Shown here: positions 1 through 64,000 of the stretch, one piece after another
How positions within the stretch are numbered: position 1 is the stretch's first letter
Layout: every line of letters begins with the position of its first letter
Source of the DNA: Mayamaea pseudoterrestris
Lineage: Eukaryota; Bacillariophyta; Bacillariophyceae; Sellaphorales; Sellaphoraceae
Reading direction: 5' to 3'
NCBI GenBank assembly: GCA_027923505.1
Contig: BROI01000003.1
Location: 1-64,000, forward strand
Length of the DNA: 64,000 nucleotides
The notes under the pieces: model-generated
Told to the model about the DNA's origin: nothing
Database searches by the model: none
What the model saw: only the letters and a program-made list of their open reading frames with translations
Program-made: the position numbers and the translations under genes

Positions 1-48
1 TGATCTCTGTGACCGACTCCATCGGCGATCGGAACAAGAAATCATCAG

Positions 49-56
49 TACCGGTA
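49..56. promoter_or_regulatory. TACCGGTA palindrome upstream of PRP17
   Basis: Perfect 8-bp palindrome 114 bp before the preferred ATG (170) of the PRP17 gene. It is one of eight copies in the window, all outside genes. Its role as a promoter element is inferred from position only. Confidence 0.45.
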
Positions 57-169
57 GGATACTTGTGACATGCGGGAAACTGATGGCGGCGAGCGTCCTT
101 CCATCACCATGGAGGTCAAACTATCAAACAAGCTACTTTCAGACTATCATTTCTGATCAATCAAGATCT

Positions 170-2023
170 ATGGATTCATCAAGCGAAAGTTCTACAGGCG
201 ACGCCAGCGGAGACGAGGCAGCGCAAGTCGTGGCTATTCCAGCCGCTCGACCAAGAACTGCGGCCGTCCAACTTCCGGTCGTTCGAGCGGCTCCTCCAGT
301 GAATCCAACAGCGGCAACCCATTTACAAAGTATGCCTGCAGCAGCATCAAGTCTAGTGGTGCATCATAATCTAGCAACTGACTCGTCTCTTGCATTACGC
401 AACCTCAAGAAGGATCAGTTGCTGCCGCCAATCTCCAAGCCGCAACTCGAACTGTCGCTCACCAGTCATCAGCGCCAAAAACAGTTGCTCGGGCACAATG
501 TGCACTACGACCAGGACGACTTTCACCGCCAGCGCACGCTCTTTCAAGCCAAAGGCCAGGCGACGGCGCCCGAGTCGAGCGATCTAGTGCAGCGGACGAC
601 GCTTGGTTACGACGCGCCGCGACTCGCGCAGTTTGCGAAACGCGACGAGGAGCGAGCAACGCGCAAGCGCAAACTGTTGGACATTGCGAGCAAGGCGGCT
701 GATGACGACGTTTTGGTGGAACATAGCGACGACGAAGTCACGTATGGAATTTGGGGACCGCCGTCGCGCGAGCAAGTGCATTACCAGGAGAACTTGCTGT
801 CCGATATAGAGCGCGGCGTAGCACTGGCACCGGAGCAACTGGCGGAGCGCGAGTATATTTTCGAGCGAAACCGACAGCGCGGCATTGAACAAGAGGAAAC
901 GGAAAATTCGGCAACGTCGGCACTGGAGCGACGATTGGAACGAAACATGGCGCACTTGCTGCCGTCGCATAGTTCCAAGCAGCAGGCAATGGAGCCAAGC
1001 AGTACCTTTCATGGTTCCGAGCAAGTGGACTACAAGCAGCGTTCCTGGATTGCAGCGCCAGCTGGAATTGGTAGTTTGATTGAAAAGAGTGACCACAAGT
1101 GCAAGGTTCCACGCAAGTGTGTTTCCAAAATGATGCACTGTGACAAGGGCGTGCACCGGATTCGTTTGTTTCCAAAGTCGGGGCACTTGCTGCTTAGTGC
1201 TGGCTTGGATGGAACTTGTCGTGTTTGGAATGTTGCGGACAATCAATTGATGCGTATCTACAAGGGACACTCGGCTGGCGTTCGCGACGTGCAGTTCAAT
1301 TCGACGGGCGAGCAGTTTGTGAGTGCGTCGTTTGATCGCTACTTGCGCCTATGGGATACTGAATCGGGCAAGGTGCTGCAAACGTTTGGAAACAACAAGG
1401 TACCATATTGCGTCGAGTTTTATCCGCTCGATGACCACTACTTTGTGGTTGGATGCAGCGACAATAAGATTGTTGCGTACAATACAGAGACGGCCGAAAT
1501 TACGCAAGAGTACAATCACCACCTGGCGCCTGTGAATGCTATTTTGTTCGTCACGGGCGATGAAGGCGGCGTCAAGATGATTTCGACGGGTGATGACAAG
1601 AAGGTGCTTGTGTGGGAATGGGATATTGGCGTACCAATCAAGTATATCATGGATCCAACCATGCACAGCATGCCGTGCTTGGCACTGCATCCCGATGAGC
1701 AGTTTTTCGTTGGTCAATCGCTGGACAATACCATTGTCGTCTTTCAGGCAAATAAGAAGTTTGCCATGCAAAAGAAGAAGAAGTTTAGTGGGCACATTGT
1801 GAGCGGATATGCTTGTCAAATGGACTTTAGTCCGGATGGTCAGTACTTGGTGAGTGGAGACGGCAACGGCAATGTCTTTCTTTGGGATTGGAAAAGGCAC
1901 AAGATTTTACAAAAGTACAAGGCGCACAATCAAGGTCCGACGAGCTGTTGCGTTTGGCATCCGCTGGACCCGTCGACAATGATTAGTTGTGGATGGGATG
2001 GTTACATTAAGGTGTGGCAGTAA
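170..2023 (+). CDS. CDC40: Pre-mRNA-splicing factor PRP17/CDC40 (WD40)
   Basis: Nuclear WD40 protein of the spliceosome, acting at the second transesterification step. The reading frame is a single exon. The N-terminal third is polar and carries the conserved block before the propeller (GIWGPPSREQ and the following basic helix). The C-terminal half has about seven WD repeats, with clear units ending CRVWN, LRLWD, VLVWEW, VFLWDW and IKVWQ, and the protein ends right after the last blade, as in the family. The frame is open from 65 and has an ATG at 83. I prefer the ATG at 170, which starts an acidic Ser-rich leader (617 residues) and puts the TACCGGTA site at a distance like that of the other genes. 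Identity is secure; the exact start is not. Confidence 0.92.
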   Translation: MDSSSESSTGDASGDEAAQVVAIPAARPRTAAVQLPVVRAAPPVNPTAATHLQSMPAAASSLVVHHNLATDSSLALRNLKKDQLLPPISKPQLELSLTSHQRQKQLLGHNVHYDQDDFHRQRTLFQAKGQATAPESSDLVQRTTLGYDAPRLAQFAKRDEERATRKRKLLDIASKAADDDVLVEHSDDEVTYGIWGPPSREQVHYQENLLSDIERGVALAPEQLAEREYIFERNRQRGIEQEETENSATSALERRLERNMAHLLPSHSSKQQAMEPSSTFHGSEQVDYKQRSWIAAPAGIGSLIEKSDHKCKVPRKCVSKMMHCDKGVHRIRLFPKSGHLLLSAGLDGTCRVWNVADNQLMRIYKGHSAGVRDVQFNSTGEQFVSASFDRYLRLWDTESGKVLQTFGNNKVPYCVEFYPLDDHYFVVGCSDNKIVAYNTETAEITQEYNHHLAPVNAILFVTGDEGGVKMISTGDDKKVLVWEWDIGVPIKYIMDPTMHSMPCLALHPDEQFFVGQSLDNTIVVFQANKKFAMQKKKKFSGHIVSGYACQMDFSPDGQYLVSGDGNGNVFLWDWKRHKILQKYKAHNQGPTSCCVWHPLDPSTMISCGWDGYIKVWQ

Positions 2024-2570
2024 GCGACGGAGTATATACGGATTTTTTTAACGTAAACCTGCGGTAAAACGAGTAAAACCTAACGGTTTCAGTCCTCGAT
2101 GATATGCAGACTGGTAGCCTTGCAATGGGTGTGGTAGCTCTGTAATTGGTTGGTATACACGAGTCTTCCTTGCTTTGCTCGCAACACCTTGTTTCGAACC
2201 CCCGAGCAAGGCACATAGAAAGTAAGCATAGTTCCGCTCCGGTTTAATCCATCGATTATTACTCGACAAATTAAGTTCTATTTGATGTATTTAAACGCGT
2301 TAAAAGTGCGAAAACTCTTCAATTGGTCCGGTTGCATGGCATCGCTTAGCCAAGCGTCTTGCCTATAGACAACCAAGTACTTTTAAGACTTACGATATAG
2401 AAGCAATTCGCAAGATGCAACGGAATTATTACCGGTAGCATGTCTAATCCTGCAACACCGCCGTACATTCACACGCATTTTACTAACGAATATATAAACA
2501 AGACAAAACGCTAATTTGAATTGAAAATTCGAGAAGTCTACTACCATTAGTGTACCTGTAGCTAATGCTT
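2024..2570. other. Convergent 3' intergenic region
   Basis: Lies between the 3' ends of PRP17 and eL18. I see no gene. It holds one TACCGGTA palindrome at 2430 and a stretch at 2117-2212 with tRNA-like A- and B-box words that does not fold as a tRNA. Confidence 0.5.
2430..2437. promoter_or_regulatory. TACCGGTA palindrome (3' intergenic copy)
   Basis: The only one of the eight copies that is not upstream of a start codon. It lies between two convergent genes, which weakens a pure promoter reading or hints at an unseen transcript start. Confidence 0.3.
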
Positions 2571-3149
2571 TTAGACCTTGAATCCACGGGAACGACGACG
2601 TCCACGAGCCTTTTCGAACTTGCGTCCCTTGCTGCGGGTGTAGGGCTTGACGTTGGTATGCGTGTGTGGGTTGGTCACCGAAGTGCTGTGTCCAAAGTGA
2701 GCCAGCGCCTCTCGCGACTTGGGGCCTCGCAGCAAGACAGTGTTTGATCCACGGGGACTGCGGAGCGCCAATTGATCAAGCGTAATGCACTCTCCGCCTG
2801 CTGCGAGAATGCGCTTGCGAGCAGTCTCCGTAAAGCCCAAGGCGCAAACGGAAACCTTGGGGCATTCCAGCATGCGAACGTCGTCGGTAACCTTTCCAAC
2901 AATCACAGCCGTCTTGCCTTCCTTCTTGCTCATGTACTTGGACAGACGATGCAATCCCATGGGTGGCTGGTTCACCTTTGACATGTGCAGACGCTTCAAG
3001 ATGGTGTACGAGAACTTGGAGTCTGTTCTGCGGTATATGAACTTGTAAAGCTTGATCAAAAGGCGGTTGTATGGATTCTCACTCTTGACCTTCTTCATTG
3101 AAGATTTGTGGCCGACACGGCGGCCACCGGCTACTAAATCGATACCCAT
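2571..3149 (-). CDS. RPL18: 60S ribosomal protein eL18
   Basis: Cytosolic large-subunit ribosomal protein. The 192-residue product matches family length (human 188) and is collinear from the MGIDL start through [32 protein letters not shown] and the [11 protein letters not shown] block to the basic RRRSRGFKV end. It is a single exon, which is common for highly expressed genes in compact algal genomes. It is divergent from the crotonase gene, with 286 bp between start codons and a TACCGGTA site between them. Confidence 0.97.
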
Positions 3150-3351
3150 GGTTTATATGAGAGTCAAGAAATATAACAGCTTACTGAAAGACAGGAACAA
3201 GGCTGACAGACTGCACAATCCTTGTGTGCCGAATAGTAGACGAAAACAACATTTGGCGCTAGTAACGCGGTATAGAGTAAAACCAAATCTGTTGCGTGTG
3301 CTCCGCATATTCAGTCGATTTGGCGATCCCAAGTGATGTAATCTGGCCTCG

Positions 3352-3359
3352 TACCGGTA
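3352..3359. promoter_or_regulatory. TACCGGTA palindrome in eL18/crotonase divergent region
   Basis: Sits 77 bp before the crotonase ATG and 203 bp before the eL18 ATG in a shared divergent promoter region. Function inferred from position. Confidence 0.45.
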
Positions 3360-3435
3360 CCTAGCAATTTGCCATTGTTTTCTTTCAACTTCGCATTCAC
3401 TCAAACAATACAGATCTTGTGGTCGCTCTGCCACC

Positions 3436-4625
3436 ATGAGCTTCATTCCATCGCTTCGAATTGCTCGTAGATTGATTGGTCACCGGCAGAGCTTTCGTCT
3501 TGCGTCGTCGTCGGCGGCGACCGTCACCGACGACACAACGACGACGACCGCGCCTGGAGACTTGGTTCGCTGGGACCTTGACACTAGCTCCAACATAGGG
3601 ACCATTACACTCAGCTCACCATTGACGTTCAATGCCTTGACGGTAGAAATGGGACAGGAGTTTTCTCAAGTTTGTCGAACGCTGGAGCGAGAGTTGACGA
3701 CGGGCGGAGTTGAATGTCACGCCATTGTTCTTTCGGGCGAGGGCGACAAAGCGGCAAGTAATTGCGGAGAATGAATCAAATGAAAATGGGCATGTATCAG
3801 CGAATGAATGTACTAAACTAAAAATTACCCTTCTCTGCTTGACTGCAGTTCTCCGCCGGCGGAAATTTTGATTGGTTACGATCTTTGCGAAACAATAGCG
3901 TACATCAAAATGCTGATTTGATGCTTCAATTTTATCATTCCTTTCTATGTATTCGCAAGGTTCCAGTCCCCGTGATTGCCGCCTTGCAGGGTCCGGCGAT
4001 TGGAGCTGGCGCCGGATTGGCATTGGCGTGTGACATGCGGACCGCAGCCGACAAGCCCAAGATTTTGGGATTCACCTTTGCAACACTTGGCATTCATTCG
4101 GGAATGGGTGGTTCGCATCTTTTGAACAAGTCACTTGGAGGACCGGCAGCAATCATGAATGAAATACTGTTCACTGGTAAAGTGCTGTCTGGAAAGGAGT
4201 GTTACGATCTCAAGCTGGTGAACCGACTCTCGGACGATGCCAAAGCTGATGCGTATACGCTTGCTGACCAAATAGCGAAGCAACATCCTGTGGCTGTCCG
4301 AACAATGCTCAAGGTATGTCAGTGAATGCTGGGAAGCGATTTGTGCGTAGGTTTTCCTTACTCACTGGACGCTTATTGGGTCAGACTGTGCGCTCGCAAC
4401 AGGATGTGGGATTGGAAGCGGCCTTGCAGCGCGAAGCTCTCTCGCAAGCTGGTAAGCAGCGTTTGCCTCGAGCGAACATATGCAGTACAAACTTGTCTCA
4501 TGTTCAATCATTCTGTTCTTTCTTTTGCAACGCCAGTGTGCTACAATCGTGTCGATTGGGGCGAAGGTGTCGATGCTGTGGCAGAGAAGAGAGAACCAAA
4601 CTTTGATGGCTATCATTCTCACTAG
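3436..4625 (+). CDS. Enoyl-CoA hydratase/isomerase (crotonase) family, probably mitochondrial
   Basis: Spliced gene; exons 3436-3753, 3849-4313, 4385-4451 and 4537-4625 join to 312 codons. The first intron (3754-3848) appears to start with GC (GCAAGT) and end CAG. Only this junction restores the family motif KAFSAGGNFDW. The N-terminus is basic and Ser-rich without acids, like a mitochondrial presequence. The crotonase oxyanion-hole motifs are present (SAGGN and PVIAALQGPAIGAGAGLALACD). The two glutamates that catalyse hydration in classical enoyl-CoA hydratase are replaced: the GGGCEL position reads GAGAGL, and the QPEI position reads FTFA. The fold is clear but the reaction is not; another acyl-CoA substrate or isomerase-like chemistry is possible. 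The ATG at 3436 has a good context (ccaccATGa). Confidence 0.85.
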
Positions 4626-4989
4626 CATAGAAGTCACATTACATTAAAAAAAATCACATTTTAACTGTAACAATCTGATGTAGCACCACTTCGATGCGAG
4701 TGAATGCGCTTTTTTAAGGCCATTGATCAACTTGCGGATCGATCCAACCAAAAAAGTTAGACCTGCACAAGAATGCACGAATCCTAATGCATCACTGGAA
4801 TGTACTGCAAAGCCATGATTAACAAGCGGAGATTATATAGTTTGCATATGGTAACATAACGTTTTGCGCTAGAGTAGGTAGTCCTTCCCTTGATCGTCAC
4901 ACTGGATACATAGCTAATTTACGACTAACTTGCGCTCGAGGCATCAGTTCGGATTTGGCCGATGTCTTGAACATGGAGTCGAAGGGGCA

Positions 4990-6045
4990 ATGTTAAAGAA
5001 GAGTCATCCATTGGTAGGGCTATTCCAATCAGGACGCATCATCGTTGAAGCATCTTCACAAGTTGATGCCATGACCTCACACATGCATCAAACACGATCG
5101 CCAAACGATGACGACCAACCGACATGCTCGTGTCAGCATCTTGACGGGTTGGAGTCGACAATTGAGCGAAAAATGCCAATGCCTCGTTACAATTTCGGCA
5201 GAATGGCTCGTCGCAGCAGCAAAATCAAGTCTGGCAAGCGCCAGCGCAAGCAGCAGCGACTCAACAACATTGACGGCAGCAGCAGCTCCGAACACCGACT
5301 CCTACTGCACAAGCCTCTCATCAATGTCGAACAAGCCGTCGACACTGCACTACTTTGTGGCAATCGTCTCGTTCCCAACGAACTTTCGCTGCTGATTGGC
5401 GGTTACTACCGGGATTGCTTGGCACACGCGGTGCAGGAGCGCATCCAAGTCAACTACTACGAGCTGGAAGCCAAGACTCGCTTCACGCGACACGCGCAAG
5501 CCTTGCTGCAGGAGATTGTTCTCTACATGGAGCAGTACAAGAATAACACAAGCATTGTCTTGGCACCAACCATTCACTTATTGTCGTCACTCTTTTTCGC
5601 CAATCGAAACATTAAGTCGGATGTATTCAATGGTTCCATTGACGTAGTGCTGACGGCCGTCGAGAATCATCCAAACGAGCTTGGCTTTTTGCTGCTCGAG
5701 TACCTCTTTGCCGTCTTTGACTCGTACGTTCGAAACGCACAGTCACCGTCGGGAGACGCTCATCCCGTCGTCACGTGGAATAGCCAGTGCGTCAAGCATT
5801 TGCTGGACCATGAGGCAGCAATTGACCTTGTGCTTGCGGCGGCGGCGAACTTGGCTTCGTCAACGAGCGGAAACGGCAAGTACACGCAGGCCGACTCGCT
5901 GCGCATTGGCTGGGTGGTGACCAAGGTCTTTTGCATTTACTTGGAAGACAATTCGACGAGTCCGCATGTGGATGCGTTGCCGCGTTTCAATGAAGTGAGC
6001 ACCAGCATTGGAAACACGATTGAGGAGCTACCCGAAACGGATTGA
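4990..6045 (+). CDS. Hypothetical protein, helical C-terminal half
   Basis: Not recognised. One exon; the frame is open from 4930, and the first ATG is 4990 (351 residues). Later ATGs at 5071, 5173 and 5200 are also possible. The N-terminal part is polar with a strongly basic segment (KSGKRQRKQQR, a possible nuclear signal). The rest (about 120-351) is rich in amphipathic helices with Leu/Ala spacing like ARM/HEAT repeats. There are no membrane segments or cysteine clusters. Balanced amino-acid use and length argue that it is real. Confidence 0.6.
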   Translation: MLKKSHPLVGLFQSGRIIVEASSQVDAMTSHMHQTRSPNDDDQPTCSCQHLDGLESTIERKMPMPRYNFGRMARRSSKIKSGKRQRKQQRLNNIDGSSSSEHRLLLHKPLINVEQAVDTALLCGNRLVPNELSLLIGGYYRDCLAHAVQERIQVNYYELEAKTRFTRHAQALLQEIVLYMEQYKNNTSIVLAPTIHLLSSLFFANRNIKSDVFNGSIDVVLTAVENHPNELGFLLLEYLFAVFDSYVRNAQSPSGDAHPVVTWNSQCVKHLLDHEAAIDLVLAAAANLASSTSGNGKYTQADSLRIGWVVTKVFCIYLEDNSTSPHVDALPRFNEVSTSIGNTIEELPETD

Positions 6046-6456
6046 GTTGCTTGCGGGAGAAAGTGTGGCGGAGGGATAAGGGAGAGACGTAAACAGTTTT
6101 GGGGCGTGTGTATGTGCAGATTAACTAGTCTAATCTGGCGTGTTATGTAAAGCAGTAAACATAGGCATCAAGTATACGTACAGTAGTACAGTACTTGGTT
6201 GGCGACGTTTTTGTGGGTCATTTTACTTGGTCATCGGACCATCGGCGACAAGTCTATGAAAGATTGACGTTACCGAATTGCCGACCCACTACTAAGTAGT
6301 AACTTGGTTTATGTTTATGCTTATTGTAGATTGTGCGGGCTTGTTTTGAGCGGGATCAAGCGTGGTACTTGTATAGATGGAACAGCACTTTGTATCGTAG
6401 CGGTTATTAAACGCATCGCAGTGGTTCTCGCTCATCGGGCAAAGCAGCACAGTGCG
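6046..6456. other. Intergenic, no gene seen
   Basis: Spacer between two plus-strand genes. The frame of the next gene is open back to about 6304 but contains no earlier ATG, so most of this is probably 3' UTR, promoter and 5' UTR. Confidence 0.5.
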
Positions 6457-7617
6457 ATGCCAAAGAAAAAACATCGGCTGCTCGATCTATGCACGCTAAT
6501 CATGGTCCCACAAAGAGCCATTGCTTTTTCCATAGCTGCCTTGACTACCATGCAACTTGTCGTAGCGCTGAGTGAGAATCGAACGCCTTTAAACAGCAAG
6601 AATCGACGTCACTTTTTGTCGTCCATCTTGACATCGTCATCCGTTCCATTCGCTGCCGCAACAACAGCTTTTGCGTTGCTTCCGCCGTCTCCTTCCCTCG
6701 CCGTCCGAGGTGCCGCCGAGCTGGACTTGGAGTACTACGCACGTGACTTGTTCGGAGGCAACCGCCGCGAAGGAAACGTTGAAACGTCGCGTGGTCCGCC
6801 AATGCCTCCACCTCGCAACATCGAGGAGCCCCTGCGTTCCATGCTACTGACGGAAGACGCTTCCTGCATACCAAAGAATGTCTTGGTGACAATGCTGGCT
6901 CGTTCGAAGGCAAGCAGTCTCGAGACAAGGTTTGACATGGAGCGTTTGGTGCAAGATCGCTTCGTTGATGTCCGTTCCAAGTCGGCCAAGGCATTTTACG
7001 CGCGGGCGCCCTACGCTGCAGAAACGTTGAGCGACCAGTACTACTTTGACTTGTCGGCGTATGCACTATGGAGGACGGCTGGGGATTTGCTGTCCAATCC
7101 AGTGGACAGAGACGCGTTTGTGCGTCAAGTTGGACGAGACTTGTATCAGCGAATGCTGTCCGACAAAATGATGATTGCCGCCCCTTTTAATGAACTGTCG
7201 CGCTTTAAAATAAGCGCCACTACAGTCGGATGGCGAAGTATGCTCGATGTGTTTGTAACGCATGGCTTCATCAAGAGCTATCGTTTGACTGGAGCAGCCG
7301 AAAGTAATAGCGATGAACCCGACTCGAATGTGTTTGACGAGCTCGACGATGAAGCCTTGAATAATGGTGCCACCGTCGACTGCTTGCTGTCCATTATTGA
7401 ACCTGCAACACTGGGAGCAGCCTTGCAGATTACGGGCGAGCAGTCCCGATTCGCTCCCGATTACATTGGGCCAACGTGTGCGGCACTACTGGAAGGATAT
7501 GGTTTGAAATGCACTTGGGAAACCTACTTTGTCGACAATGAGTATCGGCCAAATCCCAAAGACTATTTTCCGAATGAGCAATTGATACAGTTTACCATTT
7601 TAAAGAGCATTGCATGA
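6457..7617 (+). CDS. Putative thylakoid-lumen protein (signal peptide plus Tat signal), unknown function
   Basis: One exon. The first ATG is 6457 (386 residues); the ATG at 6502 is an alternative that leaves a cleaner signal peptide (MVPQRAIAFSIAALTTMQLV). After a short Ser/Asn/Arg-rich linker comes a twin-arginine signal: NRRHFLSS, a hydrophobic run (VPFAAATTAFALL), and a cleavage site of A-x-A type near SLAVRGAAE. In secondary plastids, signal peptide + transit region + Tat domain is the usual route to the thylakoid lumen. The mature part is soluble, begins LDLEYYARDLF and has Cys pairs near its C-terminus. No family was recognised. Confidence 0.72.
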   Translation: MPKKKHRLLDLCTLIMVPQRAIAFSIAALTTMQLVVALSENRTPLNSKNRRHFLSSILTSSSVPFAAATTAFALLPPSPSLAVRGAAELDLEYYARDLFGGNRREGNVETSRGPPMPPPRNIEEPLRSMLLTEDASCIPKNVLVTMLARSKASSLETRFDMERLVQDRFVDVRSKSAKAFYARAPYAAETLSDQYYFDLSAYALWRTAGDLLSNPVDRDAFVRQVGRDLYQRMLSDKMMIAAPFNELSRFKISATTVGWRSMLDVFVTHGFIKSYRLTGAAESNSDEPDSNVFDELDDEALNNGATVDCLLSIIEPATLGAALQITGEQSRFAPDYIGPTCAALLEGYGLKCTWETYFVDNEYRPNPKDYFPNEQLIQFTILKSIA

Positions 7618-8403
7618 TAAAATAAGGGCTGCCATTGATGCAACTCGGTGGCATACTTCTTCGCAACGAGCACGTTAATGCCCGGTTAATCATATGGTCA
7701 TGGCAGATCCGTACTCATAACAAACACGTCTTCGGAGTAATACCAACAATGGCTCTGTGGGTAAAATGTGTCAAGTGTTCTCCAACGATTACTTGTACTT
7801 GTCTCCTACTGCTGGCGCCTAGCTCTTGTCTCCTCGAACTGATGGTGGTAGGTGACGAGTATTTACACGCAGAACAAGGGTGTATTCGATTTTTGATATA
7901 TCGCGACTTTCATATACTGCTACAAGATTCCTATTAGCTGGTTTTGTATATGCGAGGCTCGCTACTGTGTTTGTTAAAGAGCAGTATACAATGGCAGCAT
8001 TTTGGACGTCGCATGCCTCCGCTAAGTTTCCTTTGCTTTTCAATCAGTGAAACGATTCTGCAAAGTATCTTCTTATGATTCGAAAGTGTCATGTAACTTG
8101 ATGGAGACGATTATGGAAACGTATATTGCTCCCTTGGGCAACGGTCAAGTGCGCGGGAGTTTACGAGCTTGTTGCACTCAAGATGGAGAGGCAGGTCCAG
8201 CTCATGTAAGATGTTTCATTCATACCTACTAGAGTGTATAAACACCTAATCGTTCGTAAGGTGGCGTTTTAAGTATTACTTGAGGTCGCGTGCTTGATGA
8301 GTCAAGCTCAGTCCAACCTGACGCACCCTCATCCTTCGAGGTGTACTGGTGACTGCCAATGTTCACTGGCGAGTGCCCATCGCCTCGACACGTCTGATGT
8401 ACA
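7618..8403. other. Intergenic, no supported gene
   Basis: About 790 bp between convergent genes. The short open frames on both strands have no recognisable motif or coding character, and I see no repeat or RNA gene. Confidence 0.4.
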
Positions 8404-9301
8404 TTACAGCATTGATGCCACCGTGCTGACGGAATCGTCATCTTGGATGTAACGATAGTGGCTTTTGCCGCTTGGATCCTTGGGCTCCGAAGGAGGCTTT
8501 GGGCGGGCCTCAATCGTGGCCACCTTCGCTTGGGTCATCTGGAGCTCCAAACCGAGCGCGGTAATGACGTCAACCAAGTCGCTGTGGTTCTTTTCGTTCT
8601 CCTTGTTGAAACGATTGAACGACGCGCGATCCAAGAGGAATACTACACGCAAGAATGTGACCATCCAAATGAAGAAAAGGAACCAGCCAAAAGGAGACAA
8701 CGGTTTATTGGCCGCGACCATCCAAGCCTAAAGATGCAAAGTGAAAAGGGTTAATCTCATAAGGTTGAATTGGATTGTCACCAGGGAGGATACAGCACGC
8801 GCACGACTGTGAATGAAAGACCAACTTTTTACGCACCTTTGGCGCCTCCGACGCCATGCTTGTTGTACCAAACTCGTAGAGAAAGCCATCAAGACGAGCG
8901 AGCGGCGTGAGAAACGTACGAATCGCGTCCTTCATAATGAATGGCTGCTTGACGAGAGAACTTGGCGTCAAATTCGACTCCACACCGTTCTTGTAGAGAA
9001 ATCCGTCGGGACGAGCGAGCGGTGCAAAGAAAGTAAACATCGCGCCCTTCATGGTGACCGGCTGCTTAAAGAAAGACTGCATTGTCAGAAAAGAAATCCA
9101 AACAGCGATAGTCGCAATGTGGTGCTCAGTCCTGCGTACCTTTGCCGCCTCCGACGCCCGGTTCGCACCAGTCTCGACGACACACCCGTGGGGGCAGGCG
9201 AGCGGCGGCACATTAAAGGTTCGTAGCATGTCGTCGCAGAGATAACTGTCAGCCCAAGCGGAACCAGCAATGAGAGCGATGATAAAGACAATGCACTTCA
9301 T
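8404..9301 (-). CDS. Secreted/ER type I membrane protein with three internal repeats, unknown family
   Basis: Three exons on the minus strand: 9301-9140, 9076-8837 and 8727-8404, all phase 0 with GT-AG introns of 63 and 109 bp, giving 241 residues. Residues 1-18 form a signal peptide ending GSAWA. Residues 25-134 hold three imperfect repeats of about 35-40 residues: a core like RTFxxPLAxPDGFLY followed by a Ser-rich tail. Exon 1 ends in the coding sequence ASEAAK and exon 2 in ASEAPK, each at the splice site, so the repeats probably arose by exon duplication. A membrane span follows at about 146-167 (FGWFLFFIWMVTFLRVVFLL), then a charged coiled-coil-like tail. Function unknown; a diverged neighbour starts at 10554. 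Confidence 0.72.
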
Positions 9302-9603
9302 GGTGAGGATCGAGTGCAAAAACGTGGAGCGATGACATTGTGAGAGATCCAATTTGGAGCGGGATCCGGGTTCCCCATTTCAGCACGATGGCGCAGTAGC
9401 TATCTGCGCGGTACCTAAAGTGGTATTTTGCGCTCACGTGCCCCCAGGGATAGTCTATAGCAAGGGACTGACGCATGAAGGATGGCAAGTATAACTGTGC
9501 ATCGTTAAAGTTGACCGATGTGATACGGTACCTATGGAGGAGAAGGCGAACTAACTCTACCGCACTAATAGTTGCGCAGAAAACGATCTCAGCGTAAATA
9601 TGC
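9302..9603. other. Intergenic, no gene seen
   Basis: Upstream region of the three-repeat gene and downstream region of the next minus-strand gene. It contains short words resembling the TACCGGTA palindrome (GGTACC at about 9408 and 9529) but no full copy. Confidence 0.4.
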
Positions 9604-10554
9604 TTACAATAGTTTGTTAAGGATCTGGCGGTAGTCGTCGTCCTCCATGGCAAGTTCTTGCAAGATAGTGAGCAGTGTTTCGATAATTTTTTGAAGCGCT
9701 TTGATAGCCGACTGTAACTGCAGTAAATTTGCGGCGTCCGGCTCCTTCTTTGCTTTGATGGCAAGGTGTCACATTATAAGAAGCTTGATTTTAATTATTT
9801 GTTTGAGCTTCATACATTCTTTTTCCAAACCTGTCATCTTTTTGCCATATTTGCCATATTTGCGGCATCTGCGGAGCGAGTGGAATATACATGCTTGCCA
9901 GTTGAAATAGCCACGGTAAAATTGGAATCAAAATGATTACGATCGAAACTCGGGCGACAATGGACGCATTTTGGAGACACTTCTGAGTGAAGTAAATGGA
10001 TGCCGCATTCTTGGCCGCCGTACTATTCGGCTATTTGCCGCGTATTTTGCGTGGCTGCATCGTCGGTGTATGAAGAATTTGGCGCGGGAGTTGACGTTGC
10101 GCGTCAGGTTCCAAGTGAAACTCACTTGCATCGATGCTGGAGTCGGCAACAAGGCACAGATCCTTGATTGTGTCCGTCATAACTTCCATGACTTCTTTCG
10201 CAATAGCCGTCGACGCAATGATGGGCGAGGAATGAGGCTTAATGATGTGCTTGTCGACTTGCAGCGACGCCGGCAACTCGGACATCGCAGGGGTCGGAGA
10301 ACCGAGAGCAACGGAGGCCTTATTATTGAACTGCTTATAAAATTATGTATTTAGAACGATAATGGCACGAGGCAAACATTGGTGAGCGGAAGATATTGTC
10401 ATAGCAGCAGAACTTGGAAATTACAGAGTCACATCAGTGCGCGTACCTCTAGCGCCGCCGCCATGCGGTCAGATTTGAAGCCGAAGCCGACCTTTCCATC
10501 GACGCTAGCTACAATGACGAAGATAACAAAGATGATCAAGACAAGGGATAGCAT
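9604..10554 (-). CDS. Secreted/membrane protein gene of uncertain exon structure
   Basis: The first two exons are well supported. 10554-10447 encodes a signal peptide (MLSLVLIIFVIFVIVASVDG) ending at GTACGC, and 10330-10126 follows a TATAAGCAG acceptor and ends at a perfect GTGAGT donor. Downstream I could not settle the splicing. One frame at about 9800-9930 encodes a membrane-like segment (IVIILIPILPWLFQLASMYI), and 9604-9769 is open for a coiled-coil-like end (DAANLLQLQSAIKALQKIIE...). The order resembles the neighbouring three-repeat gene: signal peptide, middle part, membrane span, helical tail. Either exon boundaries were missed or the 3' part is decaying. A related fragment lies at 12556-12700. 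Confidence 0.45.
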
Positions 10555-10855
10555 TGTGAAGGAGGGAAGGAATCCCAAAAGTTATCTCTGTGCGAGATTT
10601 TGCGTCCACGATGCCGCAGCTGCGCTTCTTGACCGTTACTCGTGTAAACCACTGCGACGTAGTTTTGGATCGCCATGACGACGAGTCGCGGAAAAAATCC
10701 ACTCGTCGGAGCGGTTTTTAAACCGTTTCGCTCCGCGCGGCGACGCTGCGACCGCCTCCGCCACAATCCACAGTCGCCTCGCTGCTGCTGCTCTCATTCT
10801 CAACTTATCAGTGGCATCTTTAGCATATTCAGTTTACTCTCATTGAAACGATTCA

Positions 10856-12218
10856 ATGTCTACCTTTGGAAGTACCTTTGGAAGTGCCGCAACTCCTGCT
10901 CGCGGCATTGGACCCAACGACCACCTCGTGGCGAACGCTGGCACGGACGCGACATCCTCGCTCTCGTGGAGCCCCACGGCAAACCTGCTGGTCTCGTCCA
11001 GCTGGGATAACAGCGTGCGAGTCTGGGAAGTGCAGACGCAAAATGTGGCGCCAGGGCAGACGCAGGTATTGGCGACTGCAAAGGCGCTAGGTAAGATTTT
11101 AACGTCAATGTCATCTGCTTGCCGCTTGCCTGTAGCCTTGACAATTAATAATTGCTCATCGTTCATGTCATTTTCAGTCACTCATTTGAAGCCAGTGTTG
11201 GACACTTGCTTTAGCCCGGATGGAAGTACCGTCTTTAGTGCTGGCGCTGACAACGCTGCTCGCATGTACACGCTTGGCCAACAGCAAGGACTTGCGACGC
11301 AAATTGGAGCGCATGACGCTCCAATCAAGTGTATTGGCTTTTGCAAGAATTTGAATTTGCTTGTCACCGGAGGCTGGGATTGCAAGGTATGTGAGACGTG
11401 AATGTCTGTTTTGCAAGCGCAGGATGTCATCACATTCTGCATTGTAATGTCGACAGGCGCATGCCGTAATCATATTGTACTAAATAACTAATGCTCTCTT
11501 GTTCTTGTCTTTATGAAAGCTTAAATTCTGGGATTGTCGCTCGCAGACACCGGCTGGCCAGTTTGATTTGCCGGAACGAGTCTATGCCATGGATGTTCGC
11601 GAAAATAAAATTGTCGTTGCCACGGCGGGGCGCCATGTGGTCGCCTACGATACAACCAGCGGTGGACCGACGCAATTTTACCGAAAGGAGAGTCCTCTCA
11701 AGTATCAGACGCGTTGCATTACTTGCTTTCCAGACATGTCAGGCTTTGCGATTGGGAGTATCGAAGGGCGTGTGGGAATCCATTATTTCGACAAGGTTGG
11801 ACCGAATGGCAAGGATAGCTTTGCCTTCAAGTGCCATCGAGAGCAGACCAACACATACGCTGTCAATGCAATTGCTTTCCATGTAAGTCTGTTCGCTCAA
11901 GGTATGCATCGGTATCATCAGCATGGTACAATCGTTTCTCATTGCAGTGCCCTCTCTCAGCCCGTATATAAAACCTTTGTGACATGTGGCTCTGATGGTG
12001 TGATTAATTCTTGGGACAAGGACAACAAGCAACGACTCAAAGGGTTTCCTGCGCTTCAACACCCTATTACTGCGGCGGCGTTCAGCACTCAGGGTGACTT
12101 GTTTGCCTTTGCAAGCTGCTATGACTGGAGCAAGGGCAGCAGCCATGCTCAGACGGGCAATGATATTTTTATTCACCCGGTCAGTGAAGAGGAAGTCAAG
12201 CCTAAAAGTAAATCGTGA
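10856..12218 (+). CDS. RAE1: mRNA export factor RAE1/GLE2
   Basis: WD40 protein of the nuclear pore that binds NUP98-type GLEBS motifs and works in mRNA export and mitosis. Exons 10856-11090, 11178-11386, 11520-11882 and 11961-12218 join in frame to 354 residues, close to human RAE1 (368). The short N-terminus (MSTFGSTFGS) is family-like. Blades include SWDNSVRVWEV, GADNAARMY, GGWDCKLKFWDCR and GSDGVINSWDKD. The C-terminal family signature FAFASCYDWSKG is present, with the polar tail EEVKPKSK. All introns are GT-AG and 78-133 bp long. Confidence 0.95.
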
Positions 12219-12555
12219 TGCTTGTGGCTGGTACTTTTGTCTAGATGCTTGATGTTGAATGCGCTGAACCGCAAAACATATTTAGCAACAAAACCGCAGC
12301 AATGAACAAAGCGCTTGTATGAGTTGTAAATTGTCATATGTGATTAATAGAATACAGTAGTTTAATTTTATGTGCAACATACTGCTGTTTTCGCCATCTG
12401 CATGATACTGCTTCAAGGTGGAATTTGCCTTCCTTTGAATCAATGCGACAAATGATTTTCATCCCAAGAACTTGTGCCTTTGGGAAGAGCAAGAACGAGA
12501 GCAATCAGGGAAGACAACTCCATAGATCATAATGTCCATCAAAATGCCACACAAA
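12219..12555. other. Intergenic, no gene seen
   Basis: 3' flank of RAE1. AT-rich, with no open frame worth reporting. Confidence 0.4.
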
Positions 12556-12700
12556 CGCTGACGGTAGTTGTTGTCCACCACGTCATGTTCTTACAAGAGT
12601 TTGAGCAGTGTTTCAATATCATTTCGAAGCGCTTGGATTGCCAACTATAACTGCATCAGATTTGCGGCGTTTGGCTCCTTGTTTGCTTTGACGGCAAGGT
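12556..12700 (-). pseudogene. Decayed copy of the 3' coding end of the 9.6-kb gene
   Basis: Translating the minus strand gives a run collinear with 9604-9769: LAVKANKEPNAANLMQL, stop, LAIQALRNDIETLLKLL, stop, then EHDVVDNNYRQ. The counterpart reads LAIKAKKEPDAANLLQL, SAIKALQKIIETLLTIL, then QELAMEDDDYRQ. The DNA is roughly three-quarters identical by eye over about 145 bp. Two in-frame stops and no flanking exons indicate a dead fragment of a duplicated host gene. Confidence 0.7.
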
Positions 12701-12817
12701 CAATCATCGCTCATCAAGACGACAGATGAAGATGCTTTCCAGCATACATGTGGAATAAGGCAAATTGCAGGGCGAACGACGACTTGTTGCTAGATGGGGT
12801 TTAAACTGCGTTATATG

Positions 12818-13246
12818 TTACGACTCGTCTATAGACTTTCCGCTCAATTCGTAATCAGCATCCAGCTTCATGGCTTTTAAGTGCACTTGAAACATGATTT
12901 CCTTGACATCATGTTCGTGTGTCTCAAAAACTTGCTCGGAATCATCCACCATGAGAAACGTTGCCATTGGCCGATCGGCCCGACTATGCACGTCCACATT
13001 GATCTTGAGGTTTGGATTGGCCTTGTAAAAGCGAGTGGCTTGCACTTGCCGTAGTAACTCTCGGGCTGATCTCGTTCGTGCATCAAATGCTGCAGCATGT
13101 GTATAATGAAACAAATGAGCGATAACGAACTCGTGACTGTCGCGAAAGCAAAATCAACGCAGGCACTCACGATTGAATGATATATCTATTTGTCTCAAAT
13201 ACTTGAAAAGGTGGGTAGAAACATCCTTTTGGAATTTAATCGGCAT
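12818..13246 (-). CDS. MRPL53: Mitochondrial large-subunit ribosomal protein mL53 family
   Basis: Two exons, 13246-13171 and 13089-12818, joined across an 81-bp GTGAGT...CAG intron, give 115 residues. The joined product reads DISFNPFDARTRSARELLRQ, then a block matching the thioredoxin-like fold of mL53 (human: VQFCPF...STRTFLQTV...NCSVIADVRHDG). NPNLKINVDVHSRADRPMA and the following strand with VDDSEQVFETHEHDVKE align to the rest. The split NPF motif across the intron confirms the junction. This small subunit of the mitoribosome is nucleus-encoded. Assignment is from remembered family sequence, so paralogous L51/S25-fold proteins are the main alternative. Confidence 0.75.
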
Positions 13247-14246
13247 GGTGACGAAGATATAGCCACCAGAAATTGAGCGACAGCGGCAGATTTCTCATGG
13301 TGATCGCTTGCGTGCCGCGACGATTGATTCAGTAACGGTAAGACGCCATCAGAGTACCGGTACGATGCGCGTCACTCTTCTTGTTCGACTTTTCAACTAT
13401 CGCTGCATCGCGCATCGCATTTACTGTTGGTCATACTCTGCTGATCACAAAAGCACACACATGCACAAGCTCTTGTTGCTCATACCGTATTATTTAGGCT
13501 TTCCAGTAGCATGAGACAAGTCTGCCACGCTGGCTGGACTTCTTGTCTTTGTCAGCTTACTTGGCGTTTGCGCCCTGGCATGGACTTGGTGGTCGAAACG
13601 AGGCAACCTCAAAGTAAAGCGACTGGCGCTTATATTTGTGAAGAAGTATTACGCTGCTGCATAAGTAACGAGCATTGGTAGAACAATACACGGACAGTGA
13701 TCTGGAATTGGCTGAATATGTAAATGATCAAGCGCGAGCATTTATGATGGCCAGTATGTTTCATAAGTCGCAGAACGCACTTGCTTGCCTTTCGTCGCTT
13801 ACGTGGGCATCTGGTGACGACAAGTTTGAATCTAGTTTACTTCGCATGATCGTCGGACGCTTGGTCATGGCAAGGGGCTCCGGGTGCGATCCCCCAAACA
13901 GGAACAAGTTGGACAAGTACCCATTCATATTTCTTTCTGTGCTAAGTGTGCAGGGAAATGGCATTTTAAGACAGTCCGCGGCACTCTGAGCATCTTGCAC
14001 GCCAATATCTTGACCCAGATGCCGCGCGGTGGGCAATTTTCGCGGCGAGCATCGACCGGTCACCTCGACGGAACAACGTCTAATGACGCGCTTGATTTGT
14101 TAGTTCTCGGTTGGTTGCAACCGAGCCGCAGTATGGATGAAAAGCCAAATGCGACCTCCATTCTTGATAAGAAATTTTGATTGATATAGTAAAGAAAATG
14201 GTATCGAGTTGACAAGCGACGGCAAGAGTAGTCTCATACAAATACA
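13247..14246. other. Intergenic kilobase with weak coding fragments
   Basis: Holds the mL53 promoter side and the 3' flank of the EXS gene. A plus-strand stretch at about 13515-13663 encodes a membrane segment with a basic tail (LLVFVSLLGVCALAWTWW, then SKRGNLKVKR) ending in a stop. It is preceded by a stop and has no ATG, so it could be the last exon of an unresolved small gene. An open frame at 13675-13989 (104 codons) has no recognisable feature. Confidence 0.3.
13355..13362. promoter_or_regulatory. TACCGGTA palindrome upstream of mL53
   Basis: 109 bp before the mL53 ATG (minus strand). One of eight copies; role inferred from position. Confidence 0.45.
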
Positions 14247-16418
14247 TCAATTCGTTGCCCACATGGCCAGGCCGACAAATGCAGCGGCCCACAGGCACAG
14301 CTCGGCAGTGAACATCTTGCGTCGCATTTCCTTGTCGCACTCGAGCCGCTGGTAAATGGTCAGCTTTTCTGTGATTGTGTAAGGTCGACGTGGATTATCG
14401 TGGAAGCTTTCCGGTGTATCAGTCGCAAGTTGCTTGTTTGCATCTTGCTCGTCCATGCGAATCGTCTTGACTTCTAAATATAGAAAGCCCCAAAAGGTTC
14501 TTCGTAAGATTTCAGCCACGGGCAGCAAGACTCCAACGTAGCTATTCGTGTCTGAAGAGAATGTAGTGATATGATGCCTTCCCGATGGTGAAAGGTGGTA
14601 CGCAGGAATGAAGCAGAGCATCCACGTCAATCTGAAGACGATATTGTAGGCCAAGATACCCCAGTAAAATGAGTCACTTTTGTACAGTCGCTTCGGTCGT
14701 AGCTTGATCTGCTTCAGACTTGGTATCCTTCGACAAACGAAACGACAGACACGTGACACCATCTCGCAGATTGGTTGAAAGTAATATTGCTGACAAAGCA
14801 GTAACAGTCGATTGTTCGGGTTGACTGAGGAAATGGTTGCACAATATCCACTTGTGCTCGAACTCGCGCTGCTGGCATTATCCAGCCCATCCTCTTTCGG
14901 TACCAAGACAAGCAGTTCCCAATCCACAACAACATCCCACCATATCTGGTACAAGACGCAGAAAGCGAACGACGCAATCCACACAGGTCCGCGACGGTTC
15001 TCCGAATGTACCATGCCGTACATGATGACACACGCCGCCGTCAAATACTTGAAGGCATTCCCCAAGTACGGCCATCGCTTCCCGTGATCATAAGCCTCTC
15101 GCAGCGTCTGCAAAAACTTGAACCAAAGTGGCAGCAACGCACAAGATGGCAAAATCACATTGTGCAGAATCCAGCTGCTCTCCAGAATCCTGCCCGAAGT
15201 ATTCAAACCATACTGTCCCGAAACTGTACCCGCAATAACAGTCACATAGTAGCTCAATGCAAACAAAACATCTTGTCCCGGCCTCACCAAACTCGTCAAC
15301 ACGTCACCCAGAAACAAGTCACGAAACAAACTCTTGGAAAAGGGCGCCATGAAAACAAACTTGATGGTGCTCCAAAACCGCGCCCGTCGACCCACTGGAA
15401 AAAAGGCTCGCACAATCAAGACGGACAGAAAAATGAGTGGCAAAATCTTGGCCGGCGTCGAGTCGCCCATGTGATTAAAGGCTTCAATGAACAAGTGAAA
15501 GTTGAACAGTATAGGCATGCACAAGTCGAGAGCCGCGCCCACCACCGATGGACCCGATGGAGCGTAGGTGGCGTTGGACGTTGACGATGACGCGTTCCGA
15601 AAGAAAAAAAAGGCACCAAGGCGCGTAATGCGGTACTCGCTGGGCCGCGGCATGCTGTGCGCCAAGCTCAACGCCAGTGGATTGGACGCGGCAGCGATGC
15701 GTGACTGTAACCTTGATGATGGAGGTGATGCTGCATGACTTCCACCATCAGTTGACGGCACTAGTGCAATGCGTTCGCTGCGAACGTCATCATGGTCTTG
15801 CTGTTCGTCGTCGTCATCATCGTCATCCTCGTCCCAAGTGTCGGCAAACTCTCGAATGCTTGACAAGGAATTGTTTTCGTCGTCGTCACCGTCGTTACTT
15901 GATCCTCGTGCTCGTCGAGATACTTTTGGGTTGTTATTGTTATGACTGACGATAGTATTGGACTGATTAGTTTGTGCGCCAGTCGGTTGATTGAGAGACC
16001 CGACTGCTACTGCGCCCGAAGCTTGCGCGAGTAGCGACGGTGCACTATTATTGCGAGCCAGCGGACTCCTTGTGAAACCAGCCGCGGCATCGCCCTCCTG
16101 ATTGTCATCATGTTCGCCACTAACACTCCGACTTGTCGTCGTCGTTTCCTCCGCATGTTGCGTTCCCGGCAGAAAGAGCAACTCGTCGCAGGCCACTCCG
16201 TTCCGCCGCCAAGTACGCAGCGAGTAGGCCACCATGATGAGTGTAAAGGCCAAAAGCGCGGGTCCTCGATAGACGCGAAGGGAGGATGGATCGCGCGTTT
16301 TTGTTTTCAAATCGTAGGCCAAGACGCAGCCGAGAATGATGAGGAGTGTCGCCTTGGGCTTCAAGACTTGCTCCGAAACGACAAAGGAGCCGACTGCGGC
16401 CAATACTGAAATGTCCAT
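14247..16418 (-). CDS. EXS-domain multi-pass membrane protein (XPR1/ERD1-like, no SPX)
   Basis: One exon of 723 codons. Two hydrophobic segments near the N-terminus are followed by a long low-complexity region (about 95-240) with acidic and Ser/Asn runs. Residues about 310-720 form the EXS domain, which includes PSCALLPLWFKFLQTLREAY, then GKRWPYLGNAFKYLTA, QIWWDVVVDWELL and AEILRRTFWGFLYLE. EXS is the transmembrane part of XPR1/PHO1 phosphate exporters and of yeast ERD1. The SPX domain that usually precedes it in exporters is absent, so a Golgi ERD1-like role in phosphate recycling and protein retention is at least as likely as plasma-membrane export. Confidence 0.85.
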   Translation of the reverse strand: MDISVLAAVGSFVVSEQVLKPKATLLIILGCVLAYDLKTKTRDPSSLRVYRGPALLAFTLIMVAYSLRTWRRNGVACDELLFLPGTQHAEETTTTSRSVSGEHDDNQEGDAAAGFTRSPLARNNSAPSLLAQASGAVAVGSLNQPTGAQTNQSNTIVSHNNNNPKVSRRARGSSNDGDDDENNSLSSIREFADTWDEDDDDDDDEQQDHDDVRSERIALVPSTDGGSHAASPPSSRLQSRIAAASNPLALSLAHSMPRPSEYRITRLGAFFFFRNASSSTSNATYAPSGPSVVGAALDLCMPILFNFHLFIEAFNHMGDSTPAKILPLIFLSVLIVRAFFPVGRRARFWSTIKFVFMAPFSKSLFRDLFLGDVLTSLVRPGQDVLFALSYYVTVIAGTVSGQYGLNTSGRILESSWILHNVILPSCALLPLWFKFLQTLREAYDHGKRWPYLGNAFKYLTAACVIMYGMVHSENRRGPVWIASFAFCVLYQIWWDVVVDWELLVLVPKEDGLDNASSASSSTSGYCATISSVNPNNRLLLLCQQYYFQPICEMVSRVCRFVCRRIPSLKQIKLRPKRLYKSDSFYWGILAYNIVFRLTWMLCFIPAYHLSPSGRHHITTFSSDTNSYVGVLLPVAEILRRTFWGFLYLEVKTIRMDEQDANKQLATDTPESFHDNPRRPYTITEKLTIYQRLECDKEMRRKMFTAELCLWAAAFVGLAMWATN

Positions 16419-16425
16419 TGCTAAT

Positions 16426-16465
16426 GCTGCTGCTACTGCTGCTGCTACTGCTGCTGCTGCTGCTT
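16426..16465. repeat. Interrupted (CTG)n microsatellite
   Basis: Runs of CTG/GCT triplets with two ACT interruptions, just upstream of the EXS start codon and so probably in its 5' UTR. Confidence 0.8.
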
Positions 16466-16798
16466 CGATACTGATAGTGGACTATTTACTAGCTTTCATG
16501 TAATTGTCAAGCAATTGCAGCCTTCTTTAATTGCATCCGGTCTCTGCGTGACCAGAAAGAACATCGCTGCGGCACTCTCGGGTCACTTGCTCTTTAGCGA
16601 TAGAAAAAGGCAGTAGCGACGTTACAACGTTTGGTTTACGAACGCCTGTGAGTGGGTGACTGACGTTTCAAGGTTTGCGCTGCCATGACCTTCATTGCTT
16701 TGACTCATCCATTGCGGCAATCGGCATACGAGTAGCAGTAGTCAAGTCTATCACTCTTTCCATAGCATCAATCACACTACTATATAATCAATACAGCC

Positions 16799-17336
16799 AT
16801 GAACAAGTTGATCAAGTCAATCGTTACACTCGTTTGCCTCTGTTTTCTGCCAACAATTAGTGCCTTTTCACCATCGCCAATCGCAGGACGCTCAAACACC
16901 GCTCTGAACGTATTCGGCAACAAGAAGCAGTCACCAGCCAAAGCAGAAGCGGCTGGAGACTATTGGAAGGGCGAGGTATGTGACGAAAACCTCAGAGTGA
17001 GCGCGCGCGTCATTTCCTTTTTATGTCGAGGATGATGGTCATACTTTTTGTCATTTACATTCAATTTGGCTCACACTACGTTCATTTTCTTAGTGGGTAT
17101 GCAAGGACTGCGGCTACATTTACCAACGAGGCGAATGCGCCGGTCTCTACTTTGAGGAGCAAGGTCCAGGCTTTCGCTGTCCGCAATGTTCCGGTCCGCG
17201 TCGTCGGTACGCCAAAAAGGTGGGCGATGTGGTTGGAACGACGCTAGATGGAGGCGATGCTCCCATTTTGCTGTTTTCCTTTGGAGGAGTCATTGCTACC
17301 ATTGCTTTTGGTATTTGGGCAGTGAACAATCTGTAA
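16799..17336 (+). CDS. Plastid-targeted membrane-anchored rubredoxin
   Basis: Two exons, 16799-16975 and 17094-17336, with a GTATGT...TAG intron, encode 139 residues. The leader is a signal peptide with the ASAFAP-type site ISAF, followed by a Ser/Arg transit stretch, as expected for a secondary plastid. The rubredoxin domain has both CxxC knuckles (WVCKDCGYIY and FRCPQCSGP) for one iron. The C-terminus has a hydrophobic segment that should anchor it in a membrane (ILLFSFGGVIATIAFGIWAV). This matches the RubA type of cyanobacteria and plastids, known for photosystem assembly. A thylakoid location is inferred from that family. Confidence 0.92.
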
Positions 17337-17509
17337 ATGAATATTACCAAGTGAACTTGTGCGATGATGCGATGATTCTTTATGAACGAGCGCCACCATG
17401 TTCAAGTCAACCATTTAGAACATGATAAAAAGCTAGTAAGTCGATACTTTTGCTGCTATTATTACTCAAGAATGTTGTGTACTGTACACTGTAGGAATAA
17501 ATGCCCGAG

Positions 17510-17662
17510 CTACGCGAAACGTCCACCATGTGGCATGCCTTTTTGCACCTCCTCCGCCATTTTATCCTTATCCGATGCAGTTGACCGTAGTTCCAAAGCA
17601 TCTTGCGAAGGTGATGTACTCTTTTTCGCGTCCTTGTAATCACAGTAGGGTGGATGGGGCAT
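17510..17662 (-). CDS. Small ORF, 50 residues, unknown
   Basis: A complete ATG-to-TAG frame that reads like protein rather than noise: MPHPPYCDYKD, a Ser/Thr-rich middle, then DKMAEEVQKGMPHGGRFA. It lies between the convergent ends of rubredoxin and the PLAC8-like gene, 135 bp downstream of the latter's stop. It has one Cys and no signal or membrane segment. Either an independent small gene or a 3' exon whose partner I did not find. Confidence 0.45.
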   Translation of the reverse strand: MPHPPYCDYKDAKKSTSPSQDALELRSTASDKDKMAEEVQKGMPHGGRFA

Positions 17663-17797
17663 ATAGCATCAAAGGCTAACAAGGTTTGACAATAACCGCT
17701 TACGAAACGGCATGCCAGTATGTCAGGAGTTAAACGTTTTCATTTATTGCAAGCTAGATAGTAATATACAATTGCCACTACTATAGGATATTCCTTG

Positions 17798-18472
17798 TTA
17801 AACATGATGCTGACGGCGAGGGCAGCAGCTCTCGTGACAATAATCGTCATCACCCGAGTTACGCGACATTTGCACAACCGTGCAGCAGGGAAGCCAGACG
17901 GAGCAGCAACAGTCGTCAAGGGTCCTATCGTAGTCTTGATGCTTGCGGCGAACGTGGGCGCGGGTGCGGATCATCAAAAATATCACGTACAAGCCGAAGA
18001 ATCGGTTCGTCAGGTACTGAACTGACCAAATGAAGCGGATAGTCGGATCAACATCATTGGCGTTAATGGAGTTGATTGCAAGCTTGCCTGTGCTTGCATT
18101 GATGACAAAGTTTACAATGCCCAATGTCGCCGCCAAAATCAAGAGTACTTTATAGGCGCTCCAGTGAAGGTTTCGACTTGTTTGAACGCCGAAAGGATCC
18201 AACTGGTTGCGCGTCATCACCCAGCCAAGCGCAATCGGACTGCAAAAGAAGGAAAACCAAAACATTCGATAGCAGCAGCAGCCGCTATTCGGACCCGCGC
18301 AACAGTCGCAAACTCCGTAACGCCGCTGACCAGGTGAAATCAAGATCACGGCTCCATCATGATCTCCACCTTGATCAGTAAACAGTCCATCGCTTTCCTC
18401 CATCACAGTGCCTTGCTCAATGCTAGTAGCGACATCATCCGCATACTTACCACTCTTTCCAATCTCCATCAT
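17798..18472 (-). CDS. PLAC8-like cysteine-rich membrane protein
   Basis: Cys clusters CDCCAGPNSGCCCYR and CCCSVWLPCC flank two hydrophobic segments (about 155-180 and 195-225 of the open frame). This is the layout of PLAC8/DUF614 proteins, which in plants and fungi affect cell size and cadmium or calcium handling. The frame is open back to 18733 but has no ATG there; candidate starts are 18577, 18472 and 18403. I chose 18472 (MMEIGKSG). A perfect splice donor (GTAAGT) lies 15 bases inside it, so the 5' end may be spliced and the true N-terminus is uncertain. Confidence 0.6.
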   Translation of the reverse strand: MMEIGKSGKYADDVATSIEQGTVMEESDGLFTDQGGDHDGAVILISPGQRRYGVCDCCAGPNSGCCCYRMFWFSFFCSPIALGWVMTRNQLDPFGVQTSRNLHWSAYKVLLILAATLGIVNFVINASTGKLAINSINANDVDPTIRFIWSVQYLTNRFFGLYVIFLMIRTRAHVRRKHQDYDRTLDDCCCSVWLPCCTVVQMSRNSGDDDYCHESCCPRRQHHV

Positions 18473-19661
18473 GCAAATATATCCTCGATTCCTGCTGTAT
18501 GCTTGACTGTATTGAGCAACGCGGATTGTGACGGCATCAAATCGCACGGTCGAGAGGACTCGATGGAAAAGATCCATTTCAGCAGGGGTGTCAGAATTTC
18601 GATCGTGTGAAAGTGCACAATGACGAACGAACTGTTCCTCGTTGTTCCCGGGGAGTAATTTGAGTATGAATTTGCCGACAATACATGCATCATAGTATCT
18701 GCTTCTATGATAAAGAAGAGATGCATTGTGCAATATCGATATGGAGTCTCGTAGCGTTCATCTAGAATGCGTGTATCTGCGCTCGCAAAGTCGCGATTGT
18801 TATTATACGTCACTCCTGCGCAATGGGCTGGGAGCTGCGAGATTCATTTTGCCATTGATATATTATGCTAGGCAATTTTTTTTCTGACGCTGTCGAAGGC
18901 CTGTTGCTTGCCTTTACAGTTAATCTCGTTTAAAGCGCTCTGTCTCGGTGATTGTGCCAATTACCATGCTTTGAATATACATGAACTTGATGCATGGCGA
19001 GGCCAGCGGTCTTGACTGACTTTGGTCCGTCGCTATTGGTGGCCGACTAAACTGCGTTTCACAGAAGGCGATGAATCAAGCAATGGGCGAATGCATACAA
19101 AAGTAGGACTCGAAGCTTGTTTACTTCACAGATTGCAGAGTCCGCATCGACACTGGAAGGAAAAAGAAAACTAATATTGCATCGTTGATACTTTACCTCT
19201 AGAAATGTGCCCTATCATTTAACTCTCCCTCAACTTTAAGGCGTCGCCTTTACGATTGGAAATAGTTGTGATTATTGTACGCGGACTTGGATGGGCAGAT
19301 GATGATACCTCGCTTGTATCGAGCTGAGCGGTTACAGCGCCACATGGTGATGAAGCAAATACAAGAGATTCGAGATGATTCTTTGTCTTCTCGTCTCCGG
19401 GAACCCAGCGCTGTGTATTCCCGGCGACAAGAAAGCGCGACAGCGGAAGCAACGCAAGATACGTGGGCACTGCCTTAAGCGGGTATAATAAACGACACCT
19501 TGGCGGCGAATTTCATGCCCCTTCACAAAGTCACACATCAAGTACTACTACACTTCGTTGTCCGCACGATGATTATAAAATGTAAATGCTCTACCTAATT
19601 ATGCATACCAGTCCTCATGTATGTAATTTCACAAGTAGCTATTGTGCAGAGCACGAAGTGG
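18473..19661. other. Intergenic with one candidate small ORF
   Basis: Mostly without coding signal. At 19299-19478 (+) a 59-codon ATG frame (MMIPRLYRAERLQRHMVMKQ...) looks coding. The opposite strand at 19219-19470 is also open for 83 codons with protein-like composition but no ATG. Only one can be real, and I cannot choose. Confidence 0.3.
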
Positions 19662-20012
19662 CTAGGAACCCCATCGATCTGCCTCGTCCATATCCGGCGC
19701 AGGCTCGTTCAATTTTTTTGTGATTCGGCGTATAAGTCCACTTGGCCGCGCTGGTTCTTCGCCCTTTCCTTCGCCCTTTTCATCGGGCGCAGCGCTCAGC
19801 TCCTTTAATTCGTTATGCTCGACGAGAAGCGTACCAACTGCCTCAAGTTTCTTCTCCGCAGTCTTGGCAGACAACTCCAGCATGTCCTCCTGATGCACTA
19901 GGAGGGTGCCGACACACTCGTCACGTTTCGTATTGGGCATGGTATCGTGTCGATGCAGAAAAGGTGTGTGAAAGTGAGAGGGATGAGCAGGATCTTTGGG
20001 TCGTGTCGCCAT
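19662..20012 (-). CDS. Small acidic/basic protein with a two-fold internal repeat
   Basis: One exon of 116 codons; a second ATG at 19940 (MPNTKRDEC) is an equally good start. The middle has two copies of a roughly 25-residue unit beginning VGTLLVHQEDMLELSAK and VGTLLVEHNELKELSAA, likely helical. The tail is charged (RRITKKLNEPAPDMDEAD). No family recognised. Confidence 0.45.
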   Translation of the reverse strand: MATRPKDPAHPSHFHTPFLHRHDTMPNTKRDECVGTLLVHQEDMLELSAKTAEKKLEAVGTLLVEHNELKELSAAPDEKGEGKGEEPARPSGLIRRITKKLNEPAPDMDEADRWGS

Positions 20013-20299
20013 ACGCGACGCGAAGTGTTAGACGCGCCTTGTTCCATGGAAGTCTCGCGCGGAAGAAGCCTGTTTGTTGCGGTCCGACACAGCATTTGTT
20101 CGGGAACATTTACTATTACTAATTCGACAACTCCAGGCGGTAATTTTGAGTGATTAAAGCATTCAGCATTTGGCATTAATACTAGGTAGTAGCAAAGCCT
20201 CGATCTACTATCGCAGTTCGCTGAGGCACACCCGCGGTCGAGATTCACATCAAAGCATATGCAAGCGACATTCTCATTTTATTTACATGCAGACGACTA

Positions 20300-21748
20300 T
20301 CATCGTTTGCTCTTCGATGCTGCCGCAACAATCACCGGCAAGCCATGCTGCAGCCAATTCTCGTGCCACCGCGGTCGGTCCTCGAGTATGGCTCGTCGGT
20401 ACGTTTCCAGTTTCTCGGCGCCGCCTTGCAACACCAGCAGTTCCATGAGCTGCTGCGACAACTCACTCGCCGTTTCAAACACTCTGCCATGCACATTATC
20501 CATTAGTAGTTCCGACAAGCATTGAAAGTGCTTGGCCAGCACGGGAACGCCGCAACCAAAGCAGTCTTGAATCTTAATGGGCAAGTCAATGCCACTCGTC
20601 GACGTGTGGAGCGACAAACCAAGGTCGCTGCAGGCGACAAGCTTGGGATAGTCACTGGCGGTAAGCCAAATGGTTTGTATGCAAATATGACGGAGTGGTG
20701 GAGATAATTGGGAAATGACTCTTTCGTAGTGGTCGCGGAGTGGTCCCTTGCCAGTGATCAAGACGAGAATTTTGACGTTCTCGTCGCCGCTGCTGCCACT
20801 TGCTTCAATCTTAGCGCAGACATCTCCATCCAGTGTGACTAATGCTTGCAGCAGCAAGTCAAAGTCTTCGTCTGGCGTCCAGGAAGTGGACGAAACAAGC
20901 AGCCATGGTCGGTTCGGTCGATGCACAATGTCATGTTCATCCACCGCCTCGGTCAGTAGTGTTTGATACGCCGCATCAATGCCAGTCATCCACGCTTTCG
21001 GACACGCGTTGATCAATTGCGAATGCAGCGTTTGCAGAAACAAATGCTGCTCGCGCAAATCCAGTGGCTCAAAGGTTGGACAATCATACAGTACACTTGC
21101 TTGCTGAATCTGCATTTCCTGTTGCAGAAACCGTTGCATGGCCCGCGTCACACAAAAATGTGCGTTCGCAAACTTGGCCAAGTACCGTTCATACTGCTTG
21201 GTGACGCTGCGGGCCAGTCGGGTGGTGCGACTGGAGCTACCGGCGTCCAGCATGCTGTAGCCAACATTGTGCCAGTCCACGACTAGTCCAGGTTGCGTGC
21301 GTGACAGTTTGCAGTATAGTAGTGAAATTAGTAGCAGTGGAATGGCGGGAGGATTTTGAATCAAAACAACTTGTGGACTCGATACTTGAACGAATAACGT
21401 GTAGAGCAAGCAGACACTGAGCGAAAGGATTCGCCAACAAAAGTAGAGGGGCAAAAAACCTCGCTTCTGGAGAAACCGAGCCTCGGGTATGGACAAGCGA
21501 ATGACTGTTAATTGCTGCTGATGCTCATGCTCATCTTGTTCATTATTAGTCTTGTCGTTTCGGTTATCATCGTTATGATCACTGCTAGTATATAGATTCA
21601 TGAGTTCCTCGCCAACGTAGCCAATGAGCGTGACGCGGTGGTGTTGGCGCAGCAGACTCTGCGTGTGGTACAGCATGCGGGGCGACCGGCCCAAGTCGCC
21701 CAGCACAATCAAGACTACATGTAGCTGCTGCTGTCGCTCACAAGTCAT
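20300..21748 (-). CDS. ALG1: ALG1 beta-1,4-mannosyltransferase
   Basis: GDP-Man:GlcNAc2-PP-dolichol mannosyltransferase, which adds the first mannose of the N-glycan precursor on the cytosolic face of the ER. Family motifs run in order: VLGDLGRSPRMLYH near the start, the IQNPPAIP block, VVDWHNVGYSML, and the nucleotide-sugar site SLHTSTSGIDLPIKIQDCFG with CGVPVLA. Length from the ATG at 21748 is 482 residues, as in other ALG1 proteins. The frame is open to 21913, but the extension is not family-like. The hydrophobic stretch at about 100-125 (LYFCWRILSLSVCLLYTLFV) should associate with the membrane. Divergent from ISWI, with 268 bp between starts. Confidence 0.95.
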   Translation of the reverse strand: MTCERQQQLHVVLIVLGDLGRSPRMLYHTQSLLRQHHRVTLIGYVGEELMNLYTSSDHNDDNRNDKTNNEQDEHEHQQQLTVIRLSIPEARFLQKRGFLPLYFCWRILSLSVCLLYTLFVQVSSPQVVLIQNPPAIPLLLISLLYCKLSRTQPGLVVDWHNVGYSMLDAGSSSRTTRLARSVTKQYERYLAKFANAHFCVTRAMQRFLQQEMQIQQASVLYDCPTFEPLDLREQHLFLQTLHSQLINACPKAWMTGIDAAYQTLLTEAVDEHDIVHRPNRPWLLVSSTSWTPDEDFDLLLQALVTLDGDVCAKIEASGSSGDENVKILVLITGKGPLRDHYERVISQLSPPLRHICIQTIWLTASDYPKLVACSDLGLSLHTSTSGIDLPIKIQDCFGCGVPVLAKHFQCLSELLMDNVHGRVFETASELSQQLMELLVLQGGAEKLETYRRAILEDRPRWHENWLQHGLPVIVAAASKSKR

Positions 21749-22016
21749 GATTGCAAAATATGTTGATCTGCGCAAAAAAGATGAATGAGGTTTTTTCGTG
21801 GTCGTGATGATGGTCAAGCGCAATCTTATTTGTCTTAGCGTTAATGCCCATGAAAGGCGTCGGAACGGTACTCGAGCCGTGGACGCGGTGCGCGGCGACG
21901 ACCACATCCACAAACAAAGACGTGTTGCTGCAAGGAAACAAAGAGAAAAAGGAACAACAAGAACGACATTACGAAAGCGTTAGAAGCCTGAAAGCCTAGT
22001 TTCAGTCAATTTCACC

Positions 22017-25000
22017 ATGTCAGGCGAAGCGCTGGACGACAGCAAGCCCGCGTCTCTGCGAAATGACGAGGACGAAGACTCTGATGGGGAACTCACTGGC
22101 ATTGACATGGACGGCGACGAGGAAATGGTCGATGCTGCCGCTACTGCTAACGATGATGAAGCCATGGACGTGGAGAATGAAGATGCAGCAATAGCTAGCG
22201 ACGACAATTTTGCCGCTGCCGCCGCTGCCGAGGAGGAACACGACATTCAGGTGGCGCGCAAGGAACAAATGGAACTGGCTGCAGCTGCAGCCAAGACAAC
22301 TACCAAGTCAGCAGCAGCAACTACAACTGCTGCAGCCGATCCAAACGAGCGACTCCAATATTTAATGGCGCAGTCGGAAGTCTTTGCCCACTTTTTGGCT
22401 GGATCAGTCGCTGCCGGAACGAAAAAGGGCACGAACCGCGGCAAAACGGGCCGCATGACGGAAGCCGAGGAGGATGCGCAGTTGCTCAAAACGGCCCAGT
22501 CGACCCGCAAGGTGGTTCGACTCGACAAGCAGCCGTCCATTTTGGCGCAGCATTGCAACATGCATCCGTATCAGTGTGAGTTTACAACATTTGTTTGTGG
22601 TTTGTATCGTTATACGTTGTCTCATTCTTTGGCTTTTCCGGATTTTCTCTGCAGTGGAAGGTTTGAACTGGATGATCAAGCTACACGATCACGGTATCAA
22701 TGGCATTTTGGCCGATGAAATGGTACGACAATCTTGGAATGATTATATTTGGTGTATACCTTCATTTATCACGCTCGACGTCTTGTTTCAACTTCTCTTT
22801 AACCCTTTATACTTCACTGTTACTATTTCGGTAGGGCTTGGGCAAGACGCTTCAAACCATTTCCTTGCTGGCCTACCTTCGCGAGAGCCGCGGTGTGACG
22901 GGTCCACACTTGGTGATTGCGCCAAAGTCGGTTGTATCCAACTGGATTCGCGAAATTAAACATTGGTGTCCGTGCATCAAAGCCATCAAAATGGGTGGTA
23001 CCAAGGACGAGCGCCTTCATTTCATGACGGAGCATGCTCCCGTTGATCCAGTCACGGGGCGTCGCAAGTGGGATGTGCTGGTGACATCCTACGAGGGCGT
23101 GTTGAAGTGCAAGGGGCCGCTCAGCAAGATTCGTTGGAAGTATTTGATTATTGATGAGGTAAGCGCATGTGATTGGTCCGCTTTATCTTTGGAAAGCGAG
23201 AGGATTAGTTTATTCTTTCCCCGTCATACCGATACATGACGAAGAATAGAAAGGCCCCGTCCCTTTGCCAGTGGACTGCTTGTGGTGAACTATGATCGAA
23301 AAGCGTTGACAAGATTCATTTCGATGGAAAAAAAAACATGGCTAATCCATTGTACATATGTTTTCCAGGCTCATCGAATCAAGAACGAGAACTCTTCGCT
23401 TAGTGTCGCGGTTCGGTAAGTTGTGCGGCTGACGAGCGATTGCATAAATGTTGAAGCAATTGTTTAAACTCTCGTACTATTTTGCAGAAAATTTGAAACG
23501 GACTTTCGGCTTCTCATTACCGGCACGCCCTTGCAGGTACGTTGACTTGCTGTTGCTGCTTGGCGTTTACATAGCTGTTCTATGCATGAGCTAATGCGTT
23601 CTGTTCTCCCGGCTATCAGAATGACCTTCATGAGCTTTGGGCCTTGCTCAATTTCATCTTGCCGGATATCTTCGGCGACGCAGCCCAGTTTGATGAGTGG
23701 TTTTCATTGGACGGATCGTCGGGCAAGGAGAATGTTGTCAAGAAGCTCCATACGGTACTTCGACCATTTATGCTTCGTCGTGTCAAGAGTGATGTGACTA
23801 CGTCCTTGCCGCCCAAGAAGGAGACGAAATTATACATTGGGCTGACCGAGAAGCAGAAGGAATGGTATGTGCGATGTCTCCACAAAGACGCACATGAGCT
23901 TAACAAATTAGGTGGCCCCGATCGCAGCCGACTTTTGAACGTTCTGATGCAGTTGCGCAAGGTTTGCAACCATCCCTACTTGTTTGATGGGGCAGAACCA
24001 GGTCCTCCTTACCATGATGGTCCTCACTTGTGGGAGGCATGCGGGAAGATGCAGCTTTTGCATAAGCTGCTTCCAAAATTGAAGCAGCGGGAGTCGCGAG
24101 TTTTGATATTTAGTCAAATGACTCGTGTGTTGGATATTTTGGAAGACTATATGAACCTCGTCGGTCATGAATACTGCCGCATCGATGGGAATACGGACGG
24201 TGAGCGGCGCGACACTCAGATAGACGAGTTTAACAAGGAAGGGTCGTCCAAGTTCTGCTTCTTATTGAGTACGAGTAAGTAATCGATCCGAATACAGCAC
24301 GCAAGTAAACTGGCTGTTGTGGACTAAATGTTGCTCTGTGATATTTTCTCGCACCGCAGGAGCTGGAGGACTTGGTATCAAGTGAGTAATATATGGTCGA
24401 TACAAGTAGTTTTTCGCGTCGCGGCTACAAGCTCACCCGCATTGTGTTTTGGACAGTTTGGCGACTGCTGATATCGTAATTCTCTATGACAGTGACTGGA
24501 ATCCGCAGGTACGTTAGGGTCACCTCATTCGCAGGGTACCCAGTGGATGTTTCTCACTTCTTCTTGCTTAAAAACTTTTAACCAGGTGGATCTACAAGCA
24601 ATGGACAGGGCGCAGTAAGTAAATGTATGCATTCAGTCAGCGCGCTGGTGTCATACAATAATCGCTTACTGATAGCATGTGCCTCATCTTCATGCAGTCG
24701 TCTCGGACAGCGCAAGCCGGTACAAGTCTTTCGCTTGGTCACTGAGGGCACAGTAGAGGAAAAGATCATTGAACGTGCTGATCGTAAGCTATTCTTAGAC
24801 GCTGCTGTTATTCAGCAAGGTCGATTAGCTGAACAAAACCAATCTCTGGATAAAGGGGAGCTGATGAAGGTAATACTTTTTTGGGTCTCCGTTGCAGGAA
24901 CTTTATGCATGTCACCCACGAAACACTCACGCATGTTTCACTCGCACATTTCTACAGATGGTTCGTTTCGGAGCCGATCAAATTCTAAGTGGCACTGGAG

Positions 25001-26310
25001 GCACTTTCACTGATGAAGATATTGACGCATTGATCGCTAGAGGCGAGGAGAAGACTGCTGCGATGCAGGCAAATCTCCGTGAGGATGCGAAACATAGCCT
25101 TGCCAACTTTAGTTTGTTGGCCGACGACGGTCCTGATACGTTTTCCTTCCACGGAAAGAATTATCGCGATGATAGCAAGATCAAGGGCAACTTCATCAAC
25201 CTTCCACAGCGCCAACGCAAGCGCAACTACGATTTGAATGCCATGTCTCGTGAGACTGTTGGAATCAAGGCTAACGCTGTGGAGGCAGCTGTGAAGAAGC
25301 GACGCAGAGGGCCCGCAGTACATGACTTTCAGTTGTTCGACATGGCTAAACTTGAGGCCTTGCGTGAAAAGGAGAAGCGACTGTTGTCGCAAATGGAGAC
25401 GCAGAGAAAGAGAATTATTGATCTGCGTAAGCAAGCCGCTAACGCGCCTGTCTTTGGAAGTGGTGTCGCTGCAGGCCGTAGTCGCGAAGAGTTATTGCAA
25501 CAAGCTGAAATCATGGAATCAGGGTTGGACGAATACAAACTGACGGACGAGGAGGAGGCTGAGCAGACGCGTTTACTTAAAGAAGGCTTTCCTGACTGGT
25601 CGAAGAAGGATTTCAAAGCTTTTTGCACGGCGTTAGAAGTGCACGGACGATACGACTTTGTTAGCATTAGCCGCGACGTTACCTCTGAGACGGGCAAAGA
25701 CAACAATGAAATAGGACGATACTTTGTTGCGTTCTGGCAGTACTACCGTCGTATCAATGAGTGGGAGAAGGTCATTGACCGCATTGAGCGCGGAGAAAAG
25801 AAGATTTTGCGCCTTCGACAGATTCGGGACGCGATTCAAGAAAAGGTGGAGCGCCATTTGGAAGACACATTTGGTCCGCACTATGCCGAAGCTGGCGCTC
25901 CGCAAAAGGTTCCCTCGGTCGCTGAGCTTTTGTACTACTCTTGGCCCAAGATGAAGATCAACTATGGCATGGCAGGCAAACCGAAAGGCTATCAAGAGGA
26001 GGAAGACAGCTTTTTGGTTGCTATGATGTACCGGCATGGTTATGGTGCCGCGGAGCGTATTCGGATGGAAATTCGCCGTGCTTGGCAGTTTCGTTTTGAC
26101 TGGTATTTCAAGTCGCGTTCAGGGCAGGAGATTCAAAAGCGTTGTGATGCCATTGTGAAGATTATTGAACGCGAAAACGAAGAAGTTCGCAAGCGTGAAT
26201 CGGGCGAGCAAGAGAAGGAGGTGACGGAGGTCCAGGGTGCTCCAAAAATTGCGGCTGACTTGGATTATCCTGATACAGAAATGACGGTTACAGCCGTTGC
26301 TGCACTCTAA
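22017..26310 (+). CDS. ISWI-type chromatin remodelling ATPase
   Basis: Eleven exons: 22017-22575, 22655-22722, 22835-23158, 23369-23415, 23488-23536, 23620-24274, 24360-24381, 24457-24508, 24586-24614, 24698-24869 and 24958-26310. All introns are GT-AG and the frame is kept throughout, giving 1109 residues. The N-terminus is acidic with Ala runs. The SNF2 ATPase has GLGKTLQT (motif I), DEAHRIKNE (DEAH box), ITGTPLQND and, in the second lobe, [19 protein letters not shown] and STRAGGLGIN. The C-terminal third carries HAND, SANT and SLIDE modules ([20 protein letters not shown], then the SLIDE block near [12 protein letters not shown]), which define ISWI nucleosome-spacing enzymes. Exon 7 is only 22 bp and exon 9 only 29 bp. 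Confidence 0.96.
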
Positions 26311-26678
26311 GATGACGAGCAGTTAAGTAAGTTTTTTATACGTAGAAGAAGCTTCGTTATCATGCCGTTATATGCGTCTGCCATTAGCCCAAACGGCTCT
26401 AGTGAACTTGCAGTTTATGTATGGCTTAGGCGCGTAGCCGCAGTGCTTTGCGACTAAGAAATATATTTGCCTTCGTAACGTATCAAAGGCTTCTCAGACG
26501 ATAAAGTACGCTGTATTCAACTAAATAGATGTACAATAATGCTCAACTAGCTTTTTATTCGCATGTCGCATGCAACATGAATGAACCATGGATTTAGACA
26601 ATCGCCGAAACGATACCTAATAGTCATTTTGCTTTACCTTTTTGTTTATACGAAAATTGCCAGACTGCCCGACCATTT
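26311..26678. other. Intergenic, no gene seen
   Basis: 3' flank of ISWI and of the next minus-strand ORF. AT-rich, without a notable repeat. Confidence 0.4.
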
Positions 26679-26966
26679 TCAAAAATACATTCCTTCCAAT
26701 TGCATTCGAAGCTTCATTTGAGTTAGCTTCTCCTGCTGCACCGTCAGTTTGGAAATTTGCTCCTCCGTTTCAGCCGTTTCGACGCGGCAAACAAGGTCTT
26801 TGCGCTGCTCGAGCAGCTCCATCTGCTGCATCAGCATGAAGCGGTTCAACGCTTCTTCGGAGCATGCGCGCCATGGAGGAATGCGGACAATGCTCTGCAG
26901 CATGCGTGGACATGACTGCCGCACTGCTATCCAGTACAAGTTACCAATCTGTGGAGTCTTGGTCAA
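26679..26966 (-). CDS. Coiled-coil ORF, possible 3' exon
   Basis: Open frame of 95 codons ending in a coiled-coil-like stretch (MELLEQRKDLVCRVETAETE..., then EEQISKLTVQQEKLTQMKLR). Its composition is more protein-like than the opposite strand at 26680-26860. Its 5' part overlaps the next plus-strand ORF by 103 bp, so at least one of the two starts is wrong. No family recognised. Confidence 0.35.
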   Translation of the reverse strand: MTKTPQIGNLYWIAVRQSCPRMLQSIVRIPPWRACSEEALNRFMLMQQMELLEQRKDLVCRVETAETEEQISKLTVQQEKLTQMKLRMQLEGMYF

Positions 26967-27367
26967 CCGTCCGCAAGGAGCACTTCGTTTTTCTACATTT
27001 GCTCGCCATGTACAAGAGTGGAGGATGCTCGGCCATGTGCGTCTACGCGAATGCGAAGCTGCTACTCACTGGAGCAAATCGTCCCGCGCAGCTGCTGGGA
27101 GCTGATAATGACGCCCAAGCTCAAAACGACCATGACGACGACGACGACGAAGCGGTTAGTCCAGCTTGCATGCTCATGGAACACGCAATCATTGAGCGCT
27201 TACTCACACTAATGGTGACTGGAGAGCGCAGTATGGATTTTGTTCTATTCGCGGCGAAATTGCTGTTTGATGACGAGGCGGGTCTTATTCACAACATTCT
27301 CATTCATCCGGGAACTACGCCCGATAACTTCATCAAGTCGCTCGATCCGGGATACTTTCATGAATGA
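26864..27367 (+). CDS. Hypothetical protein
   Basis: Single frame of 167 codons. The second ATG (26873, MEECGQCSA) has a better context than the first. It has Cys residues near the N-terminus, an Asp run (HDDDDDEA) and a well-formed helical C-terminus ending GTTPDNFIKSLDPGYFHE. No family recognised; the coding look of the C-terminal half is good. Confidence 0.5.
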   Translation: MRAMEECGQCSAACVDMTAALLSSTSYQSVESWSTVRKEHFVFLHLLAMYKSGGCSAMCVYANAKLLLTGANRPAQLLGADNDAQAQNDHDDDDDEAVSPACMLMEHAIIERLLTLMVTGERSMDFVLFAAKLLFDDEAGLIHNILIHPGTTPDNFIKSLDPGYFHE

Positions 27368-28413
27368 AACTATTCTGTCAAATGGCCGAGTTGTAATGAC
27401 AAATAGTAAAAGTTTCGAAAGACTGGCAGGATACGTTCAATTCGATGATTTGTGCTACATCGGGAGTCATGGTTCTTTAACGACGCCTTTGCGGTGCCGC
27501 GACCTTTCGTCAGATCTAATACAGACTCTTTTTTTAATTATAAAAATTTTCTAATCATATAGAACCTGTATGATGTGGCAGAGAAAGAATGACAGAGACA
27601 AAGCGTATCCCATATTGTCGGCACTGATTGTGCCTTTGTGCCCACTCCAGATTTACAGTCAAGGCGCGAACTGCTGGTCACGCCGGTCAAACACTTGTTG
27701 TCAAAGAATGGTGTTTGATTACCGTCCGTATGCTTCGTCAACTCTTCCACATTCACGACAATGACTCGCCTTGATCCGTCTCGTCCGGAAGCGCTCCATA
27801 AAAACTTTCTTCGCTAACTGCAAAACGTGACTATCCATATGTGGCTGACGCTCCGTGACGGCTGAATGCTATTTATTGTCTGCACGTCCGACCTCTCGCT
27901 CATGCTCATGTTAACTGGCACATTCATCAAGCCCTATAACGCTGCCTTCTCGTATATACGACTCCGATTCTCTCATCAACCGCCTCGCTCAGTCGAGCCT
28001 TCTTCTCGTGGAGTCAATATCGACATCGTCCTTAAGATGGGCGTCTCGTGACAGACATGGGCGAAGATGAATGCAGGAACGCCAAATAGCTTCTCCAACC
28101 AGCTCGGGACGTTGCATGTTGTGGAGAGCAAGGTCGTGTGGAGTTGCGGCACTATCATTGCGGAACGAAGTCGGCTCGAGAATGGAACGTTGATGGAATC
28201 GTTTTCATTGGCTGGAGGACGTTTTCCGACTAGCAATCGAGCTACGCTACGACTTGTTTTAGTCGTGAAATGTGGTGACGCGCGCCCAGCGCGTTCCGCG
28301 GAACACCTCCGCCGAACGCGCCGAACAACGCACCTCTCGCGCTATGTCACAACATGGCCCGAGACGCTCTCACAATCAACAACTCCCGCGCAACAAACAA
28401 AATTCAGTCAAGC
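27368..28413. other. Intergenic kilobase, no supported gene
   Basis: Short frames occur on both strands (for example 27538-27756 minus and 28067-28417 plus), but none has recognisable motifs and they overlap in antisense. I see no repeats or RNA genes. Confidence 0.35.
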
Positions 28414-28929
28414 ATGAACCCTGGCAATACGAAGAAATCAAACAAGCGCCGACCCTGTCGTCGTCGTCGACCACGTGCAGGTGTAGCGCCGCCTCTGCCT
28501 CCGCCTCCACGCGATCACGGCGATTTCACCAAGCTCACCGTTGGAACCGATCCGTACAAGGAGCCAATCAACATAATCATGCGAGCCATTGACGCGGCCA
28601 ATTGGGAAGGGCCCGATGCGTCTCGCAAGTGCTGTGGCTCTTTCTGTCGAGCCTTGGATGAAATCAAGGAGAAGCATCGCGACCGCTACAATGTCATGCT
28701 TCAACTAAAGGTGGTTAGAGATTATATCAACATCTTGACTACTGCGCCGAGACGCATCAATGATGACCCTAAAAGGTTGACGAGAGAGCTCAATTCCTTG
28801 GGTTGTGTAAATTTGCTGATGAGTTTGGACTTTCAGCTTTATTTCAGCTTGCAAACATGGCGTGCGCTCATGACGTCTGTTCGTACTTTCTCCATCGCGC
28901 GCCATGGTCCACTTGCCTTGACAAATTGA
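28414..28929 (+). CDS. Hypothetical protein with basic/Pro-rich N-terminus
   Basis: Starts MNPGNTKKSNKRRPC and has a short proline run (PPLPPPPRDHG). A helical region follows (about 60-130 from this ATG) that looks coding: DPYKEPINIIMRAIDAANWE, then CCGSFCRALDEIKEKHRDRY. After about 28800 the frame loses character, while another plus-strand frame (28803-29300, ending KESDRKKMNELKQLRKG) gains it. This suggests an unresolved intron or frame change near 28790-28860. The true 3' end is therefore unknown. Confidence 0.45.
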   Translation: MNPGNTKKSNKRRPCRRRRPRAGVAPPLPPPPRDHGDFTKLTVGTDPYKEPINIIMRAIDAANWEGPDASRKCCGSFCRALDEIKEKHRDRYNVMLQLKVVRDYINILTTAPRRINDDPKRLTRELNSLGCVNLLMSLDFQLYFSLQTWRALMTSVRTFSIARHGPLALTN

Positions 28930-29300
28930 CGGAATTTAGAACATCTTGGCCTCGAATTAATAATGTCCAGATGCGGCTTGCAATGAAGCACGTTTGCACT
29001 CGGAGTTCTTTGTGTGTCTTTGCACCCTCGGATACTGTTCATGGAAATGTCACGCGCGCCTGGAAGAACCACAAATCAGCATGCAAACTCTGGCAAAGAA
29101 AGTTTGTGGCTGCAGCACACTATGCCAAGATGGGTGCAACAATTACTGCGAATGCAAAGGAAAGCGACAGGAAGAAAATGAATGAGCTAAAGCAGTTGCG
29201 AAAGGGCGTATTCCTTCACAAGTTCTTCAACTGCGCGCTCCCGTACTCATACTGTATTTGCATTTCTTCACGCATATTAACAAATTGGTACAGTTGTTAG

Positions 29301-29810
29301 ATGTCGAGCATGCGCATATTTCTTATAGAGCCAATGATTTGTTTCGTAAGTGTCATGGCTCCTGTGTCATCCAACATTGTCCCGCGGCGCTACTTGAACT
29401 ATTTCGCATACGTACAGGTACCAGCAAACATAATAACAGCACTTCACTTCGTTCCGTCTCGCCAACCTGGTTCTTCGTCGTCAAATTAACTTAACGTTCC
29501 GCTTGCTTCTGTAGATATTTTTCACTCGGATATATCTTCGCTCATCCTCCAGTACAAATCTCGTGGATCATGACATTGCACGGCAAAAGGTGCATCCATG
29601 ATGTCCAAATGAGGTTGCGCCAATTTGTAACTGCGACTACCGGTATTTTGATTTAAAACTACTGGTAGAAGTGTCTGATTTGGAAAATATCGTGAAAACA
29701 AAGTTCAATGTAGCTGGTCTGTAGCGCGACTGAAAACATCTCATTCATACTTGCTTGCCCCTGTCACGCTGTCCACCCATCATCGTGTCTCTCACAACAA
29801 AGATTTCACC
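29301..29810. other. Intergenic before TYW1
   Basis: No gene seen. Contains a TACCGGTA site at 29638. Confidence 0.4.
29638..29645. promoter_or_regulatory. TACCGGTA palindrome upstream of TYW1
   Basis: 166 bp before the TYW1 ATG. One of eight copies; role inferred. Confidence 0.45.
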
Positions 29811-32120
29811 ATGGCCAGCGGCAAGCCTCCGTTCGTTTCCGTGGCAGCAGCTGCAACCTTGGTGGTTGCCACCTTTGCATATTTGCAGTGGAGTAAACGG
29901 CGTCATGATGACGAAACAATTGTCGAAACAACAGACGCTGCCGCTCCCTTTGCGGAAATTCAGCTTGGCGGCGGCAACCAACGACGATTGCTGGCGCCAA
30001 ACAACGTGACCATTGTCCATGGCAGCATGACCGGAACGACGCGAGCCTTCGCCGAGCAGCTGCTCAACACTCTAGTAGATGGCGGTGTCGGAGACGTTCG
30101 CAATGTCAAGCTAATTGACGCATCGGACGAGTCGGTGGATTGGTGGGACGAGCTGCTCAATGCAGAAAACGCGGATGCTTCTGCTGCTGCACAGTCGCCA
30201 TGGTTAATTCTGTTGCTTCCAACATATACGAGTGGATCATGGCCTCCATCCGCCGCGTCGCTCGAAACGGCCCTGCAGGAACTGGTGTCCGACTGGCGCA
30301 TCGCCAAGCACCCGTTGCGCGCGCATGCGCTTCAGATTGCCGTCTTTGGCATGGGCTCGAGCGCCTACACGGACGCGGAAATGGGCAAGCCGGCCAAGCA
30401 GGCGGTGCGGTGGCTGACCAAGCTGGGTGCCAAGTGTCCGGTGCGACTAACAATTGGAGATGACTCGGTTGGCAATCATGCAATGGAGTCGTTCGAGGAA
30501 TGGAGTCAGCAAGTGTTGGAGCACTTGCAAAAGGGAGCAAGTCAGAGTGGAGAGGCGCAGCAAAGTAAAAATGTCACATTTGCGGACGCTACAAATGACA
30601 ATGATTATAGTGACGAGGAAGATGCAGACTATGAAAGTGACGATGAAGATCGCGAGCCCGAGATTGTTGATGTCGAAGACATGGGTGACGCAGTCGTGGC
30701 GACTACCAACAAGGATGGTAATCCTGCATCAGAACTTCCTGAAATGGTCACTCCGTCACAAGCAAAGGCGCTCAAGAAGGAGGGTTACCAGCTCATTGGT
30801 ACGCATTCGGCTGTGAAACTTTGCCGGTGGACCAAGCATCAGTTGCGTGGACGTGGTGGCTGCTACAAGCACACGTTTTACGGCATTACATCCTACCAAT
30901 GCATGGAGGCGACACCTAGCTTGGCATGCGCTAACAAGTGCGTCTTTTGCTGGAGACATCACAAGAATCCAGTCGGAAAGGAATGGAAATGGAAGACGGA
31001 CGACCCAAAGTTTATTGTGCAGGAAGCAATCGACAAGCATGTTCAACTGATTCGACAAGCCAAGGGCATTCCAGGCGTACGCATGGATCGCTGGAGAGAC
31101 GCTCTGCGGCCCAAACATTGTGCACTTAGTTTGGTCGGTGAGCCGATTATGTACCCGCATATTAACGAATTGCTTGGCGAATTGCATGCCCGAGACATAA
31201 GTACCTTTTTGGTAACGAATGGGCAGCACCCTTACGCTATCGAAACTCTTCGACCAGTCACGCAGTTATATGTGAGTGTAGACGCTCCGACGCAACAAAG
31301 CTTGATTGAAATTGATCGACCGCTCTTTAGCGATGCGTGGGATCGCTTGAAGCAATCATTGTCGAGTTTAAAGTCCAAGGGCCAGCGCACTGTCGCTCGA
31401 TTGACCGTTGTCAAGGGTTGGAACTCGGATGATATATCAGGGTATGCACAACTCATTGCGCTCGGCAAGGTTAGCCTAGTTGAGGTCAAGGGAGTGACTT
31501 TTTGCGGAAAAAGCGATGCTAGCAATCTGAACATGACAAATACTCCCTGGCACCATGAAGTTGTAGAATTGACGCGGACTTTGCGAGATGAGCTGGCAAA
31601 ATTGAAAGACGCTGGAGTTGACGTCCCAGAGTATGGACTCGCATGTGAGCACAAGCACTCTTGTAGCGTCTTGTTGGCTCGTGTCGATCAATTCAAGAAA
31701 ATTGACCCAGAAACGGGAATTAGCAAGTGGTGCACGTGGATTGATTACGAAAAGTTCCAGCAACTAGCAGGTCGTCATGCGTCTGATCCCTCCTTTATAT
31801 TTGATGTTGAGGACTATATAGCTGAAACTCCTGCGTGGGCTGTATTTGGGGCCGAAGAGGAAGGATTTGATCCGACTGAAACAAGGCACCGGAAGGCAAA
31901 CAAGCATCCCATGTACACAAAGTATGATGACCAAGGCATACCGACACATGATTCAAACAACATTGAACTTGGTCCTGAGACGCGCAGACGACTGGAGGAC
32001 GCTATGATTGAGAGAATAAAAGTCATCGGATCGGGCACCACTGTCACAGAGTTGCGCGGCGGTGAAAAGGAGGTAATGGATGTCAGTCTTATGTATCGAG
32101 GCCTAGTGGTTACAAAATAA
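29811..32120 (+). CDS. TYW1: tRNA 4-demethylwyosine synthase TYW1
   Basis: Radical-SAM enzyme that builds the tricyclic 4-demethylwyosine base from N1-methylguanosine-37 of tRNA-Phe, using pyruvate. One exon, 769 residues from the ATG at 29811 (context caccATGg). A hydrophobic N-terminal anchor (VSVAAAATLVVATFAYLQW) precedes a flavodoxin domain, whose FMN loop is HGSMTGTTRAFAEQL. An acidic linker follows (about 245-285). The radical-SAM domain has the CxxxCxxC cluster motif in ACANKCVFCWRHHKNP and the downstream LSLVGEPIMYPHINELLGEL. The fused flavodoxin is the eukaryotic form. The anchor suggests ER attachment, as proposed for animal homologues. Confidence 0.96.
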   Translation: MASGKPPFVSVAAAATLVVATFAYLQWSKRRHDDETIVETTDAAAPFAEIQLGGGNQRRLLAPNNVTIVHGSMTGTTRAFAEQLLNTLVDGGVGDVRNVKLIDASDESVDWWDELLNAENADASAAAQSPWLILLLPTYTSGSWPPSAASLETALQELVSDWRIAKHPLRAHALQIAVFGMGSSAYTDAEMGKPAKQAVRWLTKLGAKCPVRLTIGDDSVGNHAMESFEEWSQQVLEHLQKGASQSGEAQQSKNVTFADATNDNDYSDEEDADYESDDEDREPEIVDVEDMGDAVVATTNKDGNPASELPEMVTPSQAKALKKEGYQLIGTHSAVKLCRWTKHQLRGRGGCYKHTFYGITSYQCMEATPSLACANKCVFCWRHHKNPVGKEWKWKTDDPKFIVQEAIDKHVQLIRQAKGIPGVRMDRWRDALRPKHCALSLVGEPIMYPHINELLGELHARDISTFLVTNGQHPYAIETLRPVTQLYVSVDAPTQQSLIEIDRPLFSDAWDRLKQSLSSLKSKGQRTVARLTVVKGWNSDDISGYAQLIALGKVSLVEVKGVTFCGKSDASNLNMTNTPWHHEVVELTRTLRDELAKLKDAGVDVPEYGLACEHKHSCSVLLARVDQFKKIDPETGISKWCTWIDYEKFQQLAGRHASDPSFIFDVEDYIAETPAWAVFGAEEEGFDPTETRHRKANKHPMYTKYDDQGIPTHDSNNIELGPETRRRLEDAMIERIKVIGSGTTVTELRGGEKEVMDVSLMYRGLVVTK

Positions 32121-32147
32121 GCGTCCACATGTTATCATATCTAGCAT

Positions 32148-35100
32148 TTAATACCAATTATCTCGTATAACTCGATCCGAAGTTGATCGTATCTGAGCCA
32201 CTTCGCGTGGAATCCCATGCTGTCGCCACATTTTCTCGAGTGCTTGGAGGCGAGTCGCATTCAAAAATAAAGGACGTCCACGACGGAGCCCCGGATCCTC
32301 TTCCCCGTGTTCGTCGACATAAATGCTGGGACAATATGCAGACTTGTTGTTATGAATTAAAAGCACAGTACATTTTTGTACCAGGAAAAACAGCCCGATA
32401 CCCGAGCCGTGTTTTCGCGCGTGTAAGGTACAAGCCCCAGGAGTTCGATGACTTCTCACTCCTTGACGTCTAGATGCACCAGAGCGCATGACCGAACCCG
32501 TCAAGAGGCACATGGCAGTCTCCGAATTACTCACTTCGTCATGGATGTCGATTGGCGCATCGTCCCGTCCTTTGACTTTGCTCACCATGTTATAGAGCTC
32601 GACAAAGGAAGTAGGAAGTCGAATGAAGCTGAACGTGGGAGTAAATCTCCGATGGATAAGCCCCAAGTGACTAAGATCAGCCATTACAGCATTGGCTGAC
32701 TCACACTCAAGCAAGGTGCCTTGTCGTCCAGGACCAATGCCTTCGATTGCATATGTAGATGGTTGGTAGGGAAGGATTGGTGCCCTTGAAACATGAGCAA
32801 ATTCGCGGTCAGTATCAACTTCGCCTTCCGAGCCTGAACTACTAAAATCCTCTGAGCCAACTGAATCGAGGCTAGAGACATTGTTGGAGCTTGCTTGGAA
32901 AATGGGACCTCCTACCATCTGACCTCCCAAGTCAACGACCTCTTCTGGTCCGTCCACTTCGCTGAGCTCTTCATCTGACTCGTCCACGTCATCGTCCATG
33001 AGCATGTGGTGACGGTTAAGGTATGCACTGCCAGTAGATTCATTCATCCTGTCAGTATCTTCGTCAACCTCCATTTCGATTTGCGATGTTGATCCTTCCA
33101 TGTCATCCTCACTTGAATCGTACTTGCGGGTATGCTGCAACCTTGATGTGTGTTTCATAGTATTTCCGACTAAGAGGCAGCTTTTTCCCATAGATCCGTG
33201 ATGTAGCTCGAACCCAACAGCCGACATCAGCCAGTCGTCAATTAATGACTTCCAAGGACCTTGGCTATTTATTAGTGCCGATGGATAGGGGCCTCCCAAT
33301 ATTTTAAGGAGGTAAAACCCATCTTCCTGCGACATAAATTCATTATCAAGGATACACGACAAGAGGCGATCGTCGTCAGGAGACACAACAGTGGACCTTT
33401 TCGCATCTTTCAACCCGCGCTGTCGGATTACGGCAGAAGTAGCTCTCAGCATCAGGACGAGCGATCGGGCAAACGGCAAGATTGCGTCGCCGACGGTGCT
33501 TAACAGTTGTGTGGGCGATGCTTCAATACTTCCGTCTATTAACATTTCATCCAAAGGTTGCAAAGACTTTTTTGTAATCATCGAGCGGCAGTAAGTCACC
33601 AAAGTTGTTAATGCAGTACCTTCAGACATTTGTTCCGTTACGCTCCAGCATGATTCCTCGTCGTCTTCAGCTTCCAGGCTCAGACAAATGTCGAATGGCG
33701 TTGATATAGCCTGAATCAACCTTGCCAGCAGTAGAATCTGTGCAATATTGCAGAGATCTCCGCTAGATGGAAGATCATATAAATTGTTTGCTAAAACTGA
33801 CGAGAAGATTGCACCGGCTAGACTGTGAAGATCCCAGATGAGCAACGGCTTGTAGAGAAAGGCAGCGGCAATTCCTGGCCGAAAAGGTGCAGCAAAATCG
33901 TCCCTCACCTGGCTGACGTACGGATTCGTCGAGCCCCAATCTCGCTGCACGTGAGGCAAACCCAACATTAACAACTGATTTACTGCTAACGGAGTCGGTG
34001 GTTCGTCTTTTCTGTTGCTCTCTGTTCCAATGCCTTTGACTGTCCACATTTCGGATGCGGTGGCCCGTGCTTCGCACCGTTGGAGCAGTGCGCCATCTCG
34101 AGCGACGTGGCATGGCATCGATGCCACTTGCGCAGTCAATTCGCTCCATAAAGCGGATGTTGCATTTCCGCCAGAACTACAATTTTCAACTCCATTGCTG
34201 GAAAACCAAGAGCGGCCGTCAATAATGTCAGCCAGCAATGCACCAATAACCCAAACCCTGTCATCGCTATGAGTTGCATGTACAAAAGTCTCCTTCATTT
34301 CTAAGCAAAGCACATCAAGATGACGAGAAGCGGCCGTCAAAGTTCGCATGGCTTCCAGTAGCATCGGATGCGAGTCTTTTGACTCGGCATTAAACCCCGG
34401 CCATGGCTCATTCGTTAGAGACACAACACCGAACGGAAGCTTTTCTTCAACACTTCGCGTCGCAGATTCGGCGGCACTTGCTCCATAGCCAAAAGCAGAC
34501 CATGCGATGAGCTGTTGTCGTAGAAGTCGGAGTATACCTCCAATATTGCACTCGTTCGTCTCCTCGTCCGCTTCGTGGTCTTCCAAGGTCTCTTCTTCAT
34601 AATCCCACTTGCGAATTGCTTTGTTCCAGTGCTGCTGTTGCTTGTTTCGTTTATTTCTACCGTTGTCACTTACAGCGCTCATAGCATTGTAAAGGTGAAT
34701 TCCGAACTTGCTAAGTGCATCTCGCGTCAACCCTTGAAAGTTATCCGACGTGAGCTCAGACATACGCTTCCCCGTCAAAAGAGCTCGAATTGGTCGAGCC
34801 TGTGGCAACGATGAACATTCGATGTCGGGTTTGGACACTGTAACATCACCAACCGCGTCGAAATTATCACGGGGTATCAGTACATTCGAGAGCTGTTTAC
34901 AAAGAGGACATAAGAACTCTCCCTCCCTAATATTCGCAGCAAAGCGACCGTCATATGGTTGGTCCGCGGCTGAGCGTTGATGCAACGACAACATGTGCGT
35001 TTCGACACAAGTAAGGTGAGCGGCATGGCCACATTGTTTCACGATAGGTCTTGTGCTCCCCCATGTTGTATTCATATAGCAAATTGACGCAAGAGGGCTT

Positions 35101-38100
35101 AGTATAACGTAGCCGAAAGATGATTGCACGCTCGCCCATCCCTCAGTGTGGATTTCGGTCAAAGACGCTGGGTCCTTTTTCACGTGACGGACGAGGACCC
35201 TTCGAGACAAGACACCATATGCATCATTCACCTTGTCTTTTAAAACAGTAACAACGCTCCCTTTCGGTAGACATGCGATTGGCTTCGAATCTATAGACTC
35301 GTTCTCTCTCAGTTGACATCCCATGTGACCAACAACTCGAAAAGAACGATAAACTAAACGCTTTGATCCTTGGCTTTCTGACGACTCCGATGTAGCTCGA
35401 AGCTGTGTCACTCTAGAACGCTGAACGTGTCCAAGATAGCCCAAAGGACCGTTATTTTCACCATCAGCATCGTCACAACGACAAATAATGCAAAGATCTG
35501 CTTCATTTTCCGTAACGTCGGCCTCGGCGACGTTCAATGAAGGTGCAATCGTTGCCGCAAAAGCAGCCTGTTGCTTCTTCATCTTCGCCATTACCCGTTG
35601 TTGCGCTGTTATTCTAGCTTCCTTTGCCTTCGTGCTAGCCGCATCAGATGGGCTCATGGCCAGCTCTCTCTTCTTCGGCCAAAGATCGGGTAGTTCTGAA
35701 AACATTCCGTTGATTGTTGATCGTACTTCACCATCAATGGTCCACGAAGAAACACTGCTTTCGCTTGCAAAAGGACGAGCAGATTGAAAGCCAGCTTGGG
35801 ATCGAAAAGGGATACCTGTCGTCGCACTCTTTACTGCTAAATTTACACTTGGAGCACCGTTAACAAGAGAGTGGACAAAGCGGAGGAGCCACTTGAGACC
35901 GCTTGATGACAACGATCGAGCACCACCATGGTCGTCGGCGTCAGTTTTTGCAAAATCGCCATCATCCGAGTCAAGCACAGCAGCATGATCTGTCCTATGC
36001 TCATACAATGCAACAAGTAGTCCCAGAATCGATCCGCGCTTTTCTCCACTTCCACTAGAAGATAAGGGTCCTTCGGGGTAAGGTTTCAATGCCCATACAT
36101 CCTTTAAGCTATCGGGCACCTGTACAAGGCGATTCAAATATGAGTTGATGGACAGGCTAGCAGATAACATTTTCGATTCTTCGTCCAAATCAGGGAGCAA
36201 CATATGAAGTGAAGCGCATTCTTCAAGAGTATGGATTTGTAAAGTTAATAGCTGAAGTATCTCTAAGAACGAGACTGACGAGGAAGCCACTGTTTCCGCC
36301 GTAAATGGAGCCGTATCGGCGCTACTTCGTCTTCCGAGTGAGCTTGAAGAAGGACTTTGCAAGACACGTCGGGCAATCGACGTTGAAGGAATTTCTTCAG
36401 AAATCTGTGTGCCGTGGGTACTTGACGTCTCGACAATGACAGGAATGACCGGCTCGTCGGCTACTTCATCAAATGGGACCGGTTCGTGTGGCGGAAGCCA
36501 CGATCCCCCGGTCAAAGCGAAGAGTAGGAATCGCCGGAGCGCAGCGTCTATGGATGTCAAATGAAGAACCAATCTGCAAGGCAGAAACCTTGGGTGCGCT
36601 TTTGGGGGTGGACATACCAGAGGTAGGCAAGTAGCGTCAACAAAGTCCTTGTCGACGCCGACTTTCTGCTTTCGCAGCCTTGCGACAATATCCATTGCAT
36701 GCTGGTGCTCGTTCCGATGTAAGTGGAAGAAAGTAGGGTCATATTCGTCACAGACGTCTGGTTTCAGTTCATAAGAAGGAGGACCAGAGGCCGCTCGAGA
36801 TGAACTTGGTGTTTTTTGTTTAGCAATTTCGCGCAGCACTTCAGAAAATACATCGCGGACTCTACTGACACTTCCCTCGCTTTCCTCTCGTCGGGATATA
36901 CTGGCAGACGCCGCAGATAAAGCTTCGCTGTGGGAGCGGGGTTCCGCAGCAAGCGCATGGAGAAGTTCTCGGCGGATAGTCTGCTTAAGAGGTACATCAT
37001 CGTCAACCGACGCTGGAGGCGGTGGCGGCAATTCTGACACAACAACACAAACAGTGGCAAAGAATGATTCAGATAGCACTAAGGCCTGCTCTGGGTCACC
37101 GAGACGGGGCGGCTGAACCCATACATAACCATTTGGCATAGATACACCACTTGTTGATAAGGTTTGTATCCGTCGCTCGGGGTCACACAAAAATCCATCC
37201 ATGTTAAAGCGACTGAGCATGAGTGCAAAAGTTCGCCGTGCACCGAGGCCGCAACTCATCCCAGCTGCCGACAATTGCACAAGCAACATGTCAAGGTCAC
37301 GGAAGGAGCGACATAGTGGAGTGCTTGTGTAATTCATTGCCATGCCCGCGACAGAGCTACCATTTCTTGCCCAAAGATGTCTCTCAATTTGTTGCGCTGC
37401 TGCGATGCACCGAAGCGGATGATCTGCCAACGAGTGGATAATCTTCGTGACGGCAATGTTGGCGGAAACAGTCCTCGATCGAGACTTTCGGCGCTGCGCC
37501 TCTTGCGCTGAACATTCTGGGCCCGAGCTCCATGTAACTCTACAATTTTGGTAACGCATTATTTTACCAATGAGAGGAACAAGCGGATGCTGCTGTGAGG
37601 TTGATGAGTCTGCTAAATTTTCGGCATCTAGTACAGGAATCTTCCACCAAGATCCTGACGAGGTTGTTCGCGTAGAGGTAGGGATTGCCAGTCCCAAAGC
37701 GCTTTTTATGCATTTAGCAAGCGCACGATGCAGTGGCAGATGAAATGACAGTGAATCACCACCAAGAGGAGAGTGGGGAACTCGAAGCCAGTCAATCATC
37801 GCAGGGACAGGCGACGCTACTTTTGATGCCCCCGGGCCTTTTGTAGACCGCATTACATGCTCACGCTCAGCAGCTTCAGCTCGAAGAGCATTTTCGATCA
37901 AGGTAAGCTGATTCTCTGTCATTTTTATCCCAGTGGCACAAGCTAATGCTACAGCGTTTGGGGTATTGTTTGAGGCCTGTGAAATGAATTGAGAACAAGT
38001 AACATGTAGGGTACTACGTTGCAAAGTTTCAGCCTGGACAATATCATGGCCACCGTGGGCAGGAGACAAGGGAAAACCAGATTCCAACACCCCCTCTTGA

Positions 38101-41100
38101 TATAACCACTGTTTGATTTCACGTATTATGGCTGCGATAAAATTACCCGTCGCTTCTCTGATAACTGGCAAGTATGTACCATCGTCTAGCGGATGACCAA
38201 GTAACGAAGCTGTTGACGTACTAATCGAGCTCTCAGCTATGGCGTCACGAGTCCCCGCAAAGTTTAAACTCAATCCAAAGGCTTCCAACCATCGACTTTG
38301 TTCATATTCGACGTGTCCACCAGATATCTTTCTTTTCTGAGGATCCATTCCCTGTGCAAGACGAAGCATTCGCACATAGACCGCAGCAAACGATAAGAAA
38401 TCATCTCTCGCAGACGTCGACAAAGGTCCATGGTAGACTGGAAACTTGTTTGGCAGCAGAAGTCGAATGGCTGTACCAGTTGTCTCAATAACATATTCCA
38501 GATCTCGCAGCAGGTGTGGAAGGCGCTTATGCCTTGTCGATCTCGAATCCAAGAACCCATCATCGGATGCAGCAGGAAGGAGTGTCAATAGGGGATGTTC
38601 ACCGGCGACGTATGTCAGTGAAGGAAAAAGTCGATCATTTCTCATGGCAAGACCATCATCTAAACTGTCGTCGTCGTTAGCACCAGATGTGTTTTTCATT
38701 ATCATGCTGACTTCTTTTGTAGCCCCGAGTAAATTGGTATGTATACATCTGGTTATAGTGTGCGCAATGGGTGACATGAAAACCCCTATCGAGGCGCCAG
38801 GAACATCCTCTTCTTGCAACTTGTCGGATAGCAGCAGCTTCTCCGCTGCTGGAAGGTAGCCGAGCGCCCGAACAAGACTAGCCGCAGTAAAAATTTGTAC
38901 CGTGAAATGTAACGGTGTATCAGATTCAGTTCCAACGCCTGCGCAAAATAAAGTGCTAAGCGGCCGATAGGCGACACCAATTGCGCCAGCAAATCGACAG
39001 CGAAATCGAGAATCTGTCAGTAGAGATAGTAAAAGTGCATGTAAAGTTGCGCGCGCAGCTTTAGTTGGATAAGGATCAGTTAGTAGAAGCATGAGGATAG
39101 GTGACATAGGGACTCGGAATGAAGAATTTGCCAGCAAATGGCGCAGGTCCATGGGGCTGGGAAGCGGCGGTCTAACCTCGTCTAATTCATGAACTTTGCT
39201 TGTTCCAATTCCACTAACCATGTGCAACCCAGGAAGTCTATGAGGGAAAACGCTGCTCGTCAGTTGATCAGCCTCTGCCTGCTTGCGAAAGTCCGTATCA
39301 ATTACGTAGATTGTTTCTGACAATTCATTCTTGACAAAAGAGTCCATCATTCCTGTCTCCAGTCGTTGCAACAACGGGTGCTTTAATTCTGGAGACGCTG
39401 TGGCCGTATATGACGACGGAACAGTACCCCAGAGTGCGTGCGGTGATTTCTTGTATCTGTCTGACGGCAGTCGCCACCCAACATTAGAATAAAAACAATT
39501 TGGAGCTCTGGTTAATAGCACAAATTGCTCTGGTTGCGTCGACATGGCAATACCATGCAGTAACTCAGACTCTTCTCGCGTTACGTAGCTCGACAGCAAA
39601 TGCGGCGGAAATGCATCAAATCTTTTGCTGAGTATCTCCTCCTCGCTCAGGATATTTTCCACACCAGCCCACAATGGCATCATGCGCGCCTGTCTCCAAA
39701 CATGCACCCCCGCTAAATCATGCTCGGGATCGACTTGCACCAGCGCATGGACCGTCAACGCTGCCGCTGCCGGATGCGCAGCTGCCACTTCCTGCAGCCA
39801 AACGGTCAGATTCTTTGCTCGCATTTCCAGTTGCACCTGCGATACCGAAACGACAGCACCGTGCAGCCCCCGACTCTTTAACCGTCGGAACCCTTGCATG
39901 GCGGCTGGTATTCTCGAGTATGTCTTGACTGTCACTTGGCCATCCGAGTCAACATGCTGCGTCATGTCCTGTGCGCGTTCCCTCGCAGTGACGAGCGACT
40001 GCTCCCCAACACTACCAGCACCCACAGTGCGGCGACCAGGACGTGTCTCATGGAGCGCCGCGATAACTTCCTCATAAGTATGCACATCATCATTGTGGAG
40101 TCGCAGCTGCAAGTGATACCCTTCGGGCAGAGGCAGCACTGTGGTATTTTCGGATTCCTGGAGGTAATGAACAGGTGTCACAACGGATCGAGATGCATCA
40201 AATCCACCATCTGCAAAGGCTTGTCCATTGGCGATTCTCGCCGCCTCCTCGGCCCACTTGAGTCGCCACTGCGTCGCGTCCGCACCAACGGCAGCGCCAT
40301 CAAACGACTCGACAATGGCATGAACGGCCGCGCCAATCACAACTCCCAACGCCGCCAGTACCATTGGCTCGAGTCCACATTTTGAAACGGCTAATTCACC
40401 TTGTTTGTATCCTTTGGCGCACATGGCAACTGCTTCCATTGGATCATTCTGACTCGCTTCCGTCGCTTCATCGTTTCCTTCCTCTGGTCTATGCAAATCG
40501 CAGCACCCACTCTTGGCCCATGCTTCCACATCCCCACAGTCGCAGCATCCACCCGGCGTGGTGCGATGAAAGTAAACCTCATGGCCATTGTGATTCGACT
40601 CTCGAAAGCAAGCGTCGCAAATGACGCAGGTTGGATCCGTTTGGCAGGTGCGACAGTTCCAAGCAATGTCGCCGCGCTGAAAAACGTAGCCACATGGATT
40701 GCGAGTCTTCAAGTTAATCTTTGTAGCGTCCGCTTGTAACAGTGTCACGGTGGATGACTTTTTCTTGGAGCCGCCGCTTCGTTTCAACGTTGCTGCATCG
40801 CCCATCAACGTTGCATCATTTCCACTGCCACTATACTGCGCTATCATGGCATCCGCCCATTCCTTGGCGTAGCTTGGATGACATCCGGCGAGGCGCGAAA
40901 AGACACTCTCCGCCAAGACGGACAGCGACGGAAGGACGCGCAAGTTATTGTCAGCATTGTATTTCCAAAGCTTGACATCGGCCTCGTAGGCTTGCTTGAG
41001 CACCGCAACATTCACTTGATGCAAGCTGTAGGGCGCCGCGTCGGGCTTGACAATGCATCCGCCGGGTATAAATTGATGTGACACCAGCATGGGATAGAGG

Positions 41101-41171
41101 GGCCGACTCGTGCTCGTTGTCGTTGGTGGTGGCTGCTGCAGCCGCGAGTGGCTGGTGGATGGAGAACTCAT
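32148..41171 (-). CDS. UBR1/2-type N-degron E3 ubiquitin ligase
   Basis: A 3007-codon single exon. The UBR box (about 160-228) has the zinc-binding pattern NCRTCQTDPTCVICDACF...HEVYFHRTTPGGCCDCGD, which binds type-1 (basic) N-termini. At about 350 a ClpS-like N-domain begins (LQLRLHNDDVHTYEEVI), the type-2 (bulky hydrophobic) site. The RING starts at about 1894 (CIICRCDD), resumes at about 2047 (CGHAAHLTC) and ends at about 2088 (CPLC). The C-terminal UBR autoinhibitory domain ends with GACTLHARKHGSGIGLFFLV and DPGLRRGRPLFLN. The protein should ubiquitinate substrates with destabilising N-termini. It is larger than human UBR1 (about 1750), mostly from inserted linkers. TYW1 is convergent, 27 bp away. 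Confidence 0.95.
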   Translation of the reverse strand: MSSPSTSHSRLQQPPPTTTSTSRPLYPMLVSHQFIPGGCIVKPDAAPYSLHQVNVAVLKQAYEADVKLWKYNADNNLRVLPSLSVLAESVFSRLAGCHPSYAKEWADAMIAQYSGSGNDATLMGDAATLKRSGGSKKKSSTVTLLQADATKINLKTRNPCGYVFQRGDIAWNCRTCQTDPTCVICDACFRESNHNGHEVYFHRTTPGGCCDCGDVEAWAKSGCCDLHRPEEGNDEATEASQNDPMEAVAMCAKGYKQGELAVSKCGLEPMVLAALGVVIGAAVHAIVESFDGAAVGADATQWRLKWAEEAARIANGQAFADGGFDASRSVVTPVHYLQESENTTVLPLPEGYHLQLRLHNDDVHTYEEVIAALHETRPGRRTVGAGSVGEQSLVTARERAQDMTQHVDSDGQVTVKTYSRIPAAMQGFRRLKSRGLHGAVVSVSQVQLEMRAKNLTVWLQEVAAAHPAAAALTVHALVQVDPEHDLAGVHVWRQARMMPLWAGVENILSEEEILSKRFDAFPPHLLSSYVTREESELLHGIAMSTQPEQFVLLTRAPNCFYSNVGWRLPSDRYKKSPHALWGTVPSSYTATASPELKHPLLQRLETGMMDSFVKNELSETIYVIDTDFRKQAEADQLTSSVFPHRLPGLHMVSGIGTSKVHELDEVRPPLPSPMDLRHLLANSSFRVPMSPILMLLLTDPYPTKAARATLHALLLSLLTDSRFRCRFAGAIGVAYRPLSTLFCAGVGTESDTPLHFTVQIFTAASLVRALGYLPAAEKLLLSDKLQEEDVPGASIGVFMSPIAHTITRCIHTNLLGATKEVSMIMKNTSGANDDDSLDDGLAMRNDRLFPSLTYVAGEHPLLTLLPAASDDGFLDSRSTRHKRLPHLLRDLEYVIETTGTAIRLLLPNKFPVYHGPLSTSARDDFLSFAAVYVRMLRLAQGMDPQKRKISGGHVEYEQSRWLEAFGLSLNFAGTRDAIAESSISTSTASLLGHPLDDGTYLPVIREATGNFIAAIIREIKQWLYQEGVLESGFPLSPAHGGHDIVQAETLQRSTLHVTCSQFISQASNNTPNAVALACATGIKMTENQLTLIENALRAEAAEREHVMRSTKGPGASKVASPVPAMIDWLRVPHSPLGGDSLSFHLPLHRALAKCIKSALGLAIPTSTRTTSSGSWWKIPVLDAENLADSSTSQQHPLVPLIGKIMRYQNCRVTWSSGPECSAQEAQRRKSRSRTVSANIAVTKIIHSLADHPLRCIAAAQQIERHLWARNGSSVAGMAMNYTSTPLCRSFRDLDMLLVQLSAAGMSCGLGARRTFALMLSRFNMDGFLCDPERRIQTLSTSGVSMPNGYVWVQPPRLGDPEQALVLSESFFATVCVVVSELPPPPPASVDDDVPLKQTIRRELLHALAAEPRSHSEALSAASASISRREESEGSVSRVRDVFSEVLREIAKQKTPSSSRAASGPPSYELKPDVCDEYDPTFFHLHRNEHQHAMDIVARLRKQKVGVDKDFVDATCLPLVCPPPKAHPRFLPCRLVLHLTSIDAALRRFLLFALTGGSWLPPHEPVPFDEVADEPVIPVIVETSSTHGTQISEEIPSTSIARRVLQSPSSSSLGRRSSADTAPFTAETVASSSVSFLEILQLLTLQIHTLEECASLHMLLPDLDEESKMLSASLSINSYLNRLVQVPDSLKDVWALKPYPEGPLSSSGSGEKRGSILGLLVALYEHRTDHAAVLDSDDGDFAKTDADDHGGARSLSSSGLKWLLRFVHSLVNGAPSVNLAVKSATTGIPFRSQAGFQSARPFASESSVSSWTIDGEVRSTINGMFSELPDLWPKKRELAMSPSDAASTKAKEARITAQQRVMAKMKKQQAAFAATIAPSLNVAEADVTENEADLCIICRCDDADGENNGPLGYLGHVQRSRVTQLRATSESSESQGSKRLVYRSFRVVGHMGCQLRENESIDSKPIACLPKGSVVTVLKDKVNDAYGVLSRRVLVRHVKKDPASLTEIHTEGWASVQSSFGYVILSPLASICYMNTTWGSTRPIVKQCGHAAHLTCVETHMLSLHQRSAADQPYDGRFAANIREGEFLCPLCKQLSNVLIPRDNFDAVGDVTVSKPDIECSSLPQARPIRALLTGKRMSELTSDNFQGLTRDALSKFGIHLYNAMSAVSDNGRNKRNKQQQHWNKAIRKWDYEEETLEDHEADEETNECNIGGILRLLRQQLIAWSAFGYGASAAESATRSVEEKLPFGVVSLTNEPWPGFNAESKDSHPMLLEAMRTLTAASRHLDVLCLEMKETFVHATHSDDRVWVIGALLADIIDGRSWFSSNGVENCSSGGNATSALWSELTAQVASMPCHVARDGALLQRCEARATASEMWTVKGIGTESNRKDEPPTPLAVNQLLMLGLPHVQRDWGSTNPYVSQVRDDFAAPFRPGIAAAFLYKPLLIWDLHSLAGAIFSSVLANNLYDLPSSGDLCNIAQILLLARLIQAISTPFDICLSLEAEDDEESCWSVTEQMSEGTALTTLVTYCRSMITKKSLQPLDEMLIDGSIEASPTQLLSTVGDAILPFARSLVLMLRATSAVIRQRGLKDAKRSTVVSPDDDRLLSCILDNEFMSQEDGFYLLKILGGPYPSALINSQGPWKSLIDDWLMSAVGFELHHGSMGKSCLLVGNTMKHTSRLQHTRKYDSSEDDMEGSTSQIEMEVDEDTDRMNESTGSAYLNRHHMLMDDDVDESDEELSEVDGPEEVVDLGGQMVGGPIFQASSNNVSSLDSVGSEDFSSSGSEGEVDTDREFAHVSRAPILPYQPSTYAIEGIGPGRQGTLLECESANAVMADLSHLGLIHRRFTPTFSFIRLPTSFVELYNMVSKVKGRDDAPIDIHDEVSNSETAMCLLTGSVMRSGASRRQGVRSHRTPGACTLHARKHGSGIGLFFLVQKCTVLLIHNNKSAYCPSIYVDEHGEEDPGLRRGRPLFLNATRLQALEKMWRQHGIPREVAQIRSTSDRVIRDNWY

Positions 41172-41709
41172 AATGTGACTGGTTGCTCTGCAATTTCAGA
41201 AGGCTTATTTCAGTAAAGCAAAAAATCCGAATTGTATAGCGATTACAGTTGCAGGCAATTTTCGTCGTTTACTTTAATCTTTGCTGCCTTTTGTTGTGAT
41301 AAAGCTTGGATCGTAGGCCTTAAGATTTTCGCAAGTTGCTCCGGCCGGAAGAATTTTTAACCTTTTGCTCGACACTTAACCGGATGAATTAAAACTGCTC
41401 TATTACTGCAATTCCTTCTACTGCATAAAAAATCACTTTCTCTCTGTTTGTTAAAGTACTTTTGATGAATAAGTGCGGAAGAATCAAAGAGTCGCTGAGA
41501 TGGAGGTTGGTGGTGCGTTTGTCCGCGAAACGCAAGGACCGTTGAGTGCGAGCCTGTCGCAGAGCGACTTACAACGTTTTCACTACCGGTAGTCGTACCA
41601 TGACTCGCTGCGACTCTGGCTTCCGGCCAATCGTTCAATATACGTAAGATGATGCACGACGACTTTTGCAAGACAAGAGTTTATACTTGTACTACTATAC
41701 TACCAAATT
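41172..41709. other. Divergent promoter region of UBR ligase and UTP23
   Basis: 538 bp between divergent start codons. No gene seen. Contains a TACCGGTA site at 41584. Confidence 0.5.
41584..41591. promoter_or_regulatory. TACCGGTA palindrome upstream of UTP23
   Basis: 119 bp before the UTP23 ATG, within the longer palindrome ACTACCGGTAGT. Role inferred. Confidence 0.5.
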
Positions 41710-42492
41710 ATGAGACACGGCCGCGCCAAGGCGGCTCGTCGCACGCTGCAGTTCCTCGCTCGCACGCAAAACTACAAGCTTCCCTACAATGTGCTGCTGG
41801 ATGGAACCTTTTGCGTCGCCGCCATGCGGATGAAAATTCCTTTGCGAGACAGATTGTGCAAGCTTCTGCAGCAGCAGCATGACGAAAACGACAAGGTGAG
41901 ACTGCACGTGACTAAAAGTACATTGGAGGAGCTAAAGGCATTGGCTGATTCAGCGACAAAGCATCAAGAGTACTTTCAGGAAGCTTACGCGTGGGTGCAG
42001 AATGCTGCACAAGAAGTCGTAAGATCCAACGAACCATCAGCTGTCAAGGACACATTCACCGACCCAGCATTGTCTGCCACGGCGCAAGATATACTACAGA
42101 CGCTCACATCAGACGCGGAGCATGCTTTGAAATACTTTTTAGCCTCGCAGGATGATCAGCTCTTGCACGCTGCCCGGAATTGCGCCGTTCCTTGCCTTCG
42201 CCTCCAGCGCACCGTCCTGTTGCTCGAGCAGCCGTCCAAAGTGGCGGAACTGCAGGACCGAGGATTGGAAAAGCGCAAATGGAAGGGAGCAGTGCCGGAG
42301 CAGGAAAAACACTTGGTGTCCATGGTGCGGTCCGAGCAAAAACAAATGCAGCAAGCAAGTGCACCACAAGCTAGTCGACTGCAGCAGCAACAGCGAGCCA
42401 AGAAAAAGGCCAAGGGACCCAATCCACTGAGCTGCAAACGAAAGAAAAGTGGAGGTGAAAGTGGCGAATCAAAGAAGCGAGTAAAAACTTGA
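41710..42492 (+). CDS. UTP23: rRNA-processing protein UTP23 (PIN domain)
   Basis: Nucleolar factor of the small-subunit processome needed for snR30/U17-dependent 18S rRNA processing. One exon, 260 residues, close to the family size. The N-terminus (MRHGRAKAARRTLQFLAR) and NYKLPYNVLLDGTFCVAAM are characteristic. The PIN fold continues through HALKYFLASQDDQLLHAARN and the following VPCLRLQRTVLLLEQPS. The C-terminal quarter is a Lys/Arg/Gln-rich tail (RAKKKAKGPNPLSCKRKK) containing the family's conserved GPNPLSCKRK motif. Confidence 0.95.
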   Translation: MRHGRAKAARRTLQFLARTQNYKLPYNVLLDGTFCVAAMRMKIPLRDRLCKLLQQQHDENDKVRLHVTKSTLEELKALADSATKHQEYFQEAYAWVQNAAQEVVRSNEPSAVKDTFTDPALSATAQDILQTLTSDAEHALKYFLASQDDQLLHAARNCAVPCLRLQRTVLLLEQPSKVAELQDRGLEKRKWKGAVPEQEKHLVSMVRSEQKQMQQASAPQASRLQQQQRAKKKAKGPNPLSCKRKKSGGESGESKKRVKT

Positions 42493-42525
42493 GGATGCTG
42501 TCGTTTGATCGTGTATGCTATAGCT

Positions 42526-43316
42526 TTATTCTAAATTAACCGCGCAAACACTGCTCTTGAAGCGACTCTTATTGGTGTCGTCATTCTTGTCTAGGCGAGT
42601 GTTGAAACTGACGTAGATGGCTGTCTTCTTTTCGGCATCGTAGACTCGTTGCACTGCAACGAGTTTAAACAAGGAGGCAAGGCCGTTAGTCGTTACTATA
42701 GCAAGTAGCAGGCCATGATGCGTATCTATAACACTTGCAATGAAACACCCATTGTCGTACCTCTGAGCGTCTTGAATAGCAAACTCTTACTCTCCTGAAA
42801 GACCTCTTCTCCTTGGGGAGTCATATTGATATTGTCGGCCACGGCGACGGTCGGACTGCTCTTGACGCACGCTACGCTCGCGTAGCTTGGGTCCTGCAGA
42901 AAATTGGACGTCAAGCGCTCCGTGATGGGGCGCTGAAAGTTGGTAATATAGAGTGTCACACCTTTGATTTTGGGGTCTTCAAAGCGTTCAATCTCCAGCG
43001 TATCTTTAAAGATGAGGCCCGAGCCGCTGATTTGACCAATGATCTGAGACTCAATAGCACTCACAGGCAAGACAGGAGCAATGAGACTAGATGCGATGAT
43101 TGCGGCAGATGCAATTGATGTCAAAGTCTTTGCGAGCTGCATTAAAGGCGCGTCAAACCTGTCGCTTTTGGTTGGCTCTGATGGAACTGAGGCCGACAAT
43201 GAATCTTTCGAGGGTCGAACAAATCGCGCCGGTGAAACGTTCGAAAAGCCGTTTGCATGGCCAGCGAGCATCCAGAGATGAACAAGCACGGCAAGGAGTT
43301 TTTGAAAAGAAGCCAT
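42526..43316 (-). CDS. Plastid-targeted CreA-domain protein
   Basis: Two exons, 43316-42761 and 42653-42526, with a 107-bp GTACGA...TTGCAG intron, give 227 residues. From the ATG at 43316 there is a signal peptide (AVLVHLWMLAGHANG) followed by Phe and a basic/Ser transit region. A second hydrophobic stretch ends PVSAIES (about 75-95), as in lumen-directed or inner-membrane-passing proteins. The mature part matches bacterial CreA: EIERFEDPKIKGVTLYI, the ASVACVKS block, and GEEVFQESKSLLFKTLR running across the intron into VQRVYDAEKKTAIYVSF. CreA's biochemical role is unknown. An earlier in-frame ATG (43394) would hide the signal peptide. Confidence 0.85.
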
Positions 43317-43482
43317 TCTATTGTTTTCGTGGTTGCCGACGATTATATATATTTTTGGACTACAGGAGATGGTGGATCGCACTCTGTTTTGCATGGAGTT
43401 GGCGAAACTGTGACGTGCGCGATGATGAAACTATGTCGCACCGTAACTAAAATCACTCATTGACATACTGTTAGAATAGTCG

Positions 43483-43490
43483 TACCGGTA
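43483..43490. promoter_or_regulatory. TACCGGTA palindrome upstream of the CreA-domain gene
   Basis: 167 bp before the ATG at 43316 (minus strand), within CGTACCGGTAC. Role inferred. Confidence 0.45.
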
Positions 43491-43612
43491 CAGACACTAT
43501 GCAAGAATTTTAGCGTGCGTTTATCAATATAAAATATGTGAGCAATTTACAAACATAATGACTTCATATGTGTACTTGTACTATGTATCACTGAGACAGC
43601 TAAACGCAACTC

Positions 43613-44980
43613 TCACTTCAATTCCTCGCTTGCGGCAGTAATGTCCGATAAAAGACTTTCGACTGCCCGGCCAACCGCCTGCAGATTCTTGTCAAATGCC
43701 TCTAGCTGCTTCATGGGGACTATGCTTTGCTCCTGTAAATAAGCTTTACAAAGGTAGCGAGTCTGAGCTATCGCGAGCTTGCAGTCTACCCGCTTGTCAA
43801 CAAATTCCTTGTAGAAATTCGATACAGGTTTGTTGCCTTCCAACTCCAAGCGCAAGCTGCGAAAGCATGGGCGGTTGACAATCATCTCCTCGCGCAAAAG
43901 ATCCATATTTACCTCATTCAACAAGGCAAGCAGGTGAGCAAAGGGACCGTTCAAGCGTTCATGAATCATGTTATAAAAAACTTGGCATGTTAGTAAATCG
44001 TCGCATAACTTGTCCAAGCGTTCGAGCCGCTGGAGGGTGACTTCTGCAGCACGCAACCAAATCTTTATCAAGCGGACTCTCGAGTTAATCAGGTCTTGTA
44101 GACTTGCTTGACATGGAATATGTAGCGACAATCGACCCGATGCTTTAAGAGTCAAAGCTGGTGATCCAGTGTCCCCATTCGTAGGGGCTGGTGCCTCAAT
44201 CGATGATGCATCTATGACACTGCCGTTGCCAAATTTGTTCAAATCCTTGTTCTGCGCGGCAACATCAGCATCGCCTTGCACTCCGGTATTGGCCAGAAAA
44301 GTGCTTGTAGCTTCTCCTCCCTCAGCCGTCGCCGCTCCATCCAGAGTTGGAGCCATCTTGTCCGGCCCGTCCCCGATCGCTCTGGATTCTTTGGTACTGT
44401 ATAGATCTAATACAAATGTAGTATCATTGCAAGTAACGTCCGATCCACCACTCTTTGACGCAACAGAACCACTCTCGGAGGTTGAAGAACTTGGAGGTGG
44501 TGATTTAAACAAATCGTCAAGAGTGTTTTCCGTCATGCTCAGCGACGCAGCACCTTCATACACCACAATTCGTTTTTCCAACGTGTTTTCGTCATGTTCA
44601 GCAGCAATCGCATTGTCTACACATGTCTCTTGCGCAATGACAACGTTCAAATTGGCTCGACAAACCTTGAGCGGACACTGGTTTTCCTCCAAAACCCCAA
44701 AATCATCGTCACAGCGTCTGCAAATGCCATGTTTACTTGCAGCAATGCAGCGAGCCACGAGCATGTTGGCATCGACCTTGTTACCACAATTGGCGCATTC
44801 AAACGTCGACAAATTTCCATGCTTGGCTGCCGTTTCGCCGTTGCTGCTTTGATGACGCTTCGGTGCTGGCTGCTGCTCGTCCATTGATGATGCTGCAGGT
44901 CGCTTTGGACCGTGTTCGCCCGTTGCTTCGCCACCCTTTGGAACAAGGATTGCCGGCTTTGGCGAATTCTGCGACGACAT
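43613..44980 (-). CDS. RING-like zinc-finger protein, paralogue of the gene at 49965
   Basis: One exon, 455 residues from the ATG at 44980 (the open frame extends to 45046 without ATG). The N-terminus is polar with a Lys/Arg patch. A Cys/His module near residues 60-110 reads FECANCGNKVD...KHGICRRCDDDFG...QCPLKVC. The spacing recalls a SIAH-type RING, but the last pair is C-x4-C. The middle is acidic and Ser-rich. The last 140 residues are helical with several Cys (LCDDLLTCQVFYNMIHERLN). The gene at 49965 shares the order and the Cys spacing, so the two are probably old duplicates. E3 ligase function is only a possibility. Confidence 0.65.
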   Translation of the reverse strand: MSSQNSPKPAILVPKGGEATGEHGPKRPAASSMDEQQPAPKRHQSSNGETAAKHGNLSTFECANCGNKVDANMLVARCIAASKHGICRRCDDDFGVLEENQCPLKVCRANLNVVIAQETCVDNAIAAEHDENTLEKRIVVYEGAASLSMTENTLDDLFKSPPPSSSTSESGSVASKSGGSDVTCNDTTFVLDLYSTKESRAIGDGPDKMAPTLDGAATAEGGEATSTFLANTGVQGDADVAAQNKDLNKFGNGSVIDASSIEAPAPTNGDTGSPALTLKASGRLSLHIPCQASLQDLINSRVRLIKIWLRAAEVTLQRLERLDKLCDDLLTCQVFYNMIHERLNGPFAHLLALLNEVNMDLLREEMIVNRPCFRSLRLELEGNKPVSNFYKEFVDKRVDCKLAIAQTRYLCKAYLQEQSIVPMKQLEAFDKNLQAVGRAVESLLSDITAASEELK

Positions 44981-45626
44981 GTTTGATATCAGGAATATCT
45001 GAATGAGGTTTTCGGCGAGGATGGTGAAAATGGAAAGTAGTTTCACAGGCGGCGTTAAACGACTATGAATATCAAGAGTGACTATAAAGAGAAAGTGAAA
45101 GTGAAAGACGACAAGTGTGTCAGAAAGGAGCTGTCATTTGAGGTTTTGATACAATCCTGGCGATCATTCCGGTGGTGTCACAATTTTTCTTCCTCCTCAC
45201 ACTCTTACGCTTGACGAATCTCGATACGCAGAAGTATGCAAGGATTGCAATGGCGAAAAATGGCTGTTGTGAGACGAAAGTCTTGTGGCTGCAGCTGGTG
45301 CTCTGCGGTTGTTCTTTCCCATCGAACAGGCGAGCAGATCTTGCGCATGTTGTTCTCACTCGGCGAAAGTGAGCACGTGTCGCATCGTTATTGCAGAGCG
45401 GATCAATCATGGATGATGCCGCGTTTTGCTATGCAGTTTGAAGATTACGCAAGAAGCTGTCTCGTAAACATGTGCACAAAGACGACTAACATTGTGGTCC
45501 TGGCAGCATGTAATATAAACAGATAAAAATGAATTTAGTTATATGAAACATTTGTTAACTGACCTTGTCCACGTACTCGCGCGTAATTACCCGCGGACAG
45601 CTTGCACACATACACGACGCGCCCCC
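44981..45626. other. Intergenic with one weak minus-strand ORF
   Basis: A minus-strand frame at 45120-45410 (96 codons) contains a possible membrane segment (FFAIAILAYFCVSRFV) with basic flanks, but nothing else supports it. Otherwise I see no gene. Confidence 0.3.
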
Positions 45627-47147
45627 TCACATTAGTCGCGAAACGAGTTGCATAATCAAAGCAAATAGAGCGCCAAAGAGCGTAAACATGCAAACCTTTG
45701 TCAGTGTTTCCTGAATGGCACGACCAGTGGGTGACGATTTTGCAAATCCTCCGCCCGATACTCCAAGTATCAGCGCTTGGCTCTTGCTTCTGGAAGCGTC
45801 GTCGTCGTTGTCATAATTGAAAGCTTTGGATAACTGCTCATTGCGTGCGCGGATAAATGCTGATCCATGGTATAAAGCACGACGACTTTTCCACTGGCTA
45901 GAATTGTGCTTCCTTCGTTTCAGTCGCATCGGCAACAGCTGCTGCTGCTGCTGCTGCATCGCTTGCAACTCGATGGTTTCGCCCATCTTCCAAAAGTTAC
46001 CAACAGGTTTGGCGTTGCTTGCATAATCTTCGTCGCCAGTTTTTGTCTCAGTGGTCGCCGTCTGCGCGGCATCCGCATCGACGGCGAACGTCTGACCGCC
46101 TCTCAGCATGGGTTCCATCTCGTTACTCTTCAAAACTGACTCATTAACATTTAAGTCGCAATCCGGCGGAACATTTAAATCCGTTGTTGAATGACTATAG
46201 AACGCGCCAGGATCATTAGCGTCGTCCAAATCCACGACATTGTGACTCGTGTCGTCGTGATGCCGCGCATCGCCTAACCAGGATTCGCCCAGTTCCAGCC
46301 ATTCATGGGGCGTTTGACTGTCCACGCTAATGGTCGAGTACGAGACGAGCGGTGACGACGAGTCGTTGGCCTCCATGGGCTCCTCGGTAATCACTGGCCC
46401 TGTGGTTAAACTATCCTCGAGCTGTTCCTGCTCCTCAAAGTATTCCGACTTTTGGGGCTCATCATGTTTTCTTTCAATCATCTGTAAATCATGTAATACA
46501 TCTTCTTGCGTTAATTGTGGTGAAAGTGCCTCACTCGACACAGCCATTACTTTCTCAAGTCCCTGCTCCTGGCCATCAGCAGCAGCAGCAGCAGTCTCAT
46601 CCGAGACGTAAGCAATAGGTAGAGCTGGCTCGACTATTGCGTCCATATTCATTCCTTCCACAGCCAAGTTGTCTGTTTCCTTTATTGCTTCTTGCAATTC
46701 TTCGTGCAATTCTTCTTCTTCCTCTTCTTCATCGTCATCAAGTAATTGTCGCATTCGAGTGAACCGATCTCGAATTTCACATCTCAAATCATTTGATCGG
46801 TCATTCATTTCCGTCATTATTCCTTGCACAAAGGCATCGTGATGCTGCTTCTTTTGCGCCCACCGTGCCACTGGCCGTGCATGTTCGTCAGCAATGGCTT
46901 CCGCGCAACGCTTGGACTTTTCCATGCGACTCGATCTGACGCGGCGTGGGTACTCAGTTGCGGCGGCAGCAGCAGCAGCAGCAGTCGTTGATGTGGATGT
47001 TGACACTGACGCTTCCGCTGTCTGTAATGCAATGGCTAATCCAAGAATCAAGCAGTTTACGATGTTATTTATCCCCGATTGACTGCCTCTACTCTTTTTT
47101 GTTGATGAGTCGCTCATCATGGTGCTTGAAAGCGGCCTCGTCCTCAT
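45627..47147 (-). CDS. Acidic membrane protein, signal peptide and C-terminal anchor, unknown
   Basis: One exon, 506 residues from the ATG at 47147. A hydrophobic segment with an Ala-x-Ala end near residues 27-47 (CLILGLAIALQTAEA) is a likely signal peptide, followed by Ser/Thr and Ala runs. The central part is strongly acidic (DDDEEEEEELHEELQEA) and disordered-looking, with a Gln run near 390. The last 22 residues form a membrane segment (VCMFTLFGALFALIMQLVSR). It is probably a single-pass secretory-pathway protein with a large lumenal acidic domain. No family recognised. Confidence 0.6.
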   Translation of the reverse strand: MRTRPLSSTMMSDSSTKKSRGSQSGINNIVNCLILGLAIALQTAEASVSTSTSTTAAAAAAAATEYPRRVRSSRMEKSKRCAEAIADEHARPVARWAQKKQHHDAFVQGIMTEMNDRSNDLRCEIRDRFTRMRQLLDDDEEEEEEELHEELQEAIKETDNLAVEGMNMDAIVEPALPIAYVSDETAAAAADGQEQGLEKVMAVSSEALSPQLTQEDVLHDLQMIERKHDEPQKSEYFEEQEQLEDSLTTGPVITEEPMEANDSSSPLVSYSTISVDSQTPHEWLELGESWLGDARHHDDTSHNVVDLDDANDPGAFYSHSTTDLNVPPDCDLNVNESVLKSNEMEPMLRGGQTFAVDADAAQTATTETKTGDEDYASNAKPVGNFWKMGETIELQAMQQQQQQLLPMRLKRRKHNSSQWKSRRALYHGSAFIRARNEQLSKAFNYDNDDDASRSKSQALILGVSGGGFAKSSPTGRAIQETLTKVCMFTLFGALFALIMQLVSRLM

Positions 47148-47251
47148 GGTGGATGTCGACTCGTTCCAAAGAATTTGTGACGCGCCGCGTTGGAAGCAAC
47201 GAGGAAACGGATGTGACCCGGAAAACCTCAAACGCTAAGTGTTGCTAAGTC

Positions 47252-47259
47252 TACCGGTA
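47252..47259. promoter_or_regulatory. TACCGGTA palindrome upstream of the acidic membrane protein gene
   Basis: 105 bp before the ATG at 47147 (minus strand). It is followed by two related words (CTACGGTAGC and CTACGGTAAT) in tandem. Role inferred. Confidence 0.45.
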
Positions 47260-47304
47260 CCTACGGTAGCTAACTACGGTAATTAGAAAGCCTCTCACAC
47301 GAGG

Positions 47305-47745
47305 TAAGACTGTCAGGATAGAAATCCTTCAGTGACGTCATCAAGCGCCGGACGGACGTCACGAGAAAACTTCAAATCAAGTTCGCGTCGCCCTTTTTCA
47401 CCAACGCGCAAAGCAGCGACAGTGCAACCAAGCTTCTACATCAATCTAAAGACAACCAACTAACAATTTATAAAGAAAGATGTTGGCGCAGACTGGTCCC
47501 GTCGCTCGTGAATAGATTCTTTGGGGATGTTGAGGTGCGGAACGTTTTTCGCTCAAGCGGGCAAGTGCGACATCCATCGGTACTCGACTGCGTCTTAGGA
47601 TTGCTCGCGCACCTCCGCTCCGATTTTTACTCGTTGGTTACCGTTGGAAAGCCCGTCGAGTCGTGAATGAAATGTGATACATAACTAAAAAATGTCAAAA
47701 TAGTCATCATGACGTCACTGAAGACATTCTATCCTGACAGTCTTA
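47305..47745. mobile_element. MITE of Tc1/mariner type
   Basis: A 437-bp element (47307-47743) flanked on both sides by TA, the Tc1/mariner target duplication. Its ends are inverted repeats of 34 bp. The outer 17 bases (AGACTGTCAGGATAGAA) are identical, then three bases differ, then CTTCAGTGACGTCAT (15 bases) is identical. The inner part of each repeat contains the palindrome TGACGTCA. It is too short for a transposase gene, so movement would need an enzyme in trans. The near-perfect ends suggest recent insertion. It lies 158 bp upstream of the acidic membrane protein ATG. Confidence 0.85.
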
Positions 47746-48109
47746 CAGGTAATCATGCCATATTTCTTGCTCTTAAGGTTCGTAAACTTGTCAAGAACAG
47801 CTTGGCTTGCAAGACCTTGATTACCCTAACGACCGATGACAAAATTGACAGTAAATGACAGCCACTCGAGCCTCAATTTGCCCTGCTTTCTTTTGGCTCA
47901 CAACGAAACCCCCAACTACTTCCTTCTTCATTACGACCAAACTACTGTTGTAGATGATACGTTTTTGTATAAACATAATTGTAATAATGTATTTTCAATC
48001 TCCTCGCCGCGCACGGCGCAGCAGAGTTTTCACATAGTGCCTAGCAGGCAAGAGATTTGCAGAAATTTGTCCCGCCTCCGCTTTGAGTGCGTCGTCCATG
48101 AGCAAAGCC
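47746..48109. other. Intergenic, no gene seen
   Basis: 3' flank of the ELM2-SANT-PHD gene. A plus-strand open frame at 47836-48309 runs antisense into that gene and has no recognisable feature. Confidence 0.35.
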
Positions 48110-49891
48110 TCATCGCAATGAGGACCCTATCCGTAGTTTGCCACCCTTATTACAGTCATAGCAGACAAATCTTTCGCTCTTCGCAGGTTGTTTGCACGGT
48201 CCATATAAGCAGCTCCAGTGATACGCCTTGGCGCAACTTTCGCAAAGAAACAAATGAGCTTTCGTGCTACAATGGCATATGGTGCACTCGCTCTGACACT
48301 TTCCCTTAAGAACCTTGTAAATGTTGGGATTATTGCTCTTCCAGCGGTAGTACTGGACGAGCATGACCTGCATCGGACGGTCCATCATTGCCGCAATCGA
48401 CTGAAAATTCTTGTTCGAATTCTGGCCGTCTTCATTTAAAATGAGCAAATTAAACGTTTCCGCTTCTGTCCCGGTCATGCTAATATTCGCACATTTGGAA
48501 GATGCAATCATCAAATGCAGTCGCTCTTGAGCGGCCGGAACGCTGTAGTTAGAAAGGTGAAGCGCTTCCATTTTCAAAGTTCGACGTTCAAGCGACCCTA
48601 GGGGATGCAAAAACTCCTCGATAGGTTCACCTCGCGCTTCTGCCTCGTCCGCCATGACAGGATTCCAAATACAAGAACAATCGTGATCGGACGGCTCACG
48701 CTTAAAGTTACTATCGACAAGATCGATCTGGAAGTGGGGACCAATCATAATCTTATCGAGCACCCGATGGTCTGTATCTGTCACGAAAGTATTCGGCGTC
48801 TCTCCCCAGGCGGCTGACATGCTCCTTGTTGTGCGACGACAAGAACGCGCACAGTCAGACTTTGCACTGGATGCGACATTCTGTTTTTGTTTCAGGCAGT
48901 GCCTTCGACTACTTCTGACCGACCTAGATGGCGGACTTGTCAATGTGTCTGTGCTGCGCGCAGCAGGTGCAGGCGCTTGTTGTGTGTCTTGGTGAAAATC
49001 AGCAACTTGATCCCTTTCAGACTGAGCAGATGTATTTATGTGCTTTATCGATACACGTGCTGAAGTCGTTGGTACAGGATGATTCCTGCGCACCATCTCA
49101 CGTGCTCCGATAGAAGTTGAATCAATCATTGCCGCGTCGAGCTCCCCGTCGAGTTTTGCTTCAGACACTTGATCTATCCCAAACTCAGTGTATGTGGCAG
49201 CATGCACTGTACCTATTGTCGCTTGTTCATCTGGTACCTCGTGACTTCCGAGCAAGTCCGAATGTGGCTGGACGAGATTTGGATCAGTCGTTGCCGCGTC
49301 GAGAAGTTCTTCAAGTTTTGCTTCATTCCGCTGCTCAGTCTCAAATTGAATGCATGAGGCAGCATGCTTATTAGGTACTGTCGCTTGTTGATCTGGTCCC
49401 TCGTGACTTCTGAGCAGTTCCAAATGTGAATTGAAGATAGTTGGTTCAGTCGTTGCCGCGTCAAACACTGCCTCCTTAATTTCTGCTTCACTGTCAATGG
49501 CTATGTCACGAATTTCCGCCGGTACAGTGTCAAGGGTACACGCCATTTCATCCGCCGAGGCTTTTATTCGTTCGCCCTCTGTCAAAATAGCAAGGATATA
49601 TTCACCTTCCTCATTCGTCAGCACCTTCATGTCCGCACAAAACTGCGTACTCTCGTTCGGGTCTACCACCATAAGGTCGCTATGCAAATCTTTTTCCTCA
49701 GCCGTCGCAACACGGCTAAGTTCTGCCTCATCGCTTTGGATGGGACGGTGGGAGGCATCGCACGGTGGGCCCGGCATTTCTGATTCACGAATTTTAAACC
49801 CTTCGCCAACTTCGACAGTTTCTGGGTCGCGGCCTCCAAGCTCAATGCTGTTATCGCGAACCTGTTCACCCGACACTGGAATAACGTCCAT
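48110..49891 (-). CDS. ELM2-SANT-PHD chromatin protein with three N-terminal repeats
   Basis: One exon, 593 residues. Residues about 144-300 form three tandem units of about 53 residues, starting FDAATTEP, LDAATTDP and LDAAMIDS; the first two are close and the third diverged. After a basic Ser/Arg stretch, an ELM2 domain begins at about 379 (IMIGPHFQIDLVDSNF) and runs through HLSNYSVPAAQERLHL. A SANT-like segment follows (about 470-525: TEAETFNLLILN, then MVLVQ-type YYRWKSN). A C4HC3 PHD finger ends the protein (about 535-580: CTICHCSTKAHLFLCESCAK...YHWSC). ELM2-SANT modules recruit class I histone deacetylases in MTA, MIER and CoREST-type co-repressors, so a nuclear co-repressor role is inferred. 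Confidence 0.8.
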   Translation of the reverse strand: MDVIPVSGEQVRDNSIELGGRDPETVEVGEGFKIRESEMPGPPCDASHRPIQSDEAELSRVATAEEKDLHSDLMVVDPNESTQFCADMKVLTNEEGEYILAILTEGERIKASADEMACTLDTVPAEIRDIAIDSEAEIKEAVFDAATTEPTIFNSHLELLRSHEGPDQQATVPNKHAASCIQFETEQRNEAKLEELLDAATTDPNLVQPHSDLLGSHEVPDEQATIGTVHAATYTEFGIDQVSEAKLDGELDAAMIDSTSIGAREMVRRNHPVPTTSARVSIKHINTSAQSERDQVADFHQDTQQAPAPAARSTDTLTSPPSRSVRSSRRHCLKQKQNVASSAKSDCARSCRRTTRSMSAAWGETPNTFVTDTDHRVLDKIMIGPHFQIDLVDSNFKREPSDHDCSCIWNPVMADEAEARGEPIEEFLHPLGSLERRTLKMEALHLSNYSVPAAQERLHLMIASSKCANISMTGTEAETFNLLILNEDGQNSNKNFQSIAAMMDRPMQVMLVQYYRWKSNNPNIYKVLKGKCQSECTICHCSTKAHLFLCESCAKAYHWSCLYGPCKQPAKSERFVCYDCNKGGKLRIGSSLR

Positions 49892-49964
49892 TGTTTCCGC
49901 ATCTGCACAAACGGACGGACGCTGTTTAGGTCTTCGCTTTATTATCTCAAGTCAAAAATATAGA

Positions 49965-51350
49965 TCACTTACTCTCTTCAATGCCACATAGCAAGTTACG
50001 GTTAGCTTTAATGAAAAATTCATTGCACGACGTACGACGAGTTAGGTCATGATATACCTCACCAGAGTCGGCAATGTATAGGACACAAGCACCAGACGCT
50101 GACTCATCAACGTTTGCATGATGATGCTTTGTCCGCTGCCGCTTGCTCGCTGTGCGTGTTTGCAAGCTTAATCGTCTCTTGTGCTCCTTCTCCTCTAAGT
50201 CGAGTTCGCTTTTCGTAACCAAGTATCTACGACTCTCGATAATATCTTTAACAAGACTGTCAAGCTCGGCTCGGAGCTCCGCAAGAATCTTATTAATCTC
50301 TCCCAGATCTGCAATCGTGAAATTGAACTGCTCCAAAACGTAGAAATAACAAAGAAAGTGGATCCTAGTCTCAGTCAATTTACTCTCGATAATGTCTCGG
50401 TTCGCCTGGTGAAGAAACTCTGGTACGCCTTTTCCAATTGTGGATAGCATGGAGTGCTCCGATGCAAGGAGTGCCTCACGGAACATCGGCCGTTCATTGA
50501 CTGGCACATGCTCTTTCGCCAGAACGAGAAATTGCATCCAGTGATTGTACAAGCGAGTTCGAAAGTCACTTGTATACAAGTTACTTTTGATTGGATCGAG
50601 GTTTTCGCAACGATCGCGCAGTGCTCCAAGGCTTTGTAGTACGGCCGCCACATTTTGCGAGTTATTAGCAAGCAAGTGGAACTTATAACCGCATGTATCA
50701 TCGCCTGCTGTAGGCATTTGAAACACAGCAAAAGCACTCTCGTCCGCGTACAGGATAGGTTGGTCATTCACCGTCGAAGAACTGCTCGACGAGGAAGCAA
50801 AAGCAATGTTCTCGCTCACACTCGCCAATTTTTCCGCGTGCTTTGCGTCATGGTCGACATGTTCCATGGCTCGCAATTCGCCATTATCATTCGAAAGTTC
50901 CGAGTCGCTTGCCGGTGAATTCGACGACTCCTCAGACAAGACTGGTGGATCCTTGGCAGACGGCGCTGCATCGCCGACCACTCCATCATCGTTGTCGTCT
51001 TTTGTATCATTTGCCGCCTCTTTTGCAGACTCAAATGAAGCTTGGCATGTCTTGAGTCGGCATTTGCCCCTCACCAATATATCCAAGCGCTCGTCGCAGT
51101 CTCGACATACGTTGTGTCCTCGCGCGCAGCGAATCACAATGACTTTTTTGCTCACCTTTTGTAGGCAAATGGCGCAGCCAAGCTCAGTCATATCATCATG
51201 CTTTCGAGTCGCACTTACGCCATCCGGAGTCTTAGCTGCATTAATTTCGATTATGCGCTCCTTGTTTGGTAGAGCATAGCTAGATTCATGATTGTTCTCC
51301 TTTTCTGCCAACCCAAGTTGCGCCTCGTCATCCTTGTCACTGTCGCTCAT
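49965..51350 (-). CDS. RING-like zinc-finger protein, paralogue of the gene at 43613
   Basis: One exon, 461 residues from the ATG at 51350 (the open frame to 51365 lacks an earlier ATG). The N-terminus is acidic. The Cys/His module (about 60-110) reads GCAICLQKVS, RCARGHNVCRDCDERL, then GKCRLKTC. This is a better SIAH-type RING start (C-x2-C, C, G-H-x2-C-x2-C) than its paralogue, again ending C-x4-C. A long acidic/Ser-rich linker leads to a helical C-terminal part and a basic tail (KEHKRRLSLQTRTASKRQRT) that may be a nuclear signal. Only 73 bp separate its stop from the next gene's ATG on the same strand. Confidence 0.65.
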   Translation of the reverse strand: MSDSDKDDEAQLGLAEKENNHESSYALPNKERIIEINAAKTPDGVSATRKHDDMTELGCAICLQKVSKKVIVIRCARGHNVCRDCDERLDILVRGKCRLKTCQASFESAKEAANDTKDDNDDGVVGDAAPSAKDPPVLSEESSNSPASDSELSNDNGELRAMEHVDHDAKHAEKLASVSENIAFASSSSSSSTVNDQPILYADESAFAVFQMPTAGDDTCGYKFHLLANNSQNVAAVLQSLGALRDRCENLDPIKSNLYTSDFRTRLYNHWMQFLVLAKEHVPVNERPMFREALLASEHSMLSTIGKGVPEFLHQANRDIIESKLTETRIHFLCYFYVLEQFNFTIADLGEINKILAELRAELDSLVKDIIESRRYLVTKSELDLEEKEHKRRLSLQTRTASKRQRTKHHHANVDESASGACVLYIADSGEVYHDLTRRTSCNEFFIKANRNLLCGIEESK

Positions 51351-51981
51351 GATGTCTACAAGCAATGAGTTCGATAATCAGCGTAGACGATAGCGATGAA
51401 AGGGAAAGAAGCAAGTCAAGAGCTTGTCGTGCGGAAAGATTTGTTTACGCAGGCGGTGCGACGAAATGCCAAAGATTCAAAGCTTGTTTTGGGGTTTGGT
51501 GCACACCTCTCACCTCTACCGGCCAAATCGGACAATGAGCAAGAGTCTTGGAGCTTGCGCGCGCGATACAAAAGACAATCAAGGCAATGAGCGAAAGATG
51601 ATTGTTGCCATGGAGAAAAAGGCTCGAATATCTCGTGTCGTTCTTCCGGCGATGCTCGTTCTTTCGTCGCGTGACGCAGTGTCGCACCACAACTGAAAAA
51701 CTAGCTAGCGTATGCAAGCCAAGGCGGATATTTACCAAAAAGAGATGCGTTGCTGCAACAAGGTCAAACTCTCGAATCATCATGATACGGCTGCCGCCGG
51801 ATGGTTACAAACCTCGAGCGAACGGAAGTAGCGTCGCTTAGCTTGCGCGGCCGACACTTTAATGTCATCTCGCGAGCAAATACTGTACCTTGCGAGATAA
51901 TCGTAATCGTTATCGTATACATTACCTACAACATATTCATCCCCTCCTCAACAAAGCAATACACGCACACAAACTCTTCAG
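51351..51981. other. Intergenic, no supported gene
   Basis: Promoter side of the RING-like gene and 3' flank of SmD3. Several short frames overlap one another on both strands without motifs. Confidence 0.4.
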
Positions 51982-52782
51982 CTACCGCGGCGGCGGCATT
52001 CCATACTGGCCAGGAGGTGGTGGGCCATGGTAACCACCTCGCCCCATTGGCATGTGCGGCGGTCCTCGTCCAGCCATGAACGGCGGACCTCCTCCTCTTC
52101 CACCGTCGAAGCGTCCCGGAAATCGCCCGCGGCCGCCGCCGTCAAAAAATCGTCCTCGTCCGCCGCCGTCGAAACGACCACCACCTCGTCCACCGTCAAA
52201 GCGACCGCCGCCACCCTGCCGACGCTCCGTCGCCTTGCGCAAAATGGCGGCCGCTTGTCCGGCAACCTTGCCGACTCCTTCCGGTGGAGCGCCAGCGTGC
52301 TTGCGCCAGTGCTTGATTCTGTGAGCGTGGAGAAAGTCAATACTAATCAGTTAGAGAAAAGTACCGAACGACTTATGTGCGAATGCGACTCGTTGGCACT
52401 CACCTCGACTCCGAGGAGAATGCAAGAGAGCTACTGATCCAACGCTGCATACTCTCAAAATGTTTGCACACTTTCTCTACATTCTTTGATTCATTCATAC
52501 AAATACATACCTTTGAAACATTGGTGCATGCTGCAGCATTTCCGGAAGACAAATGAACACAATTTCACATCCCCTTAAATACAGTTGCGGCGTCCGTCGC
52601 TTGACGCCATCGGGTCCGGTCACGACGCAATTTTTCAAATACAAATTCATTTGATCCTCGGCTTCAAACAGCAAGCCGCGAATCAGTTGTCCATTCTTGG
52701 TTTCCACCTCCACGACGGCTCCTTCCGCGTCGTGCAGCAACACAATGGGAATGCCGACGCGATTATTTCCGACGACTGACAT
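51982..52782 (-). CDS. SNRPD3: Small nuclear ribonucleoprotein Sm D3
   Basis: Core Sm-ring subunit of U1, U2, U4 and U5 snRNPs. Exons 52782-52511 and 52318-51982, joined across a 192-bp intron, give 202 residues. The Sm fold is complete: GIPIVLLHDAEGAVVEVET (Sm1) and QLYLRGCEIVFICLPEMLQ (Sm2). The joined sequence continues APMFQRIKHWRKHAG as expected. The C-terminal tail has four to five FDGGRG/RGRF units and a GPPPPGQYGMPPPR end, longer than the RG tail of human SmD3 (126 residues). Such tails are targets of symmetric arginine dimethylation and bind SMN. Confidence 0.95.
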
Positions 52783-53085
52783 GAATCAATATACTAATAC
52801 GATAGTAGTAAACGTTGGTGATAGATTTGTATGCCAAGGATTACCGTACAAGTGGCAAGTGCTTTCGAAGGTTGCTTACTCGTCGAATGGCTCGTCGCTC
52901 GCTTGCGAAACGAGCGGCGGCGCGTTTCGTCCGTTTTCGCGCCAATTCCTTCGCGCCATTTCAGTAACGCTACGACAGGTATTTCACCAATGGGAAGCCT
53001 TCGCGTCAAGCGACGAATCGGTGATCACGATTGGGGTGTCACAAAACGCAAAACGCCGCAGCATCAAAAAAAACAAGCAGCCACC

Positions 53086-53247
53086 ATGTCGGAACCAAAC
53101 AAGGACGATAAAACCAAGGACGGCAAAAAGGGAGCCAAGCAGCAGGAGGAGGAACAACCTCACACCAACTTTCTCGTCGTGGATCGCTCGCTGCGACCAG
53201 AAGGCTTTCATTTGGAGCAAGAGTTTGGCGGAAGCGGAAAGAAGTAG
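53086..53247 (+). CDS. Small charged protein, 53 residues
   Basis: ATG in a strong context (ccaccATGt) opens a 53-residue frame. The first half is Lys/Glu/Gln-rich (NKDDKTKDGKKGAKQQEEEQ) and the second half reads HTNFLVVDRSLRPEGFHLEQ. The frame is open upstream to 52831, but that part overlaps the divergent SmD3 promoter. No family recognised; it could be a complete small gene. Confidence 0.45.
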   Translation: MSEPNKDDKTKDGKKGAKQQEEEQPHTNFLVVDRSLRPEGFHLEQEFGGSGKK

Positions 53248-53563
53248 AGACATGATTGAACCGTGTGCGGCCAAACCAAGCGTAACAAACAGCCATGTAA
53301 ATGAATTAGATATTTTGATGAAACAATGACTCTGCTTTTTATTGTAGCTTGTACTTGATCTAGAGGCACGATCGAGGCAGCAGCATGGTCGAATTAGTCG
53401 AATTGCATTCGGAAGGGTGTCAGGCGAAAGATCGTAAATCGCACTGGTTTTCATAATCCGTCGACCGCCATCAAAGCAATCTTGCTCACCTTGCACCTCT
53501 TGCATCAGCAGCACTCTTTGCATCATTTAGCTCTATCAAAAACTCGATCGACGCGCCGTCGAA
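53248..53563. other. Intergenic before plastid bL9
   Basis: No gene seen; contains the 5' flank of the bL9 gene. Confidence 0.4.
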
Positions 53564-54265
53564 ATGAAACGAGCAACAACATTTCTTGCATGTCTCCTGG
53601 CTGCATCACTTTCGTTGCAGCTCGTTGACGCCTTTACACCGTCCTTTATTGGAAGGAAAACATTACTCCAGCAGCCGCAGCAACCTCAATATCCATTTCA
53701 ACATCGACCAATCCATCAAAGCCATGAACAAATGCTATCTACTACGACACTATATGCCAAGAAAAAGTCTGCCACTGCCGCTCCCACCAAACTCCAAGTC
53801 AAGCTACTGAAACCGGTTCCCGGCACGGGTCAAAAGGGCGACGTGGTGCACGTCACGCCAGCCTTTTACCAAAACAAGCTGCAACCAACCCGGGCCGCCA
53901 CATTGATTAGTGACGAGCAAGTTGCCACGGAGCAATCCATTAAGGTGGCGCAAGTGAATGAAATGAATGAAAAAGCGCAAGCGTTGGCGAATACACTTGG
54001 GGCCGACGACTTTGAGTTAATTATTCAACGCAAGGCGGGACCTGACGGACAATTGTTTGGAGGCATTGGACCAAAGGTAGTACTGACGGAGCTGCAAGCA
54101 GTGCTAAAGGACGACTTTCTCAAGAGTGTCAAGGTCAAGAGCCTAGTCGACGACGAAAAAAAGCCGCTGCAGGGTGACATTAAGCACGTGGGATCCTTTT
54201 CGGCAACGCTGGAACTAACCAAGGAGATTACGGCAACCTTTCCAGTCATTGTAAAAGCTGAATAA
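53564..54265 (+). CDS. rpl9: Plastid ribosomal protein bL9
   Basis: One exon, 233 residues. Signal peptide ending LQLVDA|FTPSF (ASAFAP-type, Phe at +1), then a Gln/His/Lys transit region up to about residue 75. The mature part is a complete bL9: KLQVKLLKPVPGTGQKGDVV, then FYQNKLQPTRAATL, a connecting helix, and a C-terminal domain with GQLFGGIGPKVVLTEL. bL9 bridges domains of the large subunit of bacterial-type ribosomes. Nuclear encoding with a bipartite leader places it in the plastid stroma. Confidence 0.95.
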   Translation: MKRATTFLACLLAASLSLQLVDAFTPSFIGRKTLLQQPQQPQYPFQHRPIHQSHEQMLSTTTLYAKKKSATAAPTKLQVKLLKPVPGTGQKGDVVHVTPAFYQNKLQPTRAATLISDEQVATEQSIKVAQVNEMNEKAQALANTLGADDFELIIQRKAGPDGQLFGGIGPKVVLTELQAVLKDDFLKSVKVKSLVDDEKKPLQGDIKHVGSFSATLELTKEITATFPVIVKAE

Positions 54266-54443
54266 GTGCCATTTCAAGACTAAATGAGCTGCTTTTATTC
54301 AGTATACAAGTATATCTGACTCATCCAATTGATCGATTTCGTTCATGTAATTACAATGTAAAGGTTCATGGTTTCATCAATAGAAAACCATCCATGCATG
54401 AAATGAGGACTACTGCTGCCAGATCCACATGCTTTCAAGTCGT

Positions 54444-55544
54444 CTACGCCCACAGCTCCTTCAATGGCTTGAGAGCAGGGTCGGCGCCAAGCTCCATCTT
54501 GGTCATCATATCCCGATCCAGCAAGTATTCCTCAAAGGTTTGCGCCTTGTGGCCGCAAATGTTTTCAATGTCATGTGAAACAAACGCCGACGTTTCCTCC
54601 ATGCCCGTCGACTTGACCTTTTCCAATGCCGCCAAGTCTTGCACGACCCAATGAGGATCGCCGCTCAGCATAATCTCCGTGGTAAACTCGTTGAGTGGCT
54701 GGTCAACGTACGTAATGGGCTTGTTCAAATGCTTGCTCAGCAGGTCGGCAACCTCTTGATCCGTGATTGGTCCCGGACCAGTGAGCTTGTACGTGTGATT
54801 GTAGTGCGGTCGAGGCTCCAACAGCACGCGGACGGCCACTTCGGCAATGTCATTGGGCGAAACGTAATTCACTCCCTTGTTGCCCGACGCACCGTAAAAC
54901 TTGGCCGGCGTTTTGTCTTCACGAATCTCATGGTTTTGAAACTGGAAAACGTTGGACATGAAGTGCGTGGCCTTTAGAATGGTGTAACCAAAGTTCATGC
55001 GAGGCGCCTCCATCATGACGCCCGCGTCGGCAAACGGCGAAAAGTCCAGCTGAGGTGTCGCACAACTGGTGGCGAGCAAGTCGTCCATTTCCGCGTGCAT
55101 CTTGACCAGCGGAACCTCGTAAAACGCTTCATGCGGATTGTAAAACGAAAGTTTGACAAAATGCTTGACTCCGGCCGTTTCGCAGGCGTCCAAAAAGACG
55201 GGAAAGTGCTTCTGCCAGTCCTTGGTGTACGCTACCGTGCAAAGAACCGACTTGACATCCTTCAAAGCGTTCGCATAGGTATCCTCGCGGTCCCAGCTAA
55301 AGACGGCAATCTCCGCTCCCTTGAGTCCCATATCTTCCAGCAGCTCCAACTTGCTCGTGCCTAGACGAACCTGCGGGTAACCCGCGTTCAGTAGCTTTAG
55401 TGCCACGCGATGACCAATAATGCCAGTGCCGCCCGTCACAAAGATGCGACCCGATTCGGGGTCCAAATTGTGAATGCCAAGCATTTCGCCAACGTGGGCG
55501 AGACCGGTCAAGCTCTTGGTGACTGTATCGGTAATCTTGTCCAT
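54444..55544 (-). CDS. NmrA-like NAD(P)-binding reductase, native copy
   Basis: One exon, 366 residues. A Rossmann start (RIFVTGGTGIIGHRVALKLL) with TGxxGxxG, then HFVKLSFYNP and a late helix with DIAEVAVRVLLEPR, typical of atypical short-chain dehydrogenases of the NmrA/isoflavone-reductase type. The substrate cannot be named. The native C-terminus ends ELGADPALKPLKELWA. All but its last 35 bp lies inside the 2982-bp duplicated unit. It is divergent from the UBA-thioredoxin-PUB gene with 327 bp between start codons, so the two may share a promoter. Confidence 0.85.
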   Translation of the reverse strand: MDKITDTVTKSLTGLAHVGEMLGIHNLDPESGRIFVTGGTGIIGHRVALKLLNAGYPQVRLGTSKLELLEDMGLKGAEIAVFSWDREDTYANALKDVKSVLCTVAYTKDWQKHFPVFLDACETAGVKHFVKLSFYNPHEAFYEVPLVKMHAEMDDLLATSCATPQLDFSPFADAGVMMEAPRMNFGYTILKATHFMSNVFQFQNHEIREDKTPAKFYGASGNKGVNYVSPNDIAEVAVRVLLEPRPHYNHTYKLTGPGPITDQEVADLLSKHLNKPITYVDQPLNEFTTEIMLSGDPHWVVQDLAALEKVKSTGMEETSAFVSHDIENICGHKAQTFEEYLLDRDMMTKMELGADPALKPLKELWA

Positions 55545-57460
55545 GGTCGTTCAGTTGCTTGGGATTGTTGTTGATGCTGTTGTGTTGCTGTTGCAATCTT
55601 GCTATCGCTTATCCGTTGTTGTGAGCGAGGCAAGCTGCTGGAGCTTTTGCGAACCGCTGGGTTCGGTTGGTTGTCTCATTTAGCCTTTCCGTGGAAGCTT
55701 GGCGGTTCGCATATGCAATGCATGTGCAATGCGATGCAACGCTTCGTATTGTGGCGATCGAGTACCGATAAGACTCTTTCCAATACCGGAGCGACCTATC
55801 TAGCGCGCGCTGGACGACAACCATCACACATCACATTCGCTTGCCGACAAGCCTCTTGCTTCCATCTCGTCATGGGACGCCCAAGTAGCATGCACTTGGC
55901 ACTCTTATCGCTGGTAGTGCTGCATTGGTCTCTGCTTGCCGAAGGCAAACGAGCCGTGATGCCATGGGGCTGGTCGTCAAGCTTGTCAAGGATTGCCAGC
56001 AGCAGCAAACGCACCGCTGCATCATTCATTCTGCAACGTGGAGGTTACCAGGACCAGGAGCATTCATCATCCATCACTGAGCCAGATCAGGAGGAGAGCC
56101 TTGACGATAAAGTTCGTCGGGCCATGGAAAAGCTTGGTCTCACGCCTCCGGCCGCAGAAGAAGAAACGATCGACGCATCATCTGCAACTACAGCAGAAAC
56201 CACATGCGAGGGAGGCGTCTGCGAAATGCCAACACAGCCTACTACAGAGCAGCAGCAGCAGCAAGACCCCGAAGCATTAGCCGATGTCATTTCATCCAGC
56301 ATGAGCATTGACCGATCACTCGCCATGGCTGCCATTGTTGCAACCGCCACCATGCAGGGCGACAAACATTTGTTCAACGAGGTGGCGGCTCGGCAAATGA
56401 TACTGCAGGAGCTTCAAGTCGTGAGTTCCGTTCCAAAGGATTCCGAGCAAGTGCAGCAACTGGTGCAGCAGGAGGGAATTTCAGTGTTCGAGGCGCGGCG
56501 AGCGCTGGCGTTTGCGGATGGAAACATGGACAATGCGCGCGCCATACTATTGGCTGAGAAGGAAGATTTGAAGCTAAATGAGAAGGAGGAGGCAGACACA
56601 GACACTGAAGTGAAAGAAAATAAAGCTGCACCAGAGGCACCAATCAACTTTCCAACTGTTGAAGTCAAGTCAAACTTTGACCCCACCAAAATGGCACAGC
56701 CAGAAGCGCCTCAGGAGAGTGCAGCACCTCCACAACCAGCCGACAAGTCCAAGGTTGTGTTCGAGGCAACCTCCAAGGACATTCAGAAACTAGTCCTTGA
56801 ATCGCCCGTTCCAGTGCTGCTGGACGTTTATGCGGATTGGTGCGGCCCCTGCAAGGTGTTGGGTCCAGCACTGGAAGAAATGGCCGTCAAGAGCGGTGGA
56901 GCCTTTCGACTGGTCAAGGTCAACTCCGACAATGAACGGCCAGTCTCGGGTGCACTCGACGTGACGGCACTGCCAACCGTCTTTGGCGTCAAGAATGGAA
57001 GAATCGTCAACATGTTTCAGGGAATGCCAAAGTCACAGGAAGCCATGCAGAGTTTCATGATGGGTTTGATGGTGAACGAATCGCACTTTAGTCCGCCACT
57101 AACCGAGGAGCAAAAGCAACAATACGCCGATCTTACCTCAAAGCTGGTCAAAATGGCTGGATCGGCCTGCTTTTCATTCTCGGCGCGCGAAGGACTTCAG
57201 GATCGCGTCACGGCGCAACTGGACAAGCTCGCCGAGCAGACTGGAGACTTTTCTATTGCGGAGGAGTCGGCCCAAGTGTTAAAGTCGCTTCTGTTAAACG
57301 TCATTCGCGATCCGTATGCACCAAAGTTTCGAGTTGTCAAGCTTGACAATAAGGTCATTGCCGCGAAGATTAAGCAGTACCCAGCATGCTTGGCGTTTTT
57401 GAAGAATGTTGGATTTTCCGCAACGTCAGAATCGGAACTTGTTCTGCACAAGAACAAGCC
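54479..57460. repeat. Tandem duplication, unit 1 (2982 bp)
   Basis: First of two head-to-tail copies. It spans the reductase gene minus its 3' end, the shared promoter and the first roughly 530 codons of the UBA-thioredoxin-PUB gene. Every frame I compared on both strands translates identically in unit 2. Confidence 0.97.
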
Positions 57461-57560
57461 GGTCGGCGCCAAGCTCCATCTTGGTCATCATATCCCGATC
57501 CAGCAAGTATTCCTCAAAGGTTTGCGCCTTGTGGCCGCAAATGTTTTCAATGTCATGTGA
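55872..57560 (+). CDS. UBA-thioredoxin-PUB protein, 3'-truncated copy with chimeric end
   Basis: Identical to the intact copy at 58854 through the sequence HKNKPV, then runs across the duplication joint into antisense sequence of the reductase gene. It ends after 33 unrelated residues (from GAKLHLGHHIP to FNVM). It keeps the signal peptide, UBA and thioredoxin domains (active site WCGPC) and nearly all of the PUB domain, but lacks the UBX-like domain and acidic tail. The product would be 562 residues. It may be expressed from its own complete promoter or be removed as faulty. Confidence 0.8.
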   Translation: MGRPSSMHLALLSLVVLHWSLLAEGKRAVMPWGWSSSLSRIASSSKRTAASFILQRGGYQDQEHSSSITEPDQEESLDDKVRRAMEKLGLTPPAAEEETIDASSATTAETTCEGGVCEMPTQPTTEQQQQQDPEALADVISSSMSIDRSLAMAAIVATATMQGDKHLFNEVAARQMILQELQVVSSVPKDSEQVQQLVQQEGISVFEARRALAFADGNMDNARAILLAEKEDLKLNEKEEADTDTEVKENKAAPEAPINFPTVEVKSNFDPTKMAQPEAPQESAAPPQPADKSKVVFEATSKDIQKLVLESPVPVLLDVYADWCGPCKVLGPALEEMAVKSGGAFRLVKVNSDNERPVSGALDVTALPTVFGVKNGRIVNMFQGMPKSQEAMQSFMMGLMVNESHFSPPLTEEQKQQYADLTSKLVKMAGSACFSFSAREGLQDRVTAQLDKLAEQTGDFSIAEESAQVLKSLLLNVIRDPYAPKFRVVKLDNKVIAAKIKQYPACLAFLKNVGFSATSESELVLHKNKPVGAKLHLGHHIPIQQVFLKGLRLVAANVFNVM

Positions 57561-58526
57561 AACAAACGCCGACGTTTCCTCCATGCCCGTCGACTTGACC
57601 TTTTCCAATGCCGCCAAGTCTTGCACGACCCAATGAGGATCGCCGCTCAGCATAATCTCCGTGGTAAACTCGTTGAGTGGCTGGTCAACGTACGTAATGG
57701 GCTTGTTCAAATGCTTGCTCAGCAGGTCGGCAACCTCTTGATCCGTGATTGGTCCCGGACCAGTGAGCTTGTACGTGTGATTGTAGTGCGGTCGAGGCTC
57801 CAACAGCACGCGGACGGCCACTTCGGCAATGTCATTGGGCGAAACGTAATTCACTCCCTTGTTGCCCGACGCACCGTAAAACTTGGCCGGCGTTTTGTCT
57901 TCACGAATCTCATGGTTTTGAAACTGGAAAACGTTGGACATGAAGTGCGTGGCCTTTAGAATGGTGTAACCAAAGTTCATGCGAGGCGCCTCCATCATGA
58001 CGCCCGCGTCGGCAAACGGCGAAAAGTCCAGCTGAGGTGTCGCACAACTGGTGGCGAGCAAGTCGTCCATTTCCGCGTGCATCTTGACCAGCGGAACCTC
58101 GTAAAACGCTTCATGCGGATTGTAAAACGAAAGTTTGACAAAATGCTTGACTCCGGCCGTTTCGCAGGCGTCCAAAAAGACGGGAAAGTGCTTCTGCCAG
58201 TCCTTGGTGTACGCTACCGTGCAAAGAACCGACTTGACATCCTTCAAAGCGTTCGCATAGGTATCCTCGCGGTCCCAGCTAAAGACGGCAATCTCCGCTC
58301 CCTTGAGTCCCATATCTTCCAGCAGCTCCAACTTGCTCGTGCCTAGACGAACCTGCGGGTAACCCGCGTTCAGTAGCTTTAGTGCCACGCGATGACCAAT
58401 AATGCCAGTGCCGCCCGTCACAAAGATGCGACCCGATTCGGGGTCCAAATTGTGAATGCCAAGCATTTCGCCAACGTGGGCGAGACCGGTCAAGCTCTTG
58501 GTGACTGTATCGGTAATCTTGTCCAT
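57426..58526 (-). CDS. NmrA-like reductase, second copy with altered C-terminus
   Basis: Same as the copy at 54444 up to the sequence TKMELGAD, after which the last 11 native residues are replaced by 11 from the antisense of the truncated thioredoxin gene (RLVLVQNKFRF). The total length of 366 is unchanged by chance. The Rossmann fold is whole, so the enzyme could still work. Its 3' end overlaps that of the truncated thioredoxin gene by 135 bp on the opposite strand. Confidence 0.8.
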   Translation of the reverse strand: MDKITDTVTKSLTGLAHVGEMLGIHNLDPESGRIFVTGGTGIIGHRVALKLLNAGYPQVRLGTSKLELLEDMGLKGAEIAVFSWDREDTYANALKDVKSVLCTVAYTKDWQKHFPVFLDACETAGVKHFVKLSFYNPHEAFYEVPLVKMHAEMDDLLATSCATPQLDFSPFADAGVMMEAPRMNFGYTILKATHFMSNVFQFQNHEIREDKTPAKFYGASGNKGVNYVSPNDIAEVAVRVLLEPRPHYNHTYKLTGPGPITDQEVADLLSKHLNKPITYVDQPLNEFTTEIMLSGDPHWVVQDLAALEKVKSTGMEETSAFVSHDIENICGHKAQTFEEYLLDRDMMTKMELGADRLVLVQNKFRF

Positions 58527-60442
58527 GGTCGTTCAGTTGCTTGGGATTGTTGTTGATGCTGTTGTGTTGCTGTTGCAATCTTGCTATCGCTTATCCGTTG
58601 TTGTGAGCGAGGCAAGCTGCTGGAGCTTTTGCGAACCGCTGGGTTCGGTTGGTTGTCTCATTTAGCCTTTCCGTGGAAGCTTGGCGGTTCGCATATGCAA
58701 TGCATGTGCAATGCGATGCAACGCTTCGTATTGTGGCGATCGAGTACCGATAAGACTCTTTCCAATACCGGAGCGACCTATCTAGCGCGCGCTGGACGAC
58801 AACCATCACACATCACATTCGCTTGCCGACAAGCCTCTTGCTTCCATCTCGTCATGGGACGCCCAAGTAGCATGCACTTGGCACTCTTATCGCTGGTAGT
58901 GCTGCATTGGTCTCTGCTTGCCGAAGGCAAACGAGCCGTGATGCCATGGGGCTGGTCGTCAAGCTTGTCAAGGATTGCCAGCAGCAGCAAACGCACCGCT
59001 GCATCATTCATTCTGCAACGTGGAGGTTACCAGGACCAGGAGCATTCATCATCCATCACTGAGCCAGATCAGGAGGAGAGCCTTGACGATAAAGTTCGTC
59101 GGGCCATGGAAAAGCTTGGTCTCACGCCTCCGGCCGCAGAAGAAGAAACGATCGACGCATCATCTGCAACTACAGCAGAAACCACATGCGAGGGAGGCGT
59201 CTGCGAAATGCCAACACAGCCTACTACAGAGCAGCAGCAGCAGCAAGACCCCGAAGCATTAGCCGATGTCATTTCATCCAGCATGAGCATTGACCGATCA
59301 CTCGCCATGGCTGCCATTGTTGCAACCGCCACCATGCAGGGCGACAAACATTTGTTCAACGAGGTGGCGGCTCGGCAAATGATACTGCAGGAGCTTCAAG
59401 TCGTGAGTTCCGTTCCAAAGGATTCCGAGCAAGTGCAGCAACTGGTGCAGCAGGAGGGAATTTCAGTGTTCGAGGCGCGGCGAGCGCTGGCGTTTGCGGA
59501 TGGAAACATGGACAATGCGCGCGCCATACTATTGGCTGAGAAGGAAGATTTGAAGCTAAATGAGAAGGAGGAGGCAGACACAGACACTGAAGTGAAAGAA
59601 AATAAAGCTGCACCAGAGGCACCAATCAACTTTCCAACTGTTGAAGTCAAGTCAAACTTTGACCCCACCAAAATGGCACAGCCAGAAGCGCCTCAGGAGA
59701 GTGCAGCACCTCCACAACCAGCCGACAAGTCCAAGGTTGTGTTCGAGGCAACCTCCAAGGACATTCAGAAACTAGTCCTTGAATCGCCCGTTCCAGTGCT
59801 GCTGGACGTTTATGCGGATTGGTGCGGCCCCTGCAAGGTGTTGGGTCCAGCACTGGAAGAAATGGCCGTCAAGAGCGGTGGAGCCTTTCGACTGGTCAAG
59901 GTCAACTCCGACAATGAACGGCCAGTCTCGGGTGCACTCGACGTGACGGCACTGCCAACCGTCTTTGGCGTCAAGAATGGAAGAATCGTCAACATGTTTC
60001 AGGGAATGCCAAAGTCACAGGAAGCCATGCAGAGTTTCATGATGGGTTTGATGGTGAACGAATCGCACTTTAGTCCGCCACTAACCGAGGAGCAAAAGCA
60101 ACAATACGCCGATCTTACCTCAAAGCTGGTCAAAATGGCTGGATCGGCCTGCTTTTCATTCTCGGCGCGCGAAGGACTTCAGGATCGCGTCACGGCGCAA
60201 CTGGACAAGCTCGCCGAGCAGACTGGAGACTTTTCTATTGCGGAGGAGTCGGCCCAAGTGTTAAAGTCGCTTCTGTTAAACGTCATTCGCGATCCGTATG
60301 CACCAAAGTTTCGAGTTGTCAAGCTTGACAATAAGGTCATTGCCGCGAAGATTAAGCAGTACCCAGCATGCTTGGCGTTTTTGAAGAATGTTGGATTTTC
60401 CGCAACGTCAGAATCGGAACTTGTTCTGCACAAGAACAAGCC
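57461..60442. repeat. Tandem duplication, unit 2 (2982 bp)
   Basis: Second head-to-tail copy. The joint at 57460/57461 (...AAGCC|GGTCGGCG...) shows no microhomology beyond chance. Continuing past 60442, the thioredoxin gene reads on into its native 3' part. Confidence 0.97.
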
Positions 60443-61175
60443 TGTCATTAACGTTGCTCCACTCATTGTGGCGCGCGATACAATTGACAAGTGGCTGGAC
60501 GCTAGTCGGTACGAAGTTGCCAAGGCGGCGCGAAAAAGAAAAGATGAAATTGATCGTGTTCGTGTTCAAAAAGAATTGGAGACTGCGAGGGCTAACGAGC
60601 CCGAGGAGGAAGCATCAGGTGAAGTGTTGGTCGACCCAGATGCATGTACTATCAAGGCGCGGATAGAAGGGAAGAAGAAGATCCATGCGCTCGATTTACG
60701 AGCAGATGACTCGTTGACAAAGGTATTGTCCAAACTGCCAGTTTCGATTCCAGACGGCGAGGAAGTGAAAATAACTTGTGCAGCCAAACGATTAGTTGTC
60801 AGTGCGAGCGACGGAGCTACAATGAAGCAGTCACTTCGACAGCTCGGGCTGCATCCAGCAGCATCAATTGTTGTCGCCATTGGCTCGGAAAGGTCTGCGC
60901 CATCTACTAGTAAAAAGTCAACCAAGTCAAAAATCGCTGACCGAGCAGCGAAGAAGAAAAAGAAAGGAAGTCACACCATGCACTCTATTGGGGTATACGC
61001 AAAGGATGACAACGCCAAGGGTGAACTTATTGACGGTGGAGGCGGTGTGATGTATGAACATGACGTTTCGGACGACGAAGAGGAGAAAGTAAAGGACGTC
61101 AAGCCAGACATTGATAACGAAGAAAATTCCAGCGAAGGTGAAGGGGCGGCTGCTGGCGCAGTGGAAGAAGAGTAG
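58854..61175 (+). CDS. UBA-thioredoxin-PUB-UBX protein, intact; candidate periplastidal CDC48 cofactor
   Basis: One exon, 773 residues from the ATG at 58854 (the frame is open upstream, but this start gives a signal peptide, MHLALLSLVVLHWSLLAEG). Order: a UBA-like segment (about 205-240, ISVFEARRALAFADGNMDNA); thioredoxin (about 295-400, active site DWCGPCK); a PUB domain (about 450-530, LKSLLLNVIRDPYAPKFRVV); a coiled stretch; a UBX-like beta-grasp (about 605-680, ending LRQLGLHPAASIVVAIGSE); and a basic then acidic tail. PUB and UBX domains bind CDC48/p97. With a signal peptide and no Phe at the cleavage site, the protein could act in the periplastidal compartment with the SELMA import machinery. 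ER lumen is the alternative. Confidence 0.85.
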   Translation: MGRPSSMHLALLSLVVLHWSLLAEGKRAVMPWGWSSSLSRIASSSKRTAASFILQRGGYQDQEHSSSITEPDQEESLDDKVRRAMEKLGLTPPAAEEETIDASSATTAETTCEGGVCEMPTQPTTEQQQQQDPEALADVISSSMSIDRSLAMAAIVATATMQGDKHLFNEVAARQMILQELQVVSSVPKDSEQVQQLVQQEGISVFEARRALAFADGNMDNARAILLAEKEDLKLNEKEEADTDTEVKENKAAPEAPINFPTVEVKSNFDPTKMAQPEAPQESAAPPQPADKSKVVFEATSKDIQKLVLESPVPVLLDVYADWCGPCKVLGPALEEMAVKSGGAFRLVKVNSDNERPVSGALDVTALPTVFGVKNGRIVNMFQGMPKSQEAMQSFMMGLMVNESHFSPPLTEEQKQQYADLTSKLVKMAGSACFSFSAREGLQDRVTAQLDKLAEQTGDFSIAEESAQVLKSLLLNVIRDPYAPKFRVVKLDNKVIAAKIKQYPACLAFLKNVGFSATSESELVLHKNKPVINVAPLIVARDTIDKWLDASRYEVAKAARKRKDEIDRVRVQKELETARANEPEEEASGEVLVDPDACTIKARIEGKKKIHALDLRADDSLTKVLSKLPVSIPDGEEVKITCAAKRLVVSASDGATMKQSLRQLGLHPAASIVVAIGSERSAPSTSKKSTKSKIADRAAKKKKKGSHTMHSIGVYAKDDNAKGELIDGGGGVMYEHDVSDDEEEKVKDVKPDIDNEENSSEGEGAAAGAVEEE

Positions 61176-61268
61176 AAGTTGTTGGCAGCGTAGCAAAAGG
61201 CACCAGATTGCTGCGCGATAGATGTTTGACGTATACATATAACACATATTATGCAATGTTACTACATA

Positions 61269-63689
61269 TTAGTCAATCGTCTCCATTGCATACTTGTACT
61301 CAGTAAACATGTCCGAAATCGGGCTACTGGGAAATGTTGCTTCGAAGAAGCCTTCGGACGAAGTTAAATTCCGTGCTCGAAGTTGCTTAATTTGCATTTC
61401 GAAGCTTTCCGCCTCTTGCTCCTTTTCGTTACGAAGCTTCTCCAAGTCTCGGCGAAGCTGAATAGTAGTTCTTTCACCCTCCATAGATTTCTCCAGAAGC
61501 GACGCAATGGCCGTATTGCTGTCTTGGAGCCGAGTACGCGACTCTTGCATCATTGACTTATTGGCCTTCTCTAGTGATGATATGATCATTTTCGCGTTCA
61601 CCAATGATTCTGTTTCAAGTCGCCATTGTTTTTGGTACGTGGCAGCGTCAGTCCGAGCTCTAATTAACTCATCATGGAGATGTCGCATTTCCTTCAGTAT
61701 TGATCCTTGTTGAGTGTCGCTGAATATCTGACCACCACCATGAGCAAGCAACGTAGCTAGTGCTTCTGTCTGTGAAGGACTATATGTAGTGATAGCCAAC
61801 GATGAAGAAGCAGGAGTAGCAGTCCTGGTTTCTTCAAGTTCAGAAGCTTCCGTGGCGTCATCGGAAATGTAGCCCACGTCGCCGTCATCAACCTTGAGAC
61901 TGTCTCGCAGCACTGCAAGCTCTCGCTCTTTCTTCGCAAGTAGTTCCATGTTAGTCTGACACTGTTCGCGCAGGCTCAGAATTTCCTGACGCATGGAATC
62001 AACTTGATTGTCATTGTGACGATGACTCTCTTCCTTGAGCCTCTTCGTCTCCTCCCTTTGCCGCTTCAAAGCATCCTCGACTCGATGCAGCTGACGTGTC
62101 TTTTCCTCCAACTCTCTGTGTAATCGCCTTGGATCTGACGGCATGGTAATGGCCGGAGTCGGGCTTCTAGTTGCATCAACGCTTGAATCTACACTGCTAG
62201 CATCTGTCTCGACAAAGCTCGCTTCTGGCATTGTCTCGTGCAAAAGTTGCAAACTTGCTTTCATCGCGGAGATGGAATCGTCCAAAGCAGCACCTACCCT
62301 TTCCAAGGCAGAAGCGTCACCACCATCAGATGCTTTCATGTCACACGCTTGAGCATGCACATCCCTCACGTTCTTCTCCAGACGAGCCGTCAATGCCAGC
62401 TGGCGCTGCTGCTTGCTAGTAGTACTGCCTCCAATACTATGCATCGGAACGTTGCGCTGCAAGTCACGCAACTGCGTCGCCAAGGAATCAAGTCGCTTCT
62501 GCTTGTCCGCCGCATCCACCGTGAGCGAATGTATCGCATCGTCCTTGGCTTTGAGCTTGCTTCGAAGGTCAGCCGCGAGAGAACCGCTCGCTTGCTCCAA
62601 GGATGTGATAATCATCTTGGCGTTCTCAAGCGCCAAGCTCTTTTCCTCGAGCTCCTTGGCGAGCTTGGTAGTTTCGTCTGTTGCATTATGAACGCTATCA
62701 TCCTCGTTGCCAGGCAGCTTGCCCTTCGCCTGGCTTGAGCTGCTGGAAGCAACATGGGTTGATTGAGCCTCTTGCTGCTTGACATCAGTAGCAAAATTAT
62801 TGTTCTTCGCCTTTTCGAAAACACTCATGCACGTTTCCCACAATTGTCGCTCCTGACGGTTCAATCCATAGGGCATTTTCACGTAATGACTAGATCCAGC
62901 CGCCGCCTGCAGCGCCTGCGTCATGCGCGCCAGCGAGTTGGTCGGATATTGATGTGGGGACGAGTCATCGTCCACGCCGCCGTCACCCAGTGAACTAACG
63001 TCGTCCGGTGGTTCCACGTTGGTTGTCTTGCTTTTAACGCGACTCAACGAGTTTGCTGCTGATGCACCACTCGCTCCACCAACATTGTTATTCGCCGCAT
63101 ACTGCCCATGGCTCAAGTTGCTTGGCAGCGACGAGCTGGACACTTTGCGCGCCAGCTGTCCGCGCGGAGGCGTGTACGCACTGCTCGACGGCGGTCGTTG
63201 CCACCAGCGGGGCGCCAGCTTGGGCGGCGTGATTAGAGCAGCAGGTGCAACGTTGTGAGACTGCAGCAAGTCATCCGGCAGTGTCAATAGTGCGGGGACT
63301 TTGTTGCTGCTATCTGCAGCAACTGCGGCGGCTTCCATTGTTTGATTGACGCGAGGCGACAGCCGGGGTCGGGGAGCATCATCCACGTCCCAGGTGCGCA
63401 TGGACAAGACATGTATCCCCGTAGGCGGAACTGGTAGAGTCTTGCTTGAGTGACTTGCTGCATCTTCCAATGCCATGGTGACTGGAACCATGGTAGTCTT
63501 GTTGTTGATTTTGCCATCGCTAGCCGTTGAAGGCAGCTGCGCTGGCGACGTCGGAAGCTCGGGCGCACATTCATCGTCTAGCGACACTTCCACTCGATCT
63601 GCATTGCCTCTTCCTCCTTTGAACGTGGCGAGACGCCGGTTCCGTCGATCCCGGGCCGTTGCAACGAGAGAAGCGCTGCTGCTGCTCAT
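61269..63689 (-). CDS. Large coiled-coil protein, unknown
   Basis: One exon, 806 residues from the ATG at 63689. The N-terminal half is Ser/Pro-rich and disordered-looking with a basic start (RDRRNRRLATFKGGRGNADR). From about 290 on there are several long coiled-coil segments (ELEEKSLALENAKMIITSLE and a similar SLVNAKMIISSLEKANKSMM later). The repeat of the xNAKMIIxSLEx motif at two places, each after a coiled coil, suggests internal duplication. A cytoskeletal or scaffold role is possible but unsupported. Convergent with the gene at 58854, 93 bp away. Confidence 0.7.
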   Translation of the reverse strand: MSSSSASLVATARDRRNRRLATFKGGRGNADRVEVSLDDECAPELPTSPAQLPSTASDGKINNKTTMVPVTMALEDAASHSSKTLPVPPTGIHVLSMRTWDVDDAPRPRLSPRVNQTMEAAAVAADSSNKVPALLTLPDDLLQSHNVAPAALITPPKLAPRWWQRPPSSSAYTPPRGQLARKVSSSSLPSNLSHGQYAANNNVGGASGASAANSLSRVKSKTTNVEPPDDVSSLGDGGVDDDSSPHQYPTNSLARMTQALQAAAGSSHYVKMPYGLNRQERQLWETCMSVFEKAKNNNFATDVKQQEAQSTHVASSSSSQAKGKLPGNEDDSVHNATDETTKLAKELEEKSLALENAKMIITSLEQASGSLAADLRSKLKAKDDAIHSLTVDAADKQKRLDSLATQLRDLQRNVPMHSIGGSTTSKQQRQLALTARLEKNVRDVHAQACDMKASDGGDASALERVGAALDDSISAMKASLQLLHETMPEASFVETDASSVDSSVDATRSPTPAITMPSDPRRLHRELEEKTRQLHRVEDALKRQREETKRLKEESHRHNDNQVDSMRQEILSLREQCQTNMELLAKKERELAVLRDSLKVDDGDVGYISDDATEASELEETRTATPASSSLAITTYSPSQTEALATLLAHGGGQIFSDTQQGSILKEMRHLHDELIRARTDAATYQKQWRLETESLVNAKMIISSLEKANKSMMQESRTRLQDSNTAIASLLEKSMEGERTTIQLRRDLEKLRNEKEQEAESFEMQIKQLRARNLTSSEGFFEATFPSSPISDMFTEYKYAMETID

Positions 63690-64000
63690 TTGCAAAACGC
63701 GAAGAATGCAGGCAGCAGAAATGAGGCTGAATTGCGTAAATCTTTTTTCAGCAGTCCATAAAGCTTGCTGCTCGCATTGTTTTTAAACTATATTATATTT
63801 GAGAGGTTTGGATCGACGCAGTCCTTGGAGTTTGCCTGCCGAGTCGCTGCAACAAGCAACAGCAAGACGAATGCATGTGCATCATCGTCGTCGCGCCGTT
63901 TGCAACGCATTCGGGCGACGAGCAGACGATCTAAAAGGATGTCGCAACGGTGAAAGCTTGGCGCGCCGGTGACGACATCCGTGTCAATCCGCACGCAACC
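63690..64000. other. Window end, no gene seen
   Basis: Upstream flank of the coiled-coil gene. A few short frames occur without motifs; a gene beginning beyond the window cannot be judged. Confidence 0.4.

Follow-up and report, generated by a model that had tools for sequence, protein, structure and literature searches.

The window analysed here, a stretch of 64,000 bases, carries eukaryotic nuclear genes, among them those for an LSM protein and for ribosomal protein L9, the latter with a leader resembling what we take to be a plastid-targeting motif of algae with complex plastids. Judged by eye, gene content and leader sequences give the genome an alga-like character. One uninterrupted open reading frame (ORF) of 3,007 residues runs from 32148 to 41171 on the minus strand and by eye encodes a putative UBR-type E3 ubiquitin ligase. 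Two cysteine-rich ORFs, also on the minus strand (43613–45046 and 49965–51365), are alike in length and layout and by eye resemble diverged paralogues, with only weak RING-like Pfam matches that fall below the cut-offs. The ORF at 48110–49891 (minus strand) gives weak, likewise sub-threshold, matches to PHD and ELM2, and within it lies a tandem repeat with a period of 162 bp, 2.1 copies and 75% matching (49115–49462).

The locus under study lies further along the same stretch and comprises two divergently transcribed genes, one for an NmrA-like protein and one for a protein with a thioredoxin and a PUB domain (hereafter thioredoxin–PUB), around which a long direct repeat is laid out. Its features are as follows, with the strand given where one applies.

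54430..54477: imperfect inverted repeat, 10 of 12 pairs Watson–Crick, or 11 plus 3 G–T of 14; separated by 1 nt from the unit's left edge, which it precedes
54444..55544, minus strand: intact NmrA-like NAD(P)-binding protein, 1,101-nt ORF, 366 aa; Pfam NmrA, E 4.7e-19
54479..57460: first unit, 2,982 bp, no mismatch to the second
55545..55871: region between the divergent genes, first copy, 327 bp
55872..57560, plus strand: inner thioredoxin–PUB fusion, 562 aa, of which 531 residues are common with the intact protein and 31 form a foreign tail
57426..58526, minus strand: inner NmrA-like fusion, 355 of 366 residues common with the intact protein, the last 11 swapped for 11 foreign ones
57438..57458: perfect hairpin, 8-bp stem and 5-nt loop; lies upstream of the joint, 2 nt away; repeated at 60420–60440
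57460..57461: blunt joint, 0 bp of microhomology, edge bases unlike on both sides
57461..60442: second unit, 2,982 bp, head-to-tail after the first with a single joint
58527..58853: region between the divergent genes, second copy, 327 bp
58854..61175, plus strand: intact thioredoxin–PUB protein, 2,322-nt ORF, 773 aa; Pfam Thioredoxin, E 2.1e-17; PUB, E 1.2e-12

An earlier note, made from the letters alone, had described the two units as apparently identical, and base-by-base comparison at an offset of 2982 bears this out, with 2,982 of 2,982 positions matching. The exact run at this offset is 54479–57460, and identity breaks off sharply at both of its ends. A perfect match of this length cannot be a product of chance. 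Elsewhere in the 64,000 bases, there is no other exact direct repeat of at least 30 nt and no inverted 30-mer, and Tandem Repeats Finder, whose longest period of 500 is below the length of the unit, reported only small arrays at other places (5 rows). The window contains no N anywhere, hence there is no gap between the two units. The same note had seen no clear microhomology at the joint, and indeed the base preceding the unit is G whereas the final base of the unit is C, and the initial base of the unit is G whereas the base following the second copy is T.

What is repeated is less than the divergent gene pair named in that note. The divergent genes are present, but the final 35 nt of the NmrA-like ORF lie in the left flank and the final 733 nt of the thioredoxin–PUB ORF in the right flank, so that the unit consists of the intergenic region together with 3′-truncated copies of both genes, and there is one full copy of each gene, the inner copies being fusions. 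These inner copies abut at the joint, each finishing in a foreign tail, and their ORFs have a tail-to-tail overlap of 135 nt; the copies that reach over the outer edges are whole. Removing one unit leaves both genes whole, with the NmrA-like gene on the minus strand and the thioredoxin–PUB gene on the plus strand, which is the single-copy form of the locus. The 327-bp region, measured to a chosen ATG ahead of a signal-peptide-like leader, is the common upstream region of both genes and may serve as their promoter. That the inner genes are truncated fusions, and that both breakpoints stand beside short inverted repeats, goes beyond the earlier note.

The inner thioredoxin–PUB protein has lost 242 residues relative to the intact one, whose 773 residues are counted from a start codon picked by eye. 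The cut falls at the edge of the PUB domain; in the numbering of the long ORF, the Pfam match extends to residue 618 and the common part to residue 622, and in the inner copy the PUB match ends at residue 617. The intact protein begins with a leader that by eye is signal-peptide-like. A UBX domain, which seemed likely by eye in its C-terminal part, is not claimed; a Pfam search admitting E-values up to 10 detected none. For this part, the single-sequence AlphaFold model is of low quality (pLDDT, averaged by block, 34–53; fragment residues 141–230), although the order of its strands and helices is ubiquitin-like, suggesting a possible ubiquitin-like C-terminal part. The best PDB folds for this model are PUB domains of peptide:N-glycanase (E 6e-3 to 3e-2), with none at E ≤ 0.001 among the matches listed, the best 50 of 199; two UBXD1 chains in this set align over 94 columns, which we take to be the PUB part of UBXD1. 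By its domains and leader, the protein at 58854–61175 is a candidate periplastid Cdc48 cofactor. Its matches to phages amount to 47 records, every one below 60% identity, and the best 20 of the 47 fall in residues 382–542, in or around the thioredoxin domain.

For the NmrA-like protein, pattern searches gave 3 matches in a viral collection and 20 in a prokaryote-genome collection, none of which was confirmed as a relative, and a structure model with a mean pLDDT of 35.9 was unusable. Exact short patterns from the ends of the unit had no match, one end being compared with viral contigs and the other with genome contigs. A literature query on copy-number variation among tandemly duplicated genes of diatoms returned no match, which is uninformative on the literature at large, and the parts of the paper on the Phaeodactylum telomere-to-telomere assembly available to us (PMC9266582) hold nothing that decides between a real and a false duplication here.

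The inverted repeats at the breakpoints were set against the rest of the stretch. A scan for hairpins like that at 57438–57458 gave 10 matches at 8 separate places in the window, including both of its own copies. Judged by a Watson–Crick stem score, 0.9% of 2,500 random positions equal or surpass the left edge, and the same share the right edge. Among 57,436 position pairs at equal spacing, 5 do as well at each end within 2 nt; the observed pair accounts for 2 of these and a single other site for the remaining 3. Within 8 nt the number rises to 44, of which 8 come from the observed pair and adjacent positions. When G–T pairs are allowed, the product estimate for inverted repeats at both edges is 0.004. 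When folding energy is taken over the 50 nt preceding each edge, 1.8% of 4,000 random positions are as low as the right edge and 19% as low as the left; windows placed downstream of the edges or centred on them do not stand out (10–45%). Thus, the stem score is unusual at both edges and the folding energy at the right edge only, in a test devised after the joint had been seen, so that these figures are a hint only. Inverted repeats ending 1–2 nt before both breakpoints hint at a real DNA event, to which the folding energy adds weak support.

We lean, by little more than the toss of a coin, to reading the repeat as a false tandem ("homotype") duplication, in which a single-copy nuclear locus was written twice. 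Two assembled pieces with about 3 kb of common end sequence may have been set end to end with the overlap left unmerged, or a gap closer may have re-inserted sequence already present in the assembly. This reading agrees with copies of the same sequence, free of haplotype differences over 2,982 of 2,982 positions, and with a unit that is the sole exact repeat of its kind in the window and has abrupt ends; skipping one unit restores both genes. Both edges lie inside coding sequence and have no bases in common, as expected of an arbitrary contig end. However, the position of the edges 1–2 nt past inverted repeats counts against such an arbitrary end, and the usual gap is missing. A gap between false homotype copies, as described in PMC8081667 and PMC9516828, is a common but not an absolute feature. 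Moreover, the anatomy listed above, with an intact set outside and two fusions inside, is equally expected from a true tandem duplication. A real and very recent duplication, carried by the sequenced strain in fixed or heterozygous form and leaving one intact copy per gene plus two inner fusions, has to be weighed beside it, and we put its chance a little short of even. It could have arisen by a template switch, in which the nascent strand stalled immediately beyond the hairpin at 57438–57458, came off and resumed synthesis about 3 kb upstream, next to the second inverted repeat, or from a break that was blunt-joined. The joint without a gap speaks for it, as do inverted repeats that end 2 nt and 1 nt before its breakpoints with a stem score rare at both, although the hairpin test is post hoc and the left edge unremarkable in folding energy. 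The microhomology expected of a template-switch duplication amounts to 0 bp here. Blunt joints make up 35% of 644 fly CNV breakpoints, at which non-B DNA including inverted repeats is enriched, but just 11–19% in two human sets (PMC4056370), and these Drosophila and human sets are mostly not tandem duplications but deletions and small insertions. The absence of any difference in 2,982 bases demands extreme youth or conversion. With the mutation rates reported for Phaeodactylum (PMC6604790), and on the assumption that the rate of the source species is similar, zero differences limit the age of a real duplication without conversion to at most about 1.0 million generations (95% bound), and below this age zero differences are what one would expect. 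Real and false are nearly even, with a slight lean to the artefact.

The earlier note had offered a very recent duplication, an assembly error or ongoing gene conversion; the first stands, as does the second in its same-sequence form, while the data can be explained without ongoing conversion. An older real duplication, held identical by conversion or under dosage selection, we regard as the least probable reading of all. Very efficient conversion would also yield identity, non-coding sequence included; however, the inner genes, as 3′-truncated fusions, are poor targets for dosage selection, and the unit is without any sign of age. The note had further traced a possible assembly error to two haplotypes, that is, to a heterotype false duplication in which the two haplotypes of a diploid are placed in series. 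Although this is the main kind of false duplication according to PMC9516828, two haplotypes side by side should differ unless local heterozygosity is about 0.1% or less, so that zero differences speak against merged haplotypes. The chance of 0 differences in 2,982 bases is 0.05 at 0.1% heterozygosity, but 3e-7 at 0.5% and 1e-13 at 1%, and high heterozygosity is reported for Phaeodactylum (PMC10833087), insofar as that alga can serve as a guide. This part of the claim is thereby weakened, and we consider the heterotype reading very improbable.

If the false homotype duplication is the right reading, the annotation may list two fusion genes that do not exist and, with them, a seeming expansion of the NmrA-like and thioredoxin–PUB genes; false duplications of this sort inflate gene families. 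If the duplication is real, it is a gene-fusing tandem duplication caught before mutation blurred the copies, and would offer an algal case in which to test template switching linked to hairpins. Either way, the repeat would not represent a new class of phenomenon. A more specific version, which we hold to be a long shot, is that a real duplication at most about 1 million generations old arose by a hairpin-to-hairpin template switch and that its inner copy expresses the cut thioredoxin–PUB protein, possibly an interfering variant of a likely Cdc48 cofactor. It would be a newborn thioredoxin–PUB variant in an alga, cut at the PUB edge and without the C-terminal part. The inner fusion genes are not to be trusted until the joint is spanned by reads.

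Among known systems, the thioredoxin–PUB protein invites comparison with sPUB of the SELMA plastid-import machinery, which PMC6610115 lists for Phaeodactylum; in the parts of PMC3971594 and PMC5487736 available to us, sPUB or a PUB domain is not mentioned. The likeness consists in the PUB domain and the leader that by eye is signal-peptide-like, and it is a lead only. As to the repeat, nonrecurrent tandem duplications formed by end joining or template switching, as represented by the CNV breakpoints of PMC4056370, are alike in the blunt joint and in the inverted repeats at the breakpoints, whereas they are unlike the present copies, which are without a single base difference. The false homotype duplications at contig boundaries described in PMC8081667 and PMC9516828 have a gap between the copies, whereas the present repeat has none; they resemble it in being tandem copies of the same sequence over a few kb, and intact genes outside with broken ones inside, as found here, would follow from such an artefact.
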